DNA from: Candidatus Pelagibacter communis | Lineage (GTDB): Bacteria > Pseudomonadota > Alphaproteobacteria > Pelagibacterales > Pelagibacteraceae | Length of the DNA: 64,000 nt | Direction: 5' to 3' | Assembly (NCBI RefSeq): GCF_001180225.1 | Contig: NZ_CVST01000034.1 | Location: forward strand, 62,001-126,000 | Part shown: piece by piece, positions 1-64,000 of the stretch | Layout of the letters: each line of letters opens with the position of its first letter | How positions within the stretch are numbered: the stretch's first letter is position 1 | The notes under the pieces: generated by a model | The model's database searches: none | What the model saw: only the letters and a program-made list of their open reading frames with translations | What the model was told of the DNA's origin: nothing | Translations under genes and position numbers: made by a program

Positions 1-1
1 T

Positions 2-811
2 GGTTTAAAATTAGCAGACTATGTTGTAACTGAAGCGGGATTTGGTGCTGACCTTGGTGCAGAAAAATTCTTAGATATTAAATGTAGAAAATCAAATTTA
101 AAACCAAGCTGTGTTGTAATTGTTGCAACTATAAGAGCTTTAAAAATGCACGGTGGTGTTGCTAAAGATGATTTAAAAAATGAAAATGTTGAAGCTTTAA
201 AAAAAGGGTTAGTAAATTTAGAAAGACATATTCAAAATGTTAAAAAATTTGGTTTACCTGTAGCTGTAGCAGTTAATCATTTTATAAAAGATACTGATAA
301 TGAAGTGAAAGCACTTATAGATTTCTGTGATAATTTAGGTGTTAAAGCTAGTCTATGTACTCATTGGGCAAATGGTGGTGAAGGTACAAAAGAATTAGCA
401 GCTCATGTTTCAGAATTATGTGAAAAAGATGAAGCTAAATTTCAATTTTTATACGAAAGCAAAACACCATTGTTTAAAAAAATAGAGACTATTGCAAAAG
501 AAATTTATAGAGCAGATGAAGTAATCGCTGATACAAAAATTAGAGATCAACTTAAGAATTTTGAAGAAGCTGGATATGGTGATTTACCAATTTGTGTTGC
601 AAAAACTCAATACAGTTTTTCAACAGATCCAAATCTTAAAGGAGCACCGACAGGTCATGCATTGCCAGTGAGAGAAGTAAGACTATCATCAGGAGCAGAG
701 TTCATTGTGGTTATTTGCGGTGCAATCATGACTATGCCTGGATTACCTAGGGTTCCTGCAGCTGACTCTATTAAACTCAATGAAAAAGGTGAGATTGAAG
801 GATTATTCTAA
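2..811 (+). CDS. fhs: Formate-tetrahydrofolate ligase, C-terminal part (gene starts before the window)
   Basis: The reading frame is open from base 2 and in frame with the ATG at 146, so the ATG is internal and the gene begins upstream of the window. The visible 269 residues include [13 protein letters not shown], then [11 protein letters not shown] and CTHWANGG, and the C-terminal [16 protein letters not shown], all characteristic of Fhs. The enzyme makes 10-formyl-tetrahydrofolate from formate and ATP in the cytosol, or runs in reverse to recover ATP during C1 oxidation. The second role fits the methylamine genes further downstream. Its 3' end overlaps the convergent glutamine amidotransferase gene by 9 bp. 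Family assignment is secure; the N-terminal half and P-loop lie outside the window. Confidence 0.96.
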
Positions 812-1591
812 ATTAAGATAATCTAACCAATTCTCTAATTCTCTCATTCTGGAAATTTTATCTAATTTTTTGTTTTCTATTTCTATATTTTTAATGTGAT
901 CATCAATATGATTTTGGTCTTTAAAAGCACCACGTTCTATAAGTCTATCTTTTCTAAAAATAATTAAGTTAATCATCTTGTTGTAAGTAATTTCTGGATG
1001 ATACTGAAGGCCCCACACATCACAAATTCCAATTTTAAAATTTAAACCTTGAACGTTATTAATTGGGTTCGAAGCTAGCAGTTTCGAATTTTCTGGAAGA
1101 GTTACAACTTCATCAAAATTAAATGCTGGAGTATTAAATTTTTTATTTTTGTTTTTATATAATGGATGATTTAAACCATTTTTATTAATTTCAATATCTC
1201 TTGCAATCCCTCTGTGTGACCCTTTCTCAGCTTTTTTTACTTCGCCACCAGCGGCGGTTACTGCAACTTGCATCCCCCAACAAATCGCTAGAACTTTTTT
1301 AATTTTTTTCTGACACTCTTTCATAAATTCTATTTGTCTTAAAATTTCAGGTGTCTTGTTATAAATATTTAAACTACTTCCACCCCAAATAAGACCATCA
1401 TAACTTTCTAATGGATCAATATTCTCGCTTATCTTTTCATCTGAAGATGGATTAACTACATCTATATTTAGTTGATCAGTAAAATGAAAAAGACTATGTT
1501 TTAAGCTTTCTGTATGAGTTTGAATACCTGCTTCTGTAAAACTTTGATTTTCCTCTTGTAAATTACCTTCTACCACCAAAATTTTCTTCAT
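803..1591 (-). CDS. Class I glutamine amidotransferase (GMP synthase-like GATase domain protein)
   Basis: A 262-residue stand-alone GATase1 protein. The nucleophile elbow is AICWGMQ with Cys104, and the His-Glu pair is QYHPE (His198, Glu200), so the glutaminase triad looks intact. There is no synthetase domain, which makes it a member of the GMP-synthase-like amidotransferase group whose acceptors are mostly unknown. A charged helical C-terminal tail follows residue ~210. Its ATG overlaps the stop of the iron alcohol dehydrogenase gene (TAATG), so it is the last gene of the sugar-transport operon and is probably translationally coupled. The physiological substrate cannot be told from sequence; gamma-glutamyl hydrolysis is an alternative. 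Confidence 0.8.
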
Positions 1592-2742
1592 TAAAATAAC
1601 TCTCCTGAAATACTTTTTTTATACATTTCTTTTAAATCATCTTTTGTTATTTTTTTTGGATTGCCTCCTGTAGATGGATCTTCAAATGCCATTAAAGAGA
1701 GTTTTTCTAAATCAATTTCATTACAGTCCATAACATCTGAAAGTTTATGAGGGATGTTTAATTCTTTACGCAAATTTAATATCCATTCTAAAAAGCTTTC
1801 AAATGTACTATTTAGATTAAGATAATTACAAATAGATATAATTCTGTTTTCAATAACTGATTTATTGAAAGTTAAAACATAAGGCATAAATATCGCGTTA
1901 CTTAAACCATGATGTACATCAAACTGTGCATTTATCGGATGACTTAGAGAATGTATTGCACCAAGACCTTTTTGAAAAGCAGTAGAGCCCATGCTAGATG
2001 CTGCTAACATTTCAGATCTAGCTTCTATGTTCGTACCATTTTTATAAACCTCTATTAAAGAATTTTTAATTAACCTCATACCCTCAAGTGCGATACCATC
2101 TGCCATTGGATGAAAGCCAGGTGCACAAAAAGCCTCAAGATTGTGAGCAAGTGCATCCATTCCTGTTGCAGCTGTTATTCTTGGTGGAAGATCTTTGGTT
2201 AAATTTGGATCTAAAATTACGATAGAAGGTAAAATTTTTGGATGAAAAATTATTTTTTTTATTCCTGTTTCTTCATTAATGATGGCTGAAGCTCTTCCTG
2301 TTTCTGAGCCTGTTCCTGCGGTAGTTGGAACCGCTATAATTTGAGAAATTTTATTTCCATCAGCTCTTGTCCAATAATCTCCTATATCCTCAAAATCCCA
2401 TATAGGTCTTTTTTGACCACACATAAAAGCTATTCCTTTCCCAACATCTAATGCACTACCTCCTCCAAAAGCAATTACTCCATCACAGTTTTTTTCTATA
2501 TATAAAGTGACCCCTTCCATTACGTTTTTTCCAGTTGGGTTTCCTGAAAATTGTGAAAATACTTGTAAATGATCAAAGTCTTTTTTTAATTTTTCAATTA
2601 CTTTTGAAGTCATTGGTAGATTTAAAAGATCTTTGTCAGTTACAAAAAGTGGACTTTTAATTTTTAAGCTCAAACAGGCGTTTGCAAGATCTTCTATTTT
2701 ACCTGCTCCAAACCAAATAGTAGTAGGATAATTCCAATTCAT
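1591..2742 (-). CDS. Iron-containing alcohol dehydrogenase
   Basis: A 383-residue protein of the Fe-ADH superfamily, the usual length. It shows the NAD-binding GGGSALDVGK motif near residue 95, the AVPTTAGTGSE block, and metal-binding elements GMDALAHNLEAF, HSLSHPIN and HHGLSN. The family oxidises alcohols or reduces aldehydes with NAD(P). It sits between a GH63-like glycosidase and an amidotransferase, downstream of a sugar ABC transporter, so a sugar-derived alcohol or glycerol-type substrate is plausible but unproven. The ATG at 2742 lies 51 bp after the glycosidase stop. Class is secure, substrate unknown. Confidence 0.88.
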   Translation of the reverse strand: MNWNYPTTIWFGAGKIEDLANACLSLKIKSPLFVTDKDLLNLPMTSKVIEKLKKDFDHLQVFSQFSGNPTGKNVMEGVTLYIEKNCDGVIAFGGGSALDVGKGIAFMCGQKRPIWDFEDIGDYWTRADGNKISQIIAVPTTAGTGSETGRASAIINEETGIKKIIFHPKILPSIVILDPNLTKDLPPRITAATGMDALAHNLEAFCAPGFHPMADGIALEGMRLIKNSLIEVYKNGTNIEARSEMLAASSMGSTAFQKGLGAIHSLSHPINAQFDVHHGLSNAIFMPYVLTFNKSVIENRIISICNYLNLNSTFESFLEWILNLRKELNIPHKLSDVMDCNEIDLEKLSLMAFEDPSTGGNPKKITKDDLKEMYKKSISGELF

Positions 2743-2793
2743 ATTATTTTTATAAAAAGAATATATATATTTGATTAATTAATCACTTAAAAA

Positions 2794-4050
2794 TTAATTA
2801 TTGATTAAATCTAAATATAATGCGGCAGACCAAGAAAAATTATTAGCTCCATAAGGAGTTCCTGATTTACAACTGTAGTATTCATGAAAATCCTTCTCAT
2901 GTATTAAATCCAATGTGTGTGATTTTATTTTATTGGCAAATTCAAGATCTTTTTCTAATAATCCTTTATATAAAATCCAGTTACAATTAATCCAAACAGG
3001 TCCTCTCCAATACCTTATCTCCTCAAAATATTTGCTATCAGGCTTTATTGACGAAAAGAAATATTTTTCATTCGAATTATATTCTTTTAAACTTTGAATT
3101 ACCGAGTTATTTATTTCTTTATTTTGAATATCTGCAAACAAAATAAAATAATTTGTAATAGAAGAGATTTCTAATGTTTGCTTATTTAAAACATCATATG
3201 AGTAAAATGAATTATCACCTTTGTTATATAAACTAATTAATTTATTCTCAGTTTGTGTTATTTTTTTTTGTATTGATTTGCATTCAATATTATTTTTTGT
3301 TGCAACATAGACTAGATCTTTGCAAGCTTTCAAAAATAAAGAATTAAAACCTATATCAGCGACATTAAACATTGAAATATCATATAGCTTTTCAGGATTA
3401 TATTTTTCATTTCTGAACTGATTTAAAAGAGTGATGTAACAATCATAGTCCCTTTTAAGTGGTCGTACATCGCTACTTGAAACATCTAAATCTCTTCTTT
3501 TGTATTCAAGATTTTCATCAATTAAAATTTTACTTAAAGGAAAATCCCATAAAGGTGAATTATCATTGCCACTTTCCCATGGATGTAATATAGAAACTAA
3601 ACCAGTATCATTTGGGTCTCTATATTTGTAAAACCATTCTAAATAATTTTTTGTTTTTTTTACTAAATTCAAAATTCTTTCCATTTCACTAGAACTAAAT
3701 TCATGCTTATCCAACATTAATTTTAAAATACTTGAAACTATAGGAGGTTGAGTTATTCCAGATGATGGAATTTTTTCACCACACTGCCAAGTATTATGAT
3801 TTGGAAAATAATTTTCATCCTTTTGATGAAACAAAATATGAGGAACCATACCATCAGACCATTGTCCCTCGAACAACTTTTCTAACTCAACTATTGCGTA
3901 TTCTTTATTAAAATAAGAATAACCGAGCGCTATATATGCTGAGTCCCAATTCCATTGAGCTGGGTACAACTTATTGTTTGTAGGCAGAGTGTATCCCTCA
4001 CACCTATTATTTAATAAAATATTCTCAGCTTCTCTTTTTAACAAACTCAT
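2794..4050 (-). CDS. GH63-like glycoside hydrolase (mannosylglycerate/glucosylglycerate hydrolase type)
   Basis: A 418-residue (alpha/alpha)6-barrel-type hydrolase without a visible signal peptide, so cytoplasmic. The block HPWESGNDNSPLWDFPLS near residues 157-174 matches the ESG-DNSP-WD signature of bacterial GH63 mannosylglycerate/glucosylglycerate hydrolases, and the C-terminal YGANNFSWSAALYLDLI is also typical. RYWRGPVWINCNW is the other conserved family block. Its ATG overlaps the stop of the upstream permease (TAATG), so it is coupled to the sugar transporter and probably acts on the imported glycoside. Hydrolysis of glucosylglycerate, mannosylglycerate or glucosylglycerol would fit a marine osmolyte, but this is inference; trehalase-like activity is an alternative. 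Confidence 0.78.
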   Translation of the reverse strand: MSLLKREAENILLNNRCEGYTLPTNNKLYPAQWNWDSAYIALGYSYFNKEYAIVELEKLFEGQWSDGMVPHILFHQKDENYFPNHNTWQCGEKIPSSGITQPPIVSSILKLMLDKHEFSSSEMERILNLVKKTKNYLEWFYKYRDPNDTGLVSILHPWESGNDNSPLWDFPLSKILIDENLEYKRRDLDVSSSDVRPLKRDYDCYITLLNQFRNEKYNPEKLYDISMFNVADIGFNSLFLKACKDLVYVATKNNIECKSIQKKITQTENKLISLYNKGDNSFYSYDVLNKQTLEISSITNYFILFADIQNKEINNSVIQSLKEYNSNEKYFFSSIKPDSKYFEEIRYWRGPVWINCNWILYKGLLEKDLEFANKIKSHTLDLIHEKDFHEYYSCKSGTPYGANNFSWSAALYLDLINN

Positions 4051-5243
4051 TAACCCTTAACGCTCCCTGATGTTAATCCACTAACTAAATATTTTTCAAA
4101 ATAAACAAAAATAAATAAAATTGGCAAAGTTACAACAACTGAACCAGCCATCAAATATTGTCTAGGCGTTTCAGCTCCAACATTTAAAAACTGTATTGCT
4201 CTTGATAATGTAAATGAGCTAGGACTGTCCAAAAACATTAGTGAAAATAAAAATTCATTCCAAGCAATCATAAATACATATAACGCGACAGATGCAATTG
4301 CTGGTAAACTTAAAGGTAAAATGATTTTAACAATTATTCCAAACCAATTTTGTCCATCCATTATACCTGCTTCTTCAAGTTCTTTTGGTATACTTTTGAA
4401 ATATCCTTGGAGCATATAAATTGCAACTGGCAGTGTTGTAGCTGTATAAATAATTAACAATCCAAATACAGAATTTCTTAGACCTAATTGACTAAAAACA
4501 GTGTAGAGAGGAATTACGAGCACAATAGCTGGAAACATATATATAATTAAAATAGAAGTAGATAAAAAATTTTTTCCAAAAAAGTTTAATCTTGCAACTG
4601 CATAAGCTGCTGGGATCCCAAGCAATAATGTAATTATAACCGTACCTACTGAGACAATTGAACTATTAAGCATATACTTGCCAAAATTATATTCTGTAAA
4701 AACTACAATATAGGATTTGAATAAGGTTTTTATATCTTGTGTTAAATCAACGCTGAAATCTAAAGGATTAATTAATAAAAGAGCTTGAGTTTTGAAACTT
4801 GTTACTAACATCAAATAAAATGGGAATAAAATTACAAAAGAAAAAAAGATTATTCCAAACAAAGTTAAAAAATCAAAAAATATAATTTGTGCTGAAAAAT
4901 CATAACTAAAATGTTTCTTGTTATAATTAAATAGCTTATTAACAAAAAATAATAAGATTAGAAATGTGCCTATATAATGCCAAATAGGTAAAGAACCATT
5001 AATGAAATAATCAATCAATACAAATATAGATGCTAGTAAAATTACTTTAAATAACTTGTTTAATTTTTTACTTAAGAAAATTGAAATAATAGAAATTATA
5101 ATTCCACTTAAAAAATAAAAATTGAAATTTAAAGTTTTAAGTTCAATTCCTTGTAAAGTAGAAAGAATTTTCCAAATAGATATTAAAGAAAATAAAAAAA
5201 ATGAAGAAATTAAACTGAAAGTGATAATTGATTTAACTCTCAT
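4050..5243 (-). CDS. Sugar ABC transporter permease, MalG type, with extra N-terminal membrane segments
   Basis: A 397-residue inner-membrane permease. The C-terminal ~275 residues are a standard MalG-type core, with the EAA loop EAGIMDGQNWFGIIVKIILP that docks the ATPase. The first ~120 residues hold about four further hydrophobic segments (roughly 5-27, 40-58, 66-86, 89-106) that ordinary MalG proteins of about 280 residues lack. It overlaps the upstream MalF-like permease by 11 bp and shares a TAATG junction with the downstream glycosidase. With the MalF-like partner, the binding protein and the ATPase at 7985-9061 it forms a complete CUT1-type importer. The substrate is not determined by the sequence. 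Confidence 0.88.
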   Translation of the reverse strand: MRVKSIITFSLISSFFLFSLISIWKILSTLQGIELKTLNFNFYFLSGIIISIISIFLSKKLNKLFKVILLASIFVLIDYFINGSLPIWHYIGTFLILLFFVNKLFNYNKKHFSYDFSAQIIFFDFLTLFGIIFFSFVILFPFYLMLVTSFKTQALLLINPLDFSVDLTQDIKTLFKSYIVVFTEYNFGKYMLNSSIVSVGTVIITLLLGIPAAYAVARLNFFGKNFLSTSILIIYMFPAIVLVIPLYTVFSQLGLRNSVFGLLIIYTATTLPVAIYMLQGYFKSIPKELEEAGIMDGQNWFGIIVKIILPLSLPAIASVALYVFMIAWNEFLFSLMFLDSPSSFTLSRAIQFLNVGAETPRQYLMAGSVVVTLPILFIFVYFEKYLVSGLTSGSVKG

Positions 5244-6492
5244 TGGCTCTTTTCCCTATCAGCTTAAAATAAATTAACATGAAAAATAAAAGTAATAGTA
5301 CAATCACCATTGACACAGCAGATCCCATACCAATATTTCCTATTGAAAATCCCTGTTCATAAACATTTATTGGCAGTGTTCTAGTACCTGATGCACCACC
5401 TGTTAATAGAAAAATATCTTCAAACTTGTTAAAATTCCAAATAAATCTAATCATAAATAAAATTGAAATCACTGCTGTAATCTGTGGCAATGTTATATTC
5501 ATAAATTTTGTGTAAGGACCTGCTCCATCAATATCTGCCGCTTCATAAAGTTCTTTAGGAACTGCTTGAAGTCTTGCTAAAATAAAAAGGAAAGCCAAAG
5601 GAAAATATCTCCAGATTTCAAAGATAATAACAGTTGTTAATGCTAATCTTAATTTAAATTCAAAACCGAAAACAAAAATAGATACATACTTTTGACCCAA
5701 TAAATTTATTGGCTTATCTATTATACTATAATTCAGTAATAGATTATTTAAAGTGCCACTATTAGGATCTAATAATAGTTCCCATGTAAACGCCAAAGCC
5801 ACAACAGGAGCTACATAAGGAAACAATAACGTACTTCTAACAAAGCTTCGACCTCTAAACTTTTGATTTACCATTTGGGCTGACAAAATTCCAAAAACAA
5901 TTGCACCCACTGTTCCAAAAAAAGTATAATAAAATGTTGTTAATAATAAATCTTTAAATTCATAATTTGTGATTACTTTTTTAAAATTTGACAAAGTAAA
6001 ATCACTTGTCAAAAGAATGTTATCTGCTTTTCCTTTTAAATTGGGTTTATTTAATTTAAATTGTTTTTTATCAATTTTTTCACCATTTTTTGTCTCAAAA
6101 AAAATTACAAATTGCTCTCTGTATTTTTTTGACCAATTACCAAAATCACACTGAACTTTATTTGATAGAAACTTACATCTCTGATCTAAATCAATTGGTT
6201 TAACATTACTTGGGAATTTATCGTGGAATTTAACATCTCTAATATCTTGAATTAAGGAACTATTTCTTAATTTATAGATAATCTTAATTTTTGTATCTTC
6301 GTTTTTAATAGATTTAACTATTTTTTTAGCTCTTGGCTCTGGAATTCTTATATCTTTTAATTGAACTTCTTTAAAACTAATCCAAACATTTGAAAATATT
6401 GGAAATAATACTATTGCAAATACAATTAGAACTGCTGGCAAAGTTAAAGCATAAGCAGTTCTTTTTTCTATTTTTGAAAGTGAATTACTCAT
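5233..6492 (-). CDS. Sugar ABC transporter permease, MalF type
   Basis: A 419-residue permease. TM1 lies near residues 14-36 and is followed by a ~135-residue polar, probably periplasmic insertion before the five C-terminal membrane segments. The EAA loop reads EAADIDGAGPYTKFMNITLP. A long P2-type loop is known in MalF itself. It is separated from the binding-protein gene by a strong GC-rich hairpin (6499-6522) and overlaps the MalG-type gene by 11 bp. It forms the transmembrane heterodimer with that protein. Confidence 0.88.
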   Translation of the reverse strand: MSNSLSKIEKRTAYALTLPAVLIVFAIVLFPIFSNVWISFKEVQLKDIRIPEPRAKKIVKSIKNEDTKIKIIYKLRNSSLIQDIRDVKFHDKFPSNVKPIDLDQRCKFLSNKVQCDFGNWSKKYREQFVIFFETKNGEKIDKKQFKLNKPNLKGKADNILLTSDFTLSNFKKVITNYEFKDLLLTTFYYTFFGTVGAIVFGILSAQMVNQKFRGRSFVRSTLLFPYVAPVVALAFTWELLLDPNSGTLNNLLLNYSIIDKPINLLGQKYVSIFVFGFEFKLRLALTTVIIFEIWRYFPLAFLFILARLQAVPKELYEAADIDGAGPYTKFMNITLPQITAVISILFMIRFIWNFNKFEDIFLLTGGASGTRTLPINVYEQGFSIGNIGMGSAVSMVIVLLLLFFMLIYFKLIGKRANES

Positions 6493-6498
6493 AAAAAA

Positions 6499-6522
6499 AG
6501 CGGATAATTAATATTATCCGCT
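6499..6522 (-). terminator. GC-rich hairpin between binding protein and permease genes
   Basis: A perfect 10-bp stem AGCGGATAAT / ATTATCCGCT with a 4-nt loop, flanked by A and T runs, so it can act on either strand. It lies between the binding-protein stop (6540) and the permease start (6492) in the transcribed minus direction. Placement suggests partial termination or mRNA 3'-end protection that raises binding-protein mRNA over permease mRNA. Confidence 0.8.
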
Positions 6523-6539
6523 TTTTTAAAAAATTAAAA

Positions 6540-7872
6540 TTAATTGAACTGTGCTAATGCAGTATTGATCATATCAACTGCTTCATCAACATCAATTTGA
6601 TCATCAATATATAATCTTGTTATTCTATTAATGAATTGAGAATTGATAACTTTAGAAGCTCTAGAAAGTTCACCTTCTTTAACTCCCCATCTATTAGCAG
6701 TATCTAAACCAGCTACAATGTTATCGATAACATCTGCTGAATAAAGATCAGTTAATGGAGCTTTTCTATCTACTCCAACTGGAAGTTTTGACCAAGCTTT
6801 AGTATACGCAGCTGGATCACTTGCATTACCTCTTCTTACAGGAAATTTTCCTTCAGGAGCAATTGCTAAAGTTGAAGTATATCCTTCATCCATAGAATAA
6901 AGAATAAACTGTTTAGCTTCATCCGTATCTGCATCAGCTGTTATACCAAAGTATCTTACATCTGCCCAAGCAGCACCTTTTTTATTGTTCGGTCCACTAA
7001 AGTTTGTAATGAAACCAGTTTTTGATGCTAACTCGCTTGATGTTGGATCATCATTTATTGTTGGAGGAGCTGAGTCTCTTAATCCCGCTAACTCATCCAT
7101 AATAAATGGAGACCAGATAATCATTGGAGTTTTACCTGCAAAATAAAGTTCTCTAGATTGCTTCCAGTATAATTCACCTTCAGGACTAGCTTTTGCAATT
7201 GTTTTGTAAAACTCTAAAGCTTTTTTAAGTTTGTTTCCTTGTTTTTTAATACCACCTTTTTTAACTACGTTAACTCCATTAGCCAATAATACATGTTCTA
7301 AAACCTGACTCATGAAGTTTTCGTCTGTTTTTGTAGCAGCAACAAATCCAAACATATCATTTGATGACAGCGTTTCTATTGCTTTAGTGATATTTGCATA
7401 ACTAGTTGGTGGCTCTAAACCAGCTTTCTCAAAAAGATCTTTTCTATAAACGATCATTTGAGTCCAACCATCAACTGGAACAGCAGCAATTTTTGATCCT
7501 TGCTTAGCCATATTTAAAGCACCAGGTGCAAAAGTTTTCTTACCTAATTCTTTAACAACATCATTATTAGCATCAACATCTAAAATTCCTGCTTCAGCCC
7601 ATGGCAATACATATTGTAGTGTATGATAAATTACATCAGGTAAATCACCTGCTGCAGCTGCAGCTGTTGCTCTTTTACCTAATTCTTTTTCATCGATTGG
7701 AATAACTTCAACTGCAATACCAGTTTTTGCTTCAAAGGCTTTAGCCATATCTTCTTGCTTCGCCATTCTTGCTGGTTGAGTTTCAGTTGTCCAAAACTTG
7801 ATATCTGCAAAAGCAACATTGTTTATAAAAAATGTTACAGCAGATAATAATATTAAAGTTTTTTTTAAACAT
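6540..7872 (-). CDS. Sugar ABC transporter substrate-binding protein, apparently frameshifted in the signal peptide
   Basis: The mature domain (open from 7766 and extending in frame further upstream) is a family 1 solute-binding protein of the UgpB/MalE type, about 440 residues with leader. The real start appears to be the ATG at 7872, preceded by the Shine-Dalgarno AGAGGT. It begins MFKK, but the run of eight A's at 7859-7866 throws it into the wrong frame. With seven A's it would read MFKKTLILLSAV and run through a normal signal peptide ending near NNVAFA, into DIKFWTTETQPARM and the rest of the protein. No ATG, GTG or TTG in the main frame restores the leader. Either the sequence has a homopolymer error or this copy is a phase-off or broken allele. 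A GC-rich hairpin follows its stop. Confidence 0.85.
7859..7866. repeat. Eight-base A/T homopolymer that breaks the binding-protein reading frame
   Basis: Eight consecutive T on the plus strand, A on the coding strand, directly after the second codon following the ATG at 7872. Seven would join the Shine-Dalgarno/ATG to the signal peptide and mature protein. It is a candidate slippage site or sequencing-error site. Confidence 0.9.
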
Positions 7873-7984
7873 AATTACCTCTTGTTAATTATTTTTTTTA
7901 AACCTTAATATTTTTTAGAAAAAATTTCTTATGCAATAGTGTCATCCCTGTTATGGGGTAATTTTAAAAACTATAAAAAAACCT

Positions 7985-9061
7985 TTATTTAAAGGCTAAA
8001 TTATTGCTATCGAATAAATGGCATTTGCTCAGATCAAACCCCAAACTAAGACTATCTCCAACATTGACTTTACTAGCTCCATCAGTTTGAACCACTAAGG
8101 GCTCTCCCTCTTTTTCAAGATATAAAAAAGTAGATGAACCTAATTTTTCAATCACGAAAACCTTGCTCTCCCAGCATTTTTCACCACTATTTATCAAGAT
8201 ATGCTCAGGTCTGATACCAATCTTTACACTATCGCCTGGCGAAACTTTATCTGAAGTTTTTGGAACAATAATTTTTCCTTGTCCTGAAATTTCAACTTCA
8301 GTTCCTGAATTATTAGAACTTATAACTTTAGAATTAATAAAGTTCATCTTTGGTGAACCAATAAACCCACCTACAAATAAATTTTCAGGTTCGTTGTAAA
8401 GTTTTAAAGGTGATCCTTTCTGAGAAACAATACCTTGATCTAATACAACTATATCATCTGCAAGTGTCATTGCCTCTGTTTGATCGTGTGTAACATAAAT
8501 CATTGTTGCATTTAATTGATCATGCAATTTAGCTAATTCTACTCTCATCTGAACTCTTAAAGCTGCATCTAAGTTGGACAAAGGTTCGTCAAACAAAAAT
8601 ACTTTTGGTTTTCTTGTAATGGCTCTACCAATTGCAACTCTTTGTCTTTGTCCTCCTGATAATTGTTTTGGTTTTCTCTCTAAGTATTCTTCAATTTGAA
8701 GAATTTTAGCAGCCTCCATAACTCTTTCTGTGATTTCTTCTTTAGATTTTTTTTCAATCTTTAAACCAAAAGCCATGTTGTCAAACACAGTCATGTGTGG
8801 ATACAAAGCATATGACTGAAAGACCATTGCAATATTTCTTTCTTTAGGAGGAAGGTCATTTACAACTTGTCCATCGATTGAAATTGTTCCTGAATTAATT
8901 TCCTCTAAGCCTGCAATCATTCTTAACATTGTTGATTTACCACATCCACTTGGCCCAACCAATACAGTGAAAGATTCACTTTTAATATCTAGAGACACAT
9001 CTTTAATCACATGTGTAGATCCAAAAGATTTATTTATGTTCGAAATATTTATCTCAGCCAT
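7985..9061 (-). CDS. Sugar ABC transporter ATP-binding protein, UgpC/MalK type
   Basis: A 358-residue MalK/UgpC-like ATPase: Walker A GPSGCGKST near residue 36, signature LSGGQRQRVAIGRA, Walker B KVFLFDEPLSNLD, switch His in THDQTEAM, and a C-terminal TOBE/OB region from about residue 240. It is the first gene of the minus-strand sugar operon, 112 bp ahead of the binding protein and divergent from tmm with an 81-bp shared upstream region. It energises the MalF/MalG-type permeases. MalK-like proteins sometimes serve several transporters, but the neighbours make a dedicated role likely. Confidence 0.92.
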   Translation of the reverse strand: MAEINISNINKSFGSTHVIKDVSLDIKSESFTVLVGPSGCGKSTMLRMIAGLEEINSGTISIDGQVVNDLPPKERNIAMVFQSYALYPHMTVFDNMAFGLKIEKKSKEEITERVMEAAKILQIEEYLERKPKQLSGGQRQRVAIGRAITRKPKVFLFDEPLSNLDAALRVQMRVELAKLHDQLNATMIYVTHDQTEAMTLADDIVVLDQGIVSQKGSPLKLYNEPENLFVGGFIGSPKMNFINSKVISSNNSGTEVEISGQGKIIVPKTSDKVSPGDSVKIGIRPEHILINSGEKCWESKVFVIEKLGSSTFLYLEKEGEPLVVQTDGASKVNVGDSLSLGFDLSKCHLFDSNNLAFK

Positions 9062-9142
9062 CTTAAATTAATATTTATATTGTATTTTCAGTTTATATTT
9101 GATTATATTTGTTTAGCATATTTATAAACTGGAGAAAACACA

Positions 9143-10474
9143 ATGAGCAAAATTGCAATTATTGGAGCAGGACCTTGTGGTCTATCAATGTTAAGAGCTT
9201 TCGAACACTTAGAAAATAAAGGTGAAGAAATTCCCGAAATAGTTTGTTTTGAAAAGCAAGAAGATTGGGGAGGTTTGTGGAACTATAATTGGAGAACAGG
9301 TAGCGACCAGTATGGAGACCCAGTTCATAATAGTATGTATAGATATTTATGGTCAAATGGCCCTAAAGAATGTTTAGAGTTTGCGGATTATTCTTTTGAT
9401 GAACATTTTGGACAACCAATTCCTTCTTTTCCGCCAAGAGAAGTTTTGCAAGATTATATTCTTGGAAGAGTAAGCAAAGGCAAAATTAAAAATAAAATAA
9501 AACTAAATACAAGAGTTACAAATGTAACTTTCAGCAATGAAAAATTTGAAATTACCTATCAAGACAAAGTTAAAGATGAAATTTCAAAAGATACATTTGA
9601 TTATTTAGTTGTTTCTACTGGTCATTTCTCAGTTCCTTTTATTCCTGAATATAAAGGAATGAATTCTTTTCCAGGAAGAATAATGCACTCACATGATTTT
9701 AGAGATGCTGAAGAATTTAGAGGAAAAGATGTGATTGTTTTAGGAAGTAGTTATTCAGCTGAAGATGTTGCTCTACAGTGTAATAAATACGGGGCTAAAA
9801 GTGTAACTATTGGATATCGAAATGCACCTATGGGATTTAAATGGCCTAAAGGTATGAAAGAAGTTCATTATCTAGATAGACTGGAAGGAAAAAAAGCAAT
9901 TTTTAAAGACGGTACTGAGCAAGATGCAGATGCAATAATCTTGTGCACAGGATACTTGCATCACTTTCCATTTTTAGATGAAAGCATAAAGTTAAAAACA
10001 CATAACAGATTATATCCGCCAAAATTATATAAAGGAGTTGTTTGGCAGGATAATCACAAACTTTTATATCTTGGTATGCAAGACCAATTCCATACTTTTA
10101 ATATGTTTGATTGCCAAGCTTGGTTTGCAAGAGATGTAATTATGGGAAAAATTAAAATGCCAAGTGCTGATGAAATCAATAAAGATATCAATAAATGGGT
10201 TGCTATGGAGGAAAAATTAGAAAACCCAGATCAAATGATTGATTTTCAAACTGAGTACACAAAAGAACTTCATTATATGTCTGATTATCCAAAAATAGAT
10301 TTTGAACTAATCAGAAAACATTTCAAAGAATGGGAACATCATAAAGTAGAGGATATCTTAACTTACAGAAACAAATCATTTTCATCACCTGTCACAGGTT
10401 CTGTTGCACCTATACACCATACCCCATGGGAAGCTGCAATGGACGACTCGATGAAGACTTTTTTAAATAAATAA
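9143..10474 (+). CDS. tmm: Trimethylamine monooxygenase (flavin-containing monooxygenase)
   Basis: A 443-residue bacterial FMO matching the Tmm group in length and sequence. It has the FAD site GAGPCG at residues 8-13, EDWGGLWNYNWRTG, the FMO identifying motif FPGRIMHSHDF, the NADPH-site VLGSSYSAED near residue 197, and the C-terminal MFDCQAWFARD. It oxidises trimethylamine to trimethylamine N-oxide with NADPH and O2 in the cytosol, and related methylated compounds such as dimethyl sulfide can be side substrates. A GGAG Shine-Dalgarno precedes the ATG. It lies near the TMAO transporter and Tdm genes but is transcribed alone, divergent from the sugar operon and convergent with gpsA. Confidence 0.93.
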   Translation: MSKIAIIGAGPCGLSMLRAFEHLENKGEEIPEIVCFEKQEDWGGLWNYNWRTGSDQYGDPVHNSMYRYLWSNGPKECLEFADYSFDEHFGQPIPSFPPREVLQDYILGRVSKGKIKNKIKLNTRVTNVTFSNEKFEITYQDKVKDEISKDTFDYLVVSTGHFSVPFIPEYKGMNSFPGRIMHSHDFRDAEEFRGKDVIVLGSSYSAEDVALQCNKYGAKSVTIGYRNAPMGFKWPKGMKEVHYLDRLEGKKAIFKDGTEQDADAIILCTGYLHHFPFLDESIKLKTHNRLYPPKLYKGVVWQDNHKLLYLGMQDQFHTFNMFDCQAWFARDVIMGKIKMPSADEINKDINKWVAMEEKLENPDQMIDFQTEYTKELHYMSDYPKIDFELIRKHFKEWEHHKVEDILTYRNKSFSSPVTGSVAPIHHTPWEAAMDDSMKTFLNK

Positions 10475-11437
10475 TTAATAGTTAACTTTTAATTTTTTAT
10501 TTTTTGTGATTGCACTTAAAAGTGCATGCATAAGTGGTATTTTATTTTTATTAATTTTTTTTAAGATGTAGTGTGCAATCTCTCTAGCCAGATCTGCGCC
10601 CTCAACTGTATCATTTTTCATAAATTTATTTTTTGCAATTTTAAAAGTATAGCCTTTTCCTAAGTATTCACCCATTTTACTGTTTCTTCCTCCAACTGCG
10701 CTAACATATAAATCGCCCACTCCAGCTAACCCATGAACTGTTTCTTGTTTGCCTCTAAAATATTTTATTAAATACTCCATTTCATCTAACGATTTTCTAA
10801 ATAAAGCTGAAGCAGTATTTTCACCTTCACCTGATCCAATAATCATTGAATATATATTTTTAATTGCAGATGAAAATTCAACACCTTTTACATCACTTGA
10901 ATATTCTGTTTTGTAATATTTAGTTGAGATTAATTTTCCTATATTTTTTGCAATATTAATATTCTTATTTGCTATCACAGTGTAAGTTTTTATTTTTTTT
11001 GCCAACTCTTTTGCAAGACAAGGTCCTTTTAGAACTGAAATATTTAAATTTTGAGTACCTTTGCTTAGTTGTTCTGACATAGTAATAATTTTTTTATTAT
11101 TTCGATCATATTTAAGACCTTTGGTCAAAACGAGAATAGAAACTTTTCTCTTTATATTTTTTAAATGCTGTCTAACCATTTCAATTCCAATAGAACTTAC
11201 TCCAACAACAACTAAGTCCCATTTTTCATTAAGTAAGTCTGATGAAAATTTTTTGACAGAAACTCTTTTAGATAACTTAAGTTTTAATGCTGGATGAAAT
11301 TTGTTTTTTGTTATTAATTTATTTAATAGATCTTTGTTGTAAGGCTCGGTTAAAGTTACTTTATGATTATTATCAGCAAGGGGAAAAGTGAATGCAGCAC
11401 CCATTGCACCCGCTCCTATTATTAAAACTTTTTTCAT
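10475..11437 (-). CDS. gpsA: Glycerol-3-phosphate dehydrogenase [NAD(P)+], GpsA type
   Basis: A 320-residue GpsA-family protein: Rossmann start IIGAGAMGAAF, catalytic-region Lys in FSSAIKNIYSM, GLAGVGDLYVSAVGGRNSKMGEYLG, and VEGADLA near the C-terminus. It interconverts glycerol 3-phosphate and dihydroxyacetone phosphate. It follows glycerol kinase by 8 bp on the same strand, so here it most likely serves glycerol use rather than (or as well as) phospholipid synthesis. It abuts the tmm stop convergently. Whether a second, housekeeping gpsA exists cannot be seen from this window. Confidence 0.9.
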   Translation of the reverse strand: MKKVLIIGAGAMGAAFTFPLADNNHKVTLTEPYNKDLLNKLITKNKFHPALKLKLSKRVSVKKFSSDLLNEKWDLVVVGVSSIGIEMVRQHLKNIKRKVSILVLTKGLKYDRNNKKIITMSEQLSKGTQNLNISVLKGPCLAKELAKKIKTYTVIANKNINIAKNIGKLISTKYYKTEYSSDVKGVEFSSAIKNIYSMIIGSGEGENTASALFRKSLDEMEYLIKYFRGKQETVHGLAGVGDLYVSAVGGRNSKMGEYLGKGYTFKIAKNKFMKNDTVEGADLAREIAHYILKKINKNKIPLMHALLSAITKNKKLKVNY

Positions 11438-11445
11438 ACGACTAG

Positions 11446-12924
11446 TTACGCTAAAGTTTTTTTAATTGCTAGTTTCCATCCTGCTAAAAGTTCGTTTCTC
11501 AATGTTTTTTTAATATTTGGTGAGAAAACACGATCTTTTTTCCACATATTTTTGATTTGATTTAAAGATTTATATTCTCCTATTTGAAGCCCAGCTAATA
11601 AAGCTACACCCAAAGCAGTTGTCTCTAATATTTTTGGTCTGATTACTTTTAAATTAATAATATCAGCTAAAAATTGTGTGAACCAATTGTTGGCAACCAT
11701 TCCACCATCTACCTTAACTATACTTGGTTTCAAACCATCCTTATTCATTGAATCAAACAAATCAAAACTTTGATATCCAACAGATTCTACCGTCGCTCTC
11801 ACTATACTTTTCCAATCACTGTCTCTTGTTAGTCCTGTGATAACTCCTCTTACATCTGGTCTCCAATAAGGCGCCCCCATTCCGCTAAAAGCTGGTACAA
11901 CAAAAACACCATCATTAATTTTAGAGGATTTTGAAATCTTTTCAGTTTCGGGTGCTTTTTTAATCAATTTTACTTTATCTCTCAGCCATTGTAATCCTGC
12001 CCCCGCTATAAAAATTGAACCTTCCAAGGCGTAAGTATTTTTATTATTTAATCGATAGCAAATAGTAGTCAGTAATTTATTTTTTGAATTAATTTTTTTT
12101 GGACCAGTATTCATAATAACAAACGCACCAGTACCATATGTGCTTTTTATAGACCCTTTTTCAAAACAAGTTTGTCCAAATGCTGCAGCCTGCTGATCAC
12201 CAAGAACTGCAGAAATTGAAATTTCAACTCCTGTAATTTTTTTATCTGTTTTTCCAAAATTATCTGCTGAGTTCTTTACCTCTGGTAAAATTTTTTTTGG
12301 AATATTTAGTTTTTTTAAAATTTCTTTGTCCCATTTATTGTTATTAATATTATACAGCATTGTTCGGCTTGCATTAGATGCTTCAGTTAAATGCTGCTTA
12401 CCTTTTGTTAATTTCCAAATTAAAAATGTATCTACAGTCCCAAACAATAAATCATTTGAACTAAGAAGTTTTTTGGAAATTTTAACATTGTCTAAAATCC
12501 ATTTAATTTTTGTAGCTGAAAAATATGGATCTATAAATAATCCGGTTTTATTTCTAAATAGATTTTCATAATTTTTTTTCTTAAGTAATTTACAGTAATC
12601 TTGGGTTCTTCTATCTTGCCATACAATTGCATTATAAATTGGCTTTCCTGTTTTTTTATTCCATAGAATTGTTGTTTCCCTTTGATTTGTAATTCCAATT
12701 GTAAGTATGTGACCTTTTAATTTTTTGGCTTTATTTATTACTTGTTTTAAAGCTTTAAGTGTTGTGGACCAGATCTCATTTGGATTATGTTCTACCCAAC
12801 CATTTTTTGGAAAATATTGTTTAAACTCATATTGTGAAACAAAAACAATATTACCTTTTGTGTCAAATAAAATTACTCTTGAAGATGTTGTTCCTTGATC
12901 AATAGAAATAATAAATTTTTTCAA
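11446..12924 (-). CDS. glpK: Glycerol kinase
   Basis: A 492-residue FGGY kinase of normal length. It shows the N-terminal SIDQGTTSSRVILFD, ITNQRETTILWNKKTG, IVWQDRRT, the GDQQAAAFGQ ATP-site block, and MGAPYWRPDVRGVITGLTRD. It phosphorylates glycerol to sn-glycerol 3-phosphate in the cytosol. The start codon is TTG at 12924, four bases after the TAG of the fused ABC permease gene, which suggests translational coupling to the TMAO-type transporter operon. gpsA follows. The pair would take glycerol to dihydroxyacetone phosphate. The TTG start is unusual compared with the ATG starts nearby. Confidence 0.94.
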   Translation of the reverse strand: MKKFIISIDQGTTSSRVILFDTKGNIVFVSQYEFKQYFPKNGWVEHNPNEIWSTTLKALKQVINKAKKLKGHILTIGITNQRETTILWNKKTGKPIYNAIVWQDRRTQDYCKLLKKKNYENLFRNKTGLFIDPYFSATKIKWILDNVKISKKLLSSNDLLFGTVDTFLIWKLTKGKQHLTEASNASRTMLYNINNNKWDKEILKKLNIPKKILPEVKNSADNFGKTDKKITGVEISISAVLGDQQAAAFGQTCFEKGSIKSTYGTGAFVIMNTGPKKINSKNKLLTTICYRLNNKNTYALEGSIFIAGAGLQWLRDKVKLIKKAPETEKISKSSKINDGVFVVPAFSGMGAPYWRPDVRGVITGLTRDSDWKSIVRATVESVGYQSFDLFDSMNKDGLKPSIVKVDGGMVANNWFTQFLADIINLKVIRPKILETTALGVALLAGLQIGEYKSLNQIKNMWKKDRVFSPNIKKTLRNELLAGWKLAIKKTLA

Positions 12925-12928
12925 TGGA

Positions 12929-15082
12929 CTAAGCTATGCCTAAGTGTTTTTTTCTTTTCTCAACCCAAGTTCTGATTAAATTATCAAAAATCAATCCTAT
13001 GAAAGCAACACAGATACCTAGAGTTAATCCTATTCCAGCTCCATTTTTATCTGACAATGCCTTTAAAATGTACTGGCCTAGATCTTCTGTTCCAATAAAG
13101 GCTCCAATAATGACCATAAATAAAGCAAATACTATTGTTTGATTTATCCCAAGCATCATATGGGGGAAAGCCAAAGGAAATTCAATCTTAGTTAATCTTT
13201 GAAATTTATTTACACCAGACATTGTTGCAGCTTCATGTAAACCAGCAGGTACACTTCTTAAACCTTCAATAGTATATCTAGTTGCTGGAATTGTTGCATA
13301 AACAATTACTGCAATCAAAACTGAAGTATCTGTAATTCCAAATAACATCATTACTGGAATTAAGTATACAAACGATGGGAATGTTTGAAAAATATCACAA
13401 ACTCCTAACATAAATGCTGCAGACTTTTTATTTTGGAAACATAAAGTTCCAACTGTAAAACCTATTAAACAAGAAACAACTACGCCAAAAGTTGCCATGT
13501 ACAATGTAACCAATGCTCTATCCCACCATGGACTTAATGCTATAAATAAAGTTAAAGCAGCAACAACTAATGCTGATCTAATTCCTCCAATTAGATAACC
13601 AGCTCCTACAGCTAATACTAAAGTGGCAACAGCTGGCATTCTTAGATACAGAGCTCTCATTGGTTGAAGCACTTCTGTAATTAACCATGTATTAAATGCT
13701 TTTATATAAACAAAAAATGTATCAAAAATCCAATCAACACCCTTGTTCCAAAAATCAGCTGTTGAAAATCCTTTGTTGTGTGGAACTTCAAATAAATAAT
13801 TAAAAGTATCTTTAAAAATAAATGTTCCAATATAAGCAAGAATAGCTCCAACAATTATTGATCCACCAAAAAATATAATATTTTTATTTCTTTGGAAAAA
13901 AGTAAGATTGCCGAAATAATCTTGTTGTTGATTTGCCCACGCTAATGACATTTTATCTAATAGAATTGCAATCAAACTAATACATAAACCTGCTTCAAGA
14001 GCTAACCCGATGTTAAGTTGGTTTAAAGCAAGCAATAGATTAAATCCTAATCCTTTAGCACCAATAAACGCAGAGATCACTGCCATAGAAAAACAAACCA
14101 TAATTACTTGGTTAACTCCTATTAAGATATCTCTTCTTGCGGTTGGAATAAGTACTTTAGTCATTAACTGCCAGTTTGTGCATCCACTCATTCTTCCTGC
14201 TTCGATGACCTCTGGAGGAACTGCTCGTAGTCCAAGAACAGTTAATAAAATCATCGGTGGAACTGCAACTACCATTGTAATTATTACAGCTGCATGATCT
14301 CCAACACCAAATAACACAAGCGCAGGAACTAATACTGCATATTGAGGCATAGTTTGCATCACTAAAAGAATTGGATACAAAGCATTTTCAACTCTTTTAC
14401 TTTTGTAAGCAGCAATACCTAAACTAATACCGAATACAAATGACAGAGGTACAGCCACTAATATAAAAGAAAGTGTTTGCATTGAAGGTTTCCACTGACC
14501 AAAGATTGAAATATAAACCATTGTTAAACCTGCAAATAAAGCAAGTCCTATACCACTTAATTTATATGCAAGTATTGTTGCACCAGCTGCAACGATAGTC
14601 CAAGGTAAGCCTGGTAATTCTAACCAAGGATAAGCATCAATAAAATCCCAGCTAGTGAATGCAACTATAGTTTCTAACCCTCCAAGCAAAATTTCTCTAA
14701 TTAACTCAATCAAAAACGTCATAAAAGATGTTAAATTTCTACTAATCTCTAATAACAGTGGTCTCGTTTTAAACTCTTGAGTATCTTCATTCCAAAACTC
14801 CATTGGCATCCACTCGTTCATTAAGAAAAATAAAGAGTCGTTTATCCAGATAGGCAACCAACCAAGTAAAGGAGGCAATCTCCAAAATACATCGAAAGCA
14901 TAATATCGGACTTCTTTACCTAGAAAAAAATAAACACTTTGGTTAGGATCTTTTACAAATTCCGCTTGGCCTCTTATAAATTTGTAAGTTTCAGGAACAT
15001 CGATTGCAAAACATAAAGCAAAAAATACAACCAGCAAAAATATCCATTGAAACAACTTTGGGTATTTTTTTAAATATTCCAT
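12929..15082 (-). CDS. TMAO/betaine-type ABC transporter permease, two fused permease domains
   Basis: A 717-residue inner-membrane protein with two tandem ProW-like permease domains, roughly residues 160-380 and 490-715. Each carries an EAA-type loop (EAGRMSGCTNWQLMTKVLIP and EAATMSGVNKFQRLTKIEFP). ProW is normally one domain that dimerises, so this gene encodes both halves as one chain. The first ~130 residues form an N-terminal region with additional hydrophobic segments. It lies 3 bp after the ATPase gene and 4 bp before glpK. Context with the binding protein divergent from Tdm points to TMAO import; glycine betaine or choline are alternatives. Confidence 0.85.
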   Translation of the reverse strand: MEYLKKYPKLFQWIFLLVVFFALCFAIDVPETYKFIRGQAEFVKDPNQSVYFFLGKEVRYYAFDVFWRLPPLLGWLPIWINDSLFFLMNEWMPMEFWNEDTQEFKTRPLLLEISRNLTSFMTFLIELIREILLGGLETIVAFTSWDFIDAYPWLELPGLPWTIVAAGATILAYKLSGIGLALFAGLTMVYISIFGQWKPSMQTLSFILVAVPLSFVFGISLGIAAYKSKRVENALYPILLVMQTMPQYAVLVPALVLFGVGDHAAVIITMVVAVPPMILLTVLGLRAVPPEVIEAGRMSGCTNWQLMTKVLIPTARRDILIGVNQVIMVCFSMAVISAFIGAKGLGFNLLLALNQLNIGLALEAGLCISLIAILLDKMSLAWANQQQDYFGNLTFFQRNKNIIFFGGSIIVGAILAYIGTFIFKDTFNYLFEVPHNKGFSTADFWNKGVDWIFDTFFVYIKAFNTWLITEVLQPMRALYLRMPAVATLVLAVGAGYLIGGIRSALVVAALTLFIALSPWWDRALVTLYMATFGVVVSCLIGFTVGTLCFQNKKSAAFMLGVCDIFQTFPSFVYLIPVMMLFGITDTSVLIAVIVYATIPATRYTIEGLRSVPAGLHEAATMSGVNKFQRLTKIEFPLAFPHMMLGINQTIVFALFMVIIGAFIGTEDLGQYILKALSDKNGAGIGLTLGICVAFIGLIFDNLIRTWVEKRKKHLGIA

Positions 15083-15085
15083 GGT

Positions 15086-16117
15086 CTAGCTACTATTTTT
15101 TCTTCCTCCAAAAACTGTATCAATGATTGTTGAAGGTTTTATTGAACCAATAATATTGTTATTGGAGTCTACCACTCCTACAATTTTTTCTTGGGTAAGA
15201 ATTTTTTCTGCAACATTTTCAATAATGTCATCTTTTGAAACTTTTACATCTCCTAGATTATCTTTATTTGAACTATCCATTACATCTTCAATGACTAAAA
15301 CTTTTTCTCTCGGAACTTCTTCAGTAAATTTTCTTACATATTCTGTAGCTGGATTTAAAACAATATTAGCAGGTGTATCTAACTGTTCTATAATACCATC
15401 TTTCATGATCGCAATTCGATCTGCTAATTTTAACGCTTCATCAAAATCATGGGTAATAAACATAATTGTTTTTTGTAGTTTTTCTTGCAGTCTTAAAAAC
15501 TCATCTTGCATTTCTTTTCTTATTAATGGATCTAATGCTGAAAATGGTTCATCTAAGAACCAAATATCGGGTTCCACTGCTAAAGATCGAGCAATCCCAA
15601 CTCTTTGTTGTTGACCTCCTGAAAGTTCTCTTGGAAAATAATTTTCTCTTCCATCAAGTCCAACTAGTTTCACCATTTCCATTGCTCTACTAATACTGTC
15701 TTCAGTCTTAATACCCTTTATCTGAAGTGGGAAAGCAATATTTTCTACAACTGTTTTATGAGGTAACAAGGCAAAGCTTTGAAAAACCATTCCCATTTTA
15801 TTTCTTCTAAGCTCAATTAATTCTTTATTGTTTAAGTGAAGTAAGTCTTGGCCTTCTATAAAAATTTTTCCTCCAGTTGCATCTGTTAATCTTGAAATAC
15901 ATCTTAGTAATGTTGATTTACCTGAACCAGATAAACCCATTACTACAAGCATTTCTCCTTTTGCAACTTCAAACGAAGCGTTGTTAACTCCAACTATGCA
16001 ACCGTTTTCTTGAAATGTTTTTGCATCTACATTACCGTTAGACTCTTCAAGCATTTTTTTGGCATTCTCACCAAATATTTTATAAACTGACTCACACTTA
16101 ATAACGGTCTCAGACAT
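15086..16117 (-). CDS. TMAO/betaine-type ABC transporter ATP-binding protein
   Basis: A ProV/OpuAA-like ATPase of 343 residues from the ATG at 16117; a TTG twelve bases further upstream is less likely. It has Walker A GLSGSGKST, signature LSGGQQQRVGIAR, Walker B FLDEPFSALDP and the switch THDFDEALK. A C-terminal extension from about residue 275 resembles a degenerate CBS module, as in osmolyte-sensing ProV proteins. The region before Walker A holds the family-typical insertion ending VGVNNASFEV. It is the energising subunit for the fused permease just downstream. Confidence 0.88.
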   Translation of the reverse strand: MSETVIKCESVYKIFGENAKKMLEESNGNVDAKTFQENGCIVGVNNASFEVAKGEMLVVMGLSGSGKSTLLRCISRLTDATGGKIFIEGQDLLHLNNKELIELRRNKMGMVFQSFALLPHKTVVENIAFPLQIKGIKTEDSISRAMEMVKLVGLDGRENYFPRELSGGQQQRVGIARSLAVEPDIWFLDEPFSALDPLIRKEMQDEFLRLQEKLQKTIMFITHDFDEALKLADRIAIMKDGIIEQLDTPANIVLNPATEYVRKFTEEVPREKVLVIEDVMDSSNKDNLGDVKVSKDDIIENVAEKILTQEKIVGVVDSNNNIIGSIKPSTIIDTVFGGRKNSS

Positions 16118-16182
16118 AAATCTTTTCAAAGTTATATGAAATTTAATAAAATTTAAATGTTAATTATTGTAACCTTTCATCA

Positions 16183-16734
16183 TTAAAAATTCTTAATATA
16201 GTAAACTCTTGTATCAATACCTGTGCTTAAAAAACTTAAGGCTTCTCCACTGACAGTGATACTTTCATCAATTCCTACATTGTTTCCACTTACGGTAAAA
16301 CCTGCATAACACTTACCTTTTTCTTGATCCCACTTAACAAATGTTTCATCAATTTTATTTCCATTTTTTGTGTAAATCTCATGTGCTCTAAAATTTAAAA
16401 AATTAGCTCCCATAATTGCACGTTGTGGAATTAATTTTGTAGCTTTACATACTTGCTCATATACTTCATCAGTTAATCTATAATGATCAGTTCCATCGAA
16501 GGAGACTAATATTCCTGAAGGTAATTTAGATATCAACTCACTTAATTTTCTCTCTTCAGCAATTCTTTGCTCTTCCAATTTCATTTTTTCTACAAGCTCG
16601 TCTCCCTCTCCAAATATTCCATTTAAAACAGCAAAAAAAGCTATCACTATCGCTGTAACAATAACTAAACCAATAAATTGCTTTGTTGAGTTTGAATTGT
16701 CTTCAGTTTTATTTAAACTATTTTCTTTTGACAT
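16183..16734 (-). CDS. Membrane-anchored protein of unknown function in the TMAO transporter operon
   Basis: A 183-residue protein not recognised as a known family. The ATG at 16734 is chosen because it overlaps the stop of the MORN gene (TAATG); an in-frame start upstream would add a basic 19-residue stretch inside that gene. A polar N-terminus is followed by one hydrophobic segment (about residues 21-42), a charged helical stretch (KMKLEEQRIAEERK), and a ~110-residue soluble domain, probably periplasmic, with two Cys (in QVCKAT and KCYAGF). It lies between the binding protein and ATPase of the transporter. Function unknown. Confidence 0.75.
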   Translation of the reverse strand: MSKENSLNKTEDNSNSTKQFIGLVIVTAIVIAFFAVLNGIFGEGDELVEKMKLEEQRIAEERKLSELISKLPSGILVSFDGTDHYRLTDEVYEQVCKATKLIPQRAIMGANFLNFRAHEIYTKNGNKIDETFVKWDQEKGKCYAGFTVSGNNVGIDESITVSGEALSFLSTGIDTRVYYIKNF

Positions 16735-17111
16735 TACTCTTGTAACTTTCCGTTTACCCAAGTGCCTGATTTTTGTTTTCCGTCTGCCCAAGTAAATGTT
16801 CCTTGTCCATTCATAAAACCTTTAGACCATTCACCGTCATAAGTAGATCCATCTGGAAAAATCAAAATTCCTTTTCCACTCCACTCACTATTTTTAAATT
16901 CACCTTTGTAAATATATCCATTAGGCCATGTCTCAACCCCTTGACCTTCTTTTTTTGTTGCAACCCATTCACCTTCATAAGTTGTCTTATCTGTATAAAT
17001 CCATTTACCAAAACCATTTTCACAGTTTCCTTCTTTGCATCCTGTACTTCGAGCAAATGCAGCTGAGTTAATTAAAGAAATTAAAAATATGAAAATTAGA
17101 AATTTTTTCAT
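16734..17111 (-). CDS. Secreted MORN-repeat protein
   Basis: A 125-residue protein with a clear signal peptide (MKKFLIFIFLISLINSAAFA) and then three to four MORN repeats, seen as YEGEWVATKKEGQG, YKGEFKNSEWSGKG, YDGEWSKGFMNGQG and a last SGTWVNGK. MORN repeats form elongated beta-hairpin arrays, often at membranes. A Cys pair just after the leader (GCKEGNC) could form a disulfide. It follows the terminator hairpin behind the binding-protein gene and overlaps the next gene by one base (TAATG), so the two are probably made together. Its role in the transporter run is unknown. Confidence 0.82.
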   Translation of the reverse strand: MKKFLIFIFLISLINSAAFARSTGCKEGNCENGFGKWIYTDKTTYEGEWVATKKEGQGVETWPNGYIYKGEFKNSEWSGKGILIFPDGSTYDGEWSKGFMNGQGTFTWADGKQKSGTWVNGKLQE

Positions 17112-17136
17112 TTTGTCACTTTACACAAATTAGAAT

Positions 17137-17167
17137 AAAAAAAAATCCCCCCCAAACAAGTTGGGGG
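17137..17167 (-). terminator. Rho-independent terminator behind the TMAO-type binding-protein gene
   Basis: On the minus strand, CCCCCAA / TTGGGGG forms a stem with a 5-nt loop, directly followed by a run of T's (nine A's on the plus strand at 17137-17145). It is 27 bases beyond the tmoX stop, ahead of the MORN gene, and should cut most transcripts after tmoX. Confidence 0.88.
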
Positions 17168-17193
17168 AGATTTTAATTTTTTAACTTTTACCC

Positions 17194-18138
17194 TTATTTA
17201 GTAAAAGGTTTCCAAACTGACTCGTTATCAGCTAACCATTTTTTAGCTGCATCTTCGTGAGTCATTTTATCAACATCAACTAAAGCTGCCATCGCACCAA
17301 TGTGACTTGTTGAGAATGACATCTTTTTAAATGCTGCTGCTGCATCTGGGTGAGTTTTTGGGAAATCCTCATGAACAGCTTTTTTCAAGTATCCATCAGG
17401 AGAACCACATTTACCATCACCACCATCTTCTGGTCTGCAACCCGCTGTATATGGAGGGAAGTCAATAAATGTAAAACCAGCACCATCTGTAAAGTTTGGT
17501 GTCCAGTTGAAGATTATAGTTCCTCTTCCTTCTTTTTCAGCAGCTGCTAATTCAGCCCAAAGTGCATCTGCACCTCCAGCAAATTTAACCCACCAAAGAT
17601 CACCTAAACCTAAAGCTTCAATTCTTTGCGGAATTAAATCACCATGCCAACTTTGAGGTCCTTCCAACATTCTTCCTTTTCCATCCGGAGAGTCAGGTGT
17701 TGTAAAGTTTTTAGCACAGTCTGGATTTTTTAAAGCTGTCCAATCTGGTAGACCTGGGCACAAACCTTTTTCAACAACCCAGTTTGGGTAACCCATATCT
17801 TCAAGAGTTCTTGCCTCATGATCACCCCAGTCAAGTAAACCACCTTTATCTAGAGCAGTAGTAAATGACTTACCGAACGCAGACTCCCATACTTCGTGAG
17901 AAATAGTTACGTCACCAATTCTGATTGATTCATAAACTGCTTGTGAGTCAGCGTTTACATATTTTACATTGTTACCCATACTTTCAAAAATTCCACCTAT
18001 AACGTAAGCCATTACAATTTGAGATGACCAGTTATGAGTTGGGATTACGATGGGCTTCTTGCTATCAGCGTTTGAAATTCCTGCAAAACTTACAACAGAA
18101 ATAACTAGAGCAGATAGTAATGAAATAATTTTTTTCAT
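17194..18138 (-). CDS. tmoX: TMAO/betaine-type ABC transporter substrate-binding protein
   Basis: A 314-residue periplasmic OpuAC-family binding protein with a signal peptide ending near ISNA (residue ~24). The mature protein is rich in Trp and Tyr (THNWSSQ, HEVWESAFG, PQSWHGD, FNWTPNF), as expected for the aromatic cage that binds a trimethylammonium or N-oxide head group. Four Cys (CPGL, DCAK, GCRP, KCGS) may form disulfides. It is divergent from the TMAO demethylase gene, which supports the TMAO assignment over choline or glycine betaine. A strong AGGGGGA Shine-Dalgarno precedes the ATG, and a terminator follows, consistent with very high expression. Confidence 0.85.
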   Translation of the reverse strand: MKKIISLLSALVISVVSFAGISNADSKKPIVIPTHNWSSQIVMAYVIGGIFESMGNNVKYVNADSQAVYESIRIGDVTISHEVWESAFGKSFTTALDKGGLLDWGDHEARTLEDMGYPNWVVEKGLCPGLPDWTALKNPDCAKNFTTPDSPDGKGRMLEGPQSWHGDLIPQRIEALGLGDLWWVKFAGGADALWAELAAAEKEGRGTIIFNWTPNFTDGAGFTFIDFPPYTAGCRPEDGGDGKCGSPDGYLKKAVHEDFPKTHPDAAAAFKKMSFSTSHIGAMAALVDVDKMTHEDAAKKWLADNESVWKPFTK

Positions 18139-18237
18139 TTTTTCCCCCTGTTGTTAAAATTATAATCAAGACTATGTATATATTTATTACTGTAGTCAAC
18201 TGATTTTGAATGTAATAAAGTCTCACCAAAAACTTAT
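18139..18237. promoter_or_regulatory. Divergent control region between tmoX and tdm
   Basis: A 99-bp gap that must carry the promoters of both divergent genes. It holds a short inverted repeat GACTA (18170-18174) / TAGTC (18193-18197) around an AT-rich centre, possibly an operator. The tdm ATG at 18238 has no evident Shine-Dalgarno. The exact promoters were not resolved. Confidence 0.35.
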
Positions 18238-20577
18238 ATGCTAGGAACTAGTAAAGATATTAAAAACCCAGGTTTAAATATACTTCCACCCGGGGTTGAA
18301 CGTCATATTGTTAACGGAGGAGGTCTTACTGCTTTTCAAATTTTTCCTGATGACGAGATAGAAATTATTAATGATGAAGGAAATCAGATCTGTGAAATAA
18401 TTTGTTTTAATAAAGATGGAAAATCAGAATTAGGTATTTTAAATTTAAAAGAAAATAGTCAAAAAAATTTCATAAGAGATATCTTAAATAGAAAAGATGA
18501 AACGATCCTAGCAACAAATTATCAATTAAAAAAAAGAAACTTAAATATAAAAGAATCTAAATCATCCATAATTTTTGATCTTGATACAAAAGCTGAGGAA
18601 AAGATTAAACTTAAATCAAAAGATAAATGTTATGCAATCTTTGCTGCACCTGGCGAAGATATGGATGTTACCAAACAAAATCCACCAACAGAATTAACTA
18701 TATTTATTAAAAGAGCCAAAATTGTAAATGATAAAGAGTTAAGTGTTATACCTGATCCAGTTTTTGAACCACTTTATGAAAAAAACATAGATAAAGAAAC
18801 TTCAACATCTTACCAAGTTAAAGAAGGAGATTACATTCAAGTTATAAGTCCAACTGGAAGACAATGTTCGGACTTTGTAGCGTTTGATACAAAAAAATTA
18901 GAAAAAGGGATTGAAAAAGGATTAGATTGGCAAACAACTAGAACTTTTATGGGAAACACTTTTCCTGGTCCTGGATTACATTCAAAATTTTATGATACTG
19001 ATCATGAACCCTTAGTAGAGGTAATAAGAGATACAGTTGGTAAACATGATACTTTTAATCTTGCATGTACTTCAAAATATTATGAAGATGCTGGTTACTT
19101 TGGTCATCCTAATTGCTCAGATAATTTAACTGAGAGCATGTCTAAATATGGAGTACAAAAACAAAAAGGATGGCATGCAATTAATTTATTTTTTAATACT
19201 TCAGCTGCTGGATTAAATTCAGTAATATCTGATGAATCTTATTCTAGACCTGGTGATTATGTAATGTTTAGAGCGTTAAAAGATTTAACAATTGGTACTA
19301 CGGCTTGTCCTAGTGATATTGATGCTTGTAATTCATGGAATCCTACTGAAATTTTTGTTAGAACTTATGACAAAAATAAAGAATTTAGAAAGTCATTTGC
19401 TTTTCGAATGAAAACAGATTCAGAAAAAAAACTAACTAGAAATTCAGGTTTCCACGAACGTACTTCACAACTGACTAGAAATTATGTTGATGCAAGAGGT
19501 TTTTGGCTTCCAAATGATTATACGAAACACGGATTAGTAAATGAATATAATGCCTGCAGAAACGATGCTGTTTTAATTGACCTATCTTCTCTTAGAAAAT
19601 TTGAAATAATAGGTCCAGATGCTGAGGAATTGTTAAACTACACACTTACTAGAAACATCAAAAAATTATCAGTTGGTCAGGTTGTCTATTCTGCAATGTG
19701 TTATGAAAATGGAATGATGTTTGATGATGGAACATTATTAAGATTAAGTGAAACAGGATTTAGATGGATATGTGGTGATGAATATGCTGGAGAATGGTTA
19801 AAAGAAATAGCAAAGAAAAAAAATTTTAATGCAAATGTTAAAAATTCAACAGACCAAATTAGTAATGTTTCTATACAAGGTCCAAAAAGTAGAGAAATTT
19901 TAAAAAAGATAATTTTTACACCACCTACTCAACCATCTATTGATGAGCTTGGTTGGTTTAGATTTACAATTTGTAGAATAGAAGAATTACAAGGCATTCC
20001 ACTAATTGTTTCCAGAACAGGTTATACAGGTGAGCTTGGTTATGAAGTATGGTGTCATCCAAACCATGCTCCTGAAGTTTGGGATAAATTAATGGAAGCA
20101 GGAAAAGATGACGGTTTAATTCCTGCTGGTTTTGCTGCTCTTGATAAACTTAGAATTGAAGCTGGATTAATTTTATTTGGAAATGAATTTGATGGTCAAC
20201 AAGATCCCTTTGAAGCAGGGATAGGTTTTGCGGTTCCTTTGAAAACTAAAGAAGAAGACTTCATTGGTAAAGAAGAATTGATTAAAAGAAAAAATAATCC
20301 TCAAAAAAAATTAGTTGGCTTAGAATTAATTGGAAAAGAAGTTGCAGGTCATGGTGATTGTGTTCATATTGGTAGAGCACAAGTAGGTATTGTTACAAGT
20401 GGATGTCTATCATCAACTCTAAATAAAAATGTAGCTCTTTGTAGAATAGATGCTCAATATTCAGAAATTGGAACTGAAGTTGAAGTTGGAAAAATTGATG
20501 GTCACCAAAAAAGAATTAGTGCAAAAGTTGTTGGCTTCCCATTCTATGATCCAACTAAGTCTAGAGTAAGATCTTAA
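18238..20577 (+). CDS. tdm: Trimethylamine N-oxide demethylase (TMAO aldolase)
   Basis: A 779-residue two-domain protein. The N-terminal half (strongest at ~180-385) is a DUF1989-type metal-binding domain; residues ~400-770 form a GcvT-type tetrahydrofolate-binding domain (SRTGYTGELGYEVW). The enzyme splits TMAO into dimethylamine and formaldehyde, which the GcvT domain passes to tetrahydrofolate. The three zinc-ligand cysteines I recall for the Methylocella enzyme (spaced 16 and 64 residues) are matched here by Cys277, Cys293 and Cys357 with the same spacing. It is the first gene of the plus-strand methylamine cluster and divergent from the TMAO binding protein. Length and architecture match the family. 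Confidence 0.93.
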   Translation: MLGTSKDIKNPGLNILPPGVERHIVNGGGLTAFQIFPDDEIEIINDEGNQICEIICFNKDGKSELGILNLKENSQKNFIRDILNRKDETILATNYQLKKRNLNIKESKSSIIFDLDTKAEEKIKLKSKDKCYAIFAAPGEDMDVTKQNPPTELTIFIKRAKIVNDKELSVIPDPVFEPLYEKNIDKETSTSYQVKEGDYIQVISPTGRQCSDFVAFDTKKLEKGIEKGLDWQTTRTFMGNTFPGPGLHSKFYDTDHEPLVEVIRDTVGKHDTFNLACTSKYYEDAGYFGHPNCSDNLTESMSKYGVQKQKGWHAINLFFNTSAAGLNSVISDESYSRPGDYVMFRALKDLTIGTTACPSDIDACNSWNPTEIFVRTYDKNKEFRKSFAFRMKTDSEKKLTRNSGFHERTSQLTRNYVDARGFWLPNDYTKHGLVNEYNACRNDAVLIDLSSLRKFEIIGPDAEELLNYTLTRNIKKLSVGQVVYSAMCYENGMMFDDGTLLRLSETGFRWICGDEYAGEWLKEIAKKKNFNANVKNSTDQISNVSIQGPKSREILKKIIFTPPTQPSIDELGWFRFTICRIEELQGIPLIVSRTGYTGELGYEVWCHPNHAPEVWDKLMEAGKDDGLIPAGFAALDKLRIEAGLILFGNEFDGQQDPFEAGIGFAVPLKTKEEDFIGKEELIKRKNNPQKKLVGLELIGKEVAGHGDCVHIGRAQVGIVTSGCLSSTLNKNVALCRIDAQYSEIGTEVEVGKIDGHQKRISAKVVGFPFYDPTKSRVRS

Positions 20578-20581
20578 AAAA

Positions 20582-20932
20582 ATGCCGAAAGAAAAAAAAA
20601 CCCTATTAGATTTCTGGGAAGAACAAATGAAACAATCCCATACCTCTAGTAATTATTTTTTCAGGAAGTCACCTTCTCACTATCACATGATGTTATTAGT
20701 TATGTCAGCTTTTAAAGAAGGAACAAAACTATCTGTTGAAGAATTAAAAACAAAATTATTTAAAACATCTAGGCCAAAATCAGCACTGATAATTACTGAA
20801 GCTTGTGAAAAAGGATTCTTTAAACTAGAAAAAACTTCAACTGACCAGCGAGTTAAAAATATAGTCCCAAGTGAGTCATTTATAAAAGAATTTAATAACT
20901 ATTTAGAAACACTAAAAAACATCAGTTATTAA
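20582..20932 (+). CDS. MarR-like winged-helix protein
   Basis: A 116-residue protein starting 4 bp after the tdm stop. The middle and C-terminal parts resemble a MarR winged helix: SVEELKTKLFKTSRPKSALIITEACEKG as the helix-turn-helix, then the wing STDQRVKNIVPSESF, close to the MarR D-R-R---I-L pattern. It is shorter than typical MarR proteins (about 140), mainly at the dimerisation helices. Its position suggests it is a local regulator of the TMAO genes. The regulatory role is inference. Confidence 0.68.
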   Translation: MPKEKKTLLDFWEEQMKQSHTSSNYFFRKSPSHYHMMLLVMSAFKEGTKLSVEELKTKLFKTSRPKSALIITEACEKGFFKLEKTSTDQRVKNIVPSESFIKEFNNYLETLKNISY

Positions 20933-21034
20933 TTAATTTTTTGACTAATTTAAAAAGTATCTAATTTTTATATATAATTTTTACTTCTATAAATAAGTAT
21001 ATTAATTAACATTATCAAAAAATAGTGTTTTGGT

Positions 21035-22363
21035 ATGACGACATTACCTTCAAAAGCAAAAGTAGTGATAATCGGTGGTGGAATACACGGTTTAAGTACT
21101 GCATGGAAACTTTCAGAAACTTACAAAAATCCTGGCGACATAGTTGTATTAGAAAAAAAAGATACAGCTGCTGGTGCAAGTGGAATTGCATGTGGAGTTG
21201 TAAGAAATAATTATTTTCAGCCAGCAATGAGAGAATTGATGGCTCATTCAGTTTCGGTTTGGGAAAGTGATCCTAAAGCATTTAAATATAATCCAGTTGG
21301 ATACTTACAAATATCTCCAGAAGTAATGCATGAAGATGTTGCAAGCATTTATGAACAACAAAAAGCAATTGGATACGAGTCAGTTTTTATTGAAGGAGAA
21401 AAAGATTGCACAAATTACATGAAGGGAATTTTTGATGATTGGCAAGCTCAAGGTATCACTTCTGTACTTCATGAGAAAAAAGGTGGATACGCTTTTAATA
21501 AAGATTCAATTAAAGCCCTAGAGAACAAATCAACATCTAATGGTGTACAAGTTATGAAAGGTGTAAGAGTAACTGGTTTTAAAAAAGGAAGTAACAGTCA
21601 AGCAGTAACTGGTGTTGAAACTGATAAAGGAACTATTGAGTGTGAACAAGTAGTTGTTGGTGCAGGACCATGGGCAAGAGATTTTTGGAATATGCTAGAG
21701 TTACCAAAGACAGCACATATAAAAGGTAAAGATGGTAAGATGCATGAAACTGATATGTGGACTTACTGGATGCTTCAAGAAGGAGTTATCGGTGTTGAAC
21801 CAGATTTCTTAAAAACAAATGACGGTAAACAACCGCCTGTAGTTCACGTTGACTCAACAGCACCTTTGTACTCTGACAAAACAAAAAAATTATTAACAGA
21901 TAAAATTTGGGGAATTTATTATAAACCTGATATTGAAGGCTTAGGTGTACAAGGTGGAACTTCTCCTTACATTGTTAAAAAACATTTTGATCAAGTAAAT
22001 GTTGATCCTTATGGAATTGAATCTCCAGAGTATCAAACAACAGATGCTTTTAGTGAAATGTGGTGTTCAGCACTTGCGCACTGCCAAAAAAGATTTGAAG
22101 GAAAATCAGATTTATACAGAAAAGGACCATCGGGTGGTTTAGGATGTATGACACCTGACTCTTTTCCTATCTTTGATAGATTTTTTGAAAACGTTTACAT
22201 GATTGCTGATGCTAATCACGGATATAAAATGATTGGTGTTGGTGAACTTGTTGCAAAAGAAATTCTTGGTACTGAAAGTGATTTATTGAAGCCGTTTAGA
22301 TTCAACCGTTACGAGAAGGGTGAACTTCATCCTACTTCTAACAGTCCGTTCCCTTGGAGTTAA
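21035..22363 (+). CDS. FAD-dependent amine oxidoreductase, SoxB/DadA family (candidate N-methylglutamate or sarcosine-type dehydrogenase)
   Basis: A 442-residue DAO-superfamily flavoprotein: the FAD-binding GGGIHGLSTAWKLSE near residue 13, EKKDTAAGASGIACGVVRNNYF (the latter like the flavin-attachment region of SoxB proteins), VVVGAGPWA, and the C-terminal NHGYKMIGVGELVAKEI. No neighbouring SoxA, SoxD or SoxG-like subunits are present. It sits directly before gamma-glutamylmethylamide synthetase and N-methylglutamate synthase, so oxidation of N-methylglutamate, releasing glutamate and a C1 unit, is the simplest role. Sarcosine or dimethylglycine dehydrogenation are alternatives. Confidence 0.78.
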   Translation: MTTLPSKAKVVIIGGGIHGLSTAWKLSETYKNPGDIVVLEKKDTAAGASGIACGVVRNNYFQPAMRELMAHSVSVWESDPKAFKYNPVGYLQISPEVMHEDVASIYEQQKAIGYESVFIEGEKDCTNYMKGIFDDWQAQGITSVLHEKKGGYAFNKDSIKALENKSTSNGVQVMKGVRVTGFKKGSNSQAVTGVETDKGTIECEQVVVGAGPWARDFWNMLELPKTAHIKGKDGKMHETDMWTYWMLQEGVIGVEPDFLKTNDGKQPPVVHVDSTAPLYSDKTKKLLTDKIWGIYYKPDIEGLGVQGGTSPYIVKKHFDQVNVDPYGIESPEYQTTDAFSEMWCSALAHCQKRFEGKSDLYRKGPSGGLGCMTPDSFPIFDRFFENVYMIADANHGYKMIGVGELVAKEILGTESDLLKPFRFNRYEKGELHPTSNSPFPWS

Positions 22364-22433
22364 ACTCTAAGCCTAGACACAAATAAAGTTTTCAGCTACG
22401 CTTGAATAATTAATAATTCATTGAGGGGTGAAA

Positions 22434-23903
22434 ATGACAGATCTAGAAAAACATGTTAACCAGCCGGGTAGAGCCAAACTAGTAAAAAAAGTTCGAGAAA
22501 AAATTAACGAACTTGGAATAACATATATTTATTATCAATTTATTTCTGTAACAGGAAGAGTTGTAGGTAAAGGTATACCTGCAGATCACTGGGAAAGAAC
22601 AGCAGAAAAAGGATTTCAATTAGTTTATGGAGCAACAGCAAACTTATTTTTAGATCGTCACAATAATTACATTGGTTATGGGCCAGAAGCTATGGAGCTT
22701 GTTGGAATACCTGATCCAGAAACTTTTGTGCAACTACCTTGGGACAAAAGAGTGGGAAGAGTTTTTGTAACATGTTTTAGAAATAGAGAAGAAAGAGAAA
22801 ATCCAGGTGGTCACTTAACTTCAGACTGCAGAGGAAATCTAAGAATTTTCATGGATGAATTTAAGAAAAAACATGGTCTAGAATTAAGAGTTGGTACTGA
22901 GCCTGAAATGATGTGGTTAACAAAAAATGAAGATGGAACCCCTACTGGTAAAGGTTTTTCTAAGCCATTCTGTTATCACATTGATCAATTTGAGTCGTTA
23001 AGGCCAGTATTTATGAAGGTAATTGAATACGCAAAAGCGATGGGGCTTGATATGATTCAAGGAGACCACGAAGATGCACCAGGTCAATTAGAATTAAACT
23101 GGACTTATGATAACGTCTTAAGAAACGCAGATAGATTATCAACATACAGACAAATTTGTGCTCAAGTTGCAAGAGAGCATAATTTGATAGCTTGCTTTAT
23201 GACTAAACCTTTCATGGGAGTTTCTGCAAGTGGATGTCATACAAATATGTCGTTGTGGAAAGGTGGAAAAGTTAAAGTAAATAAACTTGGAAACAAAAAA
23301 CTTCCAGGTGTTGAAGAAGTATTTAGTTATGTTGAAGGTGGAACAAATACTTTTATGCCTGATACTAAAGATATGCAGTTACCAGGTAAAATTGGTTTGC
23401 AATCAATTGCAGGTATCATGGAACACTTGCCAGCACTAACAGCATTAGGATCTTCTACTGTTAATTCTTATAGAAGGTTATGGGACCAAGGTTTCTGGGC
23501 ACCAGTGTATGCTGACTGGGGATACCAAAATAGAACTTGTGGATTAAGAGTTTCTGCACCAGGTAGATTTGAATACCGATCAGTAGACTCTATGCATAAT
23601 CCATATTTATTAGGTGCAGCGTTACTAAAAGCATGTGATCATGGAATTAGTAAAAAATTAAAACCAGCTGCTCCTGAGTCTAGAAATATTTACGAAGCTC
23701 AAAAGGCTGGTAAAGATGTTAAAAAACTTCCATTAAGTCTTGGTGAAGCTTTAGATAGACTTGCAGAAGATGAGGTAATTAAATCTGCAATGCCAGATGA
23801 AATGTACAAAGTTTTCCATTGGTACAAAAATGATGAGTGGGAAAGATTCTTGGGTGCTACAACTCAATGGGATCTGGATACTTATCTTGATTGCTTACCG
23901 TAG
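22434..23903 (+). CDS. gmaS: Gamma-glutamylmethylamide synthetase (glutamine synthetase-like)
   Basis: A 489-residue glutamine-synthetase-fold enzyme. The ATG at 22434 is used because GAGGGG lies five bases upstream; the GTG at 22428 overlaps that site. It has the GS metal-site regions GTEPEMMW, GDHEDAPGQLELNW and CHTNMSLW, and the C-terminal APGRFEYRSVD. In methylamine users this family condenses methylamine with glutamate and ATP to gamma-glutamylmethylamide. The assignment over ordinary GS rests on its position between a SoxB-like oxidoreductase and the three N-methylglutamate synthase genes. Confidence 0.87.
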   Translation: MTDLEKHVNQPGRAKLVKKVREKINELGITYIYYQFISVTGRVVGKGIPADHWERTAEKGFQLVYGATANLFLDRHNNYIGYGPEAMELVGIPDPETFVQLPWDKRVGRVFVTCFRNREERENPGGHLTSDCRGNLRIFMDEFKKKHGLELRVGTEPEMMWLTKNEDGTPTGKGFSKPFCYHIDQFESLRPVFMKVIEYAKAMGLDMIQGDHEDAPGQLELNWTYDNVLRNADRLSTYRQICAQVAREHNLIACFMTKPFMGVSASGCHTNMSLWKGGKVKVNKLGNKKLPGVEEVFSYVEGGTNTFMPDTKDMQLPGKIGLQSIAGIMEHLPALTALGSSTVNSYRRLWDQGFWAPVYADWGYQNRTCGLRVSAPGRFEYRSVDSMHNPYLLGAALLKACDHGISKKLKPAAPESRNIYEAQKAGKDVKKLPLSLGEALDRLAEDEVIKSAMPDEMYKVFHWYKNDEWERFLGATTQWDLDTYLDCLP

Positions 23904-23932
23904 GTCATAAAATAATAGAAAGGGTACAAAAT

Positions 23933-24877
23933 ATGTGTGGGATAGCAGGATTAATTCATAGAGGAAAATCCTCGAATGTTGGAAGCGAATTACAAGGAAT
24001 GCTTCAAGCGTTAAAACATAGAGGTGAAGACTCAACTGGATATGCTTTGTATGGAGATACAGATGGCAAAAATTTCATTATGCGTTTTAAAGTTGGTGAG
24101 AACGTTGGAGAAGGAAGCTCATCAGTTATGGAAGATGTTTCTGTGTATGATGAAAGAAAAAAAGTTGTAGATCAAACTCTAGCTGAGATGGGAGCAAAAG
24201 TTGTTAAAGAAGAAAGGACACTTCCCTACTCTTTAAGATATGAAATTGATTACAACACAAAAGATTTGTTAGATTTTTCTCAAAGAATAGAAAGTATTCC
24301 AGGTGTAGAGATTTTATCTATGGGTAAATCATTAGAAGTTATTAAAGATTTAGGTAATGCAAAAATGGTTTGTGATAGATATAGTCTAGATAAAGTTGTT
24401 GGAACTCATGCAATAGGTCATGCTAGAATGGCAACTGAGTCTGGTGTTGATATCAAATCTGCCCACCCTTTCTGGGGCTATCCTTTCAGTGACGTTTCTG
24501 TAGTTCACAATGGTCAGTTAACCAACTATTGGAACAATAGAAGAGTTTTAGAAAATAAAGGAATGAGATTTATGTCTGAGTGTGACTCAGAATTAATCGC
24601 AGTTTATCTTGCTGAAAAAATGAGAGATGGTGCAACTTTAGAGGAAGGTATGAAAGAGAGCTTAACTGGCTTAGATGGTGTATTTACTTACTTCGTAGCG
24701 ACAAAAGACTCTTTAGGTATGGCAAAAGATACTATGGCTGCAAAACCTTTAGTTTTATATGAGTCAGATGATTTAGTTGCAATGGGATCAGAAGAAATAG
24801 CAATTAGATCTGTGTTACCACAAGAAATAGACACATATGATCCATTTGATGGGGAGGTAAAAGTATGGCAAATCTAA
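23933..24877 (+). CDS. mgsA: N-methylglutamate synthase subunit A (class II glutamine amidotransferase)
   Basis: A 314-residue Ntn-type amidotransferase. The start is set at 23933 so that Cys2 (MCGIAGLIHRG) becomes the N-terminal nucleophile after methionine removal; an upstream in-frame start would bury it. LKHRGEDSTGYA, GHARMATES and VVHNGQLTNYWN are the glutaminase motifs, with a ~100-residue insertion between them. It corresponds to the amidotransferase part of glutamate synthase split off as a separate subunit. It overlaps mgsB by 13 bp. It should release methylamine from gamma-glutamylmethylamide for transfer to 2-oxoglutarate. Confidence 0.87.
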   Translation: MCGIAGLIHRGKSSNVGSELQGMLQALKHRGEDSTGYALYGDTDGKNFIMRFKVGENVGEGSSSVMEDVSVYDERKKVVDQTLAEMGAKVVKEERTLPYSLRYEIDYNTKDLLDFSQRIESIPGVEILSMGKSLEVIKDLGNAKMVCDRYSLDKVVGTHAIGHARMATESGVDIKSAHPFWGYPFSDVSVVHNGQLTNYWNNRRVLENKGMRFMSECDSELIAVYLAEKMRDGATLEEGMKESLTGLDGVFTYFVATKDSLGMAKDTMAAKPLVLYESDDLVAMGSEEIAIRSVLPQEIDTYDPFDGEVKVWQI

Positions 24878-25719
24878 AAACTGTATCTAAAAAATCTAAA
24901 GCCCAATCTATGGGTATGCATACTGAGGTTTTAACAGGAAGAACTCAACAAAAATTCTTTAACCCAGATGAGGCAGAGAATTTTTATTACTTCGGTACTT
25001 ATGACGTAGACTTTAACAAAAGAACTGAGCTTGATGTTAAAGATATGACCGCTGCAGAGGCTAATAAAGAAATTGATAATTTAATGAGCCAAGGTTACGG
25101 AACAATTGTAATCAAAAACCCTCAAGGAAAACATAGCTTAGGTGTTGGTATTTTAAATAAACTTAATTTAATTTTTGAAGGAAGCTTAGGATACTTTGGA
25201 ATGGGTTCGTGCGATGGTCCAATAGTAAGAATTAACGGAAGAGTTGGATGGTCATGTGCTGAAAACCTAATGGCAGGAAAAGTAGTTATTGAAAAAAATG
25301 CTGGATCTTGTTTTGGAGCTGCTATTCGAGGAGGAGACTTAATTTGTAAAGGTAGCGTTGGCGCTAGAACTGGTATTGATATGAAAGGTGGAACTATCAT
25401 TATTGGTGGAGATGCTGGTGCATTTACTGGTTTTATGATGCAAAGAGGAAGAATAATAATCCTTGGGGATGTTGGAATTAACCTAGGCGACTCTATGTAT
25501 GATGGAACTATTTTTGTTGGTGGTGAAATTGGATCTTATGGGAGTGATGCCGTAGATGCTGAACTAACAGATAGTGACCAAGATTGGTTAAAAAGAAAAT
25601 TAAAAGTTGCAGAAATTGGCGAAAATTTTGATGTAAGTAAAATGAAAAAAATTGTAGCTGGAAAAAAACTTTGGAATTACGATAATTTAGAACCTACAGA
25701 GAAGAAGGGAGCAATTTAA
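24865..25719 (+). CDS. mgsB: N-methylglutamate synthase subunit B (GXGXG domain)
   Basis: A 284-residue protein consisting mostly of the GXGXG beta-helix that is the C-terminal domain of glutamate synthase, with repeats such as GGDLICKGSVGARTG, GGTIIIGGDAGAFTG and GRIIILGDVGIN. The N-terminus has a short lysine-rich stretch (KTVSKKSKAQS). It overlaps mgsA by 13 bp and mgsC by one base, so the three subunits are translationally coupled. It is a structural part of the synthase complex. Confidence 0.87.
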   Translation: MANLKTVSKKSKAQSMGMHTEVLTGRTQQKFFNPDEAENFYYFGTYDVDFNKRTELDVKDMTAAEANKEIDNLMSQGYGTIVIKNPQGKHSLGVGILNKLNLIFEGSLGYFGMGSCDGPIVRINGRVGWSCAENLMAGKVVIEKNAGSCFGAAIRGGDLICKGSVGARTGIDMKGGTIIIGGDAGAFTGFMMQRGRIIILGDVGINLGDSMYDGTIFVGGEIGSYGSDAVDAELTDSDQDWLKRKLKVAEIGENFDVSKMKKIVAGKKLWNYDNLEPTEKKGAI

Positions 25720-27122
25720 TGCCTAAGAAGAAAAGCAAAAAAAATGGTAAAGGTGTTGGTGGAAAAGCTGATGTCCATGCACATGAAGAAGGAAAAAGAA
25801 ATAAAAGTCTACTAGGACATAATGCTATTTTTACTCCTGAAGTAATAGACGACATTCACATTAAATCTCAATTAGGAAGATACAGAATGCGTGGAATGGC
25901 ATTAATGAAAAAAATTCCAACATTCGATGATTTGGTATTTTTACCTGGAACGCTTACAAGATTTGTAATCGAAGGTTATAGAGAAAAGTGTGAAACTAAA
26001 ACTGTAATTGGTCCAAGATGTGAAAACCCAATTGAATTAGATATACCTGTTTACATTACAGGAATGAGTTTTGGTGCACTTTCATATGAAGCAAAAACAG
26101 CTTTAGCAAGAGGAGCTACTATGGCAGGAAGTGCTACTTGTTCAGGTGAAGGTGGAATGATACCAGATGAAAGAAGGTATTCAGAGAAATGGTATTACCA
26201 ATGTATTCAATCAAGATATGGTTTTAATCCACATCATGCTCAATTAGCAGATGGAATTGAGGTATTTATTGGACAGGGGCAAAAAGTTGGTATGGGTGGA
26301 CACTTAATGGGTCAAAAAGTAACTGACCAAGTTGCTGAGATGAGATCATTACCATCTGGTATTGACCAAAGATCACCAGCTAGACACCCTGACTGGTTGG
26401 GACCAGATGATTTGGCTCTAAAAGTTGAGGAGTTAAGACAGTTAACAAAAAATAAAGTGCCAATTCAGTTAAAACTTGGTGCATCTAAAGTTTATGATGA
26501 TGTGCGTATGGCTGCAAAATGTGATCCAGACTCTATTTATTTAGATGGTATGGAAGGATCAACTGGAGCAGGACCTCACATTGCTGCTGCTAACACTGGA
26601 ATTCCAGGAATTGCTGCTATTAGAGAAGCAAGAAGAGCAATTGATGATGTGGGTAAAACTGGAAAAGTAACTTTAATTTATGCAGGTGGAATAAGAGATG
26701 GTGCTGATATGGCTAAAGCTTTAGCGCTTGGCGCTGATGCAATCGCAATCGGTACTGGTTCAATGATTGCACTTAATTGTAATAAAGATATTCCAGAGGC
26801 TGATTTCGAAAAAGAAATGGGTGTAAAAGCTGGAGAGTGTTATCACTGCCATACTGGAAGATGTCCAGTTGGTGTTGCTACTCAGGATCCAAAATTAAGA
26901 GCAAGATTAAATCCTGATGATGCAGCGTTAAGAGTATATAACTATCTACACTCAATGACTTTGGAAGCTCAATTATTAGCTAGAGCTTGTGGTAAAACGA
27001 ATATCCATTCGTTAGAACCAGAGGATTTAGCGGCTTTAACTTCTGAAGCTTCTGCATTAGCAAAAGTTCCACTAGCAGGTACAAACTACACTGTTGGTGT
27101 TGATAACTATCATAAAATATAA
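25719..27122 (+). CDS. mgsC: N-methylglutamate synthase subunit C (FMN and Fe-S glutamate synthase-like domain)
   Basis: A 467-residue protein corresponding to the FMN-binding central domain of glutamate synthase. It shows ITGMSFGALSYEAK, ATCSGEGGMIPDER, the catalytic block QLKLGASKVYDDV, IYAGGIRDGADMAKALALGADA, and the iron-sulfur cluster motif ECYHCHTGRCPVG. It adds the released methylamine reductively to 2-oxoglutarate to give N-methylglutamate. The N-terminus (MPKKKSKKNGKG) is a basic tail like those of the flanking genes. The stop is followed 9 bp later by a small lysine-rich gene. Confidence 0.9.
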   Translation: MPKKKSKKNGKGVGGKADVHAHEEGKRNKSLLGHNAIFTPEVIDDIHIKSQLGRYRMRGMALMKKIPTFDDLVFLPGTLTRFVIEGYREKCETKTVIGPRCENPIELDIPVYITGMSFGALSYEAKTALARGATMAGSATCSGEGGMIPDERRYSEKWYYQCIQSRYGFNPHHAQLADGIEVFIGQGQKVGMGGHLMGQKVTDQVAEMRSLPSGIDQRSPARHPDWLGPDDLALKVEELRQLTKNKVPIQLKLGASKVYDDVRMAAKCDPDSIYLDGMEGSTGAGPHIAAANTGIPGIAAIREARRAIDDVGKTGKVTLIYAGGIRDGADMAKALALGADAIAIGTGSMIALNCNKDIPEADFEKEMGVKAGECYHCHTGRCPVGVATQDPKLRARLNPDDAALRVYNYLHSMTLEAQLLARACGKTNIHSLEPEDLAALTSEASALAKVPLAGTNYTVGVDNYHKI

Positions 27123-27131
27123 GAGGTGACG

Positions 27132-27545
27132 ATGGCTAAAAAGAAAACAAAAAAAACTAAATCGAAAGCTAAAGTTTCAAAAGTTAAGTTTGGAGTAAAA
27201 AAACAAACTGCTAGAGAAAAAATGATAGGCCAGTCGATTGGTTATAGATATGACGTTAACCTGTTGCCTGATTATAAGAAAATAACTCCATTCTTAAAAA
27301 AATATATTGAGGCAATGGGATGGGATGATTTAAATTGGTTGGAAGATGTGCACATGGGTTACGAGGAAGGCAGACCTGCTGTGTTTTGTAGAAATGCAAA
27401 TGGATGGGTAACAATTCCAAAATCAATTAAACTTCCTAACAATCAACAAGACAGAGACATGATCGCAAGAGAACTTTTAGTTAAGTTTCAAATGTCTCCA
27501 AAACATCCTCTTGTAGATTTGAAAAAAGCTTATTTAAAATTTTAA
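27132..27545 (+). CDS. Small lysine-rich protein of unknown function linked to N-methylglutamate synthase
   Basis: A 137-residue protein that I do not recognise. The ATG at 27132 is preceded by GAGGTGA; the GTG at 27126 is inside that site and is rejected. About the first 25 residues are nearly all Lys, Thr, Ser and Ala, a disordered basic tail. The rest is a compact domain with YRYDVNLLPDYKKITPFLKKYIEAMGWDD, EEGRPAVFCRNANGW and a C-terminal PKHPLVDLKKAY. It starts 9 bp after mgsC in the same operon, so it may assist the synthase or bind RNA. No function is claimed. Confidence 0.7.
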   Translation: MAKKKTKKTKSKAKVSKVKFGVKKQTAREKMIGQSIGYRYDVNLLPDYKKITPFLKKYIEAMGWDDLNWLEDVHMGYEEGRPAVFCRNANGWVTIPKSIKLPNNQQDRDMIARELLVKFQMSPKHPLVDLKKAYLKF

Positions 27546-27565
27546 AAGTTAATAATTGTTAGTAT

Positions 27566-28696
27566 ATGACTAAATTAACTAACAATTATTCTTTTAAATT
27601 TTCTTATTTCATCGATAACGAAAACTATAAATTTGATAAAGATGAAATTTTAAAATCTTTATCAATCACAGACATTGATGATGCTTATAATTCTATTTCA
27701 AAGTGGGAAGGATACGCACCTACTCCTCTAGTTAGCTTAAATAAATTAGCTAAAAAATTAAATTTAAAAAATATTTTTTATAAAGACGAAAATAAAAGAT
27801 TTAATTTAAAATCTTTCAAAGCTCTAGGAGGAGCTTATGCTGTCGAAAAAGTTACCAAAGGAAATAAAGAAATAGTAGTAGCGACAGCAACAGCTGGAAA
27901 CCATGGAAGGTCTGTTGCTTGGGGTGCAAAAAGATTAGGTTTAAAGTGTAAAATTTTCATAAGTGAATTTGTAAGTGATGCAAGAGGCAAAGCTATGGAA
28001 GCACTTGGTGCAGAAGTTATAAAAGTTAAAGGTAACTATGAAAATTCTTTGATTGAATGCATAAAACAATCTAAAGAAAATAATTGGCAAATTGTTCAGG
28101 ATGTTGCTTGGAAAGATTATATGCTGGTACCCAAATATACAATGGCTGGTTATTCAGTCATGATGAAAGAAATAGCTGAACAAATTAAAAATGAAAAAAT
28201 TTCTCATATTATTCTACAAGCTGGAGTCGGTGGTATGGCTGGTGCAATGGTAGCTGGGATAGCGAGATACCTAGATAATATTCCAACGATAATTGTCGTA
28301 GAACCAGATAGTGCAGCTTGTGTTATGGAAAGCATTAAAACTGGAAAAATTGAAAAAATTGATATTAAACGAGAAAGTTTAATGGGCGGGATGTCGTGTG
28401 GAGAAGTCTCACTTGTACCATGGGAAATCTTAAAAAACTCAGTTAAACACTGTATAAGTTTACCTGACGATGATATTGCAAAAACTATGAAATTACTTGG
28501 AAATGCAAGCTTTAGTGAAGAGAGTATAATTGCAGGTGAAAATGCTGCGCCAGGTGTAATTAGTTTAATTGCAAGCTATGAAGATGAAACAATTAAGACA
28601 AAAATTTATCTTAATGAAAATTCTAATGTATTAATTTTTGGTTGCGAGGGTGATACCGATCAAGAAATGTATCAAAAATTAGTAAATCAAAAATAA
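27566..28696 (+). CDS. dpaL: Diaminopropionate ammonia-lyase
   Basis: A 376-residue fold-type II PLP enzyme. The cofactor lysine is Lys85 in LKSFKALGGAYA; the glycine-rich phosphate-binding region is AGVGGMAGAMVAG; VATATAGNHGRSVAWGAK is the family block after the PLP site. SLMGGMSCGEVS is typical of 2,3-diaminopropionate ammonia-lyases, which yield pyruvate and two ammonia. It starts 20 bp after the lysine-rich gene. Other threonine-dehydratase-like activities cannot be excluded, but the motif set favours DpaL. Confidence 0.87.
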   Translation: MTKLTNNYSFKFSYFIDNENYKFDKDEILKSLSITDIDDAYNSISKWEGYAPTPLVSLNKLAKKLNLKNIFYKDENKRFNLKSFKALGGAYAVEKVTKGNKEIVVATATAGNHGRSVAWGAKRLGLKCKIFISEFVSDARGKAMEALGAEVIKVKGNYENSLIECIKQSKENNWQIVQDVAWKDYMLVPKYTMAGYSVMMKEIAEQIKNEKISHIILQAGVGGMAGAMVAGIARYLDNIPTIIVVEPDSAACVMESIKTGKIEKIDIKRESLMGGMSCGEVSLVPWEILKNSVKHCISLPDDDIAKTMKLLGNASFSEESIIAGENAAPGVISLIASYEDETIKTKIYLNENSNVLIFGCEGDTDQEMYQKLVNQK

Positions 28697-28701
28697 TTAT
28701 A

Positions 28702-30123
28702 ATGAAAAGCACTGGAATATTTTGGATTAGAGAAGATTTTAGAATTGATAATAATCCAGCTCTTTCCTTTGCAACTAATAATCATGAGAATGTGATTGCG
28801 TTATATATTTATAACAATAATGAATTTGACAACAAAAGAGAAGCTCAGAAATGGTGGTTATTTAAATCATTAGAGTCAATAAAAACAGAACTTTCAAAAT
28901 TTAAAATCAATCTAGAAATTTTAAAAGGTGATGAGTTAGATATTTTTTCAAAGCTTAAAAAAAAAGATAATGTATGTATCTATTGGAATAAAATTTATGA
29001 ACCAGATGTTATATCTAAAGGAAAAAAAATAAGAAATCTATTCATAAAAAACGAGATAGAATATAAGTATTTTAAAGGAAATATTTTAAATGAATTTCAA
29101 GAAGTAACTAAAAATGATGGTACACCATTTAAAGTATTTACACCTTTCTGGAGAACTGCTGAACAAATTTATCTAAATCAACCTCCAAGTAAAAATTACA
29201 CTGTAAAAAAGAAAACTAAAGCCATCAATTTTTTTAAAAATTCTATAGACCTCAAAAATATTTTACCCAATAAAAAATGGTATGAAAAATTTGATAAATA
29301 TTGGAAAGTTTCAGAAAATGATTCTCAAAAAATTTTAAAAGATTTATTAGAAAATAAAATTAAAGATTATGGGACTAATAGAGATATCCCTTCCATAAAT
29401 GGTACTTCTAGGTTATCCCCATATTTAAAATTTGGTCAAATTCATGTGAATACAATTTGGAAAAAGTGTAGTGAGCTAAAATCAAAAGGAATAGGATATA
29501 GAAAATATATAAACGAACTTGGTTGGCGAGAATTTTCTCACAGTCTAATTAATTACTTTCCTGAATTCTTAAAAGGGAATTTTAGAAAAGAATTTGACAA
29601 ATTCCCATGGGCTAAAAATGAAAAATTTTTGAACGCATGGAAAAAAGGTATGACAGGGTATCCAATAGTTGATGCCGGTATGAGAGAATTATACGAAACT
29701 GGATGGATGCATAATAGAATTAGAATGGTTGTAGGATCCTTTTTGGTAAAACATTTGAGAATTAATTGGATAGAGGGAGAGAAGCATTTTAGAAACTGCT
29801 TACTTGACTTTAATAAAGCTAATAACGTTGCACAATGGCAATGGGTTGCTGGTTGTGGAGCTGATGCTGCACCATACTTTAGAATTTTTAATCCTATTCT
29901 TCAGGGTGAAAAATTTGATAAGGAAGGAATTTATGTAAAAAAATGGGTTCCTGAATTAAATAAAGTTCCTGCAAAATTTATTCACAAACCTTGGGAAATG
30001 GAAGTCAAATATCAAGAAGCTATTAAAACAATTATAGGTAAAGACTATCCACAACCAATAGTTATTCATGAAAAAGCAAGAGCTGCTGCATTGGATGCAT
30101 TTCAATCTCTGAAGAAAAAATAA
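28702..30123 (+). CDS. phrB: Deoxyribodipyrimidine photolyase (cryptochrome/photolyase family)
   Basis: A 473-residue photolyase of class I type. The N-terminal antenna domain starts GIFWIREDFRIDNNPALSFA; the FAD domain carries SINGTSRLSPYLKFGQI, LGWREFSHSLINYFPEF, GYPIVDAGMRELYETGWMHNR, and the C-terminal QWQWVAGCGADAAPYFRIFNP. It repairs cyclobutane pyrimidine dimers using blue light, useful in sunlit surface water. It begins 6 bp after dpaL and converges on yjbQ with no room for a separate terminator. Length and motif order are normal. Confidence 0.94.
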   Translation: MKSTGIFWIREDFRIDNNPALSFATNNHENVIALYIYNNNEFDNKREAQKWWLFKSLESIKTELSKFKINLEILKGDELDIFSKLKKKDNVCIYWNKIYEPDVISKGKKIRNLFIKNEIEYKYFKGNILNEFQEVTKNDGTPFKVFTPFWRTAEQIYLNQPPSKNYTVKKKTKAINFFKNSIDLKNILPNKKWYEKFDKYWKVSENDSQKILKDLLENKIKDYGTNRDIPSINGTSRLSPYLKFGQIHVNTIWKKCSELKSKGIGYRKYINELGWREFSHSLINYFPEFLKGNFRKEFDKFPWAKNEKFLNAWKKGMTGYPIVDAGMRELYETGWMHNRIRMVVGSFLVKHLRINWIEGEKHFRNCLLDFNKANNVAQWQWVAGCGADAAPYFRIFNPILQGEKFDKEGIYVKKWVPELNKVPAKFIHKPWEMEVKYQEAIKTIIGKDYPQPIVIHEKARAAALDAFQSLKKK

Positions 30124-30124
30124 C

Positions 30125-30544
30125 TTATTCTCCCAAAAAATGATGAATTATTGATCTTTTTTGAGACTGTAATCTATGTTCAAATAGATAGAGACCTTGC
30201 CAAGTTCCAAGTAATAATTCTTTATTTTTAATACTAAGAGAAATTTGATTATTCGTTAATGCAGATTTTATATGAGCTGGCATATCATCTTTACCCTCAG
30301 TTGTATGAACATAAAGCGAATTATCCATTGGTGCCAGCTTATCAAAATATTTAATCAAATCAGTTTGCACATCTGGATCGGCATTCTCCTGTACAATTAA
30401 AGACGCACTGGTATGCTGGATGCTCAAATTTAAAATTCCATTCTTAAAATTATTTTCATTTATCCAATTAAGAGTTTGATCTGTAAATTCATATAACTTT
30501 TGACCATTTGTGTTTATTTGAAGATTAAAAAATTCTTGTTTCAT
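30125..30544 (-). CDS. yjbQ: YjbQ/UPF0047 family protein
   Basis: A 139-residue single-domain protein of the YjbQ family, normal length. Signature blocks are IQHTSASLIVQENADPDV with the conserved His and Asp, and the C-terminal GTWQGLYLFEHR. Members of this family can have weak thiamin-phosphate synthase activity, but the true role is uncertain. The ATG overlaps the stop of the ZapE-like gene (ATGA). Confidence 0.88.
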   Translation of the reverse strand: MKQEFFNLQINTNGQKLYEFTDQTLNWINENNFKNGILNLSIQHTSASLIVQENADPDVQTDLIKYFDKLAPMDNSLYVHTTEGKDDMPAHIKSALTNNQISLSIKNKELLLGTWQGLYLFEHRLQSQKRSIIHHFLGE

Positions 30545-31596
30545 GAATTCATCACTTTAGATGTTAATTCGTATAATCTACTGATTGTTCTTTCAAATGG
30601 TTTTTCTAATAGTTTTGATGATGTAAATTTATCCAAACTTTGATTAGCTGTTACTGCAATTGGAACACTATTATCATAAATTATATCCAATAAAGTTATA
30701 AATCTTTGTTGTTGGTTAGAATTAAAATTATCAAACTGTGGTATTTGATCGATTACTATAAAAACACAATTTTTAATAATTTCTAAATAATCTTCTGCGC
30801 CTAAATTCTGATCACATAATGTTTTAAAATCAAATCTAGCCACTCCTTCATAAAAATTTTCTATTTTAAAATTTCTTCCTTTTACATTAATTATTTTCTC
30901 AGTTTTATTTTTATCTTTTGTAATAGTTCTAAAAAATTTATTTATTTTAAAATTAGTTTCTTCATCAAGTGGAAAAAAGTATCTATCTTGAGAATTATTA
31001 GATTTTCTATAGTCATCCTCAATTATAAGTTCGTATTGAAAAGATTGATCCTCCATTATTTTTATAAATGGTTTGAACTGATCTCTTTGAAGACCATCTT
31101 TGTAAAGCTCAGAGATTTTTGTATTTGAGGTTACGATTATTTTTATATCTTCTTTGAAGATTTGATCAAATAATTTTCCTAAAATCATAGCATCAACTAT
31201 GTTGGTTACTTGAAATTCGTCAAAGTAAATTATGAATGCTTTTGATTTTAAATCTTTAACAAATTCATTAATAATATTTTCTTGACTACTACCTTTTCTT
31301 TCATGAACAAAATCATGGAAACTCAACATAAACTCATTAAAATGTAATCTTAATTTTTTATGATTTAATTGATCAAAAAAGAAATCTAAAATCATTGTTT
31401 TGCCTACACCAACATCACCATATAAATAAAATACTTTTTTAAAAGATTGGCTTTGAAAAATTTTTGATATTAATGATTGAAAATTACCCTCATAGTATTC
31501 TTGTAATTTTTTTACTAAATCTATCTGACTAGGATTAATTTCTAAATTTTGTTTTTTACAGTGAGATATAAATTCTTTTTCAAAAGATAGGGCCAT
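30541..31596 (-). CDS. zapE: ZapE/AFG1-family ATPase
   Basis: A 351-residue AFG1-like P-loop ATPase. Walker A is GDVGVGKTM near residue 59, Walker B is FIIYFDEFQVTN, and the sensor region is IIVTSNTKISELYKDGLQRDQFKP. YFFPLDEE and ARFDFKTLCDQNLGAEDYL are family blocks. In gammaproteobacteria ZapE binds FtsZ at the division site; mitochondrial AFG1 handles membrane proteins. It overlaps yjbQ and touches the cupin gene (TAATG). Confidence 0.9.
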   Translation of the reverse strand: MALSFEKEFISHCKKQNLEINPSQIDLVKKLQEYYEGNFQSLISKIFQSQSFKKVFYLYGDVGVGKTMILDFFFDQLNHKKLRLHFNEFMLSFHDFVHERKGSSQENIINEFVKDLKSKAFIIYFDEFQVTNIVDAMILGKLFDQIFKEDIKIIVTSNTKISELYKDGLQRDQFKPFIKIMEDQSFQYELIIEDDYRKSNNSQDRYFFPLDEETNFKINKFFRTITKDKNKTEKIINVKGRNFKIENFYEGVARFDFKTLCDQNLGAEDYLEIIKNCVFIVIDQIPQFDNFNSNQQQRFITLLDIIYDNSVPIAVTANQSLDKFTSSKLLEKPFERTISRLYELTSKVMNS

Positions 31597-32027
31597 TAAC
31601 TTCTTTTAGTTTTAAAATCGATACCATACTCTGATCGTGGACCTTTTCGTAAACCAAACGGTCCTGGAATGAATATTGTCATTGGTTTTGTGCCTGGTTC
31701 TAAATCAACTCTATGAAAAGCATTTGCCGATCTAAAACCAATGTATCCTGGTTTTCTCCAAAATCTTCCATTTTTTGTTGTTTCCCAGTACCCTCCTCTT
31801 AAAATTATTGTGATATATGGGCATAAATGGTTATGCACCCCATCACCATGATCATTATCTAACATTTCATGGATTAATATATTAAATGGAAACCATTTAG
31901 GTCTATTTCTGAATATCACATAATATCTATTCATCCATGGTTTTGCTTCTTCAAATTTTGGGTGTGATGGTCCTCTGTCTAGAACTACTTTTTTTCTTCC
32001 GATCTTTTCTAAAAATTTCAAGATCAT
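31596..32027 (-). CDS. Cupin-like protein
   Basis: A 143-residue single-domain protein with cupin character. HDHGDGVHNH-type metal ligands are seen as NDHGDGVHNHLCPYITIILRG (in that region two His and flanking acids), and a second motif AFHRVDLEPGTKP follows. The short basic N-terminus (KFLEKIGRKK) is followed by FEEAKPWMNRYYVIFRNRPKWFPFNI. It lies between the zapE-like gene and bamB in one tight minus-strand run. Substrate unknown; related proteins are annotated only as cupins. Confidence 0.68.
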   Translation of the reverse strand: MILKFLEKIGRKKVVLDRGPSHPKFEEAKPWMNRYYVIFRNRPKWFPFNILIHEMLDNDHGDGVHNHLCPYITIILRGGYWETTKNGRFWRKPGYIGFRSANAFHRVDLEPGTKPMTIFIPGPFGLRKGPRSEYGIDFKTKRS

Positions 32028-32029
32028 AT

Positions 32030-33328
32030 TTAATTGTATTGTACGATAGAACCGTTTCTAACTACATACAAATTATTATTAAATATAAATGGTTCTGAAA
32101 CAATATCTCCAGAAACTTTTTCTACGTTTAAAACTTTTCCTTCACTTAAATCAGCAATTATTATTTTTCCATCAGTGTTTGTTAAATACAAATTAGTATT
32201 ACCTATCACAAAACCAACTGGTTCAATTTCTTTTCTTTTTTTAATTTTATAATTTTTAAAAAGATCTGTAATTCTAAGAATGTTGCCTTTGTTTTTTTCA
32301 ACTACATGCAAATATCCATCATTAGAAACTGTAAAAATCAAATTACCAGTAATTATAGGAGTAATGTTAGAATTTAAATCATTTATCCAATTAACTACTC
32401 CTGTTTTAACATCTACTGAATAAAATTCATTTTTATTATTTGAAAAAAAGATAGATTTTCCATCTGATACTAATTTTGATATTTTAAAGTTATAAGTTTC
32501 ATTGATGATGCTACTGCTTTGAGTTGGTAATTGCCAAGTGATTAATCCAGTTGCAATATCAACTGCTGTGATATCTCCAATTGAGTTGCTAAACACCACC
32601 ATTTCATCAATTACAATTAATGAATATTTTGCATTTGATATTGTAAAAGAATCTTCTGTTTGTAAATTCCAACATTCAGATCCATCTTCAATTTTATAAC
32701 ATCTCAAAGTATTTTTATAATCAACTACAAAAATATTGTTTTTATAACTTTTGATATCTGAATTAAATGGATAGGTGTTATTTTTTGTCCAATTCAATTC
32801 ACCTGTTTCAAGATTAATCGAATAATATTTAGCAATACTGTCTGTAACGAATATATTATTTTCTTTAATTGCAAAATTTAACTTGGGTCTTAATTTTTTT
32901 TCTGACTTGGTGTAATGATTTTTTTTCCATAAAACTTTTTTATTATTATCGTATCTAATAATTGTACCCTTTTTATCAAAGAAAATTAATCCATCTGATA
33001 GGAAAATTGGCTTGTAATTAAGATTATTTATTTCATCTAACTTTAAAAATTTAAAACTACCAATTTTTTCTAATTGACCCTCATAGCTTTGAGCACCGTA
33101 GTTGTTAGTATTATCTATTATTTTGTTGGTTGTTCTTAATCCAGATAAATCAAGTTTAACTTCTTGATTAAATTCAGATGCTTTTACTTCTTCCTCTGCA
33201 AATATTTTTTTTACATTTTCTTTTTCTGATAAATCTTTTTCCTTGTCTTTCCAAATTCTTGAATTTTCATTGAAAGAACAATTATTTAAAAGAAAAAATG
33301 TAATAAATAATGCTAATAGTCTAATCAC
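32030..33328 (-). CDS. bamB: Outer-membrane assembly factor BamB-like lipoprotein
   Basis: A 432-residue lipoprotein with the lipobox LLNNC near residue 17, then a disordered charged linker, then a beta-propeller of PQQ-like repeats. Repeat ends with the pattern G-x-(L/I)-x-W are visible (LETGELNWTKN, IATGLITWQLP, VKTGVVNWIND). BamB helps BamA insert outer-membrane proteins. The gene overlaps the upstream YfgM-like gene by 8 bp, the arrangement common across Proteobacteria. The following GTPase Der of that arrangement is absent here. Divergence is high, so the call rests on repeats, lipobox and synteny. Confidence 0.82.
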   Translation of the reverse strand: MIRLLALFITFFLLNNCSFNENSRIWKDKEKDLSEKENVKKIFAEEEVKASEFNQEVKLDLSGLRTTNKIIDNTNNYGAQSYEGQLEKIGSFKFLKLDEINNLNYKPIFLSDGLIFFDKKGTIIRYDNNKKVLWKKNHYTKSEKKLRPKLNFAIKENNIFVTDSIAKYYSINLETGELNWTKNNTYPFNSDIKSYKNNIFVVDYKNTLRCYKIEDGSECWNLQTEDSFTISNAKYSLIVIDEMVVFSNSIGDITAVDIATGLITWQLPTQSSSIINETYNFKISKLVSDGKSIFFSNNKNEFYSVDVKTGVVNWINDLNSNITPIITGNLIFTVSNDGYLHVVEKNKGNILRITDLFKNYKIKKRKEIEPVGFVIGNTNLYLTNTDGKIIIADLSEGKVLNVEKVSGDIVSEPFIFNNNLYVVRNGSIVQYN

Positions 33329-33965
33329 TCAAATCTCTGTTTAATCTTTTCTCTGATTCTATTCTTATATCTGGATTTGGATTTTCTAAAGTCGTTATTT
33401 GTTGAAAAAATTCTTTTGCTTTTTGTTTTTGATCTTGAGCATAAAAATATTCGGCCATTAAGTATAATGCGTGCGATTTCCATACACTTTCTGAATTAAT
33501 TAATGGATTTAGCATATTTAGTAAATCAGCTTCATTTGCCTGATCTGCATTAAATAGTCCCTTTTTATAGATAACTAAATTTTTAATTTCTTTATCTAGT
33601 GATGTTTCATCGATTATGACATCAAATAATTTATTAACCTCGTTTTGATCAGAAAGTAGATTGTTATCAATTATAAAATAAAGAGAGAGCGGAGAATAAG
33701 TTGGATCTTTTTGATTAATTATCTCCAATAATTTATTTAAAGTTGTCTCTTTAGCACTTTCAGAGTGATCAATAGTAATTGCATTAAAATTATCAGATAT
33801 CTGTCTTTTTTTATCAGTTGTATATTTATCGTAACTGTAAACACCTATTACAACCAAAACTAAAACAATAACTGAAGAAATTAGAACCTTTTTATTATTA
33901 ACAAAAAAATTCTTAATTTTTTCGTTTCTAGTATTTGCATTTATTATTGATAAATCTTCATCCAT
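33321..33965 (-). CDS. YfgM-like membrane-anchored TPR protein
   Basis: A 214-residue protein with a short cytoplasmic N-terminus, one membrane segment (about residues 28-46, VLISSVIVLVLVVIGVYSY), and a periplasmic helical domain with TPR-like pairs such as SVWKSHALYLMAEYFYAQDQ. YfgM in E. coli is an accessory partner of SecYEG and of periplasmic chaperones. It overlaps bamB by 8 bp and begins one base after the acnA stop. Sequence is weakly conserved, and position next to bamB supports the call. Confidence 0.78.
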   Translation of the reverse strand: MDEDLSIINANTRNEKIKNFFVNNKKVLISSVIVLVLVVIGVYSYDKYTTDKKRQISDNFNAITIDHSESAKETTLNKLLEIINQKDPTYSPLSLYFIIDNNLLSDQNEVNKLFDVIIDETSLDKEIKNLVIYKKGLFNADQANEADLLNMLNPLINSESVWKSHALYLMAEYFYAQDQKQKAKEFFQQITTLENPNPDIRIESEKRLNRDLSD

Positions 33966-33966
33966 A

Positions 33967-36636
33967 TCAAATCATGTTCCTTAGCACATATTGGAGAATT
34001 CCTCCATTTTTATAATACTCCAGCTCATTTTTAGTATCTATTCTAGATAAAGTCTTCACTTTTTTAATTTCTCCAGAGACATATTTGATCTCTATAACAA
34101 CTTCATCAGAAGGATTTATGCCTTTTTCAATATCAACTACACTTATTAGTTCTGAACCAACTAAATTTAAACTTTTTCTGTTTTCTCCATCTTTAAATTG
34201 CAGTGGTAAAATTCCCATTCCAATTAAATTTGATCTATGAATTCTTTCAAAACTTTCAGCAATAACTGCTTTTACTCCTAAAAGTTTAGTTCCTTTAGCG
34301 GCCCAATCTCTCGAAGAGCCAGTTCCATATTCTTTACCACCTATTACTACTAAATCAGTTCCTCTTTTTTTATACTCAACAACTGCATCATAAACGGGCA
34401 TTACTTTTTCTTCAGGATATAATTTTGTAAATCCACCCTCAGTTCCTGGTGCCATTTCATTTCTAATTCTAATATTAGCAAAAGTTCCTCTCATCATAAC
34501 TTCATGATTTCCTCTTCTTGAGCCATAAGAATTATAATCTTTAGGTAAAATTTGATGTTCCATAAAATATTCTCCAGTTGGACTATCTTTTTGTATGCTT
34601 CCAGCTGGTGAAATGTGATCTGTTGTTATCATATCACCCAATATTAATAACGGTCTTGCATCTTTAATTTCTTTAAATCCTTCTGGCTCATCAGACAAAC
34701 CTTCAAAGAATGGAGGTTTTTTTACATAAGTTGACCCTTCATCCCATTTGTAAATACTGCTTTTTTCAGTTTTAATTTGTTGCCATTGAGTAGGACCATC
34801 AGAAACGTTTGAGTATCTTTGAATAAACATATCAGCATTCAAAGATTGTTTTAAAGTATCTTCTATTTCTTGATTTGATGGCCAAATATCTTTTAAAAAT
34901 ATATCTTTCCCATCTTTACTTTTTCCAAGTGGATCTTTGTATAAATCAAACTCCATATGTCCTGCTATTGCGTAAGCAACCACCAATGGTGGAGAAGCTA
35001 AATAGTTTGCTTTAATATGTGGAGAAATTCTTCCTTCAAAATTTCTATTTCCTGATAGTACAGAAACGGCGTGAATATTTTCTTTTTGAATCGCTTCTAC
35101 TATATTTTCAGGCAATGGTCCTGAGTTTCCAATACAAGTAGTGCATCCGTATCCAACTAAATTAAAACCTAATTGATCTAAATAAGTATTTAAACCAGCT
35201 TTTTCTAAATAGTCAGTCACTACTTGAGATCCAGGTGCTAATGATGTTTTAACCCATGGTTTAACTTCTAATCCATACTCAACAGCTTTTTTTGCAAGCA
35301 AACCTGCTCCAATTAAAACATTTGGATTTGAAGTATTGGTACATGAAGTTATAGCAGCAATTAAAATTGAACCATCTTGAATTTCATAATCAGTATTTGA
35401 AACTTTTGATATTGATTTTTTGTCTTTATTAGTTGCTTCAGATAAAACTCTTTTAAATGAAGTCGGTGCATCAGTTAACAAAACTTTATCTTGAGGTCTT
35501 TTTGGCCCAGAAATAGTTGGTACAACCGTAGACATGTCTAATGAAATTACATCAGTAAATTCTAAATCATTACTTGCCCATAACCCTTGTTCTTTCGCAT
35601 ATTTTTCAACTACTTCGACAGTGTGCTGATCTCTTCCTGAAAATTTTAGATATTTTAAAGTTTCATCATCTATTGGAAAAAAACCACAAGTAGCACCGTA
35701 TTCTGGAGCCATATTTGCAATAGTTGCTCTATCTGCAAGAGTTAGATTTTTTAATCCATCTCCATAAAATTCTACAAATTTTCCAACAACACCTTTATCT
35801 CTTAACATTTTAACCACTGTTAAAACAAGATCTGTTGCCGTCGTACCTTCGGGCATTTTATTTTTAACTTCAAAACCAATCACTTCAGGTATCAACATAG
35901 ATATAGGTTGGCCTAACATTCCTGCTTCTGCTTCAATACCTCCTACTCCCCAGCCTAAAACAGAAAGTCCATTAACCATCGTTGTATGGCTGTCTGTGCC
36001 AACAAGTGTATCTGGAAATATATATTTCTCACCTTTAAATTCTTCAGACCAAACTACTTTAGATAAGTATTCTAAATTTACCTGATGACAAATTCCTGTT
36101 CCTGGAGGGACAATTCTAAAATTATCAAAAGCTTGTTGTCCCCATTTTAAAAATGAATATCTCTCACCATTTCTATTGAATTCTATATCTACATTTTTTT
36201 CAAATGAATCTGCTTTTGCAGATTGATCAACTTGAACAGAATGATCAATTACAAGATCAACTGCTGATAATGGATTGATTGTATTTGGATCTTTATTTTT
36301 TTCTTTAACAGCTTCTCTCATTGCAGCTAGATCTGCAACAGCAGGAATTCCTGTATAATCTTGAAGCAAAACTCTAGCAGGTCTATATGCAATTTCAGTT
36401 TTTGATTTTTTTGACTCTAACCAATTTTTAATTGCTTCTATTTGAGATTTTGTAACACTCAAATCATCTTCGTATCTTAATAAATTTTCTAATAAAACTT
36501 TTAGAGATTTTGGAAGTTTATTAATTCCATCTAGCCCATTTTTTTCTGCTTCGCTTAATGAATAATAATTGTACTCTTTGTTATCAATGCTGATTTTTTT
36601 TAGTGAGTTGTAAGAATTTTTATTTCCTGGTGTCAT
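33967..36636 (-). CDS. acnA: Aconitate hydratase A
   Basis: An 889-residue aconitase of AcnA/IRP type and normal length. The [4Fe-4S] ligands are in SCTNTSNPNVLIGAG and GCTTCIGNSGPL. Other signatures are GTDSHTTMVNGLSVLGWGVGGIEAEAGMLGQP and the C-terminal swivel domain GGKEYGTGSSRDWAAKG with the catalytic Ser. It isomerises citrate to isocitrate in the TCA cycle. It heads a tight minus-strand run continuing into yfgM-like and bamB and lies 3 bp after a LysE-type gene. Confidence 0.97.
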   Translation of the reverse strand: MTPGNKNSYNSLKKISIDNKEYNYYSLSEAEKNGLDGINKLPKSLKVLLENLLRYEDDLSVTKSQIEAIKNWLESKKSKTEIAYRPARVLLQDYTGIPAVADLAAMREAVKEKNKDPNTINPLSAVDLVIDHSVQVDQSAKADSFEKNVDIEFNRNGERYSFLKWGQQAFDNFRIVPPGTGICHQVNLEYLSKVVWSEEFKGEKYIFPDTLVGTDSHTTMVNGLSVLGWGVGGIEAEAGMLGQPISMLIPEVIGFEVKNKMPEGTTATDLVLTVVKMLRDKGVVGKFVEFYGDGLKNLTLADRATIANMAPEYGATCGFFPIDDETLKYLKFSGRDQHTVEVVEKYAKEQGLWASNDLEFTDVISLDMSTVVPTISGPKRPQDKVLLTDAPTSFKRVLSEATNKDKKSISKVSNTDYEIQDGSILIAAITSCTNTSNPNVLIGAGLLAKKAVEYGLEVKPWVKTSLAPGSQVVTDYLEKAGLNTYLDQLGFNLVGYGCTTCIGNSGPLPENIVEAIQKENIHAVSVLSGNRNFEGRISPHIKANYLASPPLVVAYAIAGHMEFDLYKDPLGKSKDGKDIFLKDIWPSNQEIEDTLKQSLNADMFIQRYSNVSDGPTQWQQIKTEKSSIYKWDEGSTYVKKPPFFEGLSDEPEGFKEIKDARPLLILGDMITTDHISPAGSIQKDSPTGEYFMEHQILPKDYNSYGSRRGNHEVMMRGTFANIRIRNEMAPGTEGGFTKLYPEEKVMPVYDAVVEYKKRGTDLVVIGGKEYGTGSSRDWAAKGTKLLGVKAVIAESFERIHRSNLIGMGILPLQFKDGENRKSLNLVGSELISVVDIEKGINPSDEVVIEIKYVSGEIKKVKTLSRIDTKNELEYYKNGGILQYVLRNMI

Positions 36637-36639
36637 ATT

Positions 36640-37233
36640 TTATAAATAAAAAGTTATTATGCTTGTTAAAAGAAGCAGTGACATAGCATAATTAAAATAA
36701 TTAATAAATTTCTGATTTGTCGCAAATTTCCTAAAGAATTTACCTAAAAATGTCCAAAGAGTTATGCTCGTTACTGAAACTAGTAAAGCCATAACAAGAA
36801 TTTGAGTCGTATAACTCACAAATGTTTCTCCTGGGTTTATATAAGTAGATACAAGAATTATAGATGCAATTACACCTTTTGGATTTAGAAACTGAAAGAT
36901 AAAAGTTTCATGAAATTTAATTGGATTTTTATTTTTATTTTCTTGATTTGATGGACCTGAAAAAGAAATTTTATAAGCTAAATAAATCAAAAATAGAGTT
37001 CCTAAATATTTTAATATTTCTTGAATTAAAGGATAAAGTTTAAATATATTTATCAAACCTAAAGCTAGGCATAATAATAAAAATGGAAAACCTAGGGTAA
37101 CCCCGATTATATGTGGAAGTGTTCTAAATATACCAAAGTTAAAACCAGAATAAAAAGCTACAAAGTTATTAGGACCAGGTGTAAATGCAGCAACAATTCC
37201 AAATAAAGTTATCGAAAGAATTTCAGGATGCAT
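36640..37233 (-). CDS. LysE/RhtB-family amino-acid exporter
   Basis: A 197-residue integral membrane protein with about six hydrophobic segments, normal for LysE/RhtB exporters. The N-terminal TPGPNNF motif follows the first helix, as in this family, and FQFLNPKGVIASIILVS matches the second family block. It would export an amino acid or a related small molecule. It starts 2 bp after csaA and ends 3 bp before acnA. Substrate unknown. Confidence 0.88.
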   Translation of the reverse strand: MHPEILSITLFGIVAAFTPGPNNFVAFYSGFNFGIFRTLPHIIGVTLGFPFLLLCLALGLINIFKLYPLIQEILKYLGTLFLIYLAYKISFSGPSNQENKNKNPIKFHETFIFQFLNPKGVIASIILVSTYINPGETFVSYTTQILVMALLVSVTSITLWTFLGKFFRKFATNQKFINYFNYAMSLLLLTSIITFYL

Positions 37234-37235
37234 TG

Positions 37236-37580
37236 CTAAGCAATTGGTAAACCATTCTCAGCTTTTTGTGATGGGTGCACAAGTGTAACTTTTCCTTCAG
37301 CATCAATTGCTCCTAAAACTAATACTTGTGAAACTACACCAGCAATATTTTTCTCAGGAAAATTACAAACTGCAATGACCTGCTTTCCTTTTAAATTCTC
37401 CTCATTATAGTAGTGAGTAATTTGAGCTGATGATTGTTTGATGCCAATTTCACTTCCAAAATCTACTTCAACTACTAAAGATGGTTTTCTAGCCTTTTCA
37501 TTTTTTTTAACTGAAATTACAGTACCAATTCTAATATCTACTTTGTCAAAAATGTCATAGGTAATTTGCTCTTTAATCAT
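37236..37580 (-). CDS. csaA: CsaA-like tRNA-binding domain protein
   Basis: A 114-residue OB-fold protein, the normal CsaA length. The N-terminal FDKVDIRIGTVISV, the central EVDFGSEIGIKQSSAQITHYY and the C-terminal GLPIA are family signatures. CsaA is a dimeric protein homologous to the C-terminal domain of methionyl-tRNA synthetase and has been linked to export chaperoning. It shares a 24-bp divergent region with argE. Confidence 0.92.
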   Translation of the reverse strand: MIKEQITYDIFDKVDIRIGTVISVKKNEKARKPSLVVEVDFGSEIGIKQSSAQITHYYNEENLKGKQVIAVCNFPEKNIAGVVSQVLVLGAIDAEGKVTLVHPSQKAENGLPIA

Positions 37581-37604
37581 AATATAATATAGTGTTTTAA
37601 GTTT

Positions 37605-38783
37605 ATGAGTATAGATAACAATTTATATGAAAAATCAATCAAGATTTTAACTGACTTAATTGCATTTAAAACTATCTCAGGCCAAGATAATAGTAATTTG
37701 ATTGATTATTGTGAAAACATTTTAAATAACATTGGAATAGATACTTTCAAAGTTTACGATGATGATAAAAAAAGAGTTAATCTTTTTGGAACTTTAAAAG
37801 CAAAAAATCAAAGCACAAAAAAACCAATCATCCTATCAGGACACACTGATGTGGTTCCAGTTTCTAAAGGTTGGAGCACTGATCCATTTGTTGCAACAAT
37901 TAAAAATGATAAACTTTATGGAAGAGGTTCATGTGATATGAAAGGTTTTATTGCATGTACACTTGCTTATGCACCAATCTTTAAAGAAAGTAATTTAGAT
38001 AGAGATTTGCATTTCTGTTACACATTTGATGAAGAGACTGCATGTATTGGCGCTCCTTTATTAATAGAGGAGTTGAAAAAAAGAGATATCAAAAATGGAA
38101 TTTGTATAATTGGTGAACCAACTACAATGAAAATTATAGATGCTCACAAAGGTATGAATGAATACACAGTTCACTTTGGAGGACTAGCAGGACATAGTTC
38201 AAAACCGCATTTAGGAGTAAATGCTGCAGAATATGCAACTAGGTATGTTGGAAAACTTTTAGAAATAAGAGAACAACTAAAAAAAAGAGTTAAAGACAAT
38301 AGTATTTTTGATCCTCCACATTCAACTTTATCAATTGGAGGCATTAAAGGCGGTATTGCTCATAATGTCATTGCAGACAAATGTATTGTTGAATGGGAAA
38401 CAAGACCTGTTGCAAGAGAAGATGGAGAATTTGTAACAAATGAAATTGATAAATATGCAAATGAAGTACTCTTGCCAGAAATGAAAAAAGTGTTTCCAGA
38501 TTCTTATATTAAAAAAGAAACAATTGGTGAAGTTGTTGGATTTAATAGATTGGACGAATCTGAGGCATGTGAATTTGTATCTAATATAACTGGAGATAAT
38601 TCAAGAGAAGTAGTTTCTTTTGGAACAGAGGCTGGTTTATTTCAAGAACTAGGAATTAGTACAGTTGTTTGTGGACCTGGATCTATAGAACAAGCTCACA
38701 AAATTGATGAGTTCATAGAATTAAATGAAATGAAAAAATGCCTTAAATTTTTAGAAGGTGTAAAAGATAAATCAGTAAATTAA
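37605..38783 (+). CDS. argE: Acetylornithine deacetylase (M20 family)
   Basis: A 392-residue M20 metallohydrolase of ArgE type. The zinc-site blocks are LSGHTDVVPVSKGW, GRGSCDMKGF, the Glu-Glu of FDEETACIGA, and GEPTTMK; the C-terminal His is in EQAHKIDEFIE. It hydrolyses N2-acetylornithine to ornithine for arginine synthesis; related enzymes act on other N-acyl amino acids. It overlaps the convergent aldehyde dehydrogenase gene by 4 bp. The ATG at 37605 is 24 bp from the divergent csaA start. Confidence 0.85.
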   Translation: MSIDNNLYEKSIKILTDLIAFKTISGQDNSNLIDYCENILNNIGIDTFKVYDDDKKRVNLFGTLKAKNQSTKKPIILSGHTDVVPVSKGWSTDPFVATIKNDKLYGRGSCDMKGFIACTLAYAPIFKESNLDRDLHFCYTFDEETACIGAPLLIEELKKRDIKNGICIIGEPTTMKIIDAHKGMNEYTVHFGGLAGHSSKPHLGVNAAEYATRYVGKLLEIREQLKKRVKDNSIFDPPHSTLSIGGIKGGIAHNVIADKCIVEWETRPVAREDGEFVTNEIDKYANEVLLPEMKKVFPDSYIKKETIGEVVGFNRLDESEACEFVSNITGDNSREVVSFGTEAGLFQELGISTVVCGPGSIEQAHKIDEFIELNEMKKCLKFLEGVKDKSVN

Positions 38784-40213
38784 CTCCAACCACCCACAGC
38801 TTTTACCTCTAAAAATTCTTCTAGTCCGTGTTCACCTGCTTCTCTACCAATACCAGAGTGTTTAAAACCTCCAAAGGGTGCATCAACTGCAATACCAGCT
38901 CCATTAACATCCACCATTCCAGATCTTAATTTTCTAGCAACTCTTTGAACTTTTTCAGAGTCTTGAGTTTGGATATAGTTTGTTAATCCATATGAAGTAT
39001 CATTTGCAATTTTAATTGCCTCTTCCTCTGTTTCAAATGGGATAACAGATAGAACAGGTCCAAAAATTTCAGTTCTTGCAACATCCATATTGTTATTTAC
39101 ATCTGCAAAAACAGTTGGTTTAACAAAGTAACCTTTATCTAATCCGTCAGGTTTACCTGTTCCTCCAGCAACTAATTTTGCACCCTCATCAATACCTTTT
39201 TGGATCAAAGTTTGAATTTTATTGTATTGAGTCTCTGAAATAACAGGACCTATGTGTTCTCCTTCTTTTTTAGGATCACCCACCTCAAAGTTATCAGTAT
39301 ATTTTTTTAATCTCTCTATAGCATCGTCGTACATTGATTTTTCAACCAACATTCTTGTTGGAGCATTACAAGATTGTCCAGAATTTCTAAAACATCTTAA
39401 TGCCCCTCTTTCAATTGCTTCTGGATCAGCATCTTTAAAAATAATATTTGCGCCTTTACCACCTAATTCTAAGCTTACTCTTTTAAAATCTTTAGCAGCA
39501 TTTTGAGAAATCAAAGCTCCAGCTCTTGTTGAGCCTGTAAAAGAAATCATATTAATATCTGGATGACTTGTAAGAGCATCGCCTGTTGTTGCTCCATCAC
39601 CATTAACTAAATTAAACACACCTTTTGGGAATTTTACTTCATCAATAATTTCAGCAAGTATCATTGATGAAAGTGGTGCTAATTCTGAAGGTTTTAAAAC
39701 CATTGTACAACCTGCAGCAATTGCTGGCATTACTTTTAAACAAACTTGGTTCATTGGCCAGTTCCAGGGTGTTATTAATGCACAAACACCTTTCGGTTCA
39801 TAAATTAATCTTTGATTTGGAGCGTGTTCACCTAATGGTTTTTCAAATTCGAAATTTTTTAAATATCTGATGAATGATTTAATATGACTTGCTCCTGTTC
39901 CTGCTTGTAATTTTGTAGCAAAATCTTTTGGCGCACCCATTTCAAGAGTTATAGCTTCTGCAATATCTGCCCATCTTTTTTTATAATTTTCATAGAGTTT
40001 TTCTAATAGTGCAATTCTTTCATCTTTAGAAGAAAAAGCCCAAGACTCGTATGCATCTTTTGCTGCACTAACTGCTAAATCAACATCTACTTTATTTCCT
40101 AAAGTAATTACAGCACAGTTTTCTTCTGTTGCTGGATCGATTACTTTAATTTCTTCAGCACTATTTGGTTTAACCCATGCTCCATTAATATAAAAATTTT
40201 TTTTGTCTAACAT
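38780..40213 (-). CDS. Aldehyde dehydrogenase (paralogue of the one at 54430)
   Basis: A 477-residue NAD(P)-dependent aldehyde dehydrogenase. It has the TPWNWPMNQ substrate/cofactor block near residue 148, catalytic Glu in SLELGGKGAN, nucleophilic Cys in NSGQSCNAPTRM, and EIFGPVLSVIPF. It precedes neither transporter nor kinase genes; agmatinase lies 20 bp upstream on the same strand, so it may oxidise an aminoaldehyde derived from putrescine. That substrate is inference. It is clearly paralogous to the gene at 54430-55860, same length and start MLDK-FYI-G-WV. Confidence 0.9.
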   Translation of the reverse strand: MLDKKNFYINGAWVKPNSAEEIKVIDPATEENCAVITLGNKVDVDLAVSAAKDAYESWAFSSKDERIALLEKLYENYKKRWADIAEAITLEMGAPKDFATKLQAGTGASHIKSFIRYLKNFEFEKPLGEHAPNQRLIYEPKGVCALITPWNWPMNQVCLKVMPAIAAGCTMVLKPSELAPLSSMILAEIIDEVKFPKGVFNLVNGDGATTGDALTSHPDINMISFTGSTRAGALISQNAAKDFKRVSLELGGKGANIIFKDADPEAIERGALRCFRNSGQSCNAPTRMLVEKSMYDDAIERLKKYTDNFEVGDPKKEGEHIGPVISETQYNKIQTLIQKGIDEGAKLVAGGTGKPDGLDKGYFVKPTVFADVNNNMDVARTEIFGPVLSVIPFETEEEAIKIANDTSYGLTNYIQTQDSEKVQRVARKLRSGMVDVNGAGIAVDAPFGGFKHSGIGREAGEHGLEEFLEVKAVGGWS

Positions 40214-40233
40214 GATTTAAAATTATCCTTTCC

Positions 40234-41193
40234 TTATGATTTTGCAAATAAATTTGTTAATTCGTAAACTATTGTTGCAGCTGCAAGAGACGTAACTTCA
40301 GCATGATCATATGCTGGTGATACTTCTACTACATCAGCTGAAACTAAATTTAATCCAGACAACCCCCTCAATACATTTACCATTTCTCGTGAAGTCATTC
40401 CCGCAATTTCTGGTGTACCTGTACCAGGTGCAAAAGCTGGATCCAAAACATCAATATCTATAGATAGATAAAGTGGATTATCTCCTACTCTTTTTCTAAT
40501 CCTTTCTGCAATTTTATCTGTTCCTTGAGTTTGAAATTCATCACAGTGAATTATTTTAAAACCAAAACTTTCATCATTTTTAATATCATCTCTACTATAA
40601 AGAGGTCCTCTTATTCCAACATGCATTGAAGCATCATCTAAAAATAAACCTTCTTCTCTTGCTCTTCTAAAAGGAGTTCCATGTGTATATGGTGCACCGA
40701 AATAAGTATCCCAAGTATCTAAATGAGCATCAAAATGAACTAAAGAAACTGGTCCTTTGTTTTTTTTATTAATTGCTCTTAATAACGGCACAGCAATTGT
40801 ATGATCACCACCTAAACTAATTATTCCACCTACTTTATTTAATAGATCAGTTGCTCCTTCTTCTATTTGTTTAATAGCTTCATCAATACTAAATGGATTA
40901 CACGAAATATCTCCGGCATCTGCAACTTGTTGAATTTTAAAAGGCTCCACATCATAACTTGGATGATAATTTGTTCTTAAATGTCTAGATGCTTGTCTTA
41001 TACTCTGAGGACCAAATCTCGCTCCTGGTCTATAACTGGTTCCAGCATCAAACGGGACACCAACAATCGCTACATCACAGCTCTCGACATCTCTTAATTC
41101 TGGTAATCTTGCAAAAGTACTTGGACCAGCATATCGAGGTACTTTTGTTCCACTTAATGGTTGAATAGGATTTTTGTTTCTTTCTTTTGTCAT
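40234..41193 (-). CDS. speB: Agmatinase-type ureohydrolase
   Basis: A 319-residue arginase-superfamily enzyme. The manganese ligands are in SLGGDHTI, VHFDAHLDTW and LSIDIDVLDPAFAPGTGTPE, all intact. Agmatinase releases urea from agmatine to make putrescine; guanidinobutyrase or related ureohydrolases have the same motifs. It is followed by an aldehyde dehydrogenase, and a polyamine-type ABC transporter lies about 5 kb away. Confidence 0.87.
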   Translation of the reverse strand: MTKERNKNPIQPLSGTKVPRYAGPSTFARLPELRDVESCDVAIVGVPFDAGTSYRPGARFGPQSIRQASRHLRTNYHPSYDVEPFKIQQVADAGDISCNPFSIDEAIKQIEEGATDLLNKVGGIISLGGDHTIAVPLLRAINKKNKGPVSLVHFDAHLDTWDTYFGAPYTHGTPFRRAREEGLFLDDASMHVGIRGPLYSRDDIKNDESFGFKIIHCDEFQTQGTDKIAERIRKRVGDNPLYLSIDIDVLDPAFAPGTGTPEIAGMTSREMVNVLRGLSGLNLVSADVVEVSPAYDHAEVTSLAAATIVYELTNLFAKS

Positions 41194-41246
41194 TTTTTAA
41201 TAATCTAAGATAATATTATCTAATCTAATTCGTCTATAATAAATTA

Positions 41247-41975
41247 ATGAAAATTATTATTTTATTCATCTTAATATTTCAGTTTTCACAGGTAAATGCT
41301 GATGAAATATACAATCTAATCAAAATTCCGAACTTGGAAATCTATAAACTAAAAAATGAGAACAATATCCGTTATTTAAATGCAAAAGGAGATTTTAAAA
41401 TAGGAGTAGATGACAACATTGCTTGCAATAAGACAAATCAAGAAAATCTTAATACAAAATTTCCAACAATTGAGAGAAATATTAAAAGATACAATTCTAA
41501 ATTTCTTAAAAAAATAAATTTAAAATATGTTGTATTTTGTGAAGGTTTATTTATTTCGAACATCAATACTGGCGGAATACCAGATAATAAAAATAGAACT
41601 TTAATATTAGATATAAACTTTAACGAAAAATATTTTGAAAGAATGATTCATCATGAAATTTTTCATATGATTCAAAATAGTTATGAGGAAGATTTTAATG
41701 ATCAAAAATTTTCTTTATTTAATAATTCTGATTTTGAATACGCTGAATGCTCAACTTGCTCAAATAGATTAAATTTAGATTTATATGAAAATACAAATGG
41801 TTTTTTAACAGAATACTCTAAATCTATTCCATCAGAAGATATGGCTGAAATCTTTTCTTTTTTAATGGTTAATAAAAATTTAATTGAAGAGAAAATCAAA
41901 AACGACCCTATATTAAACAAAAAGGTTAATTTTATTAAATTAAACATATCTAAAATCGATGAAAATATTTTATGA
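41247..41975 (+). CDS. Putative secreted zinc metallopeptidase
   Basis: A 242-residue protein with a signal peptide (about residues 1-18, ending QVNA) and an HExxH zinc motif HEIFH at residues 136-140. A downstream acidic helix SIPSEDMAEIFSFL could give the third ligand, as in Mx1-type putative zinc peptidases. Two close Cys lie between (ECSTCS). No close family member is recognised. It is translationally coupled to the cyclophilin gene (ATGA), so the pair probably acts in the periplasm. Confidence 0.7.
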   Translation: MKIIILFILIFQFSQVNADEIYNLIKIPNLEIYKLKNENNIRYLNAKGDFKIGVDDNIACNKTNQENLNTKFPTIERNIKRYNSKFLKKINLKYVVFCEGLFISNINTGGIPDNKNRTLILDINFNEKYFERMIHHEIFHMIQNSYEEDFNDQKFSLFNNSDFEYAECSTCSNRLNLDLYENTNGFLTEYSKSIPSEDMAEIFSFLMVNKNLIEEKIKNDPILNKKVNFIKLNISKIDENIL

Positions 41976-42622
41976 TTAAAACAATTAAGGCATCAAAATC
42001 AGAAAAAATTTTATTTATTTTTTTAATTATTTTAACTGTTTCTGCTTTTTCATCTTTTTTTTTATTAAAAAATAAATGTCTATTTATAGACAATAACGAT
42101 TTAAAAAAATTAAACTTTAAAAACCCAGATAATATTGCTGTAATGAATTTAGAATGTGGAAATGTAATTATTGAGTTATATCCTGACATTTCTCCAAAAG
42201 CTGTCGAAAGATTTAAAACGCTAATTGAAAAAAAAATGTATGATGGTTCGGCATTCTATAAAGTTGTTGAAAATACTTTAGTTCAAGCTGGCGATATTGA
42301 ATTTGGAAACATTGATTATTTAGATTACTCAAAAATTGGAAGTGGCAAATCTGGATTGGGATCATTAAAATCAGAACTTAGTGATGATTTTGAATTTACT
42401 GAAGGTAGTGTTGGATTTGCAAGATCAAGAGAATTTGATACTGAGGATAGTGAGTTTTTTATGACGTTAAAAGAAATTCCAATTTATCAAGGGGAATACA
42501 CTCCACTTGGAAAAGTGAAGTATGGACTGGAAATACTTAAGAAAATAAAAACAGGGAATAAAGCAATCTATGTACTTAGACCTGATTATATAAACACTTT
42601 TAGAATGTTAGAGACTAATTAA
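41972..42622 (+). CDS. Membrane-anchored cyclophilin-type peptidyl-prolyl isomerase
   Basis: A 216-residue protein with an N-terminal hydrophobic anchor (about residues 12-31) and a periplasmic cyclophilin domain starting MNLECGNVIIELYPDISPKAVERFKTL. GSVGFARSREFDTEDSEFFMTL corresponds to the conserved MA-A-S-FFI block. The usual catalytic FHR is FYK here, so the catalytic Arg is replaced by Lys. It may be a weak isomerase or mainly a chaperone. It overlaps the metallopeptidase gene by 4 bp and the convergent fad gene by 8 bp. Confidence 0.82.
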   Translation: MIKTIKASKSEKILFIFLIILTVSAFSSFFLLKNKCLFIDNNDLKKLNFKNPDNIAVMNLECGNVIIELYPDISPKAVERFKTLIEKKMYDGSAFYKVVENTLVQAGDIEFGNIDYLDYSKIGSGKSGLGSLKSELSDDFEFTEGSVGFARSREFDTEDSEFFMTLKEIPIYQGEYTPLGKVKYGLEILKKIKTGNKAIYVLRPDYINTFRMLETN

Positions 42623-44837
42623 CTAAAGGTTTTCCGGTTGAAAGAGTATATTTAATTCTATCTTGAGTTTGTTTGGTTTCTATCAATCTCATAAAAGAAT
42701 CTAACTCTAACTTATAAAGATCATCTTCTGATAAAGTTTTATCTAAATTTGTATCACCGCCACTTAAAATATTTGCAAGTTCAATTCCAACATGCATTCC
42801 ATGATCTAATATTATTTTATCATTATATAATTTCTCTAAAACTTTAATCATTTTTTCTTTCAAAGGTTTTCCAGATAAATTAAATTTACACTCTCCTGGA
42901 GGAACAAAATCGTTATTTTGATGAATAAGTTTTCTCGCCTCTTCAAAAAGACTATTTCTATTCATGATTTTTTTATCCTCAGGTTTTAAGTATTTTAAAG
43001 GCTCAGCTTCTACAGGAGAAGTTGCAGTTTTTGCGTATCCAATAATATCAAATACTTTTAAAGGAGCATAATCAGGATCAGATTTTGCTTCTTCCGTTTG
43101 TGACCACCTCCATAGCATTTCTTTACATCCGCCTCCAGCTGGCACCAATCCAACAATTGTCTCTACAAGACCAACCACAATATTTGTGTGTGATGCAACA
43201 AAGTTACTTTGAACCAAAACTTCAAAACCACCACCTAAAGTAAGACCGGAAGGTGCAGACACTACCGGGTACTTAGAATATTTTAATGTTTTGCATGTAT
43301 CCTGGAAGTATTTGATAAATTTTTCTATAGATTTGAAATCACCCTTGTCTGCAAAATTCATCGTATAACTCAAATTCACACCTGCAGAAAATTGCATGCT
43401 TTCATTCATAACAATAAGTGGTTTGTCAGTTGCATTTTTTAATGCATCCATCGAATCATAATCTAATGCACAAGCTTTTGTGGTAAATTCAACAATATTA
43501 AAATCTTTAAAACGGTAAATTTCAGCAGAATTATTTTTATCTACTTTTATTGCTGTTGGTCTTATTTTTCCTAATGTTTCAATATCAGTGTAAAGCTGTC
43601 TTTCTCCATAAAAGTTTTCATCTTTTGATTTTGATAAATTTTCTAAAAATTTATTATTTTCAAAATTATCTATTCTTGAAAAAAAATTTTCTACTCCAAT
43701 TGATTTTAACATTTCAAAAGGACCCATTGCCCAATTGAAACCAAGTCTCATTGCCTCATCTATATCGTTGAACTTATCTGTAATTCCTGGAACTAAAGAC
43801 GATGCGTATTTTATTATTTTAGAAATTACTTCCCAAGCATATTCTCCATATTTATCTTTACGATTAATTAAATTATTAATATCTACAGTCTCAACTCCTA
43901 AATCTATTTTTTTTGAGGTTGTGTATTCACCTGTTTCTAAATCGATAGCTTCTAATACTTTTTGGTTTCCACTTTTATTCATTCTGTAAAAACCACCTTT
44001 TCCTTTTCGTCCAGTGTAGCCAGTATCAATCAATTTTTTTACTAACGGAATTTCTTTTGCAACAATTTGAAATTCGTCATTATCAGAAAGTTCTTTAATA
44101 AAGCTTTTTAAAACATCAGCCATCAAATCAATTCCAATTAGGTCGTATAATCCAAAAACTCCTGTTTTAGGTATGCCCATTGGTCTTCCAAAGACTGCAT
44201 CAGCTTCTTCAATTGATAATTTCATTCTAAATGCTTCTGTCATTGCTACCTGCATTGCATAAACACCTATTCTATTTCCTAAAAAACCAGGAGTGTCATT
44301 ACAAACAATAGCTCCTTTACCTAATTCAATTTCACAAAATTTTTTAAGAGAATTAATTTTATTTAAATCATTATTTTCGTTTTTTACAATTTCAAGTAAC
44401 CCCATGTATCTAACTGGATTAAAGAAATGAGTAATGCAAAAATCTTTTTTTTCTTCTTCAGTTAATTTTTCTGATAAAACTTTAATTGGGATAGATGATG
44501 TGTTTGATGAAACAATTGCTCCTTGTTTTCTATTCTTAAATATTTTTTCATAGATATTGTGTTTAATATCAATTCTTTCAACAACAGCCTCGACAACCCA
44601 ATCAGCTTCTTTTACGACATCAAAATTATCATTAATATTTCCAACTTTAATATTTTCAATTTTGGTTTTATCTAAAAGTAATGGAGGTCTTGATTTGTGA
44701 ATTCTGTCTCTAGCTTTTTCAGATATTTCTGTTGTTAAATCTAAAAGAGTAACTGGTACATTTGCGTTACAAAGGTGTGCTGCAATTCCACTACCCATCG
44801 TACCAGATCCTATAACAACTACTTTTTTTATATCCAT
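42615..44837 (-). CDS. Bifunctional 3-hydroxyacyl-CoA dehydrogenase / enoyl-CoA hydratase, FadN-like order
   Basis: A 740-residue beta-oxidation enzyme from the ATG at 44837; a TTG three codons upstream is less likely. The dehydrogenase comes first (IGSGTMGSGIAAHL; ITHFFNPV; NDTPGFLGNRI), then two C-terminal helical domains, and the crotonase-fold hydratase is last (ASAPSGLTLGGGFEV and VGLVETIVGLVPAGGG, both catalytic Glu present). E. coli FadB has the opposite order; this order resembles FadN. The thiolase gene is divergent with a ~105-bp shared region. Substrate chain length unknown. Confidence 0.9.
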   Translation of the reverse strand: MDIKKVVVIGSGTMGSGIAAHLCNANVPVTLLDLTTEISEKARDRIHKSRPPLLLDKTKIENIKVGNINDNFDVVKEADWVVEAVVERIDIKHNIYEKIFKNRKQGAIVSSNTSSIPIKVLSEKLTEEEKKDFCITHFFNPVRYMGLLEIVKNENNDLNKINSLKKFCEIELGKGAIVCNDTPGFLGNRIGVYAMQVAMTEAFRMKLSIEEADAVFGRPMGIPKTGVFGLYDLIGIDLMADVLKSFIKELSDNDEFQIVAKEIPLVKKLIDTGYTGRKGKGGFYRMNKSGNQKVLEAIDLETGEYTTSKKIDLGVETVDINNLINRKDKYGEYAWEVISKIIKYASSLVPGITDKFNDIDEAMRLGFNWAMGPFEMLKSIGVENFFSRIDNFENNKFLENLSKSKDENFYGERQLYTDIETLGKIRPTAIKVDKNNSAEIYRFKDFNIVEFTTKACALDYDSMDALKNATDKPLIVMNESMQFSAGVNLSYTMNFADKGDFKSIEKFIKYFQDTCKTLKYSKYPVVSAPSGLTLGGGFEVLVQSNFVASHTNIVVGLVETIVGLVPAGGGCKEMLWRWSQTEEAKSDPDYAPLKVFDIIGYAKTATSPVEAEPLKYLKPEDKKIMNRNSLFEEARKLIHQNNDFVPPGECKFNLSGKPLKEKMIKVLEKLYNDKIILDHGMHVGIELANILSGGDTNLDKTLSEDDLYKLELDSFMRLIETKQTQDRIKYTLSTGKPLVN

Positions 44838-44942
44838 AATCAGCAAACTTTTATTGAATTAATCAAAAACTTGAAATAAGACAAATTTCCTGATTAATTA
44901 AATTGATAAGCTATATAAATTAACACAATATTAAAGAGAAAA

Positions 44943-46070
44943 ATGTACAATTCAGTAATAGCTGGTTACTCCAGATCACCTTTTGCAATGGCAAATAAAG
45001 GAAAATTAATAGATGTAAAACCGGTTAATTTACTAGCTGAAGTAATTAAAAAACTTGTTTCACAATCAAAAATTAATCCAAAAGAAATTGATGATGTTGT
45101 TGTTGGCTGCGCTTTTCAGGTTGGTGAACAATGTTTTAATATTGGAAGATTAGTAACTTTTTTATCAGATCTAGATATGAGAGTTCCTGGCATGTCTGTA
45201 GATAGATGGTGTGGATCTTCAATGGAGGCAATTCATATAGCAGCAGGAAAAATAGCAATGGGATCAGGTAAGATATTTATTTGTGGAGGTGTTGAAAGCA
45301 TGACAAGAGTTAGAACTGGCTTTGATCCTTTACCCTACCCATATTCTGATGAAGCAAAACAAAATCCACATTTATATTTATCAATGGGAATTACTGCTGA
45401 GAATGTTGCAAAAAAATACAATATTTCAAGAACAGAGCAACAAGAGTTCTCATTAGAAAGTCATAGAAAAGCAAATAAAGCACAACAAAAAGATAAATTT
45501 AAAAGTGAAATTACTAAGATAGGTGATTGTGAAACTGACGAAAATATTAGACCCAACAGTACAATGGAAAAACTAGATAGTTTAAAGTTGGTATTTGATC
45601 AAAATGGAACTGTCACGGCTGCAACTTCATCTCCCCTAACTGATGGAGCTGCTGCAACTCTAATATGTGAAGAAAACTTTGCTAAGGAAAATGGTTTAGA
45701 AATTCTTGGGAGAATAAAATCAACTGCTGTTGAAGGATGTGATCCAAACTATATGGGGTTAGGACCAATTTCGGCGACCAAAAAAGCTCTGGAAAGAGCT
45801 AAACTTTCAATAAAAGACATTGATATTGTGGAGCTAAATGAAGCTTTCGCATCTCAATCACTAGCTTGTATTAAAGATTTAGAAATAGATATTAATAAAG
45901 TAAATTTAGATGGTGGTGCAATTGCTTTAGGGCATCCATTAGGTGCAACGGGTGCGAGGATAACAGGAAAAGCTGCACAACTTTTGAAAAGAGAAAATAA
46001 AAAGTACGCTCTTGCTACTCAATGTATTGGCTTAGGAATGGGAATTGCAACAATAATAGAAGCAGTTTAA
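44943..46070 (+). CDS. fadA: Acetyl-CoA acyltransferase (thiolase)
   Basis: A 375-residue thiolase of normal length. The acyl-accepting Cys90 is in SVDRWCGSSMEAIHIAAGKI-type sequence; the general base His is in GHPLGATGARITG; the second catalytic Cys is in ATQCIGLGMG near the C-terminus. NEAFASQSLA is the other signature. It cleaves 3-ketoacyl-CoA with CoA, completing the cycle started by the divergent FadN-like enzyme. Its stop abuts the convergent permease gene. Confidence 0.93.
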   Translation: MYNSVIAGYSRSPFAMANKGKLIDVKPVNLLAEVIKKLVSQSKINPKEIDDVVVGCAFQVGEQCFNIGRLVTFLSDLDMRVPGMSVDRWCGSSMEAIHIAAGKIAMGSGKIFICGGVESMTRVRTGFDPLPYPYSDEAKQNPHLYLSMGITAENVAKKYNISRTEQQEFSLESHRKANKAQQKDKFKSEITKIGDCETDENIRPNSTMEKLDSLKLVFDQNGTVTAATSSPLTDGAAATLICEENFAKENGLEILGRIKSTAVEGCDPNYMGLGPISATKKALERAKLSIKDIDIVELNEAFASQSLACIKDLEIDINKVNLDGGAIALGHPLGATGARITGKAAQLLKRENKKYALATQCIGLGMGIATIIEAV

Positions 46071-46925
46071 TTATCTATTAATTCCTCTTAATCTCTCAGA
46101 TCTTCTTCTTAATAATTCTGCACTAATCAAGATTAAAGTCGAAAGAATAATTAAACATGTTGCAACAGCAAGAATTGTTGGACTTAACTGTTCTCTAAGA
46201 CCTGTCCACATTTGAACTGGAATTGTAGTATTTTCTAAACCAGCAAGAAATAAAACTACAACCACTTCATCAAATGAAGTTACAAATGCAAATAAACCTC
46301 CTGAAATTACACCTGGTAATATCAATGGAAGAGTAATTTTCATAAAAGTATTTACAGGATTACTACCTAAACTAGCAGCAGCTCTTGTTACACTATGATC
46401 AAATCCTGATAGGGTTGCAGTTACCGTGATTACAACAAATGGAGTTCCTAGTATTATATGAGCAAAAACTATTCCTGTATGCGTTGCTGCTAAGCCAACT
46501 TTTGCCATGAAAAAAAATATTGCAACGCCTGATATAATTAATGGAACAATCATTGGAGAAATAAGAGTAGCCATTATAATTCCTTTATAAGGCATGTGCC
46601 TACTACTCAAACCTAGTGCTGCCAAGGTTCCAAGAATTATTGAACCAATAGTTGCAAATATAGCAATTATAAAACTATTTTTTGCAGCTAACCCCCATGG
46701 GTTTTTAGTTCCATAAATCATATCTTTATACCATCTCAAAGAAAACGCATCTGGATCAAGATTTTTCATTCCCTCAGAGAAAACTAAAAATTCTTCTGCA
46801 TTAAATGACAATGGAAATATTACAAACAAAGGTGCGATTAAAAAGAAAAATACAAAAGCACAAATGGCTAAATAAAAATAATGCCAAATTCTATAACGTG
46901 TTTCTGTATAACTTGGTAATGCCAT
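46071..46925 (-). CDS. Polyamine-type ABC transporter permease, PotC type
   Basis: A 284-residue permease with about six membrane segments and the EAA-type loop RAAASLGSNPVNTFMKITLP near residue 183. It is 2 bp after the PotB-type gene. With the binding protein at 48251 and the ATPase at 49492 it forms a complete PotABCD-like importer. The family takes up putrescine, spermidine or other cationic amino compounds; the linked ectoine-hydrolase-like gene makes an ectoine-type osmolyte another possibility. Confidence 0.9.
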   Translation of the reverse strand: MALPSYTETRYRIWHYFYLAICAFVFFFLIAPLFVIFPLSFNAEEFLVFSEGMKNLDPDAFSLRWYKDMIYGTKNPWGLAAKNSFIIAIFATIGSIILGTLAALGLSSRHMPYKGIIMATLISPMIVPLIISGVAIFFFMAKVGLAATHTGIVFAHIILGTPFVVITVTATLSGFDHSVTRAAASLGSNPVNTFMKITLPLILPGVISGGLFAFVTSFDEVVVVLFLAGLENTTIPVQMWTGLREQLSPTILAVATCLIILSTLILISAELLRRRSERLRGINR

Positions 46926-46927
46926 AA

Positions 46928-48187
46928 TTATCCTAACTTAATATTATCTACTCCAACTAATTTGTTATAAATCCAGTAAATTACTAAAACTCCAGTTAAC
47001 AACATTAAACCCATTGCAGATGCAAAACTCCAATCCAAAGTTTGCTTCATATGAAATGCAATCTGGTTACTTATCAATGTTCCAGAAGCACCTCCTACCA
47101 ATGCTGGAGTAATGTAATATCCAATTGCTAATATAAATACTAACAAACATCCGGCTCCTATACCTGGAATAGTTAAAGGGAAATATACTTTCCAAAATGC
47201 AACAAAAGGAGTTCCTCCTAAAGATTTTCCTGCTCTCATTAAGCTTGGTGAGATCGTTTTCATCACACTGTAAAGTGGAAGAACCATAAATGGTAACAGT
47301 ATCTGTGTCATCGCCACATAAGTTCCAACTTTATTGTACATCATTTCTGGCCTGTTATCGTCTGCAACTAATCCTATCATGACAAAGAAATCATTAACGA
47401 CTCCCTGTTGTTGTAACAAAATCATCCAACTAGCTGTCCTAACTAAAAGTGATGTCCAAAATGGAAGAAGAACACAAATCATCAATAAATTTGAGTACTT
47501 CATAGGTAATGTAGCTAATAAATGAGCTATAGGATATCCCATTAAAAAACAAAATAAAGTTACAAAGAATGCAATTTCGAGTGTTCTCAGCCACAAAATT
47601 CTATGAATTCTTCTATCTTCATCAACTTGGGCAATGCTTCCATCTGGTGCATAATACATATCCATACCTTTAAGATATTTAGCTAATGTATAAGGCGGTG
47701 CAGTTCTCTTTATAGCTTGCCAATATTCAACTTTGCCCCAATTTTTGTGTACCTTCATCATCTGTTCTTTGATGCTAGCACTTTCATCTATTTTTTTTCT
47801 TTTAATATTTCTGAACAATCTTTTAGTTGTTGAATTAAAACCATTTTTTTCTTTATTTAATCTTTGACCAAGTTTTCCGTGTTCTTGTTTTTCAACAAGT
47901 GCCTTGTAGTCATAATAAAAACCAGCAAAAACTTCTTCTGATGGTAATTCTTTTCCATCCCATTTCTCCATTTCCTTAAACGTTTTAGGAAGCATGTTGG
48001 TTATCATTTTGTCATCAATACTTCTCGTAAACATTTCTCCGATTGGAAAAATATAAGTGATAACTAAAAATAATAATAATGGAGCTACAAGAACAAAGGC
48101 TTTGATTTTGTTCTTTCTCTCAGCTTTTTTTAAGCTTACTTCAAGTGGTATACCGTCAGTAGTTAATATTTTATTTTCTGAGCTCAT
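46928..48187 (-). CDS. Polyamine-type ABC transporter permease, PotB type with long first loop
   Basis: A 419-residue permease, longer than the usual ~290. TM1 (about residues 30-50) is followed by a ~150-residue polar loop, probably periplasmic, before the remaining five membrane segments. The EAA-type loop is RAGKSLGGTPFVAFWKVYFP. A hairpin (48193-48216) separates it from the binding-protein gene, and the PotC-type gene follows after 2 bp. It is the second case in this window of a permease with a long first loop. Confidence 0.88.
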   Translation of the reverse strand: MSSENKILTTDGIPLEVSLKKAERKNKIKAFVLVAPLLLFLVITYIFPIGEMFTRSIDDKMITNMLPKTFKEMEKWDGKELPSEEVFAGFYYDYKALVEKQEHGKLGQRLNKEKNGFNSTTKRLFRNIKRKKIDESASIKEQMMKVHKNWGKVEYWQAIKRTAPPYTLAKYLKGMDMYYAPDGSIAQVDEDRRIHRILWLRTLEIAFFVTLFCFLMGYPIAHLLATLPMKYSNLLMICVLLPFWTSLLVRTASWMILLQQQGVVNDFFVMIGLVADDNRPEMMYNKVGTYVAMTQILLPFMVLPLYSVMKTISPSLMRAGKSLGGTPFVAFWKVYFPLTIPGIGAGCLLVFILAIGYYITPALVGGASGTLISNQIAFHMKQTLDWSFASAMGLMLLTGVLVIYWIYNKLVGVDNIKLG

Positions 48188-48192
48188 AAAAA

Positions 48193-48216
48193 AAGGGCGG
48201 TTATAAAACCGCCCTT
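48193..48216 (-). terminator. GC-rich hairpin between binding protein and permease genes
   Basis: A perfect 10-bp stem AAGGGCGGTT / AACCGCCCTT with a 4-nt loop, flanked by A and T-rich runs, in the 63-bp gap between the binding-protein stop (48251) and the permease start (48187). It can act as a partial terminator so that the binding protein is made in excess. Confidence 0.8.
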
Positions 48217-48250
48217 AAATATTATATAATTTTTAAATTAAAAACTAGTT

Positions 48251-49375
48251 TTAATTTAAACCTGCTTTCATTGCTTCCCATTTTTCACCAATCTCTGTTC
48301 CATAATCAGCCCAGAAGAACGGGTCTACTAAAAAGTAATTTTTAGTATTTTGTGGAGAAGTAGGCATTTGAGGCATCATTTCTGTTTTACCATCTTTGTA
48401 CCATGGCTCACCAGCTTTGATTATTTCAAGAGAAGATTTTCTCCATGGAGCGTATGCAATGTACTTCGCGCTACCTGCTAACATCTCAGTGTTAGTCATC
48501 ATCGCTAAAGCTTTCATAGCATTCTCTTGGTCTGGACCACCATCAACAAGTGCGAAATATTCATAGTCTAAACCTTGACCATCCCATACTTGTTTAATTG
48601 GAGCACCTTCACCAACTTCAGCGTTGAAGAATCTTCCATTCCAACCTGTTGCCATTACAACTTCACCTGCAACTAATAATTCAGGTGGTTGTGCACCAGC
48701 AGACCAGAATACACATCCTCCATTTGGATCTTCACAAAGTTCTTTAACTTTGTTCATAGCTCTGTCGATGTATCCATCTTTTTCTTCCATAAATCTATAA
48801 AGTCTGTCACCACCTTTACCCATTTTAACTCCATCAGCAGCTAAAGCGATTTCAAGGTTAGTTAAAGCACTTTTGTAGATAGCTCTTTTTCCAGGAAACT
48901 TTTTAGTATCAAAAAAGTCTTTGATAGTTTTAGGCTCTTTACCATCAAATGCTCTAGTATCGAACGCATAATTCCAAGAATATAAGATGTTTCCTACAGC
49001 ACATTCACTTGGCATTCCTGTGAAGAAGTCTTCACTTGCAGGAGTTCCATCTGGTGCAGCTGGGAAGTCTTTGTCAAAATCAAATTTAACAAATAAACCT
49101 TCATCACATCCGTTAATTGTATCAAATGCAAATAAGTCTATGATATCCCAAGTGATAGCACCTGCTTCTTTTTGTGCTTTAATTTCTGATAAACCACCAG
49201 AATAGTCAACCCAGTTGATATCTATTCCAAGTGCCTTAGCAGTTGGATCACCATACCCTAACTTTTGAGACTCTGTATAAGCTCCACCCCAAGATGCAAC
49301 TGTTACTGCAAATGCTGATGAAGTTATTGAAAGAGCAAAAGAAAGAGCAAGTAATAATTTACTTAATTTTTTCAT
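48251..49375 (-). CDS. Polyamine-type ABC transporter substrate-binding protein, PotD type
   Basis: A 374-residue periplasmic binding protein with a signal peptide ending near SSAFA (residue ~23). TVASWGGAYTESQ at the mature N-terminus is a PotD/F family start, and MATGWNGRFFNA is a typical central block. It has its own likely promoter in the gap to the ATPase gene (-35 TTGACT, -10 TGTACT), an AGGAGG-like Shine-Dalgarno (CGGAGGAATA) and a hairpin after its stop, all consistent with high expression. Ligand not determined. Confidence 0.9.
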   Translation of the reverse strand: MKKLSKLLLALSFALSITSSAFAVTVASWGGAYTESQKLGYGDPTAKALGIDINWVDYSGGLSEIKAQKEAGAITWDIIDLFAFDTINGCDEGLFVKFDFDKDFPAAPDGTPASEDFFTGMPSECAVGNILYSWNYAFDTRAFDGKEPKTIKDFFDTKKFPGKRAIYKSALTNLEIALAADGVKMGKGGDRLYRFMEEKDGYIDRAMNKVKELCEDPNGGCVFWSAGAQPPELLVAGEVVMATGWNGRFFNAEVGEGAPIKQVWDGQGLDYEYFALVDGGPDQENAMKALAMMTNTEMLAGSAKYIAYAPWRKSSLEIIKAGEPWYKDGKTEMMPQMPTSPQNTKNYFLVDPFFWADYGTEIGEKWEAMKAGLN

Positions 49376-49420
49376 TATTCCTCCGTTTAAACGTTAATAT
49401 AAATTAATTTATATAATTAA

Positions 49421-49460
49421 AGTACACCAAAATGAGTTAGTGAAGTCAACAGCTCATTTT
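49421..49460 (-). promoter_or_regulatory. Likely promoter with overlapping inverted repeat for the PotD-type gene
   Basis: On the minus strand, TTGACT (49449-49444) and TGTACT (49426-49421) are spaced by 17 bases, a good sigma-70 fit. An inverted repeat AAAATGAG (49429-49436) / CTCATTTT (49453-49460) surrounds the -35 box with a 16-nt centre, so a regulator bound there could block RNA polymerase. A weak terminator for the ATPase gene is the alternative reading. Confidence 0.5.
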
Positions 49461-49491
49461 ATCTTGTAAAGATTTGTATTTTTTGTTGAAA

Positions 49492-50577
49492 CTATTTAGG
49501 ATCTAAAGCTCTAGCATCAACACTGTTCCAGCCAATGTTAATATCCTCACTAACTTTAAGCTCTAGATTCGAAGTACTATTTGGAACTTTTAAAATAAAT
49601 TCTGAACTTCCAAGAAGATTTAATCTAACTCTGGTATGATCTCCATGATAAATTACTTCCTCAATTTTTCCAGTAAACATATTATCCATTTTATCAGCAG
49701 GATTTATTAATGCTCTCTCTGGTCTTAGAGATACTGTAGTTTTTTCACCTTTAGATTTTACTGAAATAGGATTAGCTAAGATTTCTGCATTACCTAATTT
49801 AACTTTACATGTATCCTTATCAATATCAGATACCTCACCATTAAATGTATTATTTTCACCTATAAACTCTGCAACGAAAGAGTTAACAGGTTTTTCATAT
49901 AGTTCTGCTGGATCAGATAACTGTTGAACTTTACCATCATTAAATACAGCTATTCTATTTGACATAGTAAGAGCTTCACTTTGATCATGAGTTACATAGA
50001 CAACAGTGACACCAATGCTTTCATGAATATGTTTAATTTCATACTGCATGCTCTCTCTTAAATTTTTATCTAATGCACCAAGTGGCTCATCCATTAAAAC
50101 AACAGCTGGATCAAATACTAGTGCTCTTGCAACAGCAACCCTTTGTTGTTGTCCTCCAGAAAGTTGTGCTGGCATTCTAGATTCAAATCCATTTAAAGAA
50201 ACCATCGATAAAGCTTTATCTACCTTTTTATCAATTTCATCTTTTTCAACTTTTCTTACTCTTAAAGGAAACGCTAAATTTTCGTAAACTGTCATGTGAG
50301 GAAACAGTGCATAATTTTGGAACACCATTCCAATTCCTCTTTTGTGAGGTGGAATGTTTGAAATAATATTTCCATCTAATAAAATTTCTCCATTAGTTGG
50401 AGTTTCAAATCCAGCTAACATCATTAAACAAGTTGTTTTACCTGAGCCAGATGGTCCAAGCATCGTTATAAATTCACCTTCAGCAATATCTAATTGAAGA
50501 TCTTTAACGACAAGTACTTTGCCGTCATAACTTTTATCTACTTTATCAAATTTTACGAATTCAGGATTTTTAGACAT
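49492..50577 (-). CDS. Polyamine-type ABC transporter ATP-binding protein, PotA type
   Basis: A 361-residue PotA-like ATPase: Walker A GPSGSGKTT near residue 41, signature LSGGQQQRVAVARA, Walker B VVLMDEPLGALD, switch THDQSEALT, and a TOBE domain from about residue 280. It lies 45 bp after the M24 peptidase-family gene and 116 bp before the binding-protein gene, all on the minus strand. It energises the PotB/PotC-type pair. Confidence 0.92.
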   Translation of the reverse strand: MSKNPEFVKFDKVDKSYDGKVLVVKDLQLDIAEGEFITMLGPSGSGKTTCLMMLAGFETPTNGEILLDGNIISNIPPHKRGIGMVFQNYALFPHMTVYENLAFPLRVRKVEKDEIDKKVDKALSMVSLNGFESRMPAQLSGGQQQRVAVARALVFDPAVVLMDEPLGALDKNLRESMQYEIKHIHESIGVTVVYVTHDQSEALTMSNRIAVFNDGKVQQLSDPAELYEKPVNSFVAEFIGENNTFNGEVSDIDKDTCKVKLGNAEILANPISVKSKGEKTTVSLRPERALINPADKMDNMFTGKIEEVIYHGDHTRVRLNLLGSSEFILKVPNSTSNLELKVSEDINIGWNSVDARALDPK

Positions 50578-50622
50578 AAATTTGATTATTAAGCATTTGT
50601 GAAAGTAGATTTCAATAGTAAA

Positions 50623-51792
50623 TTAACTCTTGATATGAAGCTCTTTTGAAAAATTACAAAATAACTCTGAACCATTTTCTGTAACCCTAATAGCCTCGGA
50701 AGCCTCAACACCCCAATCACCAAATTGCATCACAGCAATCATATGAAAACAAACATTAGGCTCAAGAACTGTCTTGTCTCCTTTATATATATTAAGAGTA
50801 TGTTCTCCCCAATCAGGAGGGTAACCTATTCCTATTGAATAACCAGTTCTTGATCTTTTTTCGATACCGTATTTATCTAGTATTTTCCAAAAAGCTTGAG
50901 CAACATCATCTACCGTATTTCCTGCTTTAATTGCGCTAATACCAGAATTTAAAGCTTCAATAGTTTTATTCATCGTATCAATTTTTTGTTGATTTGGCTC
51001 TCCAAGTAATACTGTTCTAGCCATTGGCGCATGATATCTCTTATAGGTTCCAGAGAGCTCAATGATTGTTGCCTCTCCTTTCACAAATTTATCTTGAGTT
51101 GCCGTTAAATGAGAAGCTGAAGTCCCTTTTCCTGTTGGTAGCAATGTTGCAATACTTGCATATTCGCCACCAAATTCCTCTGTCCCATAAAAAAGTGCTT
51201 TTTGAATTTCACCAACTGCATCACACTGACGAACTCCTGGATTTATTACTTCCATTGCAGTTTTCATCGCGCTTTCAGAAATTTTAGCAGCAGATTTCAT
51301 ATAGTTTATTTCTGCATCCGATTTTGTAAATCTTGCCCAGTTCACTAATCGATCACTGTCTTTTAATTTGGCATTTGGCAAACCTTGTTTTATTTTTTCA
51401 TAACAAAAAGCTGTAAAATAGTGAGCATCCATCTCTAACCCAATTGATAGATTATCCCATTTTCTCTCTTTAATTATTTCAACCAATCTATCGTAAGGAT
51501 GTTTTGGCCAAGTATGAATGTACTCTTCATCATAAACTAAAATATTTTCATCTTTTAAATAAGTTTTTATATAAGCCCCACCTGCATCTTGAGCTCTTAC
51601 GAAACATAATGGCTCATCAGCATTTACATGAACAATTGCGCATTGGGCATAATAAAAAGACCAAGCATCATAACCAGTAAGATAATATAAATTATTAGTG
51701 TCATGAGAAATTAAAAGTTCGATGCCTTTTTCTTGCATCATTTTTTGAACTTTTTTTAATCTTTGTTTGTATTCTTCTTTAGTAAATGACAT
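50623..51792 (-). CDS. M24-family hydrolase, ectoine-hydrolase-like (DoeA/EutD)
   Basis: A 389-residue creatinase/prolidase-fold protein. The N-terminal domain (DTNNLYYLTGYDAWSFYYAQC) and the overall layout resemble ectoine hydrolase DoeA/EutD more than proline aminopeptidase. The C-terminal pita-bread domain shows ELSGTYKRYHAPMARTVLLG and GIGYPPDWGEHTLNIYKGD. Classic dinuclear-metal ligands are reduced, as in creatinase-like members. It is coupled (TAATG) to a EutA-like gene, as in ectoine-utilisation clusters, and precedes a complete PotABCD-like transporter. Creatinase or another amidohydrolase is the alternative. Confidence 0.75.
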   Translation of the reverse strand: MSFTKEEYKQRLKKVQKMMQEKGIELLISHDTNNLYYLTGYDAWSFYYAQCAIVHVNADEPLCFVRAQDAGGAYIKTYLKDENILVYDEEYIHTWPKHPYDRLVEIIKERKWDNLSIGLEMDAHYFTAFCYEKIKQGLPNAKLKDSDRLVNWARFTKSDAEINYMKSAAKISESAMKTAMEVINPGVRQCDAVGEIQKALFYGTEEFGGEYASIATLLPTGKGTSASHLTATQDKFVKGEATIIELSGTYKRYHAPMARTVLLGEPNQQKIDTMNKTIEALNSGISAIKAGNTVDDVAQAFWKILDKYGIEKRSRTGYSIGIGYPPDWGEHTLNIYKGDKTVLEPNVCFHMIAVMQFGDWGVEASEAIRVTENGSELFCNFSKELHIKS

Positions 51793-52538
51793 TAGTTTGC
51801 CTCAAATAGTTTTCCAAATCCCTCAACAGAGTTATTTTTATTTATTTTTACTAGTGTATCCCAAATTAATGCTTGATTACTAGATAAAACTATTGTGTTC
51901 AATTTTTTTTCAAGTTTTTCAATAATGGGTAATACAGGTAGTGCTGTACACGAAACAAACAAAGCTTCTGCCCCGTTTAAATCAATTTTAGATAATACTG
52001 CATACAAATAATCTTGATCTACTTTGCCAATGTCATAATCAGCTTCAATATCAAAGTAAGAATTAGAAGTAATTTCAAATCCTTCATTTTGAAAATATTC
52101 TAAAACATCATCATTTAGTTTTTTACTATAAGGTGTGAACAAAGAAATTTTACTTATATTTAACGTTTTTAAAGCTTTAATTGCTGCAGTGCTAGGCGTT
52201 GTAACATCAGCCATTGGTTTTGCTGCTTTTACTTTTTGTTCAATTGAATTATATCCAGCTGCAATGGTCCCAGAGGTACAGCCATAAACAACACAATCAA
52301 TATCTTGATCTGGTAAAATATCTTTTGCAACCTCAGTTACTTTATTTGACATTTTAATCAGATTTTCTCGAGTTAATGGATTGTAACACTCAATACGATT
52401 AACAAAAAAATCAATTTCCCTGTCTTTTATGACATTAATGAAATCTCTCTCAATCATAAAATCACTTGCAAGAGCTATTAAACCAACTCTTGGATTTGAT
52501 TTACTAATGTATTTTGGATCTATTTTTGTTGAATTCAT
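51792..52538 (-). CDS. Asp/Glu racemase-superfamily protein, EutA-like
   Basis: A 248-residue member of the Asp/Glu racemase, maleate isomerase and arylmalonate decarboxylase group. Both conserved active-site cysteines are present (VVYGCTSGTIAAG and FVSCTALPVLP). EutA occurs in ectoine-utilisation clusters with EutD. It is the first gene of the minus-strand run, overlapping the M24 gene by one base, and divergent from a DMT-type transporter with a ~60-bp gap. The reaction is not certain. Confidence 0.77.
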   Translation of the reverse strand: MNSTKIDPKYISKSNPRVGLIALASDFMIERDFINVIKDREIDFFVNRIECYNPLTRENLIKMSNKVTEVAKDILPDQDIDCVVYGCTSGTIAAGYNSIEQKVKAAKPMADVTTPSTAAIKALKTLNISKISLFTPYSKKLNDDVLEYFQNEGFEITSNSYFDIEADYDIGKVDQDYLYAVLSKIDLNGAEALFVSCTALPVLPIIEKLEKKLNTIVLSSNQALIWDTLVKINKNNSVEGFGKLFEAN

Positions 52539-52597
52539 ATTTTAAAAGATGAATATATCAGAAGTTCTTTAATAATCATTAATATTAAATTAACGAC

Positions 52598-53467
52598 ATG
52601 AATTTAAAAGATACCTTCATTGCATCACTGGTCCCCATATTTTTAGGCTTTGGTTTTGTCATTGCAAAACCAGCCTTCGATTCTTTTCCACCAATTTTAT
52701 TAATGGGTTTAAGATTTATCTTTGCGGCATCAATTTTAGTCTGGTGGTTTCCAATACCAAGAGGATATTTATTAAAAATATTCATAGCGTCTTTAATAGC
52801 TAATACTTTGCAGTACAGTATTACTTACTCTGGGTTAGATTTGATTGATGCATCTGCTGCCGTTTTATTAGTTCAAACAGAAGTACCATTTGGAGTAATT
52901 TTTGCTTACTTTATGCTTAAAGAGAAACCAACAGTTAGAGCATTAATTGGTATTGGTATAGCGTTTATAGGTGTTTATGTTTTAACTGGCTCACCAAATT
53001 TAGACGGAAAAATTATTGGTATTGGATTGACTATACTGGGCTCTGCTATTTGGGCCCTTGGGCAAGTAATGGTGAAACCTTTAAGTAAAGAAATTAACCC
53101 ATTAGCTTTAGTTGCTTGGATGGCATTATTTTCTGGTCCAATTTTAATATTATTATCAGCAATCATAGATGGAAATACTATTGAATATTTTGCTAACGCA
53201 GAAATTAATCATTGGATAATTGCAATTTATATTGGTTTTATAATGCAGCCAGTTACTTATGGTTGCTTCTATTATGTCATAAAAAATAATCCAATTTATA
53301 AAGTTCTACCTATTGTAACCATGGGAATTCCTCCAACAGGATTATTGGCTGCAATTTTTCTTTTAGGAGAAGAGCCGACAAAAGAACTATTCATTGGTGG
53401 ATCAATAATAATAGTTGGCGTCATATTAATTGTTTTTACAAAAAATAAAAAAGAAGAGGTAAAATAA
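52598..53467 (+). CDS. EamA/DMT-family transporter
   Basis: A 289-residue membrane protein with about ten hydrophobic segments in two EamA repeats (first near residues 5-135, second near 145-280). Each repeat ends with the typical GIAFIGVYVLTG and GSIIIVGVILIVF helices. DMT proteins commonly export metabolites, some import. It is coupled to the dehydrogenase gene downstream (TAATG). Substrate unknown. Confidence 0.87.
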   Translation: MNLKDTFIASLVPIFLGFGFVIAKPAFDSFPPILLMGLRFIFAASILVWWFPIPRGYLLKIFIASLIANTLQYSITYSGLDLIDASAAVLLVQTEVPFGVIFAYFMLKEKPTVRALIGIGIAFIGVYVLTGSPNLDGKIIGIGLTILGSAIWALGQVMVKPLSKEINPLALVAWMALFSGPILILLSAIIDGNTIEYFANAEINHWIIAIYIGFIMQPVTYGCFYYVIKNNPIYKVLPIVTMGIPPTGLLAAIFLLGEEPTKELFIGGSIIIVGVILIVFTKNKKEEVK

Positions 53468-54408
53468 TGAAGATAGGTTTTATAGGTCTAGGAAATGTAG
53501 GTGCTAAACTTGCAGGAAGTTTACTGAGAAATGGATTTGACTTAACAGTAAGAGACGTAGACCAAAATTTAACAGATCAATTTAAAAATTTAGGTGCAAA
53601 AGTTGCAAACTCTGGAAAAGAACTTGCAGAACAAGTTGATCTTATAATTACTTCTTTACCATCACTAAAAGTAAGTGCAGAAGTTATGGAAGCTGAAGAT
53701 GGAGTGCTTGAAGGCCTTTCTGAAAATAAAATCTGGCTTGAAATGAGTACTACGGATGAGGCTGAGGTAAAGAGAATTGGAGAAAAAGTAATTGAGAAAA
53801 ATGCCATACCTTTAGATGGTCCTGTAAGTGGTGGTTGTCATAGAGCTGCAACAGGAAATATTGCAATTTTTGTAGGTGGTGAGAGAAAAGCATTTGAAAA
53901 AATATTACCTGTCTTAACAGTCATGGGAAGAAAAGTATTACATACTGGTGAACTAGGTACAGCAAGTACTCTTAAAGTAATTACAAATTATTTAGCTTCA
54001 GTGCACCTAGTTGCCTTAGGAGAAGCTTGGACGGTTGCTAAAAAATCTAACCTAGATCTTGAAAAAACATTCAAAGGAATTGCTGCATCATCAGGAAATT
54101 CATTTGTTCACGAAACAGAAAGCCAGGTAATCTTAAATGGTTCTTATAATATAAATTTTACAATGGATTTAGTTTTAAAAGACACAGGTTTATTTGATGA
54201 TTTGGCAAAAAAGTTAAATGCCCCACTGGAATTATCTCCAAAAGTTGTTGGAATATTTAAAGATGGACAAAAAAAATATGGATCTAGAGCGTGGTCTTCT
54301 ATGATTGTAAAAAGGATGGAAGATTTAAACAATATTGATTTTAGAGCCAAAGGTTTCCCAGAAGAATTAGTTGATAATGAGCCTGAGGAAAAAGGATATG
54401 AAATCTAA
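53467..54408 (+). CDS. NAD-binding beta-hydroxyacid dehydrogenase, 3-hydroxyisobutyrate dehydrogenase family
   Basis: A 313-residue protein: Rossmann start GFIGLGNVGAKLAGSLL, DGPVSGGCHRAATG substrate-binding block and catalytic Lys in GTASTLKVITNYLA. Family members oxidise short beta-hydroxyacids to semialdehydes. It overlaps the DMT gene by one base and precedes an aldehyde dehydrogenase by 21 bp, so a hydroxyacid -> semialdehyde -> acid sequence is plausible. The Pro-rich, acidic C-terminus (PEEKGYEI) is short and unremarkable. Confidence 0.88.
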   Translation: MKIGFIGLGNVGAKLAGSLLRNGFDLTVRDVDQNLTDQFKNLGAKVANSGKELAEQVDLIITSLPSLKVSAEVMEAEDGVLEGLSENKIWLEMSTTDEAEVKRIGEKVIEKNAIPLDGPVSGGCHRAATGNIAIFVGGERKAFEKILPVLTVMGRKVLHTGELGTASTLKVITNYLASVHLVALGEAWTVAKKSNLDLEKTFKGIAASSGNSFVHETESQVILNGSYNINFTMDLVLKDTGLFDDLAKKLNAPLELSPKVVGIFKDGQKKYGSRAWSSMIVKRMEDLNNIDFRAKGFPEELVDNEPEEKGYEI

Positions 54409-54429
54409 ATAGTATGCTAAAATAGGATT

Positions 54430-55860
54430 ATGTTAGATAAAAGAAAATTTTATATTGATGGTGAATGGGTAGATCCAATTAGGAAAAATGACTTTGATGT
54501 TATCAATCCATGTAATGAAGATCCTTGCGCAGTAATTTCTCTAGGATCCACCGAAGATACAAATAGAGCTGTAAAAGCTGCAAAAACAGCATTTGAAACT
54601 TGGAAAGAAACCTCAAAAGAGGAACGAATTAAATTATTAGAAAAATTATTAGCTATTTATAAAAAAAGATTTAATGAAATGGCAGAAGCTATTTCATTGG
54701 AAATGGGTGCTCCAATGGATTGGTCGACTGATGTTCAAACTGCATCAGGAAGAGATCATTTAGAGGATTTTATATTAAGACTTAAAAATTTTAACTTCGA
54801 AGAAAATTTTGATGAAAAATCAAATAACCATATTTGTTATGAACCAATTGGAGTTTGTGGATTAATAACTCCTTGGAATTGGCCAATAAATCAAATCGCT
54901 CTTAAAGTTGCTCCAGCATTTGCAACTGGTTGTACAATGATTTTAAAACCCTCAGAAATTGCTCCTATATCAGGAATGTTATTTGCTGAAATGATTGATG
55001 AAGCTGGTTTTCCAAAAGGAGTTTTTAATTTAGTAAATGGCGATGGAGCTGGGGTTGGAACAGACATTTCGAGTCATCCAGATATTGATATGGTCTCTTT
55101 TACAGGCTCAACAAGAGCTGGAAAGTTAATTTCTAAAAATGCTGCTGATACAATTAAAAGAGTTTGTCTTGAGCTAGGTGGTAAAGGAGGAAATATTGTT
55201 TTTGCCGACAGTTATAAAGATGCAGTGAGAGATGGTATCCGAAATGTAATGAGTAATTCAGGACAATCTTGTGATGCGCCTACAAGAATGTTGGTTGAAA
55301 AATCTATTTATGAAAGAGCAGTAAAAGAAGCTGTTGATGAAGCAAACAAAATTAAAGTAGATCAAGCAACTAAAAAAGGAGATCACATTGGCCCTGTAAT
55401 TTCAAAAGTTCAGTACGATAAAATTATAAATCTTATTGAAAGTGGAATTTCTGAGGGAGCAACTTTAGCAGCAGGAGGGCCAGAATTACCAAACGGTTTA
55501 AACAAAGGATATTTTATCAAACCAACTATATTCACAGATGTTACTAACGAGATGAGAATTGCAAAGGAAGAAATCTTTGGGCCTGTTTTATCAATTATTC
55601 CGTTTGATACTGAAGATGAAGCAGTGAAAATTGTAAACGATACTTCTTATGGTTTAGGAAATTATCTTCAAACTGATGATAAAGAAAAAGCACATAGAGT
55701 TGCAAAAAAATTAAGATCAGGATGTGTTTACATAAACGGTAATGCGGCTGATGTTGGAACTCCTTTTGGTGGTTACAGACAATCTGGAAATGGTAGAGAA
55801 GGAGGAGTTTGGGGATTGGAAGAATTTTTAGAGGTAAAAAACGTAACTGGTTGGAATTAA
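54430..55860 (+). CDS. Aldehyde dehydrogenase (paralogue of the one at 38780)
   Basis: A 476-residue NAD(P)-dependent aldehyde dehydrogenase with LITPWNWPINQ, catalytic Glu in CLELGGKGGN, nucleophilic Cys in NSGQSCDAPTRM and EIFGPVLSIIPF. It is third in the plus-strand set after the DMT transporter and the beta-hydroxyacid dehydrogenase and should oxidise the aldehyde made there. It overlaps the convergent dioxygenase gene by 4 bp. In an ectoine-type route it could fill the DoeC position, but that is inference. Confidence 0.9.
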   Translation: MLDKRKFYIDGEWVDPIRKNDFDVINPCNEDPCAVISLGSTEDTNRAVKAAKTAFETWKETSKEERIKLLEKLLAIYKKRFNEMAEAISLEMGAPMDWSTDVQTASGRDHLEDFILRLKNFNFEENFDEKSNNHICYEPIGVCGLITPWNWPINQIALKVAPAFATGCTMILKPSEIAPISGMLFAEMIDEAGFPKGVFNLVNGDGAGVGTDISSHPDIDMVSFTGSTRAGKLISKNAADTIKRVCLELGGKGGNIVFADSYKDAVRDGIRNVMSNSGQSCDAPTRMLVEKSIYERAVKEAVDEANKIKVDQATKKGDHIGPVISKVQYDKIINLIESGISEGATLAAGGPELPNGLNKGYFIKPTIFTDVTNEMRIAKEEIFGPVLSIIPFDTEDEAVKIVNDTSYGLGNYLQTDDKEKAHRVAKKLRSGCVYINGNAADVGTPFGGYRQSGNGREGGVWGLEEFLEVKNVTGWN

Positions 55861-56996
55861 TTTGAATTTCTCAAATACCTTAATCTTCCAATAATTTCAT
55901 CACGATCCATGTAATATCCTTGAAGGTGCCTATGACCTGAATTTGGATCAAATTCAGTTCTCCCATGAAGCAACCTTCTATTGTTGAAAGTAAATATATC
56001 TCCTGGCCCTAATCTAAATTTAATTTGAAATTTATCATCGTGTAATAAATTTCCAAATCGATGATGAGCTTTGTAAACTTTGTCCATTAAATCAGGATGG
56101 CAATCTAGAGCATCCATAGTTGCAACACTAAATCTAATGTCATGATAATCATTATCTTTAGTTAAAGAAATCGCAGGCGCATAATAACTCCTAACAGACT
56201 CTTGAGTGTAATCCATATCTCTAAATTTAAGGTGAACATTAACTAATGTATCAAAAATTTCTTTTTCATTTTTTCTTAAATAATCTGCAACTGCAAATCC
56301 ATCTACAGCTGAAGAATCTCCACCATTTGCAGAATTAACCAAACAGTGAAGAAATTGATAACCTGGAGGTGTTTCAAACCAAGGTAAGTCCATATGATTT
56401 CTAAGAGCATGAGCTGTGTAAGCAGAATTATTTGGTTTTGGAATATTGATTACCTCAAATGGAGTTTTAAAAAAAGTTTCTCTAGTATGACTGATTCTAT
56501 TTAAAACTTTAAATCCAGAGTTCTCATCTGTCGGTGCATTTTTTACAATTGCAATTCCAGTATGATGCAAAAGTTCCAACCATTTTATCAAGCCCTCATC
56601 TGAATTAATGATTTCATCATGATCAATTTCTACAGATTTTAGTTCATCTTGGAGAGAGTTATCCCAAAGCTTATAGGGTGATTTGTATTCTAAATTGTTT
56701 TTAATTGTATAACAATTATCTCTCAACCATTTTTGATCATAACAACTAACATGATCTCCCTCACTCCACTCAATTTGAAGTTTGCCTTCATCATTCAGAG
56801 AATATTTTTTAGGATTTATGTCTTTAGATACTTTGAGAATATTAAACATTCTGTGACGAGAATCTTTGTCGTGTGCTGTAGGGCAATTATCTCTCAACCA
56901 TAAATAATTAAACTTACTTTTTTTTCCATCGCTCCAATAAACTTCTAAATTAGTAGAATTTTTAGTTATATTTTCAATTTTATAATTTTGTTCCAT
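55857..56996 (-). CDS. Gamma-butyrobetaine hydroxylase-like 2-oxoglutarate dioxygenase
   Basis: A 379-residue protein with an N-terminal GBBH-like domain (about 1-95, with two WLRDNC/LRDNC copies) and a C-terminal TauD-type Fe(II)/2OG domain. Iron ligands are His201 and Asp203 (NHMDLPW) and the His of RRLLHGR. In the N-terminal zinc site only Cys38 and His82 are kept of the usual three Cys and one His; Thr40 and Asp43 replace the others, with a nearby His42. It may hydroxylate a trimethylammonium compound. It overlaps the aldolase gene by one base. Confidence 0.8.
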   Translation of the reverse strand: MEQNYKIENITKNSTNLEVYWSDGKKSKFNYLWLRDNCPTAHDKDSRHRMFNILKVSKDINPKKYSLNDEGKLQIEWSEGDHVSCYDQKWLRDNCYTIKNNLEYKSPYKLWDNSLQDELKSVEIDHDEIINSDEGLIKWLELLHHTGIAIVKNAPTDENSGFKVLNRISHTRETFFKTPFEVINIPKPNNSAYTAHALRNHMDLPWFETPPGYQFLHCLVNSANGGDSSAVDGFAVADYLRKNEKEIFDTLVNVHLKFRDMDYTQESVRSYYAPAISLTKDNDYHDIRFSVATMDALDCHPDLMDKVYKAHHRFGNLLHDDKFQIKFRLGPGDIFTFNNRRLLHGRTEFDPNSGHRHLQGYYMDRDEIIGRLRYLRNSN

Positions 56997-57727
56997 TAGC
57001 TTTTATAATTTGAATTTTCACGATCTAATTTTCTTAATAATGCAGCCCACTCTGTTTTTCCATCATAATTATAATCATCTGAACTGCTCATATTGTCCCA
57101 AAAATAAGCAGCTTTCTGTTTATCTATTTCATGTTTGCTTAATCCCATAGATAAATTTTTAACCTGAACAGTGCATGCTTGTTCTAAATAGTAAGCTCTA
57201 AAAAATGCTTCTGCAGCAGTTTTACCCACTGTGTAGTATCCATGATTTCTTGTAATTAAAATATCGTGCTTACCTATAAGATTTTCAAATTTTTTTCCAA
57301 AATCTTTATCTTCAACAAATTCATAATCAATGTATCCAATTAAATGATTTAAATAGACTGCTGCTTGTGAAAGGCACATCAAACCTTCTTTTGTCCCTCC
57401 AACTGCCATAACATCGTTAGCGTGTCCGTGAACATAAAAGTTAACATCAGGACGTGAATTAAATATCCATTGTGCAAGATTAATACAACCATCATTTAAC
57501 CATGGTCCATCTGAATTTATTTTTCTTCCATATTTATCAATCTTAACTAAAGATGACGCTGTAATCTCTTCATAAAACATTCCATAAGGATGAACAAAAG
57601 AAAAATCTTTATCTTCCGCTGATCTCGCTCCCGCACATTGATTAGCTAAATCAGTCATCCCATACATGTGTAAAATTCTATAAAGTGCTGATAGTTCACA
57701 TCGAACAGCATGATCTGATTTGCTCAT
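56996..57727 (-). CDS. Class II aldolase/adducin-family protein
   Basis: A 243-residue protein of the class II aldolase/adducin superfamily. The zinc-ligand region VNFYVHGHANDVMAVGG near residue 100 and the second block ILITRNHGYYTVGKTAAEAFFRAYYLEQAC are both present. Members are sugar-phosphate aldolases, decarboxylases or epimerases; this one resembles the broad adducin-like branch whose substrates are poorly known. It is coupled to the dioxygenase gene (TAATG) and divergent from an ABC ATPase. Confidence 0.85.
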   Translation of the reverse strand: MSKSDHAVRCELSALYRILHMYGMTDLANQCAGARSAEDKDFSFVHPYGMFYEEITASSLVKIDKYGRKINSDGPWLNDGCINLAQWIFNSRPDVNFYVHGHANDVMAVGGTKEGLMCLSQAAVYLNHLIGYIDYEFVEDKDFGKKFENLIGKHDILITRNHGYYTVGKTAAEAFFRAYYLEQACTVQVKNLSMGLSKHEIDKQKAAYFWDNMSSSDDYNYDGKTEWAALLRKLDRENSNYKS

Positions 57728-57847
57728 AAATTAAATGATTATTTAAATGACTAACAAAATCAAACAAAATCGAATTTGGAAAAATCAATTAAAAGTTGTA
57801 TAGAAATTGTTTTACATTTTGCGCCATGAACTGTTAGAACTTAATTG

Positions 57848-58873
57848 ATGTCAAAAATCGAAATCAACAACGTTTATAAAATCTTTGGTAATAATCCAAA
57901 ATCAGTACTTCCAATGGTCAAGGAAGGTTCAACTAAAGATGAAATATTAGAAAAGACTGGGCACACAGTTGGATTAGATAATGTCTCTCTTAAAATTGAG
58001 GAAGGCGAAACTTTTGTTTGCATGGGTCTTTCAGGATCAGGAAAATCTACATTAATTAGACATTTAAATAGACTTATAGATCCAACTGATGGGGAAATTT
58101 TGGTCGAGGGCACAAATGTGATGTCGCTTGATAAAGAAAAACTGATTGAGTTTAGAAGACATAAAATGAGTATGGTCTTCCAAAGGTTTGGTTTATTCCC
58201 ACATAAAACAGTTTTACAAAATGTTGGTTATGGTTTGGAAATGCAAGGTAAAGCAGAAGATGAGAGAAACAAAATCTCAATGGAAAAAATTGATGCTGTT
58301 GGATTAAATGGATTTGAAAATCAATATCCAAATCAATTATCCGGTGGAATGCAACAGCGTGTTGGTTTAGCAAGAGCGCTAGCAACAGACACAGACATAA
58401 TGTTGATGGATGAAGCTTTCAGTGCTCTAGATCCACTTATAAGAAGTGATATGCAAAAACAACTTATTGATCTTCAATCAGAATTAAAAAAAACAATTGT
58501 ATTTATTACTCATGATCTTGATGAGTCATTAAGATTAGGTGACCATATTGGAATTTTAAATTCAGGGAAATTAGTACAAGTTGGAACTCCAGAAGAAATT
58601 ATAATGAACCCTGCAGATGATTACGTAAAAGCTTTTGTTAAAGATGTTAATAGAGCAAAAGTGATCAAAGCAAAAATAATTATGAAAAATTTAAATGAGT
58701 CTGAAAATATAGATAAATCAAACGTTATTAAAGTAAATGAAGATCAATTTATTGAAGAATTTTTACCTCAAATAGTTTGTACAGACTCAAATTGTGAAGT
58801 AGTTGATAAAAATGGTAATATTAAGGGTTATATTACTAATCAAGAATTACAGTCTTCTTTAATTAAATCTTAA
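57848..58873 (+). CDS. Orphan betaine-type ABC transporter ATP-binding protein (ProV-like)
   Basis: A 341-residue ProV-type ATPase from the ATG at 57848; the TTG one codon upstream is less likely. Walker A GLSGSGKST, signature LSGGMQQRVGLARA, Walker B IMLMDEAFSALDP (Ala in place of the usual Pro after Glu), and a C-terminal CBS-like extension. It is similar along its length to the ATPase at 15086-16117. No permease or binding-protein gene lies on either side, so its partner genes are elsewhere or lost. Glycine betaine, proline betaine or carnitine transport would fit. Confidence 0.87.
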   Translation: MSKIEINNVYKIFGNNPKSVLPMVKEGSTKDEILEKTGHTVGLDNVSLKIEEGETFVCMGLSGSGKSTLIRHLNRLIDPTDGEILVEGTNVMSLDKEKLIEFRRHKMSMVFQRFGLFPHKTVLQNVGYGLEMQGKAEDERNKISMEKIDAVGLNGFENQYPNQLSGGMQQRVGLARALATDTDIMLMDEAFSALDPLIRSDMQKQLIDLQSELKKTIVFITHDLDESLRLGDHIGILNSGKLVQVGTPEEIIMNPADDYVKAFVKDVNRAKVIKAKIIMKNLNESENIDKSNVIKVNEDQFIEEFLPQIVCTDSNCEVVDKNGNIKGYITNQELQSSLIKS

Positions 58874-58880
58874 AATAATA

Positions 58881-59279
58881 TTATTTAGCAAACCTTTTAT
58901 ATTTTGGAAGTTTGTCATTGATTTGATAAAAATCTGACTTTGAACCTACAAATATATTTCTAAAAGTTTTTATTCTTGTTTTACCGTCAAACATTCCTGC
59001 AGAAATTGAAACATTGTCAGATTTATCAACTTTAAAAAATATACTTGCTCCACATTTATTACAAAAACCTCTCTTGGAATTCTTAGATGACTTAAACCAT
59101 TTCAAAGTAGTTTTGTTTAAAAATTTAAGTTCTTTATCTTTAATATTCGTATAAGCTCCAAATACGCCATGAGTTTTTCTGCATTGCACACAATGGCAAT
59201 TAGATACACTTCTTAGTTTACTAAGTGTTTTAAACTTTACACCTTTGCATAAACAACTAGCTGTTAATACTTTTTTCAT
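58881..59279 (-). CDS. GFA/CENP-V-family zinc protein
   Basis: A 132-residue single-domain protein of the glutathione-dependent formaldehyde-activating (GFA) family. Zinc ligands are the Cys of CLCKG, NCHCVQC and GFCNKCGAS. Despite the family name most members are not known to act on formaldehyde, though such a role would suit a methylamine oxidiser. It is convergent with the ATPase gene, 8 bp away, and divergent from the thioesterase. Confidence 0.87.
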   Translation of the reverse strand: MKKVLTASCLCKGVKFKTLSKLRSVSNCHCVQCRKTHGVFGAYTNIKDKELKFLNKTTLKWFKSSKNSKRGFCNKCGASIFFKVDKSDNVSISAGMFDGKTRIKTFRNIFVGSKSDFYQINDKLPKYKRFAK

Positions 59280-59322
59280 AAAAACTTTATTATATGATAT
59301 TAATATTAATTTAAAAAATTAA

Positions 59323-59790
59323 ATGTCTGTTTTTCTTAAAAGCTTCACAATCACAAATAACTGGGTTGATTATAACAACCATTTGAACATGGCCTATTAT
59401 GTTTTAATATTTGATGAAGCATGGGAAGTAGCACTTGAGAAGTTTAAAATGGGAGCAAGTGCAGCAAAAAATCTAAATAGAAGCACTATGGTTGTCGAGA
59501 CAAACACCAAATATCTTAATGAGGTTAAAGAAGGTGAATCTGTTGATATAAACCTTACTTACTTTGACCATGATAAAAAACGATTACATTTAAAAATGGA
59601 AATGGTTACAAAAGAGACTAAAAAAATCTCAGCAGTGATGGAATGGATATCACTATATATTGATCTCAGCAAAAGAAAGGTAACAGAATTCGAAGAAGAA
59701 AAGTTGAAGTTGATGGCTTCTTTTATAAAGGAAAATGAAGCTGAATTTTCAAGTGAAAATCTTTTGTTCTCTTCAAAACTGAAGAAATAA
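59323..59790 (+). CDS. Hotdog-fold acyl-CoA thioesterase (4HBT type)
   Basis: A 155-residue hotdog protein. NWVDYNNHLNMAYYVLIFDEAWE near residue 12 is the 4HBT active-site block with its conserved Asp, followed by the core helix. It resembles the thioesterases linked to carnitine dehydrogenase in betaine-forming pathways (CdhC type) by the W-DYN-H start. The C-terminal ~35 residues are an acidic helical tail. With a gamma-butyrobetaine-hydroxylase-like gene nearby a role in carnitine breakdown is possible, but not shown. Confidence 0.78.
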   Translation: MSVFLKSFTITNNWVDYNNHLNMAYYVLIFDEAWEVALEKFKMGASAAKNLNRSTMVVETNTKYLNEVKEGESVDINLTYFDHDKKRLHLKMEMVTKETKKISAVMEWISLYIDLSKRKVTEFEEEKLKLMASFIKENEAEFSSENLLFSSKLKK

Positions 59791-59830
59791 TTAAATATAA
59801 TTCATTATCTTATTTTGGTATAGGTGCGAA

Positions 59831-60784
59831 ATGAGTACCGATAATAACTCTAAAGGAATTATTCTTATCATTATTGCAATGACTTTATTTGCAATGCAGG
59901 ACTCATTAATCAAATTTATATTTGAAAAAGCAGCATTATATGAAATTTTTTTTGGCAGATACTTTGTTGCTGCAATTTTATTATTTGGTTACATAAAAAT
60001 AAGAGGACAAAAAGTAATTTTGAAAACTCATTATCCCTTTTTAACTTTGGTGAGAGTGACTTTTCACTTTTTAGCATTTTCTGCTTTCTTCGTCTCCTTA
60101 ACTTACATGCCATTAGCCACTGCTAATGCACTTTTTTTCTCCTGCCCTTTTTTTGTGTCAATTTTTGCCAAATTTTTTTTAAAAGAATTTATTGGAATTA
60201 GAAGATGGTCTGCAATTGTATTTGGTTTTATTGGAGTATTTATAGTTTTAGATCCAAATTTTTCAGATTTTGAATACAAAAGTTTACTTCCTGTCGGATG
60301 TGCTTTTTTTTATGCAGCATCAATGACAATTACAAAATATACATCAGATAAAGATGATGTGAACACACAGCTTTTTTATTTTTATTTGATTGCTTTAATA
60401 CTATGTGGAATTATTTATATATTTATGGGCAATGGTCAATTCAATGATGTTAATTTCGACCAAACAACTCAATTTATTTTCAGAGAATGGTTTACAAATT
60501 CTGAATATACATGGAAATTTATTTTATTTTTTGGAGTTGCAGCATCAATTGCTTTTGTTTGTATATTTTCTGCTTACATTGTTGCCTCTCCTTCTGTTGT
60601 TTCGTTATTTGAATACTCTTTAATCATTATGTCCATGATACCAGGATATTTTTTATTTAATGAAATTCCGTCTACTAGAACTTTTATTGGCGTAGCCTGT
60701 ATAATAACTGCGGGAATTTATATATACCTTAGGGAAAGAGTACGTGATCAATATATTGCAACTGAAACACCAGTTAGAAGATGA
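59831..60784 (+). CDS. EamA/DMT-family transporter
   Basis: A 317-residue membrane protein with about ten hydrophobic segments in two EamA repeats; TANALFFSCPFFVSIFAKFFLKE ends the first. A ~25-residue polar insertion (residues ~200-225, NGQFNDVNFDQTTQ) splits the second repeat. The C-terminus is hydrophilic. It overlaps the downstream oxygenase by 4 bp (ATGA), so they are coupled and may handle the same metabolite. Distinct from the EamA protein at 52598. Confidence 0.85.
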   Translation: MSTDNNSKGIILIIIAMTLFAMQDSLIKFIFEKAALYEIFFGRYFVAAILLFGYIKIRGQKVILKTHYPFLTLVRVTFHFLAFSAFFVSLTYMPLATANALFFSCPFFVSIFAKFFLKEFIGIRRWSAIVFGFIGVFIVLDPNFSDFEYKSLLPVGCAFFYAASMTITKYTSDKDDVNTQLFYFYLIALILCGIIYIFMGNGQFNDVNFDQTTQFIFREWFTNSEYTWKFILFFGVAASIAFVCIFSAYIVASPSVVSLFEYSLIIMSMIPGYFLFNEIPSTRTFIGVACIITAGIYIYLRERVRDQYIATETPVRR

Positions 60785-61749
60785 CCAAAAGCTATATTCC
60801 AACTATTAATATATCCTCACTTCTCAAAAATAACTTTGATACATTAAATGCGACTAAAACATTAAAGAAAATTAAAAAAGCATGTGTTGATATTGGTTTT
60901 TTCCAAATTACAGGGCATGGGCTAAATTTAAATCAAATAAAAGAAACCTGCAAAATTGCGAATAAGTTTTTTAATTTAACAGATAAAGAAAAGAAAAAGC
61001 TATCTCCAAAAAAATGGAATAAAAAAAATAACAATACTTACAGAGGTTACTTTCCTAGTGATGTAAATGGGAAAGAAGGGTTAGATATAGGTGATTTAAG
61101 TGTTACAAAAAATTATTCTTCTAAACTAAAAAATCAATATATCGAACATTTAAATCTAGAAAATTGTTTCAGCAATAAATCTATAAAAATTTTGAATGGC
61201 TATTTTGATAATATCTATAATTTAAGTGAGATATTGTTTAAAAGTGTAATAAAACTTAATAACAAAAACCCAAATATATCCTCCAAAGCCTTTTCAAGAA
61301 TTAAAACATTAAGCACTTTAAGATTTAATTACTATCCAAATCAAACAAAACCAGTAGAAATTTCAAAACAAGATGGAGTTGCACTTGGATGTGAAACGCA
61401 TGTTGACAGTGGAATATTTACAATTCTCTACCAAGATAAAAAAGGTGGTCTTCAAGTGCAGAATAGAAAAACAAAAAAATGGTATGATGTACCATTTAAT
61501 AAAAAAGCTTTAGTGGTGAATACAGGTAGAGCGTTAGAATTTTTAACAAAAAGTAAATTTAAAGCAACTAATCACAGGGTTTTATGGAACAAAAGTAAAA
61601 GACTATCTGTCCCTTTTTTCTTTGAGCCCTCATATGATTTCAAAATGAATAAATCTTTCCTTAACTCTAAAAAATACTCCAATACAGGTCAAGTTTATGA
61701 AAAATTCTTAAATCAATCATTAAAAAAATTTGTTGAATATCAGCGGTAA
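60781..61749 (+). CDS. 2-oxoglutarate/Fe(II) oxygenase, isopenicillin-N-synthase-like
   Basis: A 322-residue oxygenase with the N-terminal DIOX_N-type block (KACVDIGFFQITGHGL) and the C-terminal double-stranded beta-helix. Iron ligands are the His and Asp of ETHVDSG and the His of ATNHRV; the 2OG-binding Arg is in KRLSVPFFFEP. Substrate unknown; relatives modify amino acids, amines or secondary metabolites. It is coupled to the EamA transporter gene upstream. Confidence 0.86.
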   Translation: MTKSYIPTINISSLLKNNFDTLNATKTLKKIKKACVDIGFFQITGHGLNLNQIKETCKIANKFFNLTDKEKKKLSPKKWNKKNNNTYRGYFPSDVNGKEGLDIGDLSVTKNYSSKLKNQYIEHLNLENCFSNKSIKILNGYFDNIYNLSEILFKSVIKLNNKNPNISSKAFSRIKTLSTLRFNYYPNQTKPVEISKQDGVALGCETHVDSGIFTILYQDKKGGLQVQNRKTKKWYDVPFNKKALVVNTGRALEFLTKSKFKATNHRVLWNKSKRLSVPFFFEPSYDFKMNKSFLNSKKYSNTGQVYEKFLNQSLKKFVEYQR

Positions 61750-61806
61750 AATTTTCTAGCTCATTGAAAATTTTTCAATAAAATTTATAAACAATTCAAG
61801 GTTTAA

Positions 61807-62958
61807 ATGTCAAAAGTATTTGATTTATTCATTATAGGCGGTGGTATAAACGGAGCTGGCTTAGCTAGAGATGCTGCTGGAAGAGGTTTGTCTGTGTGTT
61901 TGGCTGACAAAGGTGAAATTGGAGGTGCCACTTCCTCTTGGTCAACAAAATTAATTCATGGTGGCCTTCGTTATTTAGAAAATTATGAATTTAAGTTAGT
62001 TAGAGAGTCTCTTAAAGAAAGAGAAATTGTTTACAGAATTGCAAAAAACATCTCAAAACCAATACCATTTATTATTCCTCATACTGATAAAATTAGACCA
62101 GCATGGTTAATTAAATTTGGTTTGCTTTTGTATGATAATTTAGGTGGGAAAACTAGTATTCCTAAATCAAAAACATTGGATCTTAATAAAAAATTTCCAA
62201 ATATTCTTAAGGAGAAATACAAAACTGGTTTTCAATATTATGATATTCAAATTGATGATAAAAAATTAACAAAACTAAATGCTCAAGATGCAAAAAGAAA
62301 TAAATCCAAAATTCTAGAATACAACAAGGTTAAAAAAGCTGAAATTATTAATAATGCTTGGGTCATTAGTCTTCAAAATAGAAAAAAAATAAAATCAAAA
62401 GTTTTAATCAATGCGTCTGGACCATGGATAAATGAAACTTTACATAAAAATATAAAAATAAAATCTAAAAATAAAATAAGGTTAGTTAAAGGTAGTCACA
62501 TAATTACAAAGAAATTATATAAAGAAGATGTTGCATTTACATTTCAAAATACAGATAAAAGAATAATTTTTGTAATTCCCTACAAAAAGAAATTTTCATT
62601 AATTGGAACGACTGAAGTAGAGGTTAAAAACCCAGAAAACACTGTAATATCAAAACAAGAAATTCAATATTTAATTCAGTCAGTAAATAATTATTTAAAA
62701 AAACAAATTAGCAAAAAAGATATAGTTGATACTTATTCAGGAATAAGGCCTCTAATAGAGGATTTTAAAGAGGCCTCAAAAGTTACAAGAGATTATGTTT
62801 TTGATTTACAAATTGTAAAAAAATTACCACTTTTAAACATTTATGGAGGAAAACTTACTACATACAGAAAGTTGTCTGAAAAAGTCCTATTAGATCTTAA
62901 AAAGTTTTTACCCAAAACAAAAAAAGGTCCATGGACAGATAAAAAGAATCTTTTTTAG
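61807..62958 (+). CDS. glpD: FAD-dependent glycerol-3-phosphate dehydrogenase, lacking the C-terminal domain
   Basis: A 383-residue GlpD-type flavoprotein: FAD motif GGGINGAGLARDAAGRG, SSWSTKLIHGGLRYLE, FVIPYKKKFSLIGTTEVE and YGGKLTTYRKL. It donates electrons from glycerol 3-phosphate to the quinone pool at the inner membrane. Usual GlpD proteins have about 500 residues with a helical C-terminal domain; this one stops 9 residues after the K-GPWT motif that normally opens that domain, and no reading frame downstream supplies it. glpK and gpsA lie ~50 kb away. An intact short version or a truncated gene are both possible. Confidence 0.87.
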   Translation: MSKVFDLFIIGGGINGAGLARDAAGRGLSVCLADKGEIGGATSSWSTKLIHGGLRYLENYEFKLVRESLKEREIVYRIAKNISKPIPFIIPHTDKIRPAWLIKFGLLLYDNLGGKTSIPKSKTLDLNKKFPNILKEKYKTGFQYYDIQIDDKKLTKLNAQDAKRNKSKILEYNKVKKAEIINNAWVISLQNRKKIKSKVLINASGPWINETLHKNIKIKSKNKIRLVKGSHIITKKLYKEDVAFTFQNTDKRIIFVIPYKKKFSLIGTTEVEVKNPENTVISKQEIQYLIQSVNNYLKKQISKKDIVDTYSGIRPLIEDFKEASKVTRDYVFDLQIVKKLPLLNIYGGKLTTYRKLSEKVLLDLKKFLPKTKKGPWTDKKNLF

Positions 62959-63031
62959 ATTTCCACTGCCATTAAAAAGTGATATCGTTATTTTATAAAG
63001 CGATACATAACTCGTCGTTAAAATCAAAGAT

Positions 63032-63060
63032 TTGCGAAAGTGGGATCGGTCGTCTTTAAA
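63032..63060 (+). promoter_or_regulatory. Possible promoter before the LLM monooxygenase gene
   Basis: TTGCGA (63032-63037) and TTTAAA (63055-63060) are spaced by 17 bases, each matching four of six consensus positions. It lies 21 bases before the ATG at 63082, inside a 123-bp gap that also has a small hairpin (TATCG / CGATA around 62983-63006). The assignment is tentative. Confidence 0.3.
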
Positions 63061-63081
63061 TTAACTTTTAAAGGAGGCTTT

Positions 63082-64000
63082 ATGAAATTTGGTTATTTTT
63101 GCAATACCACTAACTGGACACACAAACCATATCATCAACTATTAGACGAAACTAAAGAGATCACAGAATATTGTGATCAAAATAATTGGAACTCTATTTG
63201 GTTTACAGAACATCACTTTAATCATGAAGGAATGGAGTCTTGTACAAACCCAATAATGATGGGAGTAGATGCAGCCGCAAGAACAAAAAATATTAGAATA
63301 GGACAAGCTGCAAATGTAATCACATTTCACAATCCTATAAGACTAGCAGAAGATATTGCTACGCTAGATCAACTTTCAAAAGGAAGAGTTGAAGTAGGTG
63401 TTGCTAGAGGAATTTACGGTAGAGAAGCAATAAATTTGAACAAAGAAGCTGATCTTAAAGACCAGGCAAAAAACTTCAGATTGTTTGCTGAAACACTTGA
63501 AGTTCTAAAAAAAGCATGGAGTGAAAAGTTTTTTAGTCATCAAGGTGAGTTTTATACATATCCTTCTCCAAATTATGTTTGGCAACATGATATGAGTCCA
63601 CCAAGTGAAGAATTTATGAATATGGAAGATAACACAATGAAAAAAATTAGTGTTTTGCCACAACCTTTTCAGAAACCTTATCCTCCTATTCATCAAGTAG
63701 TTGATGGAATTAGATCAATTGAGTGGGCAGCTGAGAATAATATTAATATTATAATGTGGATACCAACAGTAAAAGCTCTAAAGGCAAAATTTGAAGCTTA
63801 TAAAAATAAAAGATCTGAGGTAACCAAAAAAAATATTCCTTTAGGTGAAGGTGTATCTCTTGTTAGAGACATGTTTGTAGCTGATACAATGGAAGAAGCT
63901 AAAGAAAAAGCTGGTGAACACATGGTAAATTATATGCGTTGGGTTTGTCATTGGCGTGGTCTAGGTAATCATATGGATCCAGGTGAAGAACTTCCAGAAA
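63082..64000 (+). CDS. LLM-class flavin-dependent monooxygenase, partial at the window end
   Basis: An open frame of 306 residues running off the window; no stop is seen. The ATG follows a strong AAGGAGG Shine-Dalgarno. It is a luciferase-like monooxygenase: MKFGYFCNTT start, SIWFTEHHFNHEG, RIGQAANVITFHNPIRLAEDIATLDQLSKGRVEVGVARG. These use reduced flavin supplied by a reductase to oxidise small organic molecules, such as alkanesulfonates, amines or nitrilotriacetate-type compounds. Substrate cannot be read from the sequence. It begins 123 bp after glpD and probably has its own promoter. Confidence 0.88.
   Translation, partial: MKFGYFCNTTNWTHKPYHQLLDETKEITEYCDQNNWNSIWFTEHHFNHEGMESCTNPIMMGVDAAARTKNIRIGQAANVITFHNPIRLAEDIATLDQLSKGRVEVGVARGIYGREAINLNKEADLKDQAKNFRLFAETLEVLKKAWSEKFFSHQGEFYTYPSPNYVWQHDMSPPSEEFMNMEDNTMKKISVLPQPFQKPYPPIHQVVDGIRSIEWAAENNINIIMWIPTVKALKAKFEAYKNKRSEVTKKNIPLGEGVSLVRDMFVADTMEEAKEKAGEHMVNYMRWVCHWRGLGNHMDPGEELPE

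Follow-up and report, generated by a model that had tools for sequence, protein, structure and literature searches.

Cells of the SAR11 group rank among the most numerous on Earth and put much of their resources into binding proteins (SBPs), and we know of few regulators in these bacteria. If SBP excess followed a simple rule in the sequence, this would explain how unequal product amounts are obtained from streamlined operons. The window analyzed here is a stretch of 64,000 nucleotides from Candidatus Pelagibacter communis with a G+C content of 31%; Pelagibacteraceae assemblies are the closest named relatives of its polyamine-type SBP, which places it in SAR11. A first-pass annotation had noted GC-rich hairpins behind the SBP genes and read them as sites at which transcription is attenuated, so that the binding protein is made in excess.

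Hairpins behind the binding-protein genes of the window

Exactly 3 SBP-family Pfam matches were found among the 58 open reading frames scanned (62 were listed, of which 4 overlapping antisense frames were excluded from the scan). Behind each of them a stable G+C-containing stem-loop of -16.6 to -20.0 kcal/mol with 4-6 G-C pairs lies on the coding (-) strand, which confirms the original observation, including its claim to cover all binding-protein genes of the window (Table 1). The hairpins begin 12 to 34 nt past the SBP stop codon, and in all three a near-full U-tract directly follows the stem. Concerning the positions first proposed, 48193-48216 matched the stem found, 6499-6522 turned out to be the core of a longer stem, and 17137-17167 lay a few bases off a real hairpin. 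The view that each hairpin precedes the next operon gene held for the sugar and polyamine types, where the next gene on the same strand encodes a translocator (PF00528). Behind the TMAO-type SBP gene, a MORN-repeat ORF and no transporter subunit comes first, with ATPase and permease only further downstream.

Table 1. Binding-protein genes of the window, their hairpins and adjacent features
Feature	Position	Strand	Remarks
Sugar-type SBP gene (SBP_bac_8)	6540..7766	-	Pfam PF13416, PF01547
Hairpin 1, U-run touching permease ATG	6494..6527	-	15 bp, -16.9 kcal/mol
Permease gene downstream of hairpin 1	5233..6492	-	PF00528
TMAO/betaine-type SBP gene (OpuAC)	17194..18138	-	PF04069
Hairpin 2 with U-run	17142..17174	-	14 bp including G-U, -20.0 kcal/mol; aligned with four relatives
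MORN-repeat ORF, next gene past hairpin 2	16734..17111	-	PF02493
Polyamine-type SBP gene (SBP_bac_8)	48251..49375	-	PF13416
Hairpin 3, U-run touching permease ATG	48193..48216	-	10 bp, -16.6 kcal/mol
Permease gene downstream of hairpin 3	46928..48187	-	PF00528
Gap 5' of polyamine-type SBP gene, promoter-like TTGACT and strong Shine-Dalgarno site (GGAGG)	49376..49491	-	Conserved in orthologues

Two of these loci showed peculiarities of their own. The ATPase is separated from the TMAO-type SBP by a stretch (16183-17111, - strand) with the MORN-repeat ORF, the start of which resembles a signal peptide, and an ORF without Pfam match; in the relatives L062 and L063 the next ORF also has 125 codons. 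For the sugar-type SBP, the signal peptide, located upstream in the region 7760-7880 (- strand), shares the reading frame of the mature part, and there is no start codon in that frame. An ATG behind a good Shine-Dalgarno-like AGAGG sits one base out of frame, ahead of an A8 run. The cause may be an error in sequencing or assembly, or else the frame is truly interrupted.

That the hairpins stand out in this genome was borne out, as they are the sole intergenic sites in 64 kb with a perfect stem and a U-rich tail at -8 kcal/mol or better. The remaining sites of the perfect-stem scan were intragenic, none of them stronger than -10.2 kcal/mol. When neither a U-tract nor a perfect stem was demanded, one more hairpin reached -14 kcal/mol; it has -14.5, follows the gene 9143-10474 and lies within the convergent neighbour. 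An Rfam search of the window gave no match at gathering score, and a described RNA family was discarded as a candidate on these grounds.

Hairpin 3 was kept in 80/80 orthologous polyamine-type SBP loci (the best 80 of 389), while such a hairpin was found in 0/76 of the gaps upstream of the SBP gene in the same set. In these orthologues, the distance from its G+C core to the permease ATG was 7-9 nt in all 76 loci measured; left out were 2 of the 80 loci without a permease ATG in reach and 2 with another stem sequence. The longest U-run measured 7-9 nt in the 78 loci of this set with the common stem. L287 and L308 carry a different stem sequence in its place, which still pairs. RNAalifold detected pair-keeping double changes in 1, 3, 5 and 3 pairs of four ortholog groups, with some pairs broken, and covariation support for the SBP hairpins is modest. 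The polyamine-type gene had been credited with a promoter of its own. Here, a conserved promoter-like element was observed, with TTGAC in 79/79 usable upstream regions (best 80 of 389 orthologues, one too short) and a -35/-10-like pair in 63 of these 79. The Shine-Dalgarno energy of the gene in the window is -9.5 kcal/mol.

Occurrence across SAR11 and beyond binding proteins

The survey of SBP genes covered 153 loci from 41 genomes of the SAR11 order, representing five SBP families of the ABC and TRAP types and drawn from a longer list of matches. The score was the best single hairpin at most 90 nt past the stop codon, independent of U-tracts, with a threshold of -14 kcal/mol. A hairpin of this strength was found after 140/153 loci among the matches listed, while dinucleotide shuffles of the same stretches averaged -6.5 kcal/mol, and any of 20 shuffles reached the threshold in 27/153 gaps. 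At -10 kcal/mol or better, a stem-loop was present in 141 of the 153 listed loci and in all three window genes. As the genomes are related, these counts are not independent; counted by protein clusters, the hairpin was present in 24/28 (23 directly listed, the 24th by L123). A strict scan requiring a U-tract found hairpins of -10 kcal/mol or better at 94/153 SBP loci versus 10/443 background genes, several of the latter being SBPs themselves. Because it missed U-less hairpins, the U-independent scan was added.

Equal frequency of such hairpins at unrelated genes was not seen. In sampled stretches of five genomes plus the window, the threshold of -14 was reached by 22/28 recognized SBP genes versus 31/816 other genes, some of which proved to be SBPs by family searches. 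For codirectional gaps of 30-200 nt the corresponding numbers were 18/20 versus 12/117; four of these 12 are listed SBPs (L206, L208, L220, L223), yielding 22/24 versus 8/113 after correction by hand. We are aware of the fact that this correction moved hits only; the counts for all five-family matches in the window's own genome (14/15) and in the one-contig genome G003 (12/15) are fairer. Two more hairpin-bearing background genes turned out to be other SBPs (SBP_bac_5, PBP_like_2). In distant bacteria the signal was weaker, with z at or below -3 in 8/28 and 7/21 SBP loci versus 138/153 in SAR11. From this distant set, 9/60 loci without downstream sequence were skipped, L241 (own genome) and one protein above 700 aa were excluded, and two fragments (L202, L248) were included.

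Some SBP genes remained below the threshold. The iron-type SBP had only weak hairpins in both genomes checked (-11.7 and -13.0 kcal/mol), and the same was found for a single gene of the SBP_bac_3 family (-8.1) and for a gene matching Peripla_BP_6 weakly (-9.9). Where Peripla_BP_6 genes of the second SAR11 family stand in tandem, the hairpin was found in 0/10 loci; tandem genes of this type (L096-L105, L219, L222), all without the hairpin, lie 0-13 nt from one another or from the next gene. Under iron limitation, Candidatus P. ubique was reported to induce sfuC 16-fold, sfuB 10.4-fold and sfuA 5.0-fold (PMC2864753, available text). As the hairpins of the iron SBP are weak, this mRNA gradient is not creditable to a hairpin.

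In the same genomes the same hairpins were found downstream of rhodopsin (29/30 loci), GroEL (28/28 usable, 2/30 having been dropped for an unresolved frame) and AmtB (20/30), and a rule restricted to SBP genes was rejected on the basis of these controls. The rhodopsin, GroEL and AmtB proteins are abundant. It is thus more fitting to regard the hairpins as marking the 3' side of highly expressed SAR11 genes, probably as a general 3' element of high expression for which termination is only part of how it works. In genomes known from single cells only, it might flag highly expressed genes. GroEL is mostly not followed by a gene on the same strand, so lowering the next gene would not be the sole role of the hairpin.

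Further individual cases were recorded. The AmtB matches L394-L401 are open frames of about 720 aa, far above the usual AmtB length, and possibly represent fusion proteins; at least four of the eight lack a strong 3' hairpin. Strong 3' hairpins on non-SBP genes were observed at L156:3809-5167, L204:10528-11886, L169:8475-8891 and L163:7908-9182, in this order a GCV_T-domain protein, one unnamed gene beside an OpuAC-type SBP, a rubrerythrin and an isocitrate lyase. One relative carries GroEL in two pieces (G009:C8:41423-42645), the first with three in-frame stops, probably due to a sequence fault.

U-tracts, ribosome binding sites and mode of action

The U-tracts behind the hairpins were graded. 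Among the matches listed, at least 7 U in 8 positions were counted for 64/139 SBP hairpins, at least 5 for 91/139 and at most 3 for 29/139 (the core of the L123 hairpin could not be placed, hence 139 instead of 140), and L124 and L125 show A-runs instead of a U-tract. The median was 6 for SBP hairpins versus 8 for GroEL and rhodopsin, with at least 7 U after 28/28 GroEL and 29/29 rhodopsin genes and after only 6/20 AmtB genes. From the SBP stop codon to the hairpin the median distance was 12 nt. On the other side, the stem core lay at most 15 nt from the next ATG in 61/136 SBP hairpins among the matches listed, including 13 of the 28 U-poor ones with a measured distance. Both properties differ within SBP_bac_3. 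In the second SAR11 family the tails are U8 and the stems keep a distance of 17-26 nt from the ATG; in the window's family there are 2-5 U and the distance shrinks to 3-7 nt, which places the stem in the landing site of the ribosome. The next genes of 26 cluster representatives matched PF00528 (9), DctQ (7), DctM (2), ABC_tran (2) and BPD_transp_2 (2), the rest being other or none.

A clear-cut contrast became visible for the Shine-Dalgarno sites. Their energy had a median of -7.3 kcal/mol for 149 SBP starts (79% at -4 or better), +0.9 for 137 genes after an SBP hairpin (9%) and -0.1 for 720 background starts (24%). By protein clusters, the SBP had a stronger site than the next gene in 20/22. 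The first ATG was used as start, which is wrong for some genes including the sugar-type SBP. Sorted by distance from the stem, next genes with a site of -4 or better amounted to 0/46 at 26 nt or more, 3% of 29 at 16-25 nt and 18% of 61 below 16 nt; the scores of these nearest genes, 11 of which count as Shine-Dalgarno-bearing, result in part from the G-runs of the stem itself. The postulated shared design, a strong Shine-Dalgarno site combined with a following hairpin, was recovered by these data together with the 140/153 loci among the matches listed. The attenuation drawn from it stood in part only, as the hairpin is not specific for SBP genes and the 29 U-poor cases do not agree with termination alone.

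We consider it likely that the 3' hairpin ends and protects the mRNA of high-output genes and lowers the next operon gene by partial termination or ribosome blocking. The SBP gene would be translated from its strong Shine-Dalgarno site, and shortly past its stop codon the RNA is predicted to form a hairpin of high stability. If a U-tract lies behind the stem, a share of the transcripts would end there, and in all cases the hairpin should leave a 3' end that is poorly entered by exonucleases. Read-through transcripts would reach a next gene without Shine-Dalgarno site, and ribosomes should in addition have difficulty in entering if the stem is no more than about 15 nt away from the start codon of that gene. 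As a net result, the SBP is expected to exceed the membrane subunits of the same operon. Partial termination would be the simplest source of this excess. As sole mechanism it is doubted, given the U-less SBP hairpins. Ribosome blocking alone is doubted as well, since only 13/28 U-poor hairpins are near an ATG and the other 15 cannot be explained by it.

A tentative extension, which we hold to be possible at best, regards strong Shine-Dalgarno site and hairpin as a paired code for protein ratios, with the hairpin replacing the Shine-Dalgarno site before the next gene. The hairpin would then be the constant part, guarding the end of the mRNA and acting as a translational brake when directly adjacent to the start codon, and the U-tract an optional extra gained or lost by lineages, as the SBP_bac_3 genes of the two SAR11 families may illustrate. 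If this code were true, the most abundant proteins of uncultured SAR11 would be predictable from DNA by Shine-Dalgarno site and 3' hairpin.

Among the alternatives, pure transcription attenuation, the view of the first-pass annotation and of the model published for Clostridium, has some plausibility without being favored: every hairpin would act as an intrinsic terminator with some leakage, and the ratio of SBP to permease would depend on nothing but the strength of the U-tract. The U-runs at all three window hairpins and the 91/139 SBP hairpins with at least 5 U agree with it, and in Ruminiclostridium such attenuation was demonstrated for genes in this order (PMC9045158, available text). However, according to the same text a stem-loop without U tail failed to terminate there, while 29/139 SAR11 hairpins have at most 3 U, two of them with A-runs instead, and the Shine-Dalgarno contrast is left unexplained. 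We regard as rather unlikely that the hairpin is an end-guard only, protecting SBP transcripts that have been cleaved or terminated by Rho, with little effect on the next gene. This would fit a hairpin that is retained while the U-tract varies and that also occurs behind GroEL, mostly without a same-strand next gene, but not the rarity of Shine-Dalgarno sites on next genes, and protection does not need the constant stem-ATG distance of the polyamine-type orthologues (best 80 of 389).

Complete terminators, with SBP genes as separate units and the next gene under its own promoter, are quite improbable, common as full-length U-tracts are (64/139). The U-run touches the ATG at hairpins 1 and 3 and leaves no room for a promoter behind them; permease mRNA should arise by read-through or be initiated within the SBP gene, and a promoter at such a site would weaken this argument. 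Chance or base composition, for which a generic terminator scan of positions 1-20000 might speak with an unremarkable 12 sites versus 7.4 +/- 2.5 in shuffles, was ruled out by the window scan, the shuffled gaps averaging -6.5 kcal/mol and the 80/80 orthologous loci (best 80 of 389) versus 0/76 upstream gaps.

Comparison with known systems

Hairpins behind an SBP gene are familiar from E. coli, where REP hairpins between malE and malF are said to stabilize the upstream mRNA segment. REP elements are a shared repeated palindrome, whereas the SAR11 stems differ between SBP families as judged by eye, and a REP-type repeat was ruled out for this reason. Candidate structured RNAs of Candidatus Pelagibacter ubique were described by Meyer et al. 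(2009; PMC2704228). As given in its available text, the rhtB-type motif of the same lineage is a hairpin with a tail of 6-9 U in about half of the examples and a possible termination signal. That text describes no hairpins behind SBP genes and refers to intergenic regions of at least 100 bases, while most gaps between SBP and next gene analyzed here are shorter. A literature search, with subscription journals mostly outside it, found no paper on SBP hairpins in SAR11.

The closest counterpart is found in cellulolytic Clostridia, for which Wu et al. (2022; PMC9045158) described internal transcription terminators behind the SBP genes of ABC importers; the following comparison is based on its available text. 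Stem-loops between the 5' SBP gene and the translocator genes were reported for 87.3% of the long gaps of 5' SBP clusters. Their U content is variable, and it was proposed that the excess of SBP results from partial termination together with transcript stability. Measurements in Ruminiclostridium showed that such stem-loops terminate in part and that this depends on the U-tract. The authors predict the same stem-loops in E. coli and regard the mechanism as widespread. The SAR11 SBP hairpins resemble the clostridial ones in their reduced U content, seen here in comparison with GroEL and rhodopsin, although the three of the window have near-full U-runs. Unlike the Clostridia as described there, SAR11 also carries the hairpins after TRAP SBPs, rhodopsin, GroEL and AmtB, hardly any U-tract is left in 29/139 cases, and 61/136 stems are at most 15 nt away from the next start. 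Moreover, SAR11 pairs a strong Shine-Dalgarno site of the SBP gene with a missing one of the next gene. Clostridia thus provide the known kind of hairpin, of which SAR11 shows a variant, characterized by near-universal occurrence, by U-less and start-abutting forms and by the paired Shine-Dalgarno contrast.
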